37,356 bases of DNA from Bacteroidales bacterium (GTDB lineage: Bacteria > Bacteroidota > Bacteroidia > Bacteroidales > FEN-979), in the NCBI GenBank assembly GCA_017882335.1, contig JADGPR010000025.1:1-37356 (forward strand). Direction: 5' to 3'. Both the position numbers and the translations under genes were made by a program. A model generated the notes under the pieces. The model was not told the DNA's origin and did not search any database. It was given only the letters and a program-made list of their open reading frames with translations. Position 1 is the stretch's first letter. Every line of letters starts with the position of its first letter. Below are positions 1 to 37,356 of the stretch, in pieces.

Positions 1-98
1 ATGCTGGATGCTGGATGCTGGATGCTGGATGCTGGATGCTGGATGCTGGATGCTGGATGCTGGATGCTGGATGCTGGATGCTGGATGCTGGATGCTGG
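1..98. repeat. Perfect heptanucleotide tandem array, 14 copies
   Basis: Fourteen uninterrupted copies of ATGCTGG run from the first base of the window to position 98. The array may continue outside the window. The reverse complement of the same unit (CCAGCAT) recurs as short arrays near 22036-22053 and 24045-24070. There are no unique spacers between units, so this is a short sequence repeat and not a CRISPR array. Confidence 0.95.
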
Positions 99-169
99 AA
101 TGAAATTCACAAAGTTACAGATTCGTTGGTTCATTGAATAATTGTCAATTAAGCGACTAACCAAAATTT

Positions 170-257
170 CGCCACTTCACCACTTCACCAACTCGCCAAC
201 TCGCCAGCTCACCGACTCGCCAGCTCACCAACTCACCAGCTCGCCAACTCACCAACT
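170..257. repeat. Octanucleotide tandem array (CTCRCCAR), about 9-10 units
   Basis: Degenerate 8-bp units of the form CTCACCAA, CTCGCCAG or CTCACCGA run in phase up to the stop codon of the DUF4159 gene at 256-258. The same octamer ends the ctaD-ctaE spacer at 9061-9102, where it also abuts a TAG stop. The stretch between the two arrays (99-169) shows nothing recognisable. Confidence 0.9.
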
Positions 258-912
258 ACCGGTTCGTAAAAATATATTGAAGAAGATTTGATCCCATCTG
301 CAAGGCTTTTAACCGTGTTGGCTCGGAGTCATGATGAACATCCTGATCCTCCCATCCGTCGCCAAGATCACACTGATAGGTATAGTAAAGGATGAGCCTT
401 CCTTCCCAGAACAATCCGAATCCCTGGGCCGGCATGCCATCATGTTCATGGATCTTCGGCAGGCCCTTCGGAAAATCAAAAGGTTTATGATAAAAAGGAA
501 AGCTGATTGGAAGCTCAACAAGGTCAAGCTCGGGGAAGAGTTTTTTCAATTGCGGACGGATAAATTTATCCATGCCGTAATTATCGTCGATATGCAGGAA
601 TCCGCCTCCGATAAGGTAATCCCTGAGGTTCTTCTGCTCCTGTTGCGAGAAGATCACATTTCCGTGGCCAGTCATGTGCACGAATGGATAGTTGAAGATT
701 TCAGGGCTTCCCACATCCACGGTAGCCACATCTTCACTGATGTTTGTCCCCAGGTTTTTATTGGCAAATTTCACAAGATTCGGGAGGGATGTAGGATTGG
801 CATACCAGTCGCCTCCTCCGTTGTATTTCAGCAATGCGATCTGGAAGGATGGGGGAGGAGAGAAAGAAGCAAGCAGTAGTAATAAACCGAGAAGAAAGAT
901 CCATCTTTTCAT
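256..912 (-). CDS. DUF4159 domain protein, exported
   Basis: The product is about 218 residues and belongs by eye to the DUF4159 family, a Bacteroidota-typical domain of unknown biochemical role with a glutamine-amidotransferase-like look. Seen: an N-terminal hydrophobic signal segment (KRWIFLLGLLLLLASFS), then conserved-looking blocks YNGGGDWYANPTSLPNL, VHMTGHGNVIFS and GGFLHIDDNYG. The ATG at 912 is preferred over one 60 bases upstream because it places the signal peptide at the N-terminus and leaves 29 bases after rsmE instead of overlapping it. It follows rsmE in the same direction and is probably co-transcribed; rsmE next to DUF4159 is an arrangement I recall in other Bacteroidota. The function is not known. 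Confidence 0.8.
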   Translation of the reverse strand: MKRWIFLLGLLLLLASFSPPPSFQIALLKYNGGGDWYANPTSLPNLVKFANKNLGTNISEDVATVDVGSPEIFNYPFVHMTGHGNVIFSQQEQKNLRDYLIGGGFLHIDDNYGMDKFIRPQLKKLFPELDLVELPISFPFYHKPFDFPKGLPKIHEHDGMPAQGFGLFWEGRLILYYTYQCDLGDGWEDQDVHHDSEPTRLKALQMGSNLLQYIFTNR

Positions 913-941
913 AAAAGAAAATTCGAAATATTTTTTGCACA

Positions 942-1643
942 TCATGAGTTCAACAATGTGATGGTATGGCATGCCACAATGCCGGCTGTCTCAGTTCGTA
1001 AACGACTTTTTCCCAGGCTTATTGGCAAGAATCCCTGTTTTTTTGCAAGTACAATCTCTTCCTGGGAAAAATCACCTTCAGGTCCGATCAGGATCAGAGC
1101 ATTGGCCCCCCTATGATACACTTTCTGAAGTTCATCCTCTTCTGCTGATTCGCAGTAGCCGATAAATTTCTGTCCTGTAAAATCCTGGTTGAAAAGGCTC
1201 TTAAGATCGGCAGGTTCATTCAGTTTTGGCAGGTAGGCTTTCAGCGATTGTTTCATGGCAGCGATGAGGATCTTCTGCAGGCGTTCTGTTTTGATCCTGA
1301 TCCGTTCTGAATGGGCGCAAAATACCGGTGTGATCTCATCGATCCCAATCTCGGTTACCTTTTCCAGGAACCATTCGAAACGATCCATGCTTTTCGTGGG
1401 TGCTATGCCGATATGCAGGTGGTTTTTTCGCTTCATGTATTCCGCTTGAATGGAAACCACATTCACCACGCACTTTTTCGGATCAGCAAGTTGGATCATG
1501 CATTCATAGAGGTTTCCAAGGCCGTCCGTCAGGTGGATCGTTCCGCCTTGTGCCAACCGTAGTACATGGGTGCAGTGCCATGATTCCTGTTCGCCAAGGA
1601 GATTCAGTCCTTGAGTTACAACAGGGGAATAAAAGAGATGCAT
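942..1643 (-). CDS. rsmE: 16S rRNA (uracil-1498-N3)-methyltransferase
   Basis: A SPOUT-class methyltransferase of 233 residues, the usual length for RsmE. It methylates N3 of U1498 in 16S rRNA using S-adenosylmethionine. Seen: an N-terminal PUA-like region (HLFYSP...HVLRL), the central KSMDRFEWFLEKVTEIGI block, and the C-terminal knot with LIGPEGDFSQEEI followed by LGKSRLRTETAGI, which form the cofactor pocket in the family. The ATG is at 1641-1643. The gene lies downstream of the DUF4440 gene across a 96-bp spacer that contains an inverted copy of the composite repeat found in the oxidase operon. Confidence 0.95.
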   Translation of the reverse strand: MHLFYSPVVTQGLNLLGEQESWHCTHVLRLAQGGTIHLTDGLGNLYECMIQLADPKKCVVNVVSIQAEYMKRKNHLHIGIAPTKSMDRFEWFLEKVTEIGIDEITPVFCAHSERIRIKTERLQKILIAAMKQSLKAYLPKLNEPADLKSLFNQDFTGQKFIGYCESAEEDELQKVYHRGANALILIGPEGDFSQEEIVLAKKQGFLPISLGKSRLRTETAGIVACHTITLLNS

Positions 1644-1739
1644 TATAATAACTGGTGAGTAGTGAATAGTGAATGGTGAGTAAAAAAGTCAATATACTTT
1701 TAACTTTAAAAACTTTATGAACTTTACAAACTGTATTGT
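1644..1739. repeat. Composite intergenic repeat, inverted copy
   Basis: Read on the minus strand, the spacer carries TTTGTAAAG, TTCATAAAG and TTTTTAAAG nonamer units, then a linker ending in GACTTTTTTACTCACC, then ATTCACT/ACTCACC heptamers. This is the same order of modules as in the three oxidase-operon spacers, read on their plus strand. Relative to local transcription it is inverted compared with those three. Confidence 0.75.
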
Positions 1740-2186
1740 TCAATCCGGTTTCGGGGTATCGTTTCCTCCGTCGAGGACATATTTCCATTTCCCGTCGGGG
1801 AACCTTTTCCAGATGGTCACATAGGTTCCATATTCAACAGTATCTTTCCCGGTAGTCCGCAATTCCCATTTCCCGAAAGTATATCCCAGGTCGCCTGAAG
1901 CTTCAGCAACAATTGGAACCCAGCGAAGATGAATCTGTTTATCCGGAATGGTCTCAAGGTGTTTTGTGAGCTCGGCTTTCCCGAAAAGCGGAAGTTTCCC
2001 TTGCCTGAGCATGATCACGGAATCTGCGGCATAGGATAGAAATGCCTCTTTCATGCCTTTTTCAATGCTCATCAGGCAGAAATCCTGGTCGGTTTTCAGG
2101 AGCTCTTTTTCTAAGAAATTTTTATTCATCCCATGATGAACACAGGCTGAAAGGATCAGCAGGAGGAAGAATAATTTTTTAGTCAT
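1740..2186 (-). CDS. DUF4440 / SnoaL-like lipoprotein
   Basis: A 148-residue protein with a lipoprotein-type signal (LFFLLLILSAC, Cys at residue 15) followed by an NTF2-fold DUF4440-like domain. Recognisable elements are the 'FLSYAADSVIMLRQGKLP' strand, 'LGYTFGKWEL' and the terminal 'YVTIWKRFPDGKWKYVLDGG', a typical DUF4440 ending. The substrate is unknown; members of this fold are often ketosteroid-isomerase-like or purely binding. The ATG is one base after the stop of the large T9SS cargo gene, so the two are very probably translated from one mRNA, suggesting a linked extracytoplasmic role. Confidence 0.75.
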   Translation of the reverse strand: MTKKLFFLLLILSACVHHGMNKNFLEKELLKTDQDFCLMSIEKGMKEAFLSYAADSVIMLRQGKLPLFGKAELTKHLETIPDKQIHLRWVPIVAEASGDLGYTFGKWELRTTGKDTVEYGTYVTIWKRFPDGKWKYVLDGGNDTPKPD

Positions 2187-2187
2187 A

Positions 2188-5100
2188 TTATTCCAGGATT
2201 ACCTTTTTTACAGTCGTCGATTGATCGGACATTATCCTAAAAAAGTAGACGCCTTTGGCGAAACCGGATAAATTGAATTGTTTTTCAAGGTTTCCCATTT
2301 TTGCAGAAAAATGATCGGTAAATACCGTCTGTCCCTGAAGATTGAGAACAGACAGATCAATTCTGGAAGATGGATTTGAGATAAACACGTTTACAAAACC
2401 TGTGGTAGGATTAGGGTAAATCCTGATCTCTTCATGGTTATTTCCTGCATCCTGAATCCCGGTAGGTCCGGAGATGCTGATATTATCGAGAAAAAGATTG
2501 TTTCCACGGCGGTTATATGATTCGAAAAGGATTTTAATGTTCCGCTGTCCGGCCCATTGTGAAATATCCAATTGGTAGCAGTTCGTTCCATACGAAGACC
2601 CACACCAATCGTAATCGGATTGGGGAAAGAAGGAGGTTGACATTAGTGCATGGGTCGCAAAGACATTGGGGGTTCCATCGGGTCCTGCAGCGAGAAGCCG
2701 GGTCCAGGTGATTCCGCAATCGGAGGAGATCTTCACGATGAGGGAATCTTTTATTGTAGCTTGCTGGGCATAGGCATGCTTGAAACTCAAAGTCAGTGAG
2801 GTGTAAGAAGAAAAATTCAAGGGCGGACTGACGAGTTGATCGCGGCTGGATACGGTATAGTCATATAAATTCATCCATGCAGCAAGGTGCCCCGGAGTTG
2901 TACCAGCTACTGTGATTGTATCCCATGTTTTATTATTGTCTGAGTTCTGGATCGTCCAATGCTGGATATCAAAACCATTCTCAAATCCTTCTGTAAAGGG
3001 AAGAATGTAACCTCCGTAAGCGATGTAATCCAGTTTGGTCACCGAGTTATTTCCTGCACTGTTTGTAGCAGTCAGCCTGACCGTGTATAACCCGGGGGCG
3101 TCAAACTGTACGACCGGGTTCTGGCTGCTGGCATTGGTTCCCTGGAGGAAGGTAAAGGTAGCTGGTGCAAACTCCCAGTTCCATGTGGAGGGACAATAAT
3201 CACTTTCATCCTGGAAACGAACGATGTCACCTTCGCATAAAACCGTTTTATCGGCTGTGAAACCTACGGCCGGAGCCTGAGCATTATCTACCGCGATATA
3301 ATTGGTTTTTACAATGGAATCTGATCCGTTCCCATTCCATATTTTCATTTTAACGGTATACGTTCCGGGAGTGTTATAAACGATCCCCGAAGGGTTCTTG
3401 ACATTCGATGTGGAAGGAGTCCCTCCGTTGAATGTCCATAGCCAGTAAGTAGGAGGACCACTTGAAAGATCTGTGAAATTGACGCTGCAACCGGCAGTCA
3501 GGTTGGTTTTGTCGGCGGAGAAATCAGCCACCGGAGCTGCATGATACATGTCTGAACCCCACAGGCCTCTTCCATAAGTGCATCCCCTGATCACATCACT
3601 GGAAACACTGTCGTTATCATAATAAATTTCCACTTCCGTAATCTTGGCATTCGCAGGAAGCCCTATATTGAAAGCAACCCAAGCGTTCATGGAGGCATTT
3701 TTATAGTAAACCCCTGCATCTGTGCCGATGTAAAGTCCTTCCAGGTCATTTTTATAATAGGCGATCGAATTCACATGTACAGCAGGCAGGTTTAAGCTGA
3801 TATTGGTCCATGTGAGGCCTTTGTTTACAGATTTATAAACTGCATTCCCTGCGGTGATATAAACCGTGTTCGGTTCGGTCGGGTGTGAGGTGATGTCTGT
3901 AATAGCGGATGCTGAAGGCAGGGTGGAGGTCAGGTCGATCCAGGTGGGATTTACATCCATACAGTTGTCTGACCTGAATAAGCGGTTGTCTGAACGGGCA
4001 GCATAGAGAATATTCGTATTTGCAGGTGAATTTTCAACTACTGCCATGTTGTTGCTGTTGCTTCCGGCAAGGCTATTCGAAATTTTCTGCCAGGCAGGGT
4101 GGGGATTGGTTGACTTTATATTGTTGCTTCTCCAAATATTCTTGTACCCGATGAACATCGTGTTCGGGTCTGTAGCATGAAGGACAAACGGGGTTACCCA
4201 TCCTCCGCTCTCCGTGATCCCGTTCACACCGTTCCCGGCAATGTGATTCTCACTGTTATTATTATATCTCCGGTAAATATCTCCGTAATATATTGTGTAA
4301 TAGGTATAGGCATCATTGGCATAGTCAATAGTGCATTCCATCCCGTCGCCACCTCCGGTCGCAACCCAACCGGTTGGGGACAAGGTGTAGGTCCCGTTAT
4401 CCTGGAAGCCATTGATGACATGGTTTTTTGACAACTGGGCCTGTCCCAGTTTATAGATCTGGCCGATGGTAACTCCTGTTATCAGGAAGGTCCAGGTTGA
4501 ACCTCCGTTACCGGTAGACCAGACTCCCCCGTCATTCCCTGCATACAGTTTCCCATCGACCGGCGAAAAGCCGAGATAATGGCAATCTGCATGTACAGCC
4601 GGTACGCTGCATCCTCCATACCAGTGCGAATTGATGACCCAGGTTGATCCGCCATCCGTTGATTTCCATACATTCACACCGCCGACATAAATTACATTGG
4701 CATTCGTCGGGTCGGCAGCCAGGGCAAGGTCATACCAACCTTGTCCTCCTGTATCGGTGCCATCGCAACTCCAATCCATGATGTTAGGTGAATTGGAACG
4801 AAGGCTGAAAGAAAGCCCTGAATCGGTGGAACGGTATACTCCGCCATATCCATTATCACCAGCGGCATAAAGAATATAAACATAGGCAGGATTTGCTGCG
4901 CTGACGGCGATGATTGAACGTTGCCCGCCGCCGAGGCCTGAGGTGATAAGGGAAAATGTCACCCCATTATCTGTTGACCGGTAGAACTGGGAGCCGCCGG
5001 CAGCATAAACGATGGAATTATTCCCCGGTTTAAACTCAATGCTTTTGAAATTTCCTGATTTTGTCTGCGTCCAGTTGGTTCCCCCGTCAACAGTACGGTA

Positions 5101-5865
5101 GATTCCTCCGTTGGTGGCTGCAAGCAGGATAGATGCATTGGTAGGATCCTGAAGCATCCCGCCTACTGTTTTATCGCCCATCCCTGTTTTTGAGGGTGTC
5201 CAGGTCACTCCCCCGTCAATGCTTTTATAAACACCCAAACCGCTGGCATCTCCGGCATCGCGGTCCCCGGTTCCGATAAAGATTCTGTTTGGAGAAGAAT
5301 AATCCACGATAATGGCGGAAACACCCAGTGTGGGTAAGGTATCCGTATGCGTAACCCAGGTAAGACCACCATCGGATGACTGCCACATTCCTCCGGAAGG
5401 CGCTCCGATATAAATTTTATTCGGGTCGGTCGGATGATAACCAACGGTATTTACCCTACCCAAACCTTCATAACCTGCGGGCCCTGGTGAAGGGATGACA
5501 GCCGGTCCTAAAGAGATCCAGTTCCCGTTTGTGGAGTTGTTGCTCTTTAAAAATTGTTCATATGCTTGTTCTGCCAGTTCCGGTGCGGGACGGTCCCCGT
5601 TTGGAAGAATACGGCTCTGCATCATGTATTCCCAGCGTTTGAAAACTTTCCATCCGCAACCTTTCGTGATCTTTCGGTTTTGCCAATAGAGATTGAACGC
5701 TCTCTGAACTTTAAAGAAGTTCACTGTTGGATCCTGCATCATCTGCACCCAATAGGGGTATTGAGCAGTATCATTTGAAACATTCTGAACCGGGATATTT
5801 TTTTGAGATCTACCGGGAAGTACCAGCATGCATAACGAGAATGCAAGAAGAAAAAACTTTTTCAT
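2188..5865 (-). CDS. Large T9SS-exported protein with sortilin/BNR-type propeller, PKD and C-terminal sorting domain
   Basis: A 1225-residue secreted protein. Seen in order: a signal peptide (KKFFLLAFSLCMLVLPGRSQ); a roughly 100-residue N-terminal region with the YPYWVQMMQDP start I associate with this Bacteroidota family; many Asp-box/BNR-like blades (for example SSDGGLTWVT, SIDGGVTWTP, STDGGSTWVI) over about residues 120-780, as in VPS10/sortilin-like propellers; two PKD domains (ADFSADKTNLTAGCSVNF and VGFTADKTVLCEGDIVRF) near 800-970; a jelly-roll/MAM-like region (LPFTEGFENGF...) near 980-1130; and a type A sorting domain starting IYPNPTTGFVNVF and ending KKVILE. The protein is expected to cross the outer membrane through T9SS. 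The propeller suggests binding or glycan interaction, but no active site is evident. Confidence 0.88.
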   Translation of the reverse strand: MKKFFLLAFSLCMLVLPGRSQKNIPVQNVSNDTAQYPYWVQMMQDPTVNFFKVQRAFNLYWQNRKITKGCGWKVFKRWEYMMQSRILPNGDRPAPELAEQAYEQFLKSNNSTNGNWISLGPAVIPSPGPAGYEGLGRVNTVGYHPTDPNKIYIGAPSGGMWQSSDGGLTWVTHTDTLPTLGVSAIIVDYSSPNRIFIGTGDRDAGDASGLGVYKSIDGGVTWTPSKTGMGDKTVGGMLQDPTNASILLAATNGGIYRTVDGGTNWTQTKSGNFKSIEFKPGNNSIVYAAGGSQFYRSTDNGVTFSLITSGLGGGQRSIIAVSAANPAYVYILYAAGDNGYGGVYRSTDSGLSFSLRSNSPNIMDWSCDGTDTGGQGWYDLALAADPTNANVIYVGGVNVWKSTDGGSTWVINSHWYGGCSVPAVHADCHYLGFSPVDGKLYAGNDGGVWSTGNGGSTWTFLITGVTIGQIYKLGQAQLSKNHVINGFQDNGTYTLSPTGWVATGGGDGMECTIDYANDAYTYYTIYYGDIYRRYNNNSENHIAGNGVNGITESGGWVTPFVLHATDPNTMFIGYKNIWRSNNIKSTNPHPAWQKISNSLAGSNSNNMAVVENSPANTNILYAARSDNRLFRSDNCMDVNPTWIDLTSTLPSASAITDITSHPTEPNTVYITAGNAVYKSVNKGLTWTNISLNLPAVHVNSIAYYKNDLEGLYIGTDAGVYYKNASMNAWVAFNIGLPANAKITEVEIYYDNDSVSSDVIRGCTYGRGLWGSDMYHAAPVADFSADKTNLTAGCSVNFTDLSSGPPTYWLWTFNGGTPSTSNVKNPSGIVYNTPGTYTVKMKIWNGNGSDSIVKTNYIAVDNAQAPAVGFTADKTVLCEGDIVRFQDESDYCPSTWNWEFAPATFTFLQGTNASSQNPVVQFDAPGLYTVRLTATNSAGNNSVTKLDYIAYGGYILPFTEGFENGFDIQHWTIQNSDNNKTWDTITVAGTTPGHLAAWMNLYDYTVSSRDQLVSPPLNFSSYTSLTLSFKHAYAQQATIKDSLIVKISSDCGITWTRLLAAGPDGTPNVFATHALMSTSFFPQSDYDWCGSSYGTNCYQLDISQWAGQRNIKILFESYNRRGNNLFLDNISISGPTGIQDAGNNHEEIRIYPNPTTGFVNVFISNPSSRIDLSVLNLQGQTVFTDHFSAKMGNLEKQFNLSGFAKGVYFFRIMSDQSTTVKKVILE

Positions 5866-5895
5866 GAAGGAATAAGATTAGAGGTTTTCTGAAAA

Positions 5896-5903
5896 CAAAG
5901 GTA
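5896..5903 (-). promoter_or_regulatory. Bacteroidota -7 promoter box for the large T9SS gene
   Basis: The minus strand reads TACCTTTG, matching TAnnTTTG, 31 bases upstream of the ATG at 5865. No convincing -33 TTG lies at 17-23 bases, so only the -7 element is claimed. Confidence 0.5.
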
Positions 5904-5940
5904 GCGTTTTTTTCGGTTTAATGGCTTCATTCCCAACTTT

Positions 5941-6804
5941 TCAGGGAAAAATTTTCTCCAAAACTACCAGACTGAGAACAAGGAGCAGAAAAACATTCAT
6001 GGTAATGAACAGCAGCCTGTATCGTGGATTCTGTGCAAAATACAGTTGATAGAAGAAAAGGGCCAGGATCACCAGGTTCATTCCCAGGATTATCACTATT
6101 GATAAAAAGAACATCCAGAACCCGGAAAGTACCAGGAGGAGAGATGTTCCGGTGGCACCGATCATCCAGGCAAGGATGATATTCCGGAACTGGTATTTAT
6201 TGAAGATATCGGTCATTACAGGAAATCCTGCTAACCGGTATTCATCTCCGTATTTAAGCATCAATAGCCAGAAATGAGGAATTTGCCAGATAAACAGGAA
6301 AAATGCCAGCAACAGGACAGGCCGGTCGGCCAGCGAACCACCTGCAGCTGACCAGCCCATAAAAACAGGAATCACCCCCGACAATGCACCGGGAACAACG
6401 GCAAAGGCTGTCTTCTTTTTCAACCAGGTATAAAAACCATTGTACCAGAGGATATTCAATATTCCCAGGATAACACAGGTCCAATAGTACCCGGATGCAA
6501 GTATCCCAAATCCGGAAAACAGTAGAAGAAGTGCGATAAGGAAAGCTTGTTGTGAAGTGAGTTTGCCGGAAGGAAGCGGCCGGCCTTTTGTACGATCCAT
6601 CTTTGCATCCTGTTCTTTTTCCTGGATCTGGTTCAGGACGGATGCTCCGCAAGCAAGGAGAAAGATACCCGCAAGAGGGACAACCGATTTTACGGATACT
6701 TTCCCGGATGCTACCACCCATGCGGCAAATGCTGATAACGTCACAGTGAGTGAAATAATGATCCGGATCAATTCCGGAAAGATCCGGGTAAGGAAAGAGC
6801 GCAA
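5941..6804 (-). CDS. ctaB: Protoheme IX farnesyltransferase (heme O synthase)
   Basis: A UbiA-family polytopic membrane prenyltransferase (287 residues) that adds a farnesyl group to heme b to make heme O, precursor of the heme a used by the adjacent oxidase. Seen: the prenyl-diphosphate/Mg site region ASVLNQIQEKEQDAKMDRTK followed by RPLPSG, and the later block YTWLKKKTAFAVVPGALSGV. In the first motif the usual first Asp of NxxxDxxxD is Glu. About eight or nine hydrophobic segments are visible. The only start that fits the N-terminus is a TTG at 6802-6804, two bases after the stop of ctaC, which indicates translational coupling. No heme A synthase (ctaA) is present in the window. Confidence 0.92.
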   Translation of the reverse strand: MRSFLTRIFPELIRIIISLTVTLSAFAAWVVASGKVSVKSVVPLAGIFLLACGASVLNQIQEKEQDAKMDRTKGRPLPSGKLTSQQAFLIALLLLFSGFGILASGYYWTCVILGILNILWYNGFYTWLKKKTAFAVVPGALSGVIPVFMGWSAAGGSLADRPVLLLAFFLFIWQIPHFWLLMLKYGDEYRLAGFPVMTDIFNKYQFRNIILAWMIGATGTSLLLVLSGFWMFFLSIVIILGMNLVILALFFYQLYFAQNPRYRLLFITMNVFLLLVLSLVVLEKIFP

Positions 6805-6806
6805 AG

Positions 6807-7715
6807 TTATTTAAGGGTTTTCAGGTATTCAATGATCTTTTTTATCTCGTCATCCTTGATGATACCTTTATAGGATTTCATCACCCCCTTTGAAAAACCC
6901 ACCACGACATCTTTATCAGGTTCATAGATCGATGAAGTGATGTATTCATCATCAACCTTCACCTTTCTTTCATTCCCATTCGTTGTTACCGTTTCCGTTT
7001 TCCCATAGAGGCCCTTAAAAGTTACGCTCACAAGCCTGGAACCATCGAGTGAATGGCATCCGATGCAGGCATTCTTCTTCAGGATCACAAGACCTTCCGG
7101 CTCTGGGGATGCAACTTTCAATGCCTTCAGCCAGGTAAAAAACTCCCTGGGCGTGACAACCCTGACTTTTGTACCCATGTATGAATGGCGAACACCGCAA
7201 TAGGCTGTGCAAAAGATCTCATACTCACCGAGCTTTTGCGGTGTAAACCACATATAGTTATTTTTTCCCGGAACCACATCCTCTTTAACCCGGAAAGCCG
7301 GAATCGAGAAACCATGAATGACATCTTCGGAATGAAGGTTCAGCTTAACGGGGTTATTCAGCGGTAATACCAGGACATTTGCCACTTTTGAGCCGGCGTA
7401 TTCAAAACTATACTGCCACATCCTGGCGATCACTTTCACCTGCATGGCATTTTTCGGCACCCAGATCATAGGCTGAAAAGCAGCATATCCGTAGTAGAAA
7501 AGAAAAAGAACAATGATGATCGGGATCGTGATCCAGGTGATCTCAAGCGCTGTGCTGTCCTTTACCTGTATTGCTTTCGGATGCCTTTTCCTGTTGTACC
7601 GTACGACAAAGTATATCATCGTCGCGGTTATAAGCAATAAAAAGAAGAAACTGATCCCAAAAAGCAGTTTAAAAACCCAATCTACTCCTTCAACAAAATT
7701 TGATGCGCCGTACAT
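6807..7715 (-). CDS. ctaC: Cytochrome c oxidase subunit II with fused cytochrome c (caa3-type)
   Basis: 302 residues. Seen: two N-terminal transmembrane helices (about 15-40 and 58-82), a cupredoxin CuA domain, and a C-terminal monoheme cytochrome c with CIGCH at 217-221 and a probable axial Met in GVMKSYKG. CuA ligands visible are His134 (DVIHGFSIP), Cys169, Cys173, His177 and Met180. The residue that is normally Glu between the two cysteines (CxExC) is Ala171 here (CTAYCGVRH). No lipobox or cleavable signal is evident. The fused cytochrome accepts electrons directly and defines a caa3 enzyme. It is fourth of the oxidase subunit genes (order I-III-IV-II) and is followed at 2 bp by ctaB. Confidence 0.95.
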   Translation of the reverse strand: MYGASNFVEGVDWVFKLLFGISFFFLLLITATMIYFVVRYNRKRHPKAIQVKDSTALEITWITIPIIIVLFLFYYGYAAFQPMIWVPKNAMQVKVIARMWQYSFEYAGSKVANVLVLPLNNPVKLNLHSEDVIHGFSIPAFRVKEDVVPGKNNYMWFTPQKLGEYEIFCTAYCGVRHSYMGTKVRVVTPREFFTWLKALKVASPEPEGLVILKKNACIGCHSLDGSRLVSVTFKGLYGKTETVTTNGNERKVKVDDEYITSSIYEPDKDVVVGFSKGVMKSYKGIIKDDEIKKIIEYLKTLK

Positions 7716-7868
7716 ACAATATTAATTACGAATTACGAATTACGAATTATGAATTATGAATTATGAATTGAGTTTATAAAGTTTGTAAAGTTCTTAAAGT
7801 TATAAAGTACCATCGACATTTTTACTCACCAGTTCACCAGTTCACCACTTCACCACTTCACCACTTAT
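7716..7868. repeat. Composite intergenic repeat A (ctaF-ctaC spacer)
   Basis: On the plus strand: about six AATTACG/AATTATG heptamers (7725-7768), then nonamers TTTATAAAG, TTTGTAAAG, TTCTTAAAG and TTATAAAG, the linker TACCATCGACATTTTTA, then octamers of the form CTCACCAG/TTCACCAC up to the ctaF stop. The same three-array order occurs in spacers B and C. The arrays make the gap unusually long for a bacterial operon. Confidence 0.9.
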
Positions 7869-8153
7869 TTATCGGAAGATATAATCTGAGAATGTAAGGA
7901 TAATAACGGAGACGTAAATTGCGAGTACCATGATCACGAGTATTTTGAGCAGAATATATTCTACCTTAAGATGCATGAAATAGGTCATTACGATCCCGGC
8001 TTTGGTGGAAGCCAACACCAGCGCTATCAATGCCGTAAATGCGGTAAGATCCAGCCAGGGGACCAGGATGGTGAAGGTAGTCAGCACCAGCAACCCAATC
8101 AGTACTTTTGCATATACCGGATACTCTGTTATGTGTTTTACTTCTGTGGTCAT
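7869..8153 (-). CDS. ctaF: Cytochrome c oxidase subunit IV, prokaryotic type
   Basis: A 94-residue membrane protein of the prokaryotic COX4 family. Three hydrophobic helices are visible, with the family-typical block ALVLASTKAGIVMTYFMHLK in the second. It is a small accessory subunit of caa3-type oxidases without redox centres. It lies between subunit III and subunit II genes and is separated from both by the composite repeats, in the same transcription direction. The ATG is at 8151-8153. Confidence 0.88.
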   Translation of the reverse strand: MTTEVKHITEYPVYAKVLIGLLVLTTFTILVPWLDLTAFTALIALVLASTKAGIVMTYFMHLKVEYILLKILVIMVLAIYVSVIILTFSDYIFR

Positions 8154-8321
8154 TTTATTCTACAATTTACGAATTACGAATTACGATTGAATTTTTTGAT
8201 TTACGATTTACGAATTGAGTTTATAAAGTTTATAAAGTTATAAAGTACCATTGACATTTTTACTCACTAATTCACCAGTTCACCACTTCACTAGTTTTTT
8301 ATTTCGCTATTTCGCTATTTT
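8154..8321. repeat. Composite intergenic repeat B (ctaE-ctaF spacer)
   Basis: It has the same architecture as spacer A but a more eroded heptamer part: CGAATTA units and two variant units at 8165-8216, then TTTATAAAG nonamers, the linker TACCATTGACATTTTTA, then CTCACTAA/TTCACCAG octamers, and finally a short TTTCGCTA repeat just before the ctaE stop. The linker differs from that of A by a single base. Confidence 0.9.
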
Positions 8322-8927
8322 CTATGTTACTAAATAAAGTAATGGAAACAAAAATATCCATATCAGGTCTACCAGGTGCCAGTACAATCCGCCATTTTCA
8401 AGCAGCACATAATGTTCATCGTTGATCAGTCCCATTCTGACCTTGGTCAATGCGATAACAAGAATTACGGCTCCGATCACAAGGTGAAGCATATGCAATC
8501 CGGTCATGAAAAAATAAAGGCTGAAAAAAAGAATATACCCATGTTTCAGCGACTGCATCAAGTCCGTGCCGGGGTACAAAGTCATCGAAATTTTATGTCC
8601 CCATTCAAAATATTTATCCACCAGAAAGATGACCGCACACAGTAGGGTTATACACAACAGGATGGTAGCCATTCGTTTGTCCTTTTTCTGGACAGCCGTG
8701 ATCGACATGGCGACCGTCATACTGCTGATTAGCAGAACCACCGTATTCAATGCCCCGATAAATGTGTTGAGTTGCAGGGAAGCCTGGTGAAAATCTGCTG
8801 TATACCTGTGACGCATCACTGCATAAACCAGGAATAATCCGCCGAAAAGCAAGATCTCAGTAAAGATAAATACCCACATTCCAAGCTTTGCGCCAACATC
8901 GTCCCGTTGCATTTCTATATGATCCAT
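8322..8927 (-). CDS. ctaE: Cytochrome c oxidase subunit III
   Basis: A 201-residue, five-helix subunit III of the short type common with caa3 oxidases. It stabilises subunit I and has no redox centre. Seen: GMWVFIFTEILLFGGLF at the first helix, DKYFEWGHKI, FFMTGLHMLHLVIGAVILV, and the diagnostic C-terminal run ENGGLYWHLVDLIWIFLFP. The ATG is at 8925-8927. It lies downstream of ctaD across composite spacer C. Confidence 0.95.
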   Translation of the reverse strand: MDHIEMQRDDVGAKLGMWVFIFTEILLFGGLFLVYAVMRHRYTADFHQASLQLNTFIGALNTVVLLISSMTVAMSITAVQKKDKRMATILLCITLLCAVIFLVDKYFEWGHKISMTLYPGTDLMQSLKHGYILFFSLYFFMTGLHMLHLVIGAVILVIALTKVRMGLINDEHYVLLENGGLYWHLVDLIWIFLFPLLYLVT

Positions 8928-9102
8928 GACAACTAATTACGAATTATGAATTATGAATTATGAATTGAGTTTATAAAGTTTGTAAAGTTTTTAAAGTTCA
9001 TAAAGTTATAAAGTACTATAGCTCTTTTTACTCACCAATTCACCAGTTCACCAGTTTTTTAACTCGCCAACTCGCCAACTCACCAGTTCGCCAACTCACC
9101 AG
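8928..9102. repeat. Composite intergenic repeat C (ctaD-ctaE spacer)
   Basis: On the plus strand: AATTACG then three AATTATG-type units, nonamers TTTATAAAG, TTTGTAAAG, TTTTTAAAG, TTCATAAAG and TTATAAAG, a diverged linker ending CTTTTTACTCACC, and a long octamer array (9031-9102) that alternates CTCACCAR and CTCGCCAA and touches the ctaD stop codon. It is the longest of the three copies. Confidence 0.9.
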
Positions 9103-10707
9103 CTAATCATAGTCATACGGATTATCCGGCACCGCAGGCGGAGTGGCGAAATTCTCCATCGGCGGGGGAGAAGGCAATTGCCATTCAAAGGTCTTTCCAC
9201 CCCAGGGGTTGGACGTAGCTTTTGCTCCGTTCTTCCGGAAGAGGTTCACGATAAGAATGATAAACCCGATCCCCAGGATATAACCTCCGATAGTAGATAT
9301 CTGTTGTGCCCATGTAAATTGAGGAAGATAATCAAAATACCTCCTGGGCATTCCCTCGATCCCGATGATAAATTGCGGAAAATACAGTAGGTTGAACCCG
9401 ATGAACAGAAATCCCCATGCAACATTCGCAACACGGATATTATACATCCTTCCGAACATCTTGGGATACCAGTAATGAATCGCTCCCAGGAAAGCAAAGC
9501 CGACACCTCCAAAAATGATATAATGGAAATGAGCAACAACAAAGGAAGTATCATGAACCTGGATATCGGTCGCCAGTGCACCTTGAATAAGGCCTGTCAA
9601 TCCTCCGATGGAAAATAAAAAGATAAAGGCAATGGCATACAGCAGCGGGGGTTTCAGGTCGATCGAGCCTTTATACATGGTGGCCACCCAATTGAAGACC
9701 TTGATTGCGCTGGGAACGGCTACCAGGAAAGTGAGTAGTGAAAATGTCCAGATGGCTTCTTTACTCATTCCTGAGGTGAACATATGATGTCCCCAGACAA
9801 AATAGCCTACCCCTGCAATGGCCAGGCTGGAAATCGCGATGGCTTTGTATCCGTAAATCTGCTTCTGACAGAAGGTCGGGATAATTTCCGTGATGACACC
9901 CATGGCCGGCAGGATCATGATATACACTGCAGGATGTGAGTAGATCCAGAACAGGTGCTGGTACAACACGGGGTCGCCACCCAGTGCAGGATCAAAGAAG
10001 CCGATATGGAACATTCTCTCGGCGATGATCATCAGTAAGGTAATACCAATCACGGGAGTAGCAAGGACCTGGATCCATGCAGTGGCATAGATCGCCCAAG
10101 GCAACAAGGGCATTTTGAAGAAACCCATCCCGGGGGTACGTAACCGGTGGATCGTCACAATAAAATTAATCCCTGTAAGGATGGAAGAAAAACCGAGGAT
10201 GAAGGCTCCGCTCACTGCTGCTATAACGTTGGTGTGTGTTTGAGTGCTGTAAGGCGCATAGAATGTCCAGCCGGTATCCGGTGGGCCGTTACCGGTAAAC
10301 TGGGAAATGACTACAACTGCTGCACCCAGGATATACAGGTACCAGGCAAACAGGTTGAGTCGCGGAAATGCGACATCGTTGGCGCCGATCATGATCGGCA
10401 TGACAAAGTTGCCGAAGACGACGGACAGTCCGGGGATCACGATCAGGAAGATCATAATAAGTCCGTGCAGGGTAAAGATGGCATTGTAGGTTTGCGGGCC
10501 GTAGAATTGTTGTCCTGGTTTAAAAAGTTCGGTTCGCATGGTCTCACCGAGGATCCCTCCCACGATAAAGAAAACCATGATAGACCAAAGGTAGAGCAGG
10601 CCGATCCTCTTATGATCGGTAGTAGTAAGCCATGCCATGATTCCTTTCCGTTTCCCGGTATCGATCAGATAACTCGGTTCTTCATGAAGATTTGTGTTCC
10701 CTGTCAT
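9103..10707 (-). CDS. ctaD: Cytochrome c oxidase subunit I, heme-copper type A2
   Basis: 534 residues with about twelve transmembrane helices: the catalytic subunit that reduces O2 to water and pumps protons. Heme and copper ligands seen: His81 (HGLIMIF), His258 in YSHPAVY, His307-His308 (HHMFTSGM) and His393/His395 (VAHFHY). The D-channel Asp is present in [10 protein letters not shown] (Asp111). The helix VI Glu of classic A1 enzymes is Ala260, with Tyr256-Ser257 just before the His. This YSHPxVY signature marks type A2, known from caa3 oxidases of Thermus and Rhodothermus. It is encoded right after SCO1 (16-bp gap) and before subunit III. Confidence 0.97.
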
Positions 10708-10723
10708 GGATAGAATTTCTTAA

Positions 10724-11536
10724 CTATGAATTAGATGGATTTGAGGTTTCTTTTGATCTTGACTTTTTCCGTGATGAACGTACCAGTAAAGAGATAAAAA
10801 AGATCACGGCAATAAAAATGATGATGGTGGCGCTCACTTTGGTTATAGCCAGGCTATAACGCCTGCCGGCCGGGTCATAAGTGAAGCAAAAATCCAGTAT
10901 ACGGTTGATGGTTGGCCGTGAAATCCCTTTCTGGGCTTCGATCAGCGCCATTTTAACATCGAAAGGAAGGTACGATGTTCCATAAAGATAACGGGTGATC
11001 TTGCCTTCCGGGCTCAGGATGATGATGCAGGTCGGATGGATGAAATCGTTTCCTGCATGAATAAATTTATACCCTACTGCATTGGTGAGTGCATAAATAT
11101 TCGCACTATCCCCAGTCAGGTAGTTCCAATATTGTCCGTGGGGCCTGCTTTTATTATCAAGAAAGTTGTTCTTCTTGTCTAAGGCTTTATCCGGTGTATC
11201 CAGCGCATTGAAACTGACCGTTACAATCTGGTAATCTTTGCCAAGTTGCATATCCACTTTTTTTACGACATTCGAAACGCCGGCCAGCAATTGCGGGCAG
11301 ATTCCCGGACAATCAAAATAGATCAAGGCCAGGATGGTCGGGCGTTTGATCAGCTCCTTCAGGTTTACTGGTTTGTTGTTTTCATCCCTGAATGACAAGC
11401 CATCAGGAACGGTTTTGTCGAGGTGTTCAACAATCCCAACTTCAACCGTATCTGCAGGGTCTTGTGCCCGGACATGAAACCCTGCAAACCCCTGCATCCA
11501 GGCTATGATAATCAGAAGTGCAATTTTGTATTTCAT
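10724..11536 (-). CDS. SCO1/SenC family copper chaperone
   Basis: About 270 residues with a thioredoxin fold. It delivers copper to the CuA site of subunit II. Seen: a signal/anchor (KYKIALLIIIAWMQGFAGF), the copper-binding CxxxC in FDCPGICPQLL, the distal His in DFIHPTCIIILSP, and a C-terminal transmembrane helix (ATIIIFIAVIFFISLLV). The ATG at 11534-11536 is preferred since it starts the signal sequence. A GTG at 11569 overlapping the stop of the upstream gene by 4 bases is possible. SCO directly before the oxidase genes matches the gene order reported for alternative complex III-caa3 clusters. Confidence 0.92.
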   Translation of the reverse strand: MKYKIALLIIIAWMQGFAGFHVRAQDPADTVEVGIVEHLDKTVPDGLSFRDENNKPVNLKELIKRPTILALIYFDCPGICPQLLAGVSNVVKKVDMQLGKDYQIVTVSFNALDTPDKALDKKNNFLDNKSRPHGQYWNYLTGDSANIYALTNAVGYKFIHAGNDFIHPTCIIILSPEGKITRYLYGTSYLPFDVKMALIEAQKGISRPTINRILDFCFTYDPAGRRYSLAITKVSATIIIFIAVIFFISLLVRSSRKKSRSKETSNPSNS

Positions 11537-11565
11537 AATATTTCGTATTGAATCAAAAGGGTATC

Positions 11566-11979
11566 TCACGCTTGTGAAACAGGCTTGTCATCTTTGTACA
11601 TCCCCGCGATCATCAATGCTCCACCCATCAGGGAAGCATCTTTAAGGAGTTCGATCAATGCCAGGGTCGAGAATTTCGTATGCATCGACAGGATGGTTAC
11701 CTCTGTTGGATCAAAAAGCGCCGGAACATGGATGGTAAGGATGAAGATAAACAGCAAAAGAGCTAACAACAAACACGACAATTGAATGTACTTCTTTGCA
11801 ATGATGGAAATACAGGCGGCAATGAGTGCCAACCCGGTAATGATAATGGTATATCCGCCTCCGGGTATGAATGTGCTGATCATTCCAAGATAATAACTAT
11901 TCATGAGAAAATGGTTCAGTCCAAGTATGCCGAAAGGCAGGGCGAACAGGATTCTTCCGATGGTTGTAAGATATTTCAT
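11566..11979 (-). CDS. DoxX-like four-helix membrane protein
   Basis: A 137-residue protein with four predicted transmembrane helices and the DoxX-type opening GRILFALPFGILGLNHFL. The DoxX family includes the small subunit of thiosulfate:quinone oxidoreductase, but most members have no known function. The position inside a respiratory operon between the cytochrome c and SCO genes suggests a role in quinone interaction or oxidase assembly; this is inference. Gaps are short on the upstream side (12 bases to the cytochrome c stop). Confidence 0.7.
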   Translation of the reverse strand: MKYLTTIGRILFALPFGILGLNHFLMNSYYLGMISTFIPGGGYTIIITGLALIAACISIIAKKYIQLSCLLLALLLFIFILTIHVPALFDPTEVTILSMHTKFSTLALIELLKDASLMGGALMIAGMYKDDKPVSQA

Positions 11980-11991
11980 TTTTTGATTCGT

Positions 11992-12900
11992 TTAAATTGT
12001 CTGTTTCAATTTCTTTAATGAGATCAGGATATAAAAGATGAATCCCCACACGGTGACCAGTGACAGTGAGAAAGTGAGGATAAGCCATACAGGCGCTTTT
12101 GAACGAACCGACCACATGGCACGGGCATCGGTAAGACTTTTCACCATAACCGGTTTGCCGATGGAAAGCCTGGCTTTGACCTGATTTGCATATAGCAACC
12201 CGGTTTCATCTTTGACCCTTGCCATAATTTCCAGGATGCCGGATGGTCCGCCGGGCAAGTCGGAAGGGAAGTCGAACAAAACAAGCCCCCTGGCATTTGT
12301 CGTTTTCGGGTTGCCCACCGTGAGCGTACCAAAATAGCGTTTCACGTTCAGTTGAATATCGATGCCTTTTGCAGGAATTTCTGATTTGTCCTGCTTGATC
12401 TCTTTGCAAAGAACATAGAGTTTCTTATGCCGGTAATTGCAATACATCCGGAGTTTGACGTTTTTACTCCCGCTTCCTGTCTTTACAATGGGTGTTGGTT
12501 GCACATAGTTGGCATTAAAACTCCGGATATAGGAAATCACCTGCCAGCGTTCCTCTTCTGAAAGGATATTTCCGAACTGAGGCATGGGCGCTTTTCCGGT
12601 GGTGACCCTGTAGAACATCTCTCCGTCGGTTTGTTGCTGAAAAACAACAGAAGCGGGATCTCCCGGTGGAGGATTGATCTTGGCCCAGTTCTGTTTTCCC
12701 GGATCTCCATGGCAGGATTTGCAGTTTTTCTGGAATACATTCTCCCCGGTTTTTACCGTCTCAGGCGTGAATTGAAATGGGCACACCTTTTCTTTTACTT
12801 CCTTAGGAACCACCCAAACCGGTGCGGCTGATTGAGCAAATGCACTAATCCTTAAGACAATAAAAACGAAAAAGAAGATCCCCAGAAATTTCTTCATCAT
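11992..12900 (-). CDS. Membrane-anchored monoheme cytochrome c with C-terminal beta domain
   Basis: About 302 residues. Seen: a signal peptide (MKKFLGIFFFVFIVLRISAFA), a class I cytochrome c domain with CKSCH at 60-64 and probable axial Met106 (APMPQFG), an Ig-like or transthyretin-like region at about 120-260 (KNVKLRMYCNYRHKK..., RGLVLFDFPSDLPGG), and a C-terminal transmembrane helix (PVWLILTFSLSLVTVWGFIFYIL). The most upstream possible start is a TTG at 12909; the double ATG at 12895-12900 is preferred because it leads straight into the signal peptide. It most likely carries electrons from the Fe-S/NrfD module to the cytochrome c domain of subunit II, in the place ActE fills in alternative complex III. 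Confidence 0.82.
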   Translation of the reverse strand: MMKKFLGIFFFVFIVLRISAFAQSAAPVWVVPKEVKEKVCPFQFTPETVKTGENVFQKNCKSCHGDPGKQNWAKINPPPGDPASVVFQQQTDGEMFYRVTTGKAPMPQFGNILSEEERWQVISYIRSFNANYVQPTPIVKTGSGSKNVKLRMYCNYRHKKLYVLCKEIKQDKSEIPAKGIDIQLNVKRYFGTLTVGNPKTTNARGLVLFDFPSDLPGGPSGILEIMARVKDETGLLYANQVKARLSIGKPVMVKSLTDARAMWSVRSKAPVWLILTFSLSLVTVWGFIFYILISLKKLKQTI

Positions 12901-12927
12901 ATTAAACAATGTTTACTCCTTTGTTCA

Positions 12928-12990
12928 ATTCATAACTCATATCTCACCTCTCACATCTCACTTTTAATTCTGAATTCCTGCATTCCTGCA
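12928..12990. repeat. Short degenerate tandem repeats in NrfD-cytochrome spacer
   Basis: Heptamer-like units ATAACTC, ATATCTC, ACCTCTC, ACATCTC are followed by octamers GAATTCC/TGCATTCC. This is another example of the spacer-filling repeat class, with unit sequence different from spacers A-C. Confidence 0.6.
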
Positions 12991-12993
12991 TTT

Positions 12994-14322
12994 TTAATTC
13001 TTCTCCTCCACCAGTCCCCGTTCTACTGCTGTCTCCCTGATAGGGACCACCGGGAAAAATTTCGATAGCAGTGTTATAATGATCAGCGCCATAAAAAATG
13101 ATGACAAGGTGATCGCAATTTCTGTCAGGGTCGGGGTATATACTTTAAAATTGTAAGGCACATATTGAATGGGCAGGTAAGGGTGTTCCTGGGCGGGGAT
13201 CACAATGATATAACGCTTGAACCAGGAACCTATGAAAATGGCCAGTGAAATGATCAGCATTGGGAGTGGAGTCCTCATCTTCTGGAAAAGCATCAGGATG
13301 ATTGGGAGTATCAGTCCGCCGATCTGCACTGCCCAGAACATGAGCGCAAACCGTCCACCAAAAAGATCGTGCAGGTTGATGGCTTCTGCAGTCTTGAGCT
13401 TATATGCAGGGACAAGAAATTCGTTGATGTTAAAATAAAGGTATACCAGCATCACCATGACAAGAAGTTTCCCCATGTTGTTAAAATGCTGGTTGGTGAT
13501 GTAGTTGTGAAGTTTGTAATTTTTCTGGAAGAAATACATGGCGATGATCACGGCTGATCCGCCGGAGACGAAAGCCCCGGTGACGAAATAGGGTCCAAAA
13601 AGGGTGCTGTCCCAACCTGCGCGGAAACTCATGGCGAAGAGCCAGGAAGTAACGGTATGGATGGCCAGTGCACATGGGATAATGAGGATGAGAAGAATCC
13701 TGACACAACGCCGGATGATATGGTTTTTCTCTGGCGTATCCGTCCAGTTCAGCGACAGGACCTGGTAGGTTTTTTTTACCCATCCGGGCAGATGGTCGGT
13801 TTTTTTATGAACCCAGGCGATATCGGAGATCAGGGTAAGGAACAACAAAAGGGCGCTCAGAACAAAATAGGTTGTAACCACGGTGACATCCCAGAGAATT
13901 GGCGACTGAAACCTGCCATAGATAAATACATATTCAAGGCGGTCGGGACGCCCCATGTCCATGATAATGACCAATCCTGCGATGGCTGCAAAGGCTACTG
14001 CAATGATCTCTGCGATCCGGGCAACTGGCGTGATCCATTTGATCCCGATCAACCCGAGCACACCGCTGATCAGCATTCCGATCAGGCTGGTTGCGACAAA
14101 GAACACGAAGTTGGAGAGGTACATCCCCCAGGAGACGTAATCGCGGATCCCGGCAACACCCAGGCCGAAGCGAAGCTGAAGGGTATAGGCGTAAAGGCAA
14201 ATGCTCAGGCCGATCAGGAGAAAACCCATCCATATCTTGAATCCGCGTGTGATCCGGATATGAAACGTGAGGTCTTCCGTTATTTTGTTGAGCGCAGCGT
14301 TGTTTTCATCCATGTCGTTCAT
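12994..14322 (-). CDS. NrfD/PsrC-family quinol-interacting membrane subunit (ActC/ActF-like)
   Basis: 442 residues with about ten transmembrane helices. The NrfD family oxidises menaquinol or ubiquinol at the membrane and passes electrons to a partner Fe-S protein. Seen: RDYVSWGMYLSNFVFFVATS near the N-terminus, IMDMGRPDRLEYVF, and the block IHTVTSWLFAMSFRAGWDST that continues into a GPYFVTGAF segment and is typical of the ActC/DsrP/HmeB branch. The ATG overlaps the stop of the Fe-S gene by four bases (ATGA), so the two are translationally coupled and almost certainly form one complex. There is no second NrfD gene (ActF equivalent) in the operon. Confidence 0.9.
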   Translation of the reverse strand: MNDMDENNAALNKITEDLTFHIRITRGFKIWMGFLLIGLSICLYAYTLQLRFGLGVAGIRDYVSWGMYLSNFVFFVATSLIGMLISGVLGLIGIKWITPVARIAEIIAVAFAAIAGLVIIMDMGRPDRLEYVFIYGRFQSPILWDVTVVTTYFVLSALLLFLTLISDIAWVHKKTDHLPGWVKKTYQVLSLNWTDTPEKNHIIRRCVRILLILIIPCALAIHTVTSWLFAMSFRAGWDSTLFGPYFVTGAFVSGGSAVIIAMYFFQKNYKLHNYITNQHFNNMGKLLVMVMLVYLYFNINEFLVPAYKLKTAEAINLHDLFGGRFALMFWAVQIGGLILPIILMLFQKMRTPLPMLIISLAIFIGSWFKRYIIVIPAQEHPYLPIQYVPYNFKVYTPTLTEIAITLSSFFMALIIITLLSKFFPVVPIRETAVERGLVEEKN

Positions 14323-15317
14323 ATCTTTTTCGGTTCTGCGTCCTTTGATGGTTCAAAAGGGAATAACCTGTTTTTGGGTGGAAGGTAATAAACCCTGGGT
14401 TTGGTGCCGAGTTCAGGTAGCAGCTGGTATGCTCCGTTTTCGCTGAGCAATGTGCTGAGCCTGACGCTTTCTTTGGTTGTGCCATTGGTCACTGTATCTT
14501 CATTTTCATCCCCGAAATAATAGACTCCGTTCGGACAGGCGGAGACACAGTAGGGGAGTTTCCCTTCCCGCAGCCGGTCTGAACTCATCAGGCATTTGGT
14601 GATGGTGCCGATGCGCTGCGGAATGTTGAGTTCAATATTATAGGGAAGGTCTTTATCCTGTTCTTCGAACTTTGGTTTGCTCCAGTTCAGCATCCGTGCG
14701 GAATACGGACAAGCGGCGATGCAGAAACGGCACCCGATGCAACGTTCATTATCGATCAGCACGGGGCCATCGGGTCGTTTAAACGTGGCATCAACCGGGC
14801 ATACTGCAACGCAGGGTGGGTTGTCGCAATGCTGACAGGGTTTGGGCATATGGAACGCAGGAGTATGCGGATTCTCCTGCATCTGCAAGGTATTGATATG
14901 AAACTGGTCCGGGCGCAGGTGATGGGCAGCCTGGCAGGCAGCGATACACTGGCGGGCATTGCGGCATCTTGAAAGATCGATCACCCAGATCCAGCGCCGG
15001 CCGGGAATCCCTTCCCTGCCTCTTAATTGCATCTGTTGTTCAGGTGATTTCTCCAGGGCTTTCAACTCCAGCGAATCTACCTCCACAAGCTTGTTGTCCT
15101 GCGTCAGCAGTACACTTTTCTTTCCGCCTTTCGTCTTGGATTTTTCAAAAATGTCTCCGGAAAAAAGTGCGGCAGCACCGGCAGCGATTCCGGCTCCGAT
15201 CAAACCAATGTTACGTAAGAATTTTCGCCGGGAAGCCTGTTTTGAATTTTCCGGCTCAGAATTTTCCTGATTATGCTGATTAGTTTGGTTTTGTTCATTC
15301 TTCGGATGTTCTTCCAT
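14319..15317 (-). CDS. TAT-exported four-cluster Fe-S protein (ActB Fe-S part / NrfC / DsrO-like)
   Basis: 332 residues. Seen: a twin-arginine signal (SRRKFLRNIGLIGAG at 29-43), then four ferredoxin motifs. Motif I has Cys118, Cys124, Cys128 but Ala121 in the second ligand position. Motif II is complete (Cys161, 164, 169, 173), as is motif III (Cys193, 196, 199, 203). Motif IV has Cys242, Cys257, Cys261 but Ser245 in the second position. The domain is therefore the usual 16-Cys fold with two ligands missing. It is first gene of the operon, overlaps NrfD by four bases, and has no molybdopterin subunit beside it. The likely role is electron transfer from quinol via the NrfD subunit to cytochrome c. 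Confidence 0.9.
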   Translation of the reverse strand: MEEHPKNEQNQTNQHNQENSEPENSKQASRRKFLRNIGLIGAGIAAGAAALFSGDIFEKSKTKGGKKSVLLTQDNKLVEVDSLELKALEKSPEQQMQLRGREGIPGRRWIWVIDLSRCRNARQCIAACQAAHHLRPDQFHINTLQMQENPHTPAFHMPKPCQHCDNPPCVAVCPVDATFKRPDGPVLIDNERCIGCRFCIAACPYSARMLNWSKPKFEEQDKDLPYNIELNIPQRIGTITKCLMSSDRLREGKLPYCVSACPNGVYYFGDENEDTVTNGTTKESVRLSTLLSENGAYQLLPELGTKPRVYYLPPKNRLFPFEPSKDAEPKKI

Positions 15318-15345
15318 AGTCTTAGCGTCTGCCGGGTATCATATG

Positions 15346-15353
15346 CAAATATA
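15346..15353 (-). promoter_or_regulatory. Putative -7 box of the respiratory operon
   Basis: The minus strand reads TATATTTG (TAnnTTTG) 28 bases upstream of the Fe-S protein ATG. It is the only gene-start region in the operon with such a box close by. No TTG was found at the -33 spacing. Confidence 0.5.
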
Positions 15354-15395
15354 AAGAAATATTCATGTGAGAAAATCTAAAAAGATGAACCCGGT

Positions 15396-15431
15396 AAAAA
15401 AAAAAGAAGCTGCCTCGTACTGAGACAGCTT
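15396..15431 (-). terminator. Rho-independent terminator of the 519-residue T9SS gene
   Basis: On the minus strand the arms AAGCTGTCTC and GAGGCAGCTT enclose a 5-base loop, with one G-U pair, followed by a run of about ten U (after one C). It lies 45 bases after the stop at 15476 and insulates the respiratory operon. A near-identical hairpin follows the paralogous gene (17278-17310). Confidence 0.88.
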
Positions 15432-15475
15432 CCTGAAATTCCGCCTGGACTTCCGTCCTTTAGTGGAGAGATGAA

Positions 15476-17035
15476 TTATTGGATAACAACTTTTTTATTG
15501 ATAGTGCCATTGTCCAATATAGCTTTCAGGTTATAGATACCGGTGGTCAGTCCGGAAGTATTTATAGTAATCGTTTTTGCATTGACCGTCTGGTTGATCA
15601 CAACCTGGCCAGTTGCATTGTAAACCTGGATCTCTTTAATGTTAGTGGTAGCCTGAATTGTCATAACATCTTTTACCGGATTCGGGAAAACAGATACGGC
15701 ATTTGCATTGAGTTCATTGATACCAACACCGCCAACATGGATATAACCGGTTTTGACCAGTGTGTTTGTGCCAAAAGCGCTGGTAATAGCTAAGGTTACA
15801 TTTTTATTGCCGGATGTATTGTAAGTAATGGCAGGTGGGGTTTGCAATGTCGAAGTTGGCGGGGTACCACCCTGGAATGTCCATAAGAATGTGGTGGGAT
15901 TACCAATTGATTCGTTTGTAAATGTAGCGGTCCAGCCCAATGCGATGAGAGTATCCGGAGTTGAGAATTTTGCAGTAGGAGCCTGCAGGGAATCTCCTGC
16001 ATAGATGAACATACCACCGGTAGATTTTTTTGCAGCAGCGGAAGATCCTGCCCAACCAGTCGCGATATCAAGCCATGCAGTAGCCTGGTAATCGCCTCCT
16101 GCAGTTATTACCCACCAGTTCTGTCCTCCGTCGTAACTGAAAGATACCCCTTGATCTGTACTTGCGATACCGGCAGAACCCACATAAGTGCTGGTACCGG
16201 GAATATGAATAATGTATCGGGCATACATGCTACCACCAACAGCAAGATCTTGCCAAGTAGCACCGCCATCGGATGTAATACTAAGCGCAGGCTCGATACC
16301 TAGATTGAGGTAAGAACGATAGGCAATACCATGCAGTGCATCTGTAAATTCCGGGGCTACCACCTCAGCGTTTCCAAAGGAGGTCAACGCAGCAGTCCAG
16401 TGGAGTCCTTTATCGATGGAGTGGTATACCCTTCCTTCGTTGGTGCCAAACCACACATTGTCGCCAAAGGCACAATAATCTCCGGTTATTCCATATTCAC
16501 CACTTGATGAAGGAGCAGGAATGTTACCTGTGACCACACGGGTCCATGTTTCCCCTCCGTCAGAGGTGGTATAAATTTCGAAGTATCCCCCGAGCGGGTC
16601 GCCTATGGCAAAACCATCAAGGTTATTAAAGAAATGCATGGCGTCGGCAAAAGAACCTGATCCATAAGCTGTCCCTTTTTTAACCCAGGTTGTGCCACCA
16701 TTAGTGGTTTTATAAAGACCCTGGGTAGTCCCTGTGTTCATCACTGCCCAACAGGTATTCTCATCAATAGCAAATAATTGAGATAAACCGGTTCCGGCAT
16801 TGAATGTTCCTAATGTCCATGTCAAACCACCATCTGTTGATTTGGTATACGTATCAATGATAAGGCCTGTGGCACCAATACCATAAGCCCACAAGGCATT
16901 AGTGTTATTCATACCAACAGAAATCTGTCCAACACCCACGCCGACAGCAAGATGGGAATTGACTGCAGTCCATTGAGCTAAAGTGGCTAACGAGAAAGCC
17001 AGGATAGCCATTAAAGAAAGTAATGTCTTTTTCAT
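15476..17035 (-). CDS. T9SS-exported BNR/YCF48-like propeller protein with PKD domain (paralog 1)
   Basis: 519 residues. Seen: signal peptide (KKTLLSLMAILAFSLATLAQ), a propeller of Asp-box blades over about 25-340 (STDGGLTWTLG, TTNGGTTWVKKG, TSDGGETWTRV, SIDKGLHWTAA, TSDGGATWQDL, SYDGGQNWWVI), one PKD domain at about 350-435 (AKFSTPDTLIALGWTATF, FLWTFQGGTPP), and a type A sorting domain (VFPNPVKDVMTIQ...NKKVVIQ). The propeller resembles the YCF48/BNR family, which usually mediates binding. Its neighbour upstream is a close paralog with the same layout. The function is unknown; surface or extracellular location is expected. Confidence 0.85.
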   Translation of the reverse strand: MKKTLLSLMAILAFSLATLAQWTAVNSHLAVGVGVGQISVGMNNTNALWAYGIGATGLIIDTYTKSTDGGLTWTLGTFNAGTGLSQLFAIDENTCWAVMNTGTTQGLYKTTNGGTTWVKKGTAYGSGSFADAMHFFNNLDGFAIGDPLGGYFEIYTTSDGGETWTRVVTGNIPAPSSSGEYGITGDYCAFGDNVWFGTNEGRVYHSIDKGLHWTAALTSFGNAEVVAPEFTDALHGIAYRSYLNLGIEPALSITSDGGATWQDLAVGGSMYARYIIHIPGTSTYVGSAGIASTDQGVSFSYDGGQNWWVITAGGDYQATAWLDIATGWAGSSAAAKKSTGGMFIYAGDSLQAPTAKFSTPDTLIALGWTATFTNESIGNPTTFLWTFQGGTPPTSTLQTPPAITYNTSGNKNVTLAITSAFGTNTLVKTGYIHVGGVGINELNANAVSVFPNPVKDVMTIQATTNIKEIQVYNATGQVVINQTVNAKTITINTSGLTTGIYNLKAILDNGTINKKVVIQ

Positions 17036-17070
17036 TTCATTAAGTTTTTGGTTAATAATTATTATTTGAG

Positions 17071-17078
17071 CAAACTTA
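17071..17078 (-). promoter_or_regulatory. -7 box upstream of paralog 1
   Basis: The minus strand reads TAAGTTTG, 36 bases from the ATG, inside a stretch shared with the promoter of paralog 2 (TTATGTAAGTTTG...CAAATAATAATTA). Just upstream, 17082-17110 holds two copies of an ATTTTTATTGATA unit in tandem (15-bp period), so the spacing to any -33 element is disturbed and no good TTG is found. Confidence 0.5.
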
Positions 17079-17277
17079 CATAATTTTTATTGATAAAATT
17101 TTTATTGATAAAAAAAGAAACAACAAAAATTGCAGGTCTCTACTTTATTTTGGATCAAAATTACTACTATTATTTAAAATTTCCCAATGGATTGAATATT
17201 TTTTTCGGGATTTAGTAACAACGGATTAACTATGAAAATTGTTTATGTGTGTTGTCCTTGATTTAAAGCCGGATCAT

Positions 17278-17310
17278 AAAAAAAAGCTGCCTCATGTACG
17301 AGACAGCTTT
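17278..17310 (-). terminator. Rho-independent terminator of the paralog 2 T9SS gene
   Basis: On the minus strand AAAGCTGTCTC pairs with GAGGCAGCTTT across a 6-base loop (GTACAT) and runs into eight U. It sits 44 bases after the stop at 17354. The stem is the same sequence as the terminator of paralog 1. The rest of the 318-bp gap between the paralogs holds the paralog 1 promoter box and AT-rich sequence without genes. Confidence 0.88.
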
Positions 17311-17353
17311 CCATTATTCAGCATATACCTCCTTCCTGCAGCGGAGTGAGGGA

Positions 17354-18937
17354 TTATTGAATAACTATTTTTTTATTAATTGTGCCATTCTCCAGTATGG
17401 CTTTCAGATTATAGATGCCAGTGGATAATACAGAAGTATTAATGGTCATCGTTTTTGCATCAACTATCCGGTTGATCACAAGCTGACCGGCTAAATTGTA
17501 AACGAAGATCTCTTTTATATTCGTATTAGCCTGAACGGTCATAACATCTTTAACGGGATTCGGGAAAACAGTTACTGTATTTGCACCGAGTTCGTTAACA
17601 CCAACCCCGCCAACATAAATATAACCGGTTTTGACCTGTGTGTTTGTTCCGTAATCGTTGGTGACAACCAGGGTGACATTTTTGCGGCCGGATGTATTAT
17701 AAGTAATGGGGGGTGGGTTTTTTAATGCTGAACTTCCCGGAGTTCCGCCCTGGAATGTCCATGCGTATGTGGTGGGACTTCCGGTTGATTCGTTGGTAAA
17801 CGTTGCGGTTTCGCCTAAAGCAAGCAGTGTATCCGGAGTCGAGAATTGTGAAACGGGTGGTTCCAGCGGACCGCCTGTCCATCTGAACATCCCGCCGGTT
17901 GTTGCATCGGTACTAAAACCGCCTGCCCATCCGATCGAACTGTTGTACCATCTTGTAGCAAGGAATTGGGTTCCGATGGTTGCCGTCATGTCAGTCCAGT
18001 TATGCCCGCCATCGAAAGAATAGGTTACACCTGTAAATCCTGTTGCTGCGCCTGTTGTAACATAAGTGTTGGCGGTTCCGGGAAGATAGGCAAAGTCATT
18101 GGTAAAAACGTTCCCGGTTGCTGTAACTGCTGTCCAGGTTGTACCTCCATCATGAGATTCCACCAACTCACCAGTTGAGGTTGCATTCTTATCCATTGCG
18201 ATCCCATTACTACCATCCTTGAACCTGACATCCACATATTTTGCGTTCCATCCTGTAACAGGGATTGCTGCAACGGTCCAGTTAAGTCCTTTGTTAACGC
18301 TCTTGTAAATTCGTCCTTTATTGGTTCCGAACCACAAAGTGTCATGCACTGCAGAATAATAACCTACCACTCCGAATTCGCCGGATACCGGTGCAGGGCT
18401 GTTGGCAGGAGGGACTGCGGTCCAGGTTGTTCCTCCATCGGTAGTGGTATACATTTCAAATTTACCGGTGATCGGATCACCCATGGCCCATCCGGTATTG
18501 GCATCAAAGAAATGGATGCAATCGGGGAAGGATGCACTGTTGCTGAAAAGAGCCGTGGTCTGGCGGGTCCATGTTGTCCCTCCATCTATAGTAACATAAA
18601 CTCCCTGGGGATTGGATCCGGTTTGCCTGTACATCGCTACATAAGCTTTGGTTGCAGTCATTCCGAAGATCATAGCCGGTTCCATACCGGAACATCCATT
18701 GATGACGCCGGGTGTCCATAAGGCACCGCCATTGGCCGTTTTTGTGAATTCCTGGATGTAGTTGGTGGGTGTGACGCCATCATAAGCAGTAGCCCATACG
18801 ATACTTGAGTCAACGACGTTGACATACTTTATACCCCTGGATGCAGTTGTGAATCCACTGGCCTGTTCGGTCCACTGGGCATTCGAAATCATTGATGCCG
18901 CAAAAAATGCGACCATAAAGAGTAATGCTTTTTTCAT
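17354..18937 (-). CDS. T9SS-exported BNR/YCF48-like propeller protein with PKD domain (paralog 2)
   Basis: About 527 residues from the ATG at 18935-18937, which opens a signal peptide (MKKALLFMVAFFAASMISNAQ). A longer reading frame upstream would add 49 residues without signal character and run through the promoter. Seen: Asp-box blades (TIDGGTTWTRQ, TTDGGTTWTAV, SVNKGLNWTVA, SHDGGTTWTAV, SFDGGHNWTDM), a PKD domain (SQFSTPDTLLALGETATF, TYAWTFQGGTPG) and a type A sorting domain (VFPNPVKDVMTVQ...NKKIVIQ). The C-terminal half is far more similar to paralog 1 than the propeller, consistent with duplication and divergence of the binding part. Confidence 0.85.
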   Translation of the reverse strand: MKKALLFMVAFFAASMISNAQWTEQASGFTTASRGIKYVNVVDSSIVWATAYDGVTPTNYIQEFTKTANGGALWTPGVINGCSGMEPAMIFGMTATKAYVAMYRQTGSNPQGVYVTIDGGTTWTRQTTALFSNSASFPDCIHFFDANTGWAMGDPITGKFEMYTTTDGGTTWTAVPPANSPAPVSGEFGVVGYYSAVHDTLWFGTNKGRIYKSVNKGLNWTVAAIPVTGWNAKYVDVRFKDGSNGIAMDKNATSTGELVESHDGGTTWTAVTATGNVFTNDFAYLPGTANTYVTTGAATGFTGVTYSFDGGHNWTDMTATIGTQFLATRWYNSSIGWAGGFSTDATTGGMFRWTGGPLEPPVSQFSTPDTLLALGETATFTNESTGSPTTYAWTFQGGTPGSSALKNPPPITYNTSGRKNVTLVVTNDYGTNTQVKTGYIYVGGVGVNELGANTVTVFPNPVKDVMTVQANTNIKEIFVYNLAGQLVINRIVDAKTMTINTSVLSTGIYNLKAILENGTINKKIVIQ

Positions 18938-18975
18938 ACCTGAGATTTTAAATTGGTAAATAATTATTATTTGAA

Positions 18976-19008
18976 CAAACTTACATAAAATTTTAAAAAG
19001 AACAACAA
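18976..19008 (-). promoter_or_regulatory. Promoter of paralog 2: TTG, 19-base spacer, TAAGTTTG
   Basis: The minus strand carries TTG (19003-19005) and TAAGTTTG (18976-18983) separated by 19 bases, fitting the Bacteroidota -33/-7 consensus. The -7 box lies 38 bases upstream of the ATG. Confidence 0.65.
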
Positions 19009-19109
19009 GTTGGGTAAAAAAAAGATGGACATCTCCGAAAAAAGAATGGGGCAACTCCTGATTCCTCATTCCGGCCCTCTTCATCCTGAGTGATAAACCA
19101 ATTTTTTCG

Positions 19110-19117
19110 TACTTTTG
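19110..19117 (+). promoter_or_regulatory. -7 box for ffh
   Basis: TACTTTTG matches TAnnTTTG 44 bases before the ffh ATG. No TTG at -33 spacing. It is divergent from the paralog 2 promoter, so the 18938-19161 gap holds two back-to-back start regions. Confidence 0.5.
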
Positions 19118-19161
19118 CGATGGATATTTTAGCAGTAAACATAAAATAAAGGAAGAATAAA

Positions 19162-20499
19162 ATGTTTGAAGGATTGACCGATAAGCTAGACCGGGCGTTT
19201 AAAGTACTCAAAGGACAGGGACATATTACCGAGATCAATGTAGCGGAGACCTTAAAGGATGTCAGGAAAGCATTGCTGGATGCCGACGTCAGTTTCAAGA
19301 TCGCCAAGCAGTTTACAGACACGGTGAAAGATAAAGCGCTGGGGCAAAACGTCCTCACCGCCGTTTCCCCTGCACAGCTGATGGTGAAGATCGTGCATGA
19401 CGAGTTGACAGAATTGATGGGTGGCATGAAAACAGACTTGAACCTGAAAGGCGATCCGGCCGTCATCCTGATTGCAGGTTTACAGGGATCCGGGAAAACC
19501 ACCTTCTCCGCCAAACTGGCAAACTACCTTAAAACAAAAAAAGGAAAAAGCCCGATACTTGTTGCGTGCGACATTTACCGTCCTGCCGCCATCGAACAGC
19601 TTAAGATTCTCGGACAGGAGATTGAAGTCGAGGTCTATTCCGAAGATGATAACAAGGATCCGGTAAAGATCGCAAAGCATGCCATCGCCTCTGCGAAAGA
19701 CCGGGGATTCAATGTCGTGATCATAGACACCGCAGGCCGCCTGGCCATCGATGAAGAGATGATGAATGAGATTGCAGCCGTGAAGAAAGCAGTTAACCCG
19801 CACGAAACCTTGTTCGTTGTGGATTCCATGACCGGACAGGATGCCGTGAATACTGCGAAAGCATTTAATGAACGTCTCGATTTCGAAGGGGTAATCCTTA
19901 CTAAACTCGATGGCGATACCCGCGGTGGAGCTGCACTGACCATCAGGGCTGTGGTTGAAAAACCCATCAAATTTGTAGGAATCGGTGAAAAAATGGAAGC
20001 CATCGATATCTTCTATCCTGAACGTATGGCCGACCGAATCCTGGGTATGGGCGATATCGTTTCACTTGTGGAAAGGGCTCAGGAACAGTTTGACGAAGTG
20101 GAAGCCCATAAGCTCCAGAAAAAAATTGCCAAAAACCAGTTCAACTTCAACGATTTTCTTTCCCAGATTAAACAGATCAAGAAGATGGGCAATGTCAAAG
20201 ACCTGATGGGAATGTTGCCCGGGATGGGAAAGGCGATCCAGAACCTTGACATCGACGACAACGCTTTTAAAGGCATCGAAGCCATCATTCATTCGATGAC
20301 TCCTGAAGAACGTGAAGATCCTGCCGTAATCAATGGAAGCCGGAGGAAACGGATCGCATCAGGAAGCGGCGCAACCATCCAGGAAGTTAACCGGCTCATC
20401 AAGCAGTTTGATGACACACGCCGCATGATGAAAATGGTGACTGCAAGCAAGGGAAGAGGAATGGCCAACATGATGCGGAACATGAAAAATATGAACTAA
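19162..20499 (+). CDS. ffh: Signal recognition particle GTPase Ffh (SRP54)
   Basis: 445 residues, normal length. It binds 4.5S RNA and signal sequences of nascent membrane and secreted proteins and docks with FtsY. Domains seen: N domain (1-90), G domain with P-loop GLQGSGKTT, DTAGRL, TKLDGDTRGG and GIGEKMEAIDIFYPERMADR, and the M domain from about 330 with methionine-rich stretches (MGNVKDLMGMLPGMGKAI, RMMKMVTASKGRGMANMM). First gene of a probable ffh-folD-queE operon; the folD ATG follows after 14 bases. Confidence 0.97.
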   Translation: MFEGLTDKLDRAFKVLKGQGHITEINVAETLKDVRKALLDADVSFKIAKQFTDTVKDKALGQNVLTAVSPAQLMVKIVHDELTELMGGMKTDLNLKGDPAVILIAGLQGSGKTTFSAKLANYLKTKKGKSPILVACDIYRPAAIEQLKILGQEIEVEVYSEDDNKDPVKIAKHAIASAKDRGFNVVIIDTAGRLAIDEEMMNEIAAVKKAVNPHETLFVVDSMTGQDAVNTAKAFNERLDFEGVILTKLDGDTRGGAALTIRAVVEKPIKFVGIGEKMEAIDIFYPERMADRILGMGDIVSLVERAQEQFDEVEAHKLQKKIAKNQFNFNDFLSQIKQIKKMGNVKDLMGMLPGMGKAIQNLDIDDNAFKGIEAIIHSMTPEEREDPAVINGSRRKRIASGSGATIQEVNRLIKQFDDTRRMMKMVTASKGRGMANMMRNMKNMN

Positions 20500-20513
20500 A
20501 AGATGAGAATATT

Positions 20514-21398
20514 ATGAATTTACTGGACGGGAAACTGGTATCCGACAGGATCAAGGCAGAAATAGCAGCAGAAGTAAAAACAAAGATGCTCGATGCAGGA
20601 AAGGAAACGCCTCACCTTGCTGCTATCCTCGTCGGCGAAGATCCTGCAAGCCAGACTTACGTTGCATCAAAAGAGAAAGACTGCATGGAAGTCGGATTCA
20701 TCTCCTCCGTGTATAGATATCCTGCAAACATATCGCAGGAAAAACTCCTTGAGGCCATCCGTTTTCTTAACAACGATAATGATATCGATGGGTTCATTGT
20801 GCAGCTGCCGCTTCCCGGTCATATTGATAAAAACAAGATCATCGAATGCATCGACCCTGCAAAAGACGTGGATGGTTTCCACCCTGTAAATGTCGGACGG
20901 ATGGTACTGAACATTCCTTCTTATATTCCGGCAACTCCTTTTGGCATCATCACTTTGCTGGAACATTACAAAATTGAAACTGAAGGAAAACACTGCGTGG
21001 TGCTTGGGAGAAGCAACATCGTCGGAACTCCTGTCAGCATTCTGCTTTCGCGCAAAAGCAAAACCGGGAATGCAACCGTCACCTTGTGTAACAGCCATAC
21101 CGCGGATCTTCAGGAAATCACTGCAACAGCGGATATCCTCATCGTTGCCATGGGGAAGAAGGAATTCGTAACAGCCGACATGGTGAAAAGTGGTGCAGTT
21201 GTAATTGACGTCGGAATTCACCGGGTTCCATCCCAAGAAACAAAATCCGGATACACACTGACCGGGGATGTGAAATTTAATGAGGTGGCAAAGAAATGCA
21301 GCTACATTTCACCGGTACCGGGTGGGATCGGCCCGATGACCAGGGTATCGCTCCTGCTCAACACCCTCAAGGCTGCTAAAAAAGAATTTATATTCTGA
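20514..21398 (+). CDS. folD: Bifunctional methylene-THF dehydrogenase / methenyl-THF cyclohydrolase
   Basis: 294 residues. It interconverts 5,10-methylene-, 5,10-methenyl- and 10-formyl-tetrahydrofolate with NAD(P). Seen: the catalytic region YVASKEKDCMEVGF with the active Lys, VQLPLPGHIDKNKIIECIDP followed by KDVDGFHPVNVGRM, the Rossmann motif VVLGRSNIVGTPVSILL, and the closing SYISPVPGGIGPMTRVSLL. Nothing is missing. It lies 14 bases after ffh and 4 bases before the earliest queE start. Confidence 0.97.
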   Translation: MNLLDGKLVSDRIKAEIAAEVKTKMLDAGKETPHLAAILVGEDPASQTYVASKEKDCMEVGFISSVYRYPANISQEKLLEAIRFLNNDNDIDGFIVQLPLPGHIDKNKIIECIDPAKDVDGFHPVNVGRMVLNIPSYIPATPFGIITLLEHYKIETEGKHCVVLGRSNIVGTPVSILLSRKSKTGNATVTLCNSHTADLQEITATADILIVAMGKKEFVTADMVKSGAVVIDVGIHRVPSQETKSGYTLTGDVKFNEVAKKCSYISPVPGGIGPMTRVSLLLNTLKAAKKEFIF

Positions 21399-21402
21399 CC
21401 GG

Positions 21403-22035
21403 TTGAACCCAGACGATGAAATATTGCTGAAGGAGGGGAAAGTGCTTCCGCTCATGGAAGAATTCTATTCCTTACAGGGAGAAGGGTTCCATACAGGACG
21501 ACCTTCTTATTTCGCCCGGATCGGGGGCTGCGACGTAGGTTGCCACTGGTGCGACAGCAAGGAATCCTGGAATGCCGAAAAATATCCGCCGGTAGCCACC
21601 GACACGATCATTGAACATGCCGCTTCTTATCCTGCTAAATCCATCGTCGTAACAGGAGGAGAACCGCTTTTGTACAATCTTGACTATCTATGTAAAGGCC
21701 TTCACCTGCAAGGGATCGCCACATTCCTTGAAACATCCGGATCATCAAGACTTAGCGGTGAGTGGGACTGGATCTGCCTGTCGCCGAAAAAAGATGCGCC
21801 ACCATTGCCCGTGATCTTTGAGAAAGCCAATGAATTAAAAGTAATTATCGAAGATGTGCCGGATTTCGGTTGGGCGGAAGAAAATGCCGGCCGGGTTTCA
21901 TCCTCGTGCATCCTGTATCTTCAGCCAGAATGGAGCCTGCGTGATACGATCATCCCGGTGATCGTGAAATATATCCAGATACACCCGAAATGGAAGATCT
22001 CTTTACAAGCACATAAGTATATGAGGATACCGTAA
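21403..22035 (+). CDS. queE: 7-carboxy-7-deazaguanine synthase (radical SAM)
   Basis: About 200-210 residues, the compact QueE type. It rearranges CPH4 to CDG in queuosine/7-deazaguanine synthesis. Seen: LMEEFYSLQGEGFHTGRPSY, then the 4Fe-4S motif CDVGCHWC (Cys43, 47, 50 counting from the first start), then VVTGGEPLL and the C-terminal Q/H-rich end. The longest frame starts at TTG 21403, but a GTG at 21442 has AGGAGG five bases upstream (21431-21436) and would give an N-terminus MLPLMEEFYSLQGEGF that fits family length better. Other queuosine genes are not in the window. Confidence 0.93.
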   Translation: MNPDDEILLKEGKVLPLMEEFYSLQGEGFHTGRPSYFARIGGCDVGCHWCDSKESWNAEKYPPVATDTIIEHAASYPAKSIVVTGGEPLLYNLDYLCKGLHLQGIATFLETSGSSRLSGEWDWICLSPKKDAPPLPVIFEKANELKVIIEDVPDFGWAEENAGRVSSSCILYLQPEWSLRDTIIPVIVKYIQIHPKWKISLQAHKYMRIP

Positions 22036-22053
22036 CAACATCCAGCATCCAGC
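22036..22053. repeat. CATCCAG heptamer, two-plus copies
   Basis: Between the queE stop and the next ATG there are two and a half copies of CATCCAG, the reverse complement of the unit in the 14-copy array at 1-98. It fills most of a 28-base gap. Confidence 0.75.
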
Positions 22054-22063
22054 ATCAGTCAAT

Positions 22064-24013
22064 ATGAAACTTAAACACATAATACCCATACTCACTTTCC
22101 TGCTGCTGCTGAGTTTCACCAGTGCGACTGCACAGACTTCTCCGCTTTCAACAAAATCGAAAAAAGCAGCCTCGATGTTCACGGAGGCGATCGGTTATTA
22201 TGACCGGAAAGATTTTCCGAAAGCAATCCGGATCCTGGATAAGGCCATCCAGGAAGATCCTGCCTTCGTGGAAGCCTTTATCCTGAAAGGTGATATCTTA
22301 TCAGAAGAACAATACCCGAGAGAAGCTATTGTCCAGTATAAAAATGGAATTGCCGCCAACCCTGACTTTTCACCGGTAATCTATTTTATTGTCGCCAATG
22401 TTGAATTGCTGACGGGCCGTTATGAAGATGCGCGGAAAGATTATGAAAAATTCCTCAGCTACCCTGATCAACCGAAGGAAAAACAGGCGAAAGCCAATAA
22501 AAATATCAAATCCTGTGACTTTGGGATCAACTCCATGGCACACCCGGTTCCGTTCAAACCTGAAAATCTCGGCGATAGCATTAATTCTCTTTATGATGAC
22601 TACATAAATGCAGTTACAGCGGATGAACAGCAGTTGTTTCTCACGCGCAAACTTCCCAGGATACATCATGTTTCTACTGAATCCACCGAATTTAACGAGG
22701 ATTTCTACAAGTCGGTAAAAACCGACAGTGTTTGGCGAAGAGCAGTGAACATAGGGGCACCGGTCAATACCGAAGAAAATGAAGGAGCACTTTGTATCTC
22801 CCCGGATGGAAAATATATCTTTTTTGCAGCCTGCAACCGGCAGGATGGCTTCGGCAGCTGCGACCTTTATTGGTCAAAGAAGACCGGCGACATCTGGTCG
22901 GACCCTGAAAACCTGGGATCTGTCGTGAATTCAAGTACATGGGACTCCCAGCCTTCTTTTTCATCCGATGGAAAAACACTCTATTTTGCAAGCAAACGGC
23001 AGGGTGGAAAGGGCAGTTCGGATATCTGGAAAACGGAACTCCAGCCTGATGGTTCATGGAGTATCCCGGTTAACCTTGGAGATTCGATCAATACACGGTT
23101 TGAAGAGATGGCACCCTTCATCCATCCGGATAACCGCACCTTGTATTTTGCTTCAAGAGGTCACCAGGGGATGGGTGGCTATGACCTGTTTTATTCAAGG
23201 CTGGATGCCGACGGGAACTGGTCAACCCCGGTGGATATGGGATATCCCATCAATACGTACGCCGATGAGATCACCCTGGTGGTGAATGCGAAAGGCGATG
23301 TGGCTTATGTTTCAAGTGATAAGTTAGGAGGCAAAGGCGGAATGGATATCTATTCCTTTAAATTATATAAGGAAGCACAGCCGGTACTGGTTACTTATTT
23401 TAAAGGCGTTGTTTTTGATAAGGAAACGAAAAAACGCCTGGAAGCAGAATTTGAACTCGTCGACCTGGCAACAGGAAAGACGGTCTCCCGTTCTTCTTCC
23501 GACCCGGTGAGCGGCGAGTTTCTGCTCTCTCTGCCTACGGAAAAAGACTATGGACTGAATGTTTCCAGGCCCGGTTATCTTTTTTATTCTGATCATTTTG
23601 CCTTGCGTGGCGAAAGTTCAAAAACGAAACCCTTCATTTACAATGTTCCTTTGCAACCCATTAAGGTAGGAGAAACCGTTATCCTGAAAAACATCTTTTT
23701 TGATACGGATAAATATGACCTGAAAGGGGAATCCAGGAGTGAACTGGCAAAACTGATCCAGCTTTTGAAAGGCAACCCGGACATCCATATCGAAATCAGC
23801 GGACATACCGATAACCATGGTTCGGCCGATCACAATATTGTGCTCTCTCGGAACAGGGCCCAGGCAGTTTATGATTATCTCATCGTGAACGGGATTACAC
23901 AGGAACGTTTGAGCTTTTCCGGTTTCGGACTGACCCGTCCCATCGACACCAACGATACGGAACAAGGGCGGGCGAATAACAGGAGAACGGAGTTTAAGGT
24001 CGTCGCTCAGTGA
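22064..24013 (+). CDS. PorE-like TPR / PD40 propeller / CRD / OmpA-domain protein
   Basis: 649 residues. Seen in order: signal peptide (KLKHIIPILTFLLLLSFTSATAQ), TPR-like repeats at about 30-150 (FTEAIGYYDRKDFPKAIRIL, AFVEAFILKGDILSEEQYP), a PD40/WD40-like propeller at about 215-440 (ALCISPDGKYIFFA, QPSFSSDGKTLYFASKRQGG, MAPFIHPDNRTLYFASRGHQ), a carboxypeptidase-regulatory-like domain at about 445-530 (GVVFDKETKKRLEAEFELVD), and an OmpA peptidoglycan-binding domain (NIFFDTDKYDL, ISGHTDNHGSADHN, LSRNRAQAVYDYL). This domain order and length match PorE of the T9SS as known from Porphyromonas gingivalis. T9SS cargo in the same window supports this, but many Bacteroidota encode several proteins of this build, so the assignment is tentative. 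Confidence 0.72.
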   Translation: MKLKHIIPILTFLLLLSFTSATAQTSPLSTKSKKAASMFTEAIGYYDRKDFPKAIRILDKAIQEDPAFVEAFILKGDILSEEQYPREAIVQYKNGIAANPDFSPVIYFIVANVELLTGRYEDARKDYEKFLSYPDQPKEKQAKANKNIKSCDFGINSMAHPVPFKPENLGDSINSLYDDYINAVTADEQQLFLTRKLPRIHHVSTESTEFNEDFYKSVKTDSVWRRAVNIGAPVNTEENEGALCISPDGKYIFFAACNRQDGFGSCDLYWSKKTGDIWSDPENLGSVVNSSTWDSQPSFSSDGKTLYFASKRQGGKGSSDIWKTELQPDGSWSIPVNLGDSINTRFEEMAPFIHPDNRTLYFASRGHQGMGGYDLFYSRLDADGNWSTPVDMGYPINTYADEITLVVNAKGDVAYVSSDKLGGKGGMDIYSFKLYKEAQPVLVTYFKGVVFDKETKKRLEAEFELVDLATGKTVSRSSSDPVSGEFLLSLPTEKDYGLNVSRPGYLFYSDHFALRGESSKTKPFIYNVPLQPIKVGETVILKNIFFDTDKYDLKGESRSELAKLIQLLKGNPDIHIEISGHTDNHGSADHNIVLSRNRAQAVYDYLIVNGITQERLSFSGFGLTRPIDTNDTEQGRANNRRTEFKVVAQ

Positions 24014-24040
24014 CAAGTTTCCATGAATGCCCGCACACTC

Positions 24041-24070
24041 ACACATCCAGTATCTAGTATCCAGCATCTA
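24041..24070. repeat. Degenerate heptamer array ATCCAGT/ATCTAGT/ATCCAGC/ATCTAAT
   Basis: Four 7-bp units just upstream of the thrS promoter belong to the same unit family as the arrays at 1-98 and 22036-22053, here with substitutions. They lie between the PorE-like gene and the thrS promoter. Confidence 0.7.
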
Positions 24071-24077
24071 ATTTTTT

Positions 24078-24109
24078 TTTGCTACTCTGATACTTAATCA
24101 GTACCTTTG
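24078..24109 (+). promoter_or_regulatory. thrS operon promoter: TTTG, 20-base spacer, TACCTTTG
   Basis: TTTG (24078-24081) and TACCTTTG (24102-24109) are spaced 20 bases apart, an excellent match to the Bacteroidota -33/-7 consensus. The -7 box ends 29 bases before the thrS ATG, so the leader is only some 20 bases and leaves no room for a T-box or other long riboregulator. Confidence 0.78.
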
Positions 24110-24138
24110 CACCCCTAAATTTTCAGGAAACTAAGAGG

Positions 24139-26082
24139 ATGATCAACATAACACTACCCGATAATTCCATCAGGCAATATCCCGAAGACATTACCGGGAT
24201 GGAAATTGCAAAAAGCATCAGCGAAGGACTTGCACGCAATGTGCTCTCCGTTTTGGTGAATGATGAAGTTTGGGATGCGACCCGCCCGATCCGGACCGAT
24301 GCGAGGGTACGTTTGCTTACCTGGAATGACGAGGAAGGAAAGGGCACCTTCTGGCATTCCTCTGCCCACCTGATGGCAGAAGCCATCGAACTGCTCTATC
24401 CGGGAGCCAAGTTTGGCATCGGGCCGCATATCGAGAACGGATTTTATTACGATATTGATTTTGGCGATAAAGCCATTTCTTCCGAAGATTTTCCAAAGAT
24501 TGAAGCAAAGATGCTCGAGCTGGCAAAAGAAAACCAGGCATTTGTACGGAAAGAAGTTCCGAAGGCAGAAGCATTGGACTATTTTACCAATAAAAATGAT
24601 GAATATAAGATAGAATTGCTGCAGGATCTTGAGGACGGACAGATCACCTTTTATGAATCCGGCCATTTTACCGATCTTTGCCGTGGCCCTCATTTACCGG
24701 ATACCACAACCATCAAGGCTGTCAAGTTGCTGAATACGGCAGGCGCTTACTGGAGAGGTGACGAAACACGTCGTCAGCTGACACGCATTTATGGCATAAC
24801 CTTCCCGAAACAGAAAGAACTGACCGATTATCTTGCCCTTCTGGAAGAAGCAAAGAAACGCGATCACCGGAAGATCGGCAAGGAAATGGAACTCTTCACT
24901 TTCTCGCAGAAAGTTGGACAGGGGCTTCCCTTATGGCTTCCCAAGGGTGCATTGCTGAGGGAACGCCTCGAAATGTTCCTGAAGAAAGTTCAGAAAAAAG
25001 CCGGCTACCAGCAGGTTATTTGTCCGCATATTGGAAATGTGGAGTTATACAAAACGTCAGGACATTACCAGAAATACGGCGAGAGTTCCTTCCGCCCCAT
25101 AACAACTCCGGTTCCGGGAGAAGAGTTCTTCCTGAAACCAATGAATTGTCCGCACCATTGCGAGATCTACTCCTTCAAACCCAGATCTTACAAAGAACTT
25201 CCTATCCGGATCGCTGAATTCGGAACGGTATACCGTTATGAGCAGAGTGGCGAGCTTCACGGTCTTACCCGCGTTCGTGGATTTACGCAGGATGATGCCC
25301 ATATCTTTTGTACACCCGACCAGGTGAAAGATGAATTTAAAGGTGTGATCGACATTGTCATGCTGATTTTCAAGGCGCTGGATTTTAAGGATTTCGTTAC
25401 CCAGATATCTTTCCGCGACAAGAACAATAAAGAGAAATACATAGGTACCGACGAGAACTGGGAAAAGGCCGAACAGGCCATCCTGGAAGTTGCACAGGAG
25501 CGGGACCTGAACTATGTGATCGCTCCCGATGAAGCTGCTTTCTATGGACCGAAGATGGATTTCATGGTGAAGGATGCCCTCGGAAGGAAATGGCAGTTGG
25601 GCACGATCCAGGTCGATTATAATCTTCCCGACCGTTTTGAACTTGAATACATCGGAAACGACAACCAGAAGCATCGTCCTGTAATGATCCACCGTGCCCC
25701 GTTCGGGTCAATGGAACGCTTTGTTGCTGTTCTGATCGAACATACTGCCGGACAGTTCCCGCTCTGGCTCACTCCCGATCAGGCTATCATCCTGCCAATC
25801 AGTGAAAAATATCAGAATTATGCAGAAAAAGTTTTACAATTCCTGAATAATTCCGATATTCGCGCCCAAATTGACGACAGGAATGAGAAAGCCGGCAAAA
25901 AGATCCGGGATGCCGAACTGGCAAAGATCCCGTTCATGCTGGTAGTAGGAGAGAGGGAAGAACTGGAAGGAACCGTTTCTGTACGAAAGCATGGCCAGGG
26001 TGACCTCGGGCCGCAAAAACTGGAAGACTTCACCCGGTTCATCACGGATGAAGTATCCAAAGAATTAGGAGAAATAAATTGA
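24139..26082 (+). CDS. thrS: Threonine--tRNA ligase
   Basis: 647 residues, full length. It charges tRNA-Thr. Domains seen: N-terminal TGS domain (1-60), the editing domain with [20 protein letters not shown] and the second zinc-like motif [14 protein letters not shown], the class II catalytic core ([44 protein letters not shown], and motif 3 [18 protein letters not shown]), and the C-terminal anticodon-binding domain ([15 protein letters not shown] to the end). The start ATG is immediately preceded by AAGAGG. It is first gene of the thrS-infC-rpmI-rplT operon, a conserved arrangement in many bacteria. Confidence 0.98.
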
Positions 26083-26117
26083 TAATTGATAATTCATAAT
26101 TGATAATTCATAATTAA
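26083..26117. repeat. Heptamer array in thrS-infC spacer
   Basis: Alternating ATAATTG and ATAATTC units, five in all, fill the gap after the thrS stop up to the infC ribosome binding site. The unit is related in sequence to the CATAATT heptamers of spacers A-C read on the other strand. Confidence 0.75.
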
Positions 26118-26120
26118 AAG

Positions 26121-26137
26121 TAGGAGGATATACTATA
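26121..26137 (+). promoter_or_regulatory. Shine-Dalgarno sequence and AUA start of infC
   Basis: TAGGAGGA (AGGAGG at 26122-26127) is followed after 7 bases by ATA at 26135-26137, in frame with the whole IF-3 sequence. A full-strength Shine-Dalgarno sequence is rare in this window, and here it accompanies a non-canonical start codon. Confidence 0.8.
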
Positions 26138-26698
26138 GCACTTCCGTTTAGCAGCAATTTTAGCAGGGGAGGCCGCCGGCCTTTTGTAAAAAAAGAAGAC
26201 CCTCACAAGATCAATGAACATATAAAAGCCACCGTCGTTCGCGTGGTTGGGGAAAATGTTGAGCCGGGTATTTATAACCTGCGTGAAGCATTGGTAATGG
26301 CAGAAAACCGGGGACTCGACCTTGTGGAGATCTCTCCGACTGCAAACCCACCGGTTTGCAGGGTGATCGATTATAAAAAGTTCCTATATGAACTGAAGCG
26401 GAAACAAAAGGAAATGAAGGCGAAAACCGCCAGGATTATCGTAAAGGAGATCCGTCTCGGTCCCAATACCGATGACCATGATTTTAACTTTAAACTAAAT
26501 CATTGCATCAAGTTCCTGAAGGATGGAGCCAAGGTTAAAGTGGATGTTTTCTTCAAAGGAAGATCCATCATCTACAAGGAACAAGGTGAATTGATCCTGT
26601 TGAAATTTGCCCAATCCATCGTGGATTATGGAAAAATTGAACAAATGCCGCGACTGGAAGGAAAAAGAATGATCATGATCATCGCACCAAAGAAGTAA
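26135..26698 (+). CDS. infC: Translation initiation factor IF-3, AUA start
   Basis: 187 residues if started at ATA 26135. It binds the 30S subunit and monitors start-codon and initiator-tRNA pairing. Reading in frame from ATA gives (M)[19 protein letters not shown], then [20 protein letters not shown], matching the MALP... opening of Bacteroidota IF-3 and the usual IF-3 N domain. The first GTG or ATG in frame lies at 26243 and would delete about 36 conserved residues, so the upstream start is strongly preferred. The C domain is complete (VVEI-type core [53 protein letters not shown]). infC genes are known to use rare starts that IF-3 itself discriminates against, giving autoregulation. Confidence 0.93.
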
Positions 26699-26700
26699 AA

Positions 26701-26789
26701 CGTGACGCGTAACGCGTAACAATTTTATGCCTAACACCCAATACCTAATACCAAATAACTTAATACTTAATACTTAACACTTAAAACTA
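26701..26789. repeat. Heptamer arrays in infC-rpmI spacer (GCGTAAC, then TAATACY/TTAATAC)
   Basis: Two different 7-bp arrays sit side by side: GTGACGC/GTAACGC units at 26701-26720, then a degenerate array at 26727-26789 (CTAACAC, CCAATAC, CTAATAC, CAAATAA, CTTAATA-type units). They occupy almost the whole 100-base gap within a conserved ribosomal operon. Confidence 0.75.
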
Positions 26790-26798
26790 AAATTTCAA

Positions 26799-26993
26799 AT
26801 GCCAAAAATGAAATCGAAATCCGGCGCCAAAAAAAGATTTGACGTTACAGGTACCGGTAAGATCAAACGGAAGCATGCTTTCAAAAGCCACATCCTGACG
26901 AAGAAATCAACCAAGCGGAAACGTAACCTTACCTATTCCGCACTGGTAGATAAATCGGATGAAGCCAATGTTAAAGAAATGCTTCAACGTTAA
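26799..26993 (+). CDS. rpmI: 50S ribosomal protein L35
   Basis: 64 residues, normal length. A basic protein of the large subunit. Seen: [20 protein letters not shown] at the start, [20 protein letters not shown] and RNLTYSALV, all L35 signatures. It is between infC and rplT as in most bacteria. Confidence 0.98.
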
Positions 26994-27010
26994 TTCAATC
27001 ATTGTTTAAC

Positions 27011-27052
27011 TTACCCGAAGCTTTAAGGACCCGCAAAGGGACGCTCAGGTAA
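27011..27052 (+). ncRNA. Nested stem-loop in the rpmI-rplT spacer, possible r-protein leader element
   Basis: TTACC (27011-27015) pairs with GGTAA (27048-27052). Inside it, AGC (27019-27021) pairs with GCT (27043-27045), and CCC (27030-27032) pairs with GGG (27038-27040) around a GCAAA loop. It lies directly before rplT. L20 is known to repress its own operon in other bacteria through an mRNA mimic of its 23S site. That this element does so is only a suggestion; the helices are short. Confidence 0.35.
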
Positions 27053-27065
27053 AAAAAATGTAAAC

Positions 27066-27413
27066 ATGCCAAGATCAGTAAATGCAGTAGCTTCAAGAGC
27101 AAGAAGGAAGAAGCTGCTCAAACAGACAAAAGGGCAATTCGGCCGCAGGAAAAATGTCCTGACCGTTGCCAAAAATTCCCTCGAAAAAGGTTTAACCTAC
27201 GCATACCGCGATCGCAGGACCAAGAAAAGAAACTTCCGTGGCTTATGGATCACCCGCATCAATGCAGGTGTCCGGGAACACGGGATGTCTTATTCGGTAT
27301 TCATGGGCAAATTACTTGAGAAGAATATAGCCCTCAACCGTAAAAGCCTGGCCGACCTCGCAATGAATCATCCGGAAGCTTTTAAAGCTGTTGTTGATTC
27401 TTTGAAGGATTAG
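27066..27413 (+). CDS. rplT: 50S ribosomal protein L20
   Basis: 115 residues, normal length. It binds 23S rRNA early in 50S assembly and in several bacteria represses the infC-rpmI-rplT mRNA. Seen: [20 protein letters not shown], then [20 protein letters not shown], then [20 protein letters not shown] and [17 protein letters not shown]. Last gene of the thrS operon; a palindromic heptamer array follows. Confidence 0.98.
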
Positions 27414-27449
27414 TCTTTCATCAAAAGATTTATTTCTTTTATCTTACAC

Positions 27450-27494
27450 ACGTCATGCATAACGCGTAACGCGTGACGTGTCACGTTTTATTTT
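27450..27494 (+). terminator. Palindromic heptamer array followed by U-rich tract, terminator-like
   Basis: Units CGTCATG, CATAACG, CGTAACG, CGTGACG and TGTCACG form a heptamer array in which CACGTCA (from 27449) and TGACGTG (27474-27480) are inverted, and CGTGA (27472-27476) and TCACG (27481-27485) form a hairpin leading into TTTTATTTT. The unit is the same as the GCGTAAC array at 26701-26720. It may end the rplT transcript. Confidence 0.5.
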
Positions 27495-27510
27495 AATTGA
27501 CCGAAAAATC

Positions 27511-27518
27511 TATTTTTG
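27511..27518 (+). promoter_or_regulatory. Orphan -7 box TATTTTTG facing the 3' end of the next gene
   Basis: TATTTTTG matches TAnnTTTG and is followed 13 bases later by an ATG (27532) with a 15-codon frame that stops at 27579 inside the convergent thioredoxin-fold gene. No gene is left for it to drive. No -33 TTG lies at the right distance (one occurs at 11 bases). Confidence 0.4.
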
Positions 27519-27554
27519 CAAAAAACAACGTATGAAAAATATTTATAAGTATCA

Positions 27555-29000
27555 TCAATGCAACCCCGTTTTGATATAGTTCTTGAAGAATCCCAGGAAC
27601 TGATCCGTAACCAGGCGTTTGGCAATGATCTCTTTCCGGTTGTTGAGAATATAGACCACAGGGGTAGTGCTTATATCGTATTGCTCATGGTAATCGCCCG
27701 TCAGAGCTCGTGGTCCATCCACGTTGATCCAGTCCATTTTTTTCTTCCGGATGGTTGATTTCCATTTGACGAGTGATGTATCGGAACAAACCGCGAAGAT
27801 CTTTACGCCGAACGTATCTTTATTTTTATCATAAAACTCCTTCATCTTTGGGATCTCCTGTTCACAATGCCCACAATCGGGATCCCAGAAGAAGAGAATC
27901 AGGAAATTGGATTTAACTGAATACATCGATACAGGCTGGTTGTTGGTGTCGAGCATGACCATGTTCGGCGGGATCTGCCCGATCAGTAAAGGTCTGATCT
28001 TATTGGCTTTCTTTATCAGTTTCTCAACAACTGCAGGTCTTTCCCATGTAGCCTGGCGGGTGATATAATAGGTATCGACTATATGCACGAAGATGCGGTC
28101 AAAACCCATGATCTCGGAATTTTCGGAATGATAGGTCGCATACCAGACAAGGTATTTGAACATCTCCGGATTTGGTCGGGCCTTTTCGATCAGGATATCG
28201 GTTTCCTTAATAAGGGTATCGGGATTCTGATATAGGATATTATCGAAATATTTCTTCAGTTTATTATCAAATACAGGGGTCCGTAAGAGCCGGTCATCAG
28301 TGAAATCGGTTCCGTCCCAGTAATGAGCCTTGATGTACCGGTAGACAAAGGTTGAATCCTTCCTTCCGTTTGGCAGGATAGGGATCTCAGGAATTTCCGG
28401 TTCCCGCATGGCATTGATGAAAAAGGCAACGAAGGAGGAGGGATGTTTCTCTGCAATTTCCAGCTTATACCGGATGATCTCCTTGTTTATGGCCTCTGAT
28501 TTATCATTAAGGAGATTGATGGAATCCTGGCTGGTCTTCCCGCGAACAATAAGCTTTTGCACTGCCTGGATCTCTGCAAACCGGGTTTTGTTGTACTTAA
28601 GGTAATCGTAAAAAAGTTGATTTTCCGGAGAGCCGGTGATAACCATTTTCCCTGAAAGGTCTTTCAGATCGGTTTCCATGCTGAATTTCCGGTCGTTGTT
28701 GATAATGAATTCAAAATAGCTTTTATCATTGATCACTGCGAGGTAGATGCCTTTCGGAAAATCAGCATTGGCTTTGAAAGTAAACCTTCCTGCTGCATCC
28801 ACTTTCACCGTATCCTTTACATAGTTACCGTTACCATAATAAGTTGCGATCAGGCAGATGGTATCTTTCATTCCTTTTACCCGGAAATTTATCAGGTATC
28901 CTTCGTTCGCTGCTTTCAGCTGGGCTGAAATTCCCCAAGATCCAAGGAACAACAGAAGAAGGAGAATTTTTTTCAAAACTTTAGTATTACTGATGTACAT
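27555..29000 (-). CDS. Thioredoxin-fold (TlpA/AhpC-TSA) exported protein with DUF4369-like N-domain
   Basis: About 481 residues. Seen: a signal peptide (KKILLLLLFLGSWGISAQ), an N-terminal DUF4369-like beta domain (CLIATYYGNGNYVKDTVKVD, GRFTFKA), a helical middle part, and a C-terminal thioredoxin domain with the redox motif CGHC (DPDCGHCEQEIPKMKEFY) and cis-Pro in STTPVVYILN. This is the usual build of Bacteroidota periplasmic thiol-disulfide proteins, although the partners are unknown. Start is uncertain: ATG at 29000 (14-base overlap with the upstream gene), ATG at 29015, or a TTG at 28976 that begins exactly at the signal peptide. Confidence 0.82.
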   Translation of the reverse strand: MYISNTKVLKKILLLLLFLGSWGISAQLKAANEGYLINFRVKGMKDTICLIATYYGNGNYVKDTVKVDAAGRFTFKANADFPKGIYLAVINDKSYFEFIINNDRKFSMETDLKDLSGKMVITGSPENQLFYDYLKYNKTRFAEIQAVQKLIVRGKTSQDSINLLNDKSEAINKEIIRYKLEIAEKHPSSFVAFFINAMREPEIPEIPILPNGRKDSTFVYRYIKAHYWDGTDFTDDRLLRTPVFDNKLKKYFDNILYQNPDTLIKETDILIEKARPNPEMFKYLVWYATYHSENSEIMGFDRIFVHIVDTYYITRQATWERPAVVEKLIKKANKIRPLLIGQIPPNMVMLDTNNQPVSMYSVKSNFLILFFWDPDCGHCEQEIPKMKEFYDKNKDTFGVKIFAVCSDTSLVKWKSTIRKKKMDWINVDGPRALTGDYHEQYDISTTPVVYILNNRKEIIAKRLVTDQFLGFFKNYIKTGLH

Positions 29001-30534
29001 CGCGTAAAAGGTCATTGATCGTTTTAACAGGGTTGAATGTGATCAGCGGAACCTCGACAAAAAGAGTGATCCAGCCGGCCATTGAACCATTCCACAGGCC
29101 TGGCAGTTCCTGGGCTTTTAATGTCCGGCCTCCGCTCGATTTCATGGAGATGAACCCGGTGGATTCGTCTACAAAGTCCTGAAGGTTAAACGGGTTTCCC
29201 TTATAATCTATTGTACAGCAAACCAGGTCAACCGGGTTGAAATGCGTAGAAGCCCGGAAAATCACAGTTTGTCCTTCATCGTTCATGTTGACCTGCGAAG
29301 ATTCGACGATCTGAAGTGAGGGTTTACCGTTCGGACCGGTAACCCAGAAAGGTCCGCCACCTGGTTCGCCCTCGTTCCTTACCATGCCGCAGACCCGTAT
29401 CGGGCGGTTGAGTTCACGGGCAAGGATCCTGCACTGTGTTTCTTCAGCCTGATGTTCAAACTCTGCCGAAAGGGATATCAGGTTTCGTGAAGCAACAAAG
29501 GAGGCCATTTCCCGGATCTTTTCACCGGTGACATTTCCTGATTCCACTAACTTTAGAAAATCGAAGATTCTCTGTCGGATGTGCAACAGGTAACCTCCGA
29601 TCAGTTTTTTGTTTTCAATAGTCGGGGCTTTAAGCCTGTCGGGAACAATGTTGTCGATGTTTTTTATAAAGAGGACATCTGCATCCTGTTCGTTCAGGTT
29701 TGCCAGAAGTGCACCATGTCCTGCCGGCCGGAAGAGAAGGGTTCCGTTGGGATTCCTGATGGGAAGATTATCTTCGTCAACCGCGATGGTATCGGTGCAT
29801 GATTTCTGTATGGAATGATGGATATCCAGCCGGGTGTGAAACCGGGTTTCATACTTTTCCCTGACGGCAGCAATCTTTTCATCAAATTTCCAGATGTGTT
29901 CCGGGGATATGGTAAAATGTATTTTTGAAACACCGTTCCGATCCATCGTATAATATGCAGCTTCAACAAGATGCTCTTCCATGGCAGCCCTTGGGCCATC
30001 TTCATAGTTGTGAAACGCAAGCAAAGCCTTTGGAAGGGCGCTATAATTCAAACCAACCCCACTGAGTAGATGATCGAGGATGGGGGCGAATTCTTTTTCA
30101 GCCAAAGACTTTTCGATGGTCTTTCCTTCTTTTTCCAGGGAATCCTGCAAATCATGATAAAAAGCGAAACGATGAATATTTTGAAAAAAGTAATATGCCG
30201 AATTGAAGTCTTTGTCGGCAAAATAATTTTCAGGAATTCCTTTGGAGGTCTTCAGGGACTCATGGAATTCAAACAGATGCCTGAACATCCTGCTGGCAGC
30301 GCCGGAGGCAGGAACAAATTTGATTACCCGGAGGGAAGGGGCCAGTTCCTCGAAGAACCGAATTAGTTCATTTTTTTTCTCTTCACCGAAGGTGATGATC
30401 CCATCGTTCTGGATCGCGGGTCGCAACAGCCGGATAAAAGGAAATCCTTTGCGGAAATGATCCAACTGATTCTCCAGTATTTTCAGGGTGATTCCTTTTT
30501 TTTCGATCAGATTGAGATCATCCTGTTGCAACAT
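28987..30534 (-). CDS. DUF4301 family protein
   Basis: About 515 residues from ATG 30532-30534 (MLQQDDLNLIEKKGI), the opening usual for the family; an ATG nine codons earlier (30561) would run through the promoter of the divergent protease gene. DUF4301 is a Bacteroidota-typical family of unknown function. Motifs seen that may be functional: KFVPASGAASRMFRHLFEF, with a glycine/alanine-rich turn like nucleotide-binding loops of sugar nucleotidyltransferases, FTISPEHIWKF, RPAGHGALLANLNEQDADV and NEGEPGGGPFWV. Cytoplasmic, no signal. It overlaps the start of the downstream thioredoxin-fold gene, so the two probably share an mRNA. Confidence 0.82.
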   Translation of the reverse strand: MLQQDDLNLIEKKGITLKILENQLDHFRKGFPFIRLLRPAIQNDGIITFGEEKKNELIRFFEELAPSLRVIKFVPASGAASRMFRHLFEFHESLKTSKGIPENYFADKDFNSAYYFFQNIHRFAFYHDLQDSLEKEGKTIEKSLAEKEFAPILDHLLSGVGLNYSALPKALLAFHNYEDGPRAAMEEHLVEAAYYTMDRNGVSKIHFTISPEHIWKFDEKIAAVREKYETRFHTRLDIHHSIQKSCTDTIAVDEDNLPIRNPNGTLLFRPAGHGALLANLNEQDADVLFIKNIDNIVPDRLKAPTIENKKLIGGYLLHIRQRIFDFLKLVESGNVTGEKIREMASFVASRNLISLSAEFEHQAEETQCRILARELNRPIRVCGMVRNEGEPGGGPFWVTGPNGKPSLQIVESSQVNMNDEGQTVIFRASTHFNPVDLVCCTIDYKGNPFNLQDFVDESTGFISMKSSGGRTLKAQELPGLWNGSMAGWITLFVEVPLITFNPVKTINDLLRDVHQ

Positions 30535-30557
30535 TCCGTAAATTTTTAATAACTTTG
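30526..30557 (+). promoter_or_regulatory. Promoter of the subtilisin gene: TTG, 21-base spacer, TAACTTTG
   Basis: TTG (30526-30528) and TAACTTTG (30550-30557) fit the Bacteroidota consensus. The -33 element lies inside the first codons of the divergent DUF4301 gene, and the ATG at 30576 is 18 bases past the -7 box. Confidence 0.7.
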
Positions 30558-30575
30558 ACAAAATTATCCTAAATT

Positions 30576-32267
30576 ATGAAACAGATACTCAGCACGGTAT
30601 TATTTTTCCTTGTGATAACAGGTTTTTCACAACAGATACCACAGAAATATTTCATTGCTTTCACTGATAAGAACGGAACTCCTTATTCCATCAGTAATCC
30701 GCAGGCATTTCTCACACAAAGGGCAATCGACCGCAGGGCCGCACAGGGAATTCCCATTGTTGAAGAAGACTTACCGGTAAACCCGGCATATGTTACTGCT
30801 ATTGCGGCAACAGGGGTACAGGTTTTCACCCGTTGCAAATGGTTCAACGGAGTCACTGTAAGGGTTACCGATACTGCGGTATTGGCCTCAATCCGGGCGC
30901 TTTCTTTTGTTCAGAGTGTGACCAGGGTATCCTCCTACAATTTCAAAAAATCCGCCATTAGTGACCGGAAATTCCGGTTGGAAGAAGGACTTGGTAAAAC
31001 AGGGGGGAACCATGAAGGCAGATCACCGGGTTCTGTTCAAACCTATAATTATGGTCCCTCTTACAACCAGATACATATGCTCAACGGTGATGTCCTCCAC
31101 AATTTGGGATACCGCGGCCAGGGGAAAGTCATTGCAGTGCTGGATGCCGGATTTCAGCATGCTGACGTCAATCCTGTTTTCGACAGCCTGAGGGCAAATA
31201 ACCAGATCCTAGGGACCCGTGATTTCGTGTATCCTGCCGGAGGAAATGTTTGCATTTACGGTGACACTGCACATCCTCATGGAGCAGAAACTTTTTCCAC
31301 AATGGGTGGCAATACACCGGGACAACTGATCGGAACTGCACCCAAAGCATCTTATTGGCTGATACGCACAGAAGATGCACCTACCGAAAATATCGTAGAG
31401 GAATATAATTGGGTGGTTGGCGCAGAAATGGCCGACAGTGTGGGCGCTGACGTGATCAGTTCTTCCCTTGGATATTCTACTTTTGATAATGGCTATATGG
31501 ATCATACCTGTGCTGATATGAACGGGTATACCAACCCTTCAACAAAAGGAGCAAATATAGCTGCCAGCAAGGGAATAGCAATTAGCATCAGCGCCGGTAA
31601 TGAAGGTGGATCACCCTGGATTTGTGTAAGTTCACCATCCGATGCCCTGAGTGCACTGAGTATCGCTGCAGTGGATGCATCAGGCAATCGTGCTGGGTTC
31701 AGTTCTACCGGTACAGTAAACGGGAGTTATGTAAAGCCGAACATTGCTGCACAGGGACAGAATTCCTATTTGTGTTACCCGGACGGTTCATTCGGCCCCG
31801 GAAGCGGGACTTCCTTTTCTTGTCCAATCAATGCCGGGATGATGGCCTGTTTATGCCAGGCAAGGCCGAACATTGACCAGTATCACCTGCGCCTTGCCAT
31901 CGAGCAAAGTGCAAGTCAGTATACGCATCCGGATTCTTTACTTGGATACGGGATTCCCGATTATTCCAGAGCCATGCTCATTTTGCACGTTGGCGTAATC
32001 GGCAAAACCAGCTTTTGGGCTTATCCCAATCCGTTTAAAGATTTTTTTACTGTTTCGTTCGACACAAATATGTCCGGAAATTTTGAGATCAGCCTGATCT
32101 CAATCACCGGCAATATTATCCTGAAAACCAACAGGATGATCGTTGCTGGAGGGGGGAACACCTTCAACATCAATAATCTTGCTGGCCTTGCACCTGGGAT
32201 GTATATTCTGAAGATCTCCTCAGGAAGTATAACAGAATACCTGCACTTGGTAAAAATTGAGAAGTAA
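30576..32267 (+). CDS. T9SS-exported subtilisin-like serine protease (family S8)
   Basis: 563 residues. Seen: signal peptide (KQILSTVLFFLVITGFSQQ); a prodomain-like region at about 20-120 (KYFIAFTDKNGTPYSISNPQ, AFLTQRAIDRRAAQGIPI) typical of Bacteroidota S8 proteases; the catalytic triad Asp190 (VIAVLDAGFQ), His235 (HPHGAETFSTMGG), Ser413 (GTSFSCPINAG); the oxyanion Asn342 (SAGNEGG); and a type A sorting domain from about 483 (YPNPFKDFFTVSF ... YILKISSG). The triad is intact, so an active secreted protease is expected. It is monocistronic, with its own promoter and terminator. Confidence 0.93.
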   Translation: MKQILSTVLFFLVITGFSQQIPQKYFIAFTDKNGTPYSISNPQAFLTQRAIDRRAAQGIPIVEEDLPVNPAYVTAIAATGVQVFTRCKWFNGVTVRVTDTAVLASIRALSFVQSVTRVSSYNFKKSAISDRKFRLEEGLGKTGGNHEGRSPGSVQTYNYGPSYNQIHMLNGDVLHNLGYRGQGKVIAVLDAGFQHADVNPVFDSLRANNQILGTRDFVYPAGGNVCIYGDTAHPHGAETFSTMGGNTPGQLIGTAPKASYWLIRTEDAPTENIVEEYNWVVGAEMADSVGADVISSSLGYSTFDNGYMDHTCADMNGYTNPSTKGANIAASKGIAISISAGNEGGSPWICVSSPSDALSALSIAAVDASGNRAGFSSTGTVNGSYVKPNIAAQGQNSYLCYPDGSFGPGSGTSFSCPINAGMMACLCQARPNIDQYHLRLAIEQSASQYTHPDSLLGYGIPDYSRAMLILHVGVIGKTSFWAYPNPFKDFFTVSFDTNMSGNFEISLISITGNIILKTNRMIVAGGGNTFNINNLAGLAPGMYILKISSGSITEYLHLVKIEK

Positions 32268-32281
32268 GAAAGTCTGATAGG

Positions 32282-32299
32282 CCGGAGGTGAATCTCCGG
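32282..32299 (+). repeat. GC-rich hairpin after the subtilisin stop
   Basis: CCGGAG (32282-32287) and CTCCGG (32294-32299) form a perfect 6-bp stem with a GTGAAT loop, 14 bases after the stop codon. No U-run follows, so it may protect the 3' end or assist the terminator just downstream. Confidence 0.6.
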
Positions 32300-32306
32300 A
32301 ATCTGT

Positions 32307-32347
32307 AAAATGCCAGAGAACGGAAATCGTCTTGTGGCATTTTTTTT
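32307..32347 (+). terminator. Terminator-like inverted repeat with U-run after the subtilisin gene
   Basis: AAAATGCCA (32307-32315) pairs with TGGCATTTT (32335-32343), which continues into further T to 32347. The loop is long (19 bases), so the fold is weaker than the two T9SS terminators, but position and U-run fit. Confidence 0.6.
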
Positions 32348-32491
32348 ATTCTATAAGATGAGATTGATCCAAGAAGGTTTACTACGGTCGAAAGTAGGGT
32401 AGATCGATGAAATTAGATTGAGGCTGTTTCAAAAATGACTATTCTCTTTCACCACAACCCTGACTGCCGATAGCCAAGGAAGCCAAGGCGC

Positions 32492-32520
32492 AAAAGTTCG
32501 CAAATAAATCTTGAACTTTT
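32492..32520. repeat. Inverted repeat AAAAGTTC / GAACTTTT
   Basis: Two perfect 8-base arms separated by 13 bases, embedded in a sequence with AAGG/CCAAGG repetition (32479-32490). It looks like a palindromic intergenic repeat; no adjacent gene explains it. Confidence 0.5.
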
Positions 32521-32599
32521 CTGTGTTCTTAAGTCCAATTGTCTCTCTTGATTTGATTGATTTCTGATTTTTACGAAAACTGTACTTTGTCAAAAAGTT

Positions 32600-32629
32600 T
32601 ACGATAGTAAGTTTCTAATTAGTATCGTA
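32600..32629. repeat. Inverted repeat TACGATA / TATCGTA
   Basis: Two perfect 7-base arms separated by 16 bases in AT-rich DNA. It could be a protein binding site or an element end; no partner copy was found. Confidence 0.45.
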
Positions 32630-32900
32630 TTGTTTATAATTGCCAATTGTAATTTGACACGACTACAATGATATTTTGTCTGTTACTTTATAGCACTCCT
32701 AAGTTAATAAGCGATACAGAAAACTACTGAAGTTAAAGTCGGTACTTTACTCTCTCAATGGTAATCTGTGTTTTATCTGTAGATCTCAGTGTAATTCCCC
32801 AACCCAGAAATACTGAATCAAAAGAAACTATCTGATCCAATCAATCCTTAATATACTTCACCATTCTTTACAAATCAATTGTTGATTAGCAAATCGATTT

Positions 32901-32928
32901 GTTTACAATTGGAATTACATTTGTAAAG
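32901..32928. promoter_or_regulatory. Dyad GTTTACAAT ... TTGTAAAG (operator candidate 1)
   Basis: Left arm GTTTACAAT, right arm ATTTGTAAAG, 28 bases in total. A second site with the same left arm lies 81 bases downstream. Both precede the 94-residue protein-dcd promoter. Confidence 0.4.
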
Positions 32929-32981
32929 GTAATAATATACTAATCTACACCAAATATTAGTGTTTACTGGTTTGTTGAATT

Positions 32982-33008
32982 GTTTACAATGATAATACAA
33001 ATGTAAAC
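32982..33008. promoter_or_regulatory. Dyad GTTTACA ... TGTAAAC (operator candidate 2)
   Basis: Perfect 7-base arms GTTTACA and TGTAAAC in a 27-base site, sharing its first nine bases with candidate 1. Such paired dyads upstream of a gene are typical of repressor or partition-protein sites, but no regulator gene is seen beside it. Confidence 0.4.
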
Positions 33009-33123
33009 GTGATAATTAGCGAAAATGTTTCAATGTCCACAGTGTAAGATTTTTAGTTGTTCCAACGTGAAGTTTCAATCAAGATTCCTTGTGATTTTTA
33101 CTAAAAAATAATACAAAAGATTG

Positions 33124-33155
33124 TTTGTAATTATTCTCCATTAACAGTAGTTTTG
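33124..33155 (+). promoter_or_regulatory. Promoter of the small-protein/dcd operon: TTTG, 20 bases, TAGTTTTG
   Basis: TTTG (33124-33127) and TAGTTTTG (33148-33155) are ideally spaced. The leader to the ATG at 33234 is about 70 bases and contains two mutually exclusive short stems: GGATAA (33170-33175) with TTATCC (33184-33189), or ACTTAT (33182-33187) with ATAAGT (33195-33200). Confidence 0.65.
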
Positions 33156-33233
33156 TTAATAACTAATATGGATAAACATTGACTTATCCTGTTTATAAGT
33201 AATTTTAACGTCTAATTATTAAATTGTAAAACT

Positions 33234-33518
33234 ATGAATGAAGTAACAACAGAAAGGTTTGCTCCCACCGTGTGGATTAAAGTTAGAATTAGCAACGGAA
33301 TGTTTAATTCCGAAAAGGCCGTTTATATACCCTTATCAAGTGGTGTGGAGATAAGTATTTTTGCTGATAATAGCATTTTAAATAAAAAAGGTAACGATTG
33401 GTACCTGCAAGTAACAAAAATAAAAGAATGTCCAGATAATAAACTCTTAGTTTTATTACCTACCGAGGCTTTCGAGACATCATCCAGATGGGCGGAAGTT
33501 AATTATAAAGCCGCATAA
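33234..33518 (+). CDS. Small protein of unknown function upstream of dCTP deaminase
   Basis: 94 residues, not recognised. No signal peptide, membrane segment or cysteine cluster. The sequence alternates hydrophobic and polar residues (VWIKVRISNGMFNSEKAVYI, VEISIFADNSILNKKGNDWY), which suggests a small all-beta or beta-rich fold. It has its own well-formed promoter, and its stop is three bases before the dcd start, so the two proteins are made together. AT-rich codon usage matches the accessory segment and not the housekeeping genes to the left. A nucleotide-metabolism or element-specific role can be guessed only from the partner gene. Confidence 0.65.
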   Translation: MNEVTTERFAPTVWIKVRISNGMFNSEKAVYIPLSSGVEISIFADNSILNKKGNDWYLQVTKIKECPDNKLLVLLPTEAFETSSRWAEVNYKAA

Positions 33519-33521
33519 ATA

Positions 33522-34097
33522 TTGATATTAAGCAACGTCGATATCTTACACGGATTAAAAGACGGATCGTTCTCAATAGATCCGTTCCCCGGTGAAGACC
33601 CGGGAAAACCTCCGTTTAATACATCTTCTGTTGATTTAAGGTTAGGTGAGGAAATATTGGTATTAGAAAAAATAGACCCCGTACAACTTGATTTAAGGAA
33701 GCCGGGAATTGCGCACTTTCTGCACAAAAACTCCAAACACATACCCATTACCGAAAGGCAACCATTTACTTTAATAAAAGGTGATTTTGTCTTGGGGACT
33801 ACACTTGAAAGGGTTAATTTTCCAATTCACCTTAATGGATTGTGTTATAGTGCAAGGATCGAGGGTAAAAGCTCAATCGCAAGGTGTGGTATATTGGTTC
33901 ACTTCACCGCCCCGACCATCCATGCTGGATTTTCGGGAAATATTACTTTGGAAATATTGAATATGGGTGCGTTGGATTTTCTATTGATCCCCGGAATGTT
34001 TATTTGTCAGTTAATAATCGAGGAGGTAAAAGGATATCCTGTAAATACCCCCAACCAATTCGTTGGTCAAGACAATCCCGCCGGGGTAGTAAAATAA
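33522..34097 (+). CDS. dcd: dCTP deaminase, TTG start
   Basis: 191 residues, normal length for the trimeric dUTPase-fold dCTP deaminase that converts dCTP to dUTP. Seen: MILSNVDILHGLKDGSFSID at the N-terminus, NTSSVDLRLGEEILVLE, then SARIEGKSSIARCGILVHFT and PTIHAGFSGNITLEILN, the latter containing the catalytic Glu position. The start is TTG at 33522, chosen because the family begins MILS-D/N. It is co-transcribed with the 94-residue protein and convergent with the restriction-modification gene, whose stop is 19 bases away. It could serve general pyrimidine metabolism, a mobile element, or dCTP-depletion defence; the short single-domain form lacks the extra NTPase domain of known defence deaminases. 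Confidence 0.88.
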   Translation: MILSNVDILHGLKDGSFSIDPFPGEDPGKPPFNTSSVDLRLGEEILVLEKIDPVQLDLRKPGIAHFLHKNSKHIPITERQPFTLIKGDFVLGTTLERVNFPIHLNGLCYSARIEGKSSIARCGILVHFTAPTIHAGFSGNITLEILNMGALDFLLIPGMFICQLIIEEVKGYPVNTPNQFVGQDNPAGVVK

Positions 34098-34116
34098 TTT
34101 TTATCTTTTTGAGAAA

Positions 34117-36459
34117 TCAAGAGTTGCTTCTGAAATAATGGATAACTGGAAATCCGTTTGAAATTCTGGTTATTTCCCCCATCTTTTCAAAATCAGGTTC
34201 TCCATTTTCCAGAACGGGTACAATTACACTGGTTTTGTCTATCCTTTTTTTCCCAAACTTACGTGCAAAAACATATCTCCACTTTTCTTTGCTAAGTAAA
34301 AACGCAATATAATAAAGTGCGTTAACGGGGATTATTACATCTTTCTTTGGGGTTAGAATTGCCACCTTATAAAATGCGTAATAAGAGAATTCCTGAACAA
34401 AACTCGAACAAATACTGCCGTCTGTTGCAACTGTTATAGATGGAAACGGATATACTCGATTTGGTTTCCTCCATGTTGTTATCCCATTCATAAACTCACT
34501 TGTAGATACTACTGGCATATTTCCATCATCCAAATCTTCAATTTCATCCTTTCCTCCTAAAACGACATCAAAATATTTAGAAACATTCATGTTGCCAAAC
34601 GTTATACCACTAAATGATATTGATGATTTTGATTCAAATAATGTTTTTTCAACAATCAGAACACCCCGATCTTCAATGGAATTATTAATAACCCGATTCC
34701 CCATTGCAATATAAAAAGATGCATGTTTTCTAATGAATTCTTCAAATTCATAAATAAAGTCAGCGTCCGAATGAATTTTATTCTCTATATAATTTTCAGG
34801 AGCCCATTCTTCAGATTTAATATTTATAGATGGATATGCTGTAAATTCAGGTATGGAGGATTTTTTTTGAAACGCGCTTAGAACATCTTGTAGTTGGGAG
34901 CCGTCTTTTTCAATCCTGTATTTCTTCTTTACTTTAAATCCATCGTTTACAATCCGAGCCATGAAAACTTTTTTATTTTCATGGGGTACCCCTTTCTGAA
35001 TTATAAGAATTGCGGTATTGTAAGAAGAATAAGGTTCAAATAAATCAGGTGGTAATGTAGCAACAAAAAAAAGTGTATTTGATTTTAATATTTTTTTATG
35101 CCAGTCGTCCATTCTTACTAATAAAGAGTATGGTACGATTGACGCAAGGAAACCTCTATTTGTAATGCTTTTTAATGCACGATCTAAAAATTTTATGGTA
35201 GGCGTATCTGTCTTTTTATTATGCGGAAATGGGGGATTCATTAATACAAAATCAACATCTTGTTCCGGATAGTTAACTAACTTAAAACAGTTATCTTTCA
35301 CAACACCACTTTTGCCGTCTCCCCTTAAAATCATATTAGTGATACAAAGTGCAGCAGTTGCCGGTTCGGATTCTATACCAAATAAGTTATTCCCAATTAA
35401 TTTTACCGCATCTTCATAGGGTAGATTTTCCTTTGCAACCATTTTTCTCAAAGCACCAACGAGAAATCCGCCAGTACCACACGCCGGGTCTAATATCGTA
35501 TCAGATGGAGAGATATCGAGTATTTCACACATAAAATCAATAATATGCCTTGGTGTGAAATATTGACCAATTGTATTTTTCCCTGTATATCTAAAGAATG
35601 TCTCGTAGAGCTGACCCAAATAATCATGCTCTTGTATAAATGATCTGATATTGAGTGTTTGTAGGATTTCAACTATTTCCCACGACATTTCTGCAAGAAT
35701 GGTGTTCTGATTATCCACCCTCAGGCTTTTCGATAAAACAGATTTCCCGGCAGCCGCCAGGGCTGATTCCGAATTGGAATTTATTTGATTGAGAACAACT
35801 TTGTGGTTGACCGATACCTCTCCCTGCCATAATGCCAACATAAATGTTGCAATATAGGTTGGTCTTAATTCGTCCTTTATCTTACATTCGCGAAAAATCT
35901 CATTCAATCTATTTGCGTTACTTGCGAGAACCTTTCCGCTTGGTATCTCTGGCTTTACTTCTATTAGGGAGGGATTCTGCAATATTCTTTCTGTTTGTTC
36001 GGGTGATGGTATCCAGTCAACAGGAATCCCGTTTAAAGTTAAATTCACCCAATCCTTTCCGATTAACCTTTTTACCGAAACGGCACATATCTCTTTTTCT
36101 CCCCCAGCAACGCCAACGCATAGAACATTATGTGAGTGTTCTTTACAGGCCTCTCCATAATGAATTGCATCGGAAATTGCTAAACCAATTTGTTTTGAAT
36201 CTGGCTTTGTTTCTACTATTAATATTGGTTTTAACCCCTCAAAAGAATCAACCAGTAAAAAATCGGGATACCCGTCCCCAGTACCTTTTTTTGATTTTGA
36301 TTTTCCTTTAAATATTTTATTGAGATGTTTATGGTTTTTGTATTCATTTTCTTCAAGACACTGCCCCCCATTCCCAACAAGATCAGTGTTCCAATATCTA
36401 ATTTTTAAAATTTCTCTTGCAACATATCTTGCACGTTGTTCGGTTTGTCTTTTAGCCAT
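34117..36459 (-). CDS. Single-chain restriction-modification enzyme: PD-(D/E)XK nuclease, N6-adenine methylase, specificity domain
   Basis: 780 residues. Seen in order: a nuclease-like N-terminus with Glu/Asp/Glu-x-Lys spacing (GYPDFLLV at 63-70, then ILIVETKPD with Glu83 and Lys85), as in type I HsdR N-domains; an HsdM-type linker (QLYETFFRYTGKNTIGQYFT); the SAM motif DPACGTGGF at 324-332; the catalytic NPPF at 408-411; and, from about 620, one target-recognition-like domain (YFDVVLGGKDEIEDLDDGNM, PVVSTSEFMNGI, SITVATDGSICS). No separate hsdR, hsdS or hsdM lies nearby, so this is best described as a type IIG-like or type I-derived R-M-S fusion. Only one recognition domain is visible. The active-site residues are present. 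AT-rich codon usage suggests transfer. Confidence 0.88.
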   Translation of the reverse strand: MAKRQTEQRARYVAREILKIRYWNTDLVGNGGQCLEENEYKNHKHLNKIFKGKSKSKKGTGDGYPDFLLVDSFEGLKPILIVETKPDSKQIGLAISDAIHYGEACKEHSHNVLCVGVAGGEKEICAVSVKRLIGKDWVNLTLNGIPVDWIPSPEQTERILQNPSLIEVKPEIPSGKVLASNANRLNEIFRECKIKDELRPTYIATFMLALWQGEVSVNHKVVLNQINSNSESALAAAGKSVLSKSLRVDNQNTILAEMSWEIVEILQTLNIRSFIQEHDYLGQLYETFFRYTGKNTIGQYFTPRHIIDFMCEILDISPSDTILDPACGTGGFLVGALRKMVAKENLPYEDAVKLIGNNLFGIESEPATAALCITNMILRGDGKSGVVKDNCFKLVNYPEQDVDFVLMNPPFPHNKKTDTPTIKFLDRALKSITNRGFLASIVPYSLLVRMDDWHKKILKSNTLFFVATLPPDLFEPYSSYNTAILIIQKGVPHENKKVFMARIVNDGFKVKKKYRIEKDGSQLQDVLSAFQKKSSIPEFTAYPSINIKSEEWAPENYIENKIHSDADFIYEFEEFIRKHASFYIAMGNRVINNSIEDRGVLIVEKTLFESKSSISFSGITFGNMNVSKYFDVVLGGKDEIEDLDDGNMPVVSTSEFMNGITTWRKPNRVYPFPSITVATDGSICSSFVQEFSYYAFYKVAILTPKKDVIIPVNALYYIAFLLSKEKWRYVFARKFGKKRIDKTSVIVPVLENGEPDFEKMGEITRISNGFPVIHYFRSNS

Positions 36460-36487
36460 ATTGTTTTATCTTTAGATAAGTGATTAT

Positions 36488-36694
36488 TCACTTCCCCGTT
36501 TTTTCACTTTTTGAATTTTCCCCCTTTTCAACATCTTCAATAAGTTTCTCGTAAAATTTAAGGTTTGTTACAAGGTCAATATTTTCTTTAAGCCGGTTTC
36601 GCTTCTTGATCTTATTGCGTATTTTTCGCTTGTCCATCCCATTAGGGAGCACCCATGATCCCAAAGATTTTAATAAATCTAAAATTTTATTCAT
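36488..36694 (-). CDS. Small basic protein of unknown function
   Basis: 68 residues, not recognised. Strongly basic and probably helical, with the cluster KRKIRNKIKKRNRLKENIDL and a charged tail (EDVEKGENSKSEKTGK). Such composition suits nucleic-acid binding or a scaffold role, but this is a guess. Its ATG overlaps the stop of the BRO-N gene by eight bases and its stop is 28 bases before the restriction enzyme ATG, so the three genes look like one operon. Confidence 0.55.
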   Translation of the reverse strand: MNKILDLLKSLGSWVLPNGMDKRKIRNKIKKRNRLKENIDLVTNLKFYEKLIEDVEKGENSKSEKTGK

Positions 36695-37356
36695 CTTTCT
36701 TTTCCGGCGGTACGTCTGATGTTGCTTTGAGAAGTTTATCGAATCCAGTTAATTTTGGTTTAACCCTTATCCCCTCTAATATTTTAGGTAAATAATCAAT
36801 TGCAACAGGGTCTCTGTCCTGAAAATATCCCGTTGCCCGATTAAAAAGCCAATCATTTTCCACGTATTCAATAAAGGCGGGTAATACTTGGTTCTCGTAT
36901 TGTCGTGCATCAACCTCTAAACCGTTTGGAAGGATGTGTTTGTATGTGATAAATTTACCCCTAAATTCAGGATAATTTTTTTCTAACCAATCCGGGAATG
37001 TTTTTCCGACACTTACATCCGGCCTAATTTCTTTACCGTCCGGGGCTTTGTCTGCAATAATATGCCCAGCCTGTTCAAGTTTCCCATGTAAACGTATAAA
37101 TAACTCACTTATAATAGAAAAATATCCAGGTGTTACCCTATCCCAATTGTCATTAAACCGTCTTACAAAAATCGGGATTACTCCATATCTACCTGTTTTG
37201 CGTATTGTCGGGATAACCTCGCTAAAAATCCAATCCTCAAACTTTTCCGCACGTGGCATTTGAGATTTCAATATTAATCTGTAAACATCAGATTCGGGTA
37301 TGATCCATGTTTCATGTGCAACACCCTGATTGTCAGATATGGGATATTTCATCCCG
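36687..37356 (-). CDS. BRO-N domain protein (antirepressor-like), 5' end outside window
   Basis: At least 221 residues. The N-terminal part shows the second half of a BRO-N domain: IIPESDVYRLILKSQMPRAE continuing into KFEDWIFSEVIPTIRKTGRYG. BRO-N usually has about 50 more residues before this, and the frame stays open to the window edge, so the ATG at 37352 is probably internal and the gene partial. The C-terminal part (VGKTFPDWLEKNYPEFRGKF, LEVDARQYENQVLPAFIEYV) was not recognised. BRO-N proteins are common in phages and mobile elements and can act as DNA-binding antirepressors. It is the first visible gene of the operon with the 68-residue protein and the restriction enzyme. Confidence 0.75.
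   Translation of the reverse strand, partial: GMKYPISDNQGVAHETWIIPESDVYRLILKSQMPRAEKFEDWIFSEVIPTIRKTGRYGVIPIFVRRFNDNWDRVTPGYFSIISELFIRLHGKLEQAGHIIADKAPDGKEIRPDVSVGKTFPDWLEKNYPEFRGKFITYKHILPNGLEVDARQYENQVLPAFIEYVENDWLFNRATGYFQDRDPVAIDYLPKILEGIRVKPKLTGFDKLLKATSDVPPEKKDE

Follow-up and report, generated by a model that had tools for sequence, protein, structure and literature searches.

The window, a stretch of 37,356 nucleotides of a Bacteroidales genome, raises the question of which enzyme passes electrons from quinol to the terminal oxidase that it encodes. An Fe-S protein, an NrfD-family protein and a cytochrome c (hereafter the trio) stand ahead of the oxidase genes, and the earlier note had read them as a pared-down module like alternative complex III that could act as a minimal quinol:cytochrome c oxidoreductase and might form a supercomplex with the oxidase. 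The gene string is as that note described it. All genes lie in one minus-strand run, in which the trio is followed by a DoxX-like gene, an SCO gene and the heme-copper oxidase operon, with intergenic distances of -4 to 175 bases, and the Pfam and NCBIfam domains agree (Table 1). No ActA-, ActB1-, ActD- or ActF-like ORF is found in the window by ORF list and domain search, which bears out, within the window, the reported absence of the pentaheme ActA, the Mo-like part of ActB, ActD and a second NrfD.

Table 1. Genes of the minus-strand run, listed from the Fe-S subunit onwards
Feature	Coordinates	Strand	Evidence
TAT-type four-motif Fe-S subunit, twin-arginine RRKFL	14319..15317	-	ORF and Pfam Fer4
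NrfD-family quinol subunit	12994..14322	-	Pfam NrfD, 115.7 bits
Cytochrome c with beta-sandwich domain and C-terminal membrane helix	11992..12909	-	Pfam/NCBIfam, AlphaFold2
DoxX-like small helical membrane protein, optional	11566..11979	-	weak family match
SCO/SenC-like protein	10724..11569	-	Pfam SCO1-SenC, 33.3 bits
Heme-copper oxidase subunit I (COX1)	9103..10707	-	Pfam COX1, 495 bits
Oxidase subunit III (COX3)	8322..8927	-	Pfam COX3, 72.3 bits
Oxidase subunit IV	7869..8153	-	TIGR02229 caa(3)-type subunit IV, above cut-off
Oxidase subunit II (COX2), CuA motif and fused heme c	6807..7715	-	TIGR02866, above cut-off
Heme O synthase-like CtaB	5941..6804	-	Pfam UbiA, 142 bits

The oxidase had been called an A2-type caa3 enzyme. 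The motif YSHPAVY, which we take to mark A2-type oxidases, is present in 58 of the 59 COX1 ORFs of such strings, and a CuA-type motif occurs together with CXXCH in all 53 COX2 ORFs. The window COX1 scores 663 bits against TIGR02891, slightly below the cut-off of 670.75, and its genome has one strong match to oxidase subunit I. The label 'caa3' itself is doubtful, because no heme A synthase (CtaA) scores above cut-off in the 49 genomes surveyed. If this enzyme is truly lacking, the oxidase would be expected to carry heme O. The top NCBIfam model for CtaB is cyoE_ctaB, at 182.7 bits below its cut-off of 210.3. The SCO/SenC-like protein is likely the copper chaperone of the oxidase. The DoxX-like gene is present as noted earlier, but its family assignment is weak: the window protein has no Pfam match at E 0.1, and Pfam DoxX is matched in 9 of 29 members (best E 7.8e-06). 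The gene was also considered as a substitute for the missing CtaA and dropped, because only 29 of the 59 loci with Fe-S, NrfD, cytochrome and COX1 genes show it and its predicted fold gives no match at E 0.001.

Other candidates for complex III were sought genome-wide. The window's genome is 96.7% complete, and the search for a bc1 complex and for alternative complex III returned no cytochrome b (PF00033; the search control rings in 8/14) and no ActD (PF11821). The survey of 49 genomes comprises this genome, the only one with a completeness figure, and the genomes of 48 of 80 related loci. Neither protein is found in 31 of the 49, while 18 have a match to cytochrome b and/or ActD, the latter being present in six. 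Geofilum rubicundum (L151), in which bd oxidase genes were detected in pieces, shows neither match; Marinilabilia rubra (L144), also with the string, has a cytochrome b. Among the 44 surveyed genomes with the string ahead of COX1, 31 have neither, leaving the electron route from quinol to oxidase there unexplained; the trio, if it is a true complex III, would fill this gap. All four searchable genomes with a cbb3-linked string carry ActD, so that other candidates exist there beside the trio. The window's genome also encodes a multiheme protein (L008) that contains a NapC/NirT domain, and the main quinol route to the oxidase might run through NapC/NrfH-type cytochromes, with the trio as an oxidase accessory, a role that the SCO gene within the string would suit. 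We regard this as very improbable, since the trio also stands ahead of NapA, where neither SCO nor COX appears, and it retains redox motifs and most quinol-site residues.

The string recurs in many genomes of the order. COX1 lies downstream of the trio in 62 of the 80 related loci, which were kept from at least 572 confirmed matches; five of the 80 have cbb3 without COX1, and 59 loci hold Fe-S, NrfD, cytochrome and COX1 genes together. An order-wide scan gave 66 matches, 53 of them with at least 5 kb downstream. COX1 follows in 25 of these 53, and the partners are COX (23), cbb3 (7), both (2), NapA (1) and NarG/NarH (2), with no recognised partner within reach in 16 (including L243, for which no NrfD ORF was obtained). 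The string is found in dozens of genomes, well above chance; many of these genomes are related and the two sets of loci partly overlap, so the counts are not independent. CcoNO and NapA were confirmed with curated models in L132, L137 and L139, and CcoNO-type domains are found in L223. L115, flagged because of a 16-heme protein, was not counted as a cbb3 locus. In L145, which belongs to the same assembly as L097, an NrfD gene occurs without an adjoining Fe-S or cytochrome partner. NarGH lies upstream of it, and a role for this lone NrfD as NarI replacement was set aside on account of a NarI ORF.

The Fe-S subunit (332 aa) lacks the Mo-like B1 domain, and the twin-arginine pattern is present in all 75 Fe-S ORFs of the clade. 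Motifs II and III are intact, and motifs I and IV each lack one cysteine, the second, so the electron wire may be incomplete. The predicted set is two [4Fe-4S] clusters close to the membrane and two distal clusters of [3Fe-4S] type or with other ligands. The best NCBIfam match is DsrO (172.8 bits, cut-off 200); the QrcC and NrfC models give 109.2 bits (cut-off 400) and 98.8 bits (cut-off 377.6). Similarly, NrfD reaches 113.7 bits with the DsrP model (cut-off 350) and 51.2 bits with the QrcD model (cut-off 570). Since the Dsr, Qrc and Nrf models all stayed below their cut-offs, the idea that the two proteins serve a known reductase whose catalytic subunit is encoded elsewhere was rejected.

A simple hydropathy count gives ten helices for NrfD. 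Its genome holds five additional NrfD matches, on other contigs and beside their own Fe-S or cytochrome genes. Asp122 is conserved in 78 of 79 aligned NrfD proteins, with one gap, and Ser140 and Asp145 in all 79; the three coincide with ActC/NrfD quinol-site positions given in the accessible parts of PMC8076601 and PMC5928083. The four published ActC quinol-site positions are largely kept: the equivalents of Ser164 and Asp169 are identical and His139 is replaced by Asp, the residue found in other NrfD proteins, but Asp253 is lost, being Leu in 79/79, and this loss speaks in part against the proposed function.

The Asp at position 122 agrees with QrcD, DsrP and HybB rather than with the His of ActC, as listed in part of PMC8076601, and NrfD modules are described in excerpts of PMC6303296 as running both ways. 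Both points, like the 16 order-wide loci without a recognised acceptor, would suit the reverse direction, in which the cytochrome takes electrons from a periplasmic donor and NrfD passes them to quinone in the manner of Qrc. This reading is improbable in our judgement. Where a partner recurs and can be recognised, it is an oxidase or a nitrate reductase, and in the three close relatives of the window that were tested the recurrent ORF directly upstream codes for DUF5686 rather than for a dehydrogenase.

The third subunit is the membrane-anchored monoheme cytochrome c of the earlier description, which is to be corrected by an extra domain: between a signal-like N-terminal helix and a C-terminal helix lie the cytochrome c domain and, after it, a beta-sandwich domain. 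The gene is listed with a TTG start, and an ATG start at codon 4 or codon 5 is equally likely. The AlphaFold2 model has a mean pLDDT of 89.9 and a pTM of 0.61, and the first-ranked Foldseek match of the cytochrome part is chain E of Roseiflexus alternative complex III. By sequence profile the domain is closer to c552 cytochromes than to ActE. In loci L135 and L146, NrfD and the cytochrome are fused in frame into proteins of 761 aa, which argues for the two being physically associated.

The chain E-like fold of the cytochrome would fit a degenerate form of alternative complex III, one that has lost ActA, ActB1, ActD and ActF. Among solved structures, the closest relatives of NrfD are likewise chain C of this complex, and act clusters also lead into COX genes (L073, L074, L076 and L079). 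The trees point elsewhere. The Fe-S proteins form a clade of their own (100/100) within a wider family (97/98) in a tree of 55 of 57 rows, with Escherichia coli HybA and the C51 protein left out. In a first NrfD tree of 80 rows, the NrfD proteins also form their own clade (98/100; wider family 94/94), outside the ActC clade. Both clades sit with paralogues from outside alternative complex III, and neither protein falls inside the DsrO/P, NrfC/D, HybB or ActB/C rows; QrcC/D were scored by models and are not among the tree rows. In a second NrfD tree, built without ActF, E. coli and C51 rows, a topology uniting the clade and ActC is rejected (p-AU 0.016, to be read with care as the group was named after seeing a tree). 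The missing cysteines differ too: the ActB rows compared lack the second cysteine of motif III, which is present in 75/75 Fe-S proteins of the clade, whereas the clade lacks those of motifs I and IV. One order-wide locus stands upstream of an act cluster, and in L250 the trio and alternative complex III genes lie side by side. A degenerate origin is therefore unlikely, and the claim of a pared-down complex is not upheld. With its separate clade and its different missing cysteines, the trio does not resemble a trimmed-down alternative complex III.

The likeliest function is nevertheless the one first proposed. Given the varied terminal enzymes downstream, the missing cytochrome b and ActD, and the largely kept quinol-site residues, the trio is probably a quinol:cytochrome c oxidoreductase of three subunits that takes the functional place of complex III in compact form. 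We infer assembly into one complex, the direction of electron flow, the redox partners and the cluster types from the genes. The quinol, menaquinol in this phylum, would bind to NrfD on its periplasmic face, close to Asp122, Ser140 and Asp145, and electrons would pass from NrfD to the Fe-S subunit and on to the heme c that the anchored cytochrome carries. This cytochrome may then reduce the neighbouring terminal enzyme, in the window through oxidase subunit II with its heme c and CuA and in relatives through a cbb3 oxidase or the Nap system. We also find it reasonably likely, if less so, that this is a third complex III architecture in addition to the cytochrome bc and alternative types: a module of three subunits plugged in before whichever terminal enzyme a Bacteroidales genome uses (A-type, cbb3, Nap, possibly Nar), with electrons moving along an Fe-S wire whose two ligand-poor distal clusters are tuned to feed heme c. 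No description of the trio was found in the titles and abstract beginnings of open-licence literature. In the accessible part of PMC8552683, the way in which alternative complex III catalyses its reaction is described as unknown, and what its Fe-S clusters do as unclear. As the trio has no ActA, electrons would presumably be forced along the Fe-S clusters, which makes it testable whether the Fe-S wire of such complexes can work.

Among known systems, alternative complex III (ActABCDEF of Rhodothermus marinus and Flavobacterium johnsoniae) shares with the trio a four-motif Fe-S part, an NrfD-type subunit with a quinol site (in the trio a predicted one), a monoheme cytochrome c, adjoining oxidase genes and probably its reaction. 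It differs in having ActA, ActB1, ActD and ActF, all four absent from the trio's string (in which no multiheme ORF is found), and in belonging to a separate clade. ActB is a Mo-like B1 domain fused to an Fe-S domain with a three-cysteine motif III, and the Fe-S protein of the trio has neither feature. ActF is a second NrfD-like subunit, while the string encodes one NrfD. For ActE, the available text of PMC5928083 proposes a lipoprotein, unlike the cytochrome of the trio with its beta-sandwich and C-terminal helix. NrfBCD of E. coli, annotated as a putative menaquinol-cytochrome c reductase, likewise combines Fe-S protein, NrfD and cytochrome c. However, NrfB is pentaheme, the genes adjoin nitrite reductase, and NrfC and NrfD of E. 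coli lie on long outside branches in the trees. DsrJOP of DsrMKJOP also consists of an Fe-S protein, an NrfD-type subunit and a small cytochrome c, the latter (DsrJ) triheme according to excerpts of PMC6303296, and chlorobial DsrP and DsrO form clades of their own, apart from the trio. Qrc (QrcABCD) shares the Fe-S and NrfD-type subunits and an Asp at the TMH2 quinone position; it runs in the opposite direction and has additional multiheme and Mo-like subunits (PMC6303296, in part). The Fe-S/NrfD/Ig-TM clusters of Bacteroidia are sister groups; the E group in the trees is labelled according to score. EB_dh or DUF5777 neighbours of these clusters are Pfam-verified only in L047, L050, L052 and L065. 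They follow the same plan of Fe-S protein, NrfD, anchored Ig-like protein and monoheme cytochrome c, but the cytochrome and the Ig-like part are mostly on separate genes, and the motif IV cysteine that the trio lacks is retained in 35/35.

The gene positions in the earlier note are correct, with all genes on the minus strand, and Pfam and NCBIfam back its gene labels. Gaps along the operon run from -4 to 175 bases. The genes for the TAT-type Fe-S protein, NrfD and cytochrome c (the trio, of which the NrfD and Fe-S proteins each form a clade with their close relatives) and the other reported genes are followed at the 3' side by COX1, COX3, subunit IV, COX2 with a fused heme c domain, and CtaB. 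The window is an entire contig of a 3.13-Mb genome that is 96.7% complete. Both flanks of the operon carry PKD-domain proteins (see the table).

The gene string, which the earlier note proposed to look for elsewhere, recurs in related and order-wide loci. P0002, a trio protein, was searched against 295 genomes of the class with at most five candidates scored per genome; it gives 33 matches in 27 genomes with at least 347 bits, six matches in two genomes at 252–281 bits, and all others at 176 bits or less. The nine low-scoring loci opened (L072–L080) all contain act genes of alternative complex III (ACIII). Order-wide, matches at E <= 1e-120 come from 63 of 295 genomes. Among these are two further members of the window's genus and another member of its family (L186–L188); in all three, SCO and oxidase genes come next. 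A scan of genome contigs yielded at least 572 confirmed matches, from which 80 loci were kept. Downstream of the trio, 62 of these have COX1, five have cbb3 genes without COX1 and 13 have neither, six of the 13 having less than 2.5 kb of downstream sequence. Fe-S, NrfD, cytochrome and COX1 genes occur together in 59 of the 80, with COX3, COX2 and CtaB too in 49 of the 59. In L117, L133 and L137, cbb3-type genes come first, then SCO and COX1. NCBIfam models are over cut-off for CcoNO and CcoG in L132, CcoNO in L137, and NapA and NrfH in L139; the ATPase preceding CcoNO is over cut-off with the P-type model and under it with the copper-type model. Pfam also finds FixH, cytochrome c552 (NrfA type) and NapB. 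Nearer relatives of the window have an ORF of ~830–870 aa immediately upstream, with DUF5686 in all three tested.

All 66 order-wide matches beyond the window's own were inspected for context, and 53 have at least 5 kb downstream. COX genes follow in 23, cbb3 genes in seven, both in two, NapA in one and an EB_dh-type (ethylbenzene-dehydrogenase-like) gene in one, and 19 received no scripted label. Of these 19, two (L245 and L248, with NarG-like ORFs) and one (L250, with an act cluster) are described in the table; the other 16 of the 53 have no recognised partner. Of the 64 loci with enough upstream sequence, 60 have an Fe-S gene there, and a cytochrome adjoins in 59 of 63.

Coordinates of features in the window and in other loci and contigs
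Location	Positions	Feature
Window	2188-5865	operon flank, PKD-domain protein(s) with Por secretion tail
Window	15476-17035	operon flank, PKD-domain protein(s) with Por secretion tail
L245	2049-11768	trio, two-heme ORF, NarG-like ORF, then ORF with nitrate reductase beta domain (NarH-like)
L248	1250-11777	trio, two-heme ORF, NarG-like ORF
L250	1458-13236	trio immediately before act (ACIII) cluster
L125 (Marinifilum flexuosum)	5451-8140	cytochrome bd oxidase genes, opposite strand, immediately upstream of trio and cbb3 genes
L007 (own genome)	8792-17698	NrfD locus with anchored Ig-like protein
L008 (own genome)	5440-12056	NrfD locus with anchored Ig-like protein
L009 (own genome)	6253-9813	NrfD locus with anchored Ig-like protein
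L161	5200-9308	cytochrome b and Rieske (Pfam), with eight-heme ORF
C85 (own genome)	26384-27718	COX1-family match, ORF of ~750 aa
C112 (own genome)	828-2171	COX1-family match, ORF of ~750 aa

The quinol-site positions of ActC given in PMC8076601 and PMC5928083 are His139, Ser164, Asp169 and Asp253. They were placed by the surrounding conserved motifs because the R. marinus ActC sequence is outside the alignment, and correspond to Asp122, Ser140, Asp145 and Leu228 of the window NrfD. The latter three are invariant in all 79 aligned sequences, and Asp122 is found in 78, with a gap in the remaining one. Asp at the first position is listed for QrcD, DsrP and HybB in PMC8076601. Paralogues in the same genome have Cys or Glu there on contigs C8 and C85 and Asp on C22. 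The quinol-site residues, whose absence would have counted against the reading of the earlier note, are largely kept, with Asp at the His139 position, but the Asp253 equivalent is replaced by Leu.

Motifs II and III of the Fe-S subunit are complete in all 75 clade ORFs. Motifs I and IV each lack the second Cys in 74, with one ORF unmatched in each case. By the usual motif pairing, [4Fe-4S] clusters are expected at the two membrane-near sites, and both distal clusters would lack a ligand. Six ActB rows compared have Thr in place of the second motif III Cys.

In the predicted model of the cytochrome (mean pLDDT 89.9, pTM 0.61), a signal-like N-terminal helix precedes the cytochrome c domain, after which come a beta-sandwich domain and a helix at the C-terminus. 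The beta-sandwich is called Ig-like here as our own label; Pfam Ig families give no match to this protein. The top Foldseek match is chain E of Roseiflexus ACIII (E 4.0e-05); chains of cd1 nitrite reductase and c552 come next, and Rhodothermus chain E stands eighth. A sequence-profile search places c552 chains above ACIII chain E. We take the likeness to chain E as a resemblance rather than an assignment. In both L135 and L146, one reading frame of 761 aa spans NrfD and cytochrome; cytochrome and SCO are fused in L093 (558 aa), and NrfD is fused to an Ig-like part in L069. These fusions support the view that the trio proteins may be physically associated, although the close relatedness of L135 and L146 calls for caution.

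The same genome has six NrfD matches, five accompanying an anchored Ig-like protein; a Fe-S gene is present at four of these five loci, and the fifth (C22) ends at the contig edge. C8 encodes a 740-aa fusion of NrfD and an Ig-like part. Four such Ig-like-linked loci lie beyond the window, one of them also encoding a b561-type protein and ORFs with seven and six hemes. Related Fe-S/NrfD/Ig-TM clusters in L047, L050, L052 and L065 stand beside EB_dh and/or DUF5777 beta-barrel proteins; a literature search for DUF5777 found no paper. In the NrfD tree, the clade (27 rows) has support of 98/100, its union with other Ig-type families 94/94, and ActC is separate at 100/99; long branches meet in this tree, so deep joins are unsure. 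In a second NrfD tree, from which the rows for ActF, E. coli and C51 were dropped, forcing the clade together with ActC is rejected (p-AU 0.0161). The Fe-S tree gives 100/100 for the clade and 97/98 for the wider family, with ActB2 separate at 100/100. A pared-down ACIII, the comparison drawn in the earlier note, is not supported by these trees.

As to bc1 or act genes elsewhere in the window's genome, neither cytochrome b (control: 8/14 positive) nor ActD (control: 1/14 positive, Thermus) gives a match. Among 49 genomes surveyed, 15 have cytochrome b, six ActD, 18 either and 31 neither; 31 of the 44 COX1-linked genomes, own included, have neither. The surroundings of cytochrome b were viewed in eight of these 15 genomes: seven have cytochrome b-size, Rieske-size and eight-heme ORFs in one direction, and L167 has such ORFs in a different order. 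In L161, the one place run with Pfam, cytochrome b and Rieske are confirmed and the eight-heme ORF has TPR repeats; with similar ORFs in L162–L168, these make up a gene set found in some relatives. Because relatives carry these sets, some surveyed genomes may have a further quinol complex.

A bd oxidase is present in 42 of the 49 genomes, own among them. PF00115 has three matches in the own genome, the operon's COX1 at 496 bits and two others at 188–218 bits, which might be nitric oxide reductases of the quinol type. None of the 49 genomes has CtaA (PF02628) over cut-off, and one weak match has 20 bits (control: 7/14 positive); the model is positive beside oxidase genes in two ACIII-bearing Bacteroidia (L074 and L076). 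All 49 have CtaB beside the trio, and 44 an A-type subunit I. With CtaB present and CtaA not over cut-off, the simplest guess from gene content is that the oxidase may use heme O.

Electron-accepting enzymes recur next to the trio, its quinol site is largely kept, and the own genome gives no other complex III match; together these point to a quinol:cytochrome c oxidoreductase. Neighbours and quinol site support the minimal enzyme of this kind suggested in the earlier note. The reading is weakest where loci lack a partner and where a genome carries act or cytochrome b genes as well; the loss of the Asp253 equivalent and the incompleteness of the cluster motifs are further weak points. Although tests of membership in ACIII and in NrfBCD both failed, we propose a like function, in which the trio would work like either of these systems.
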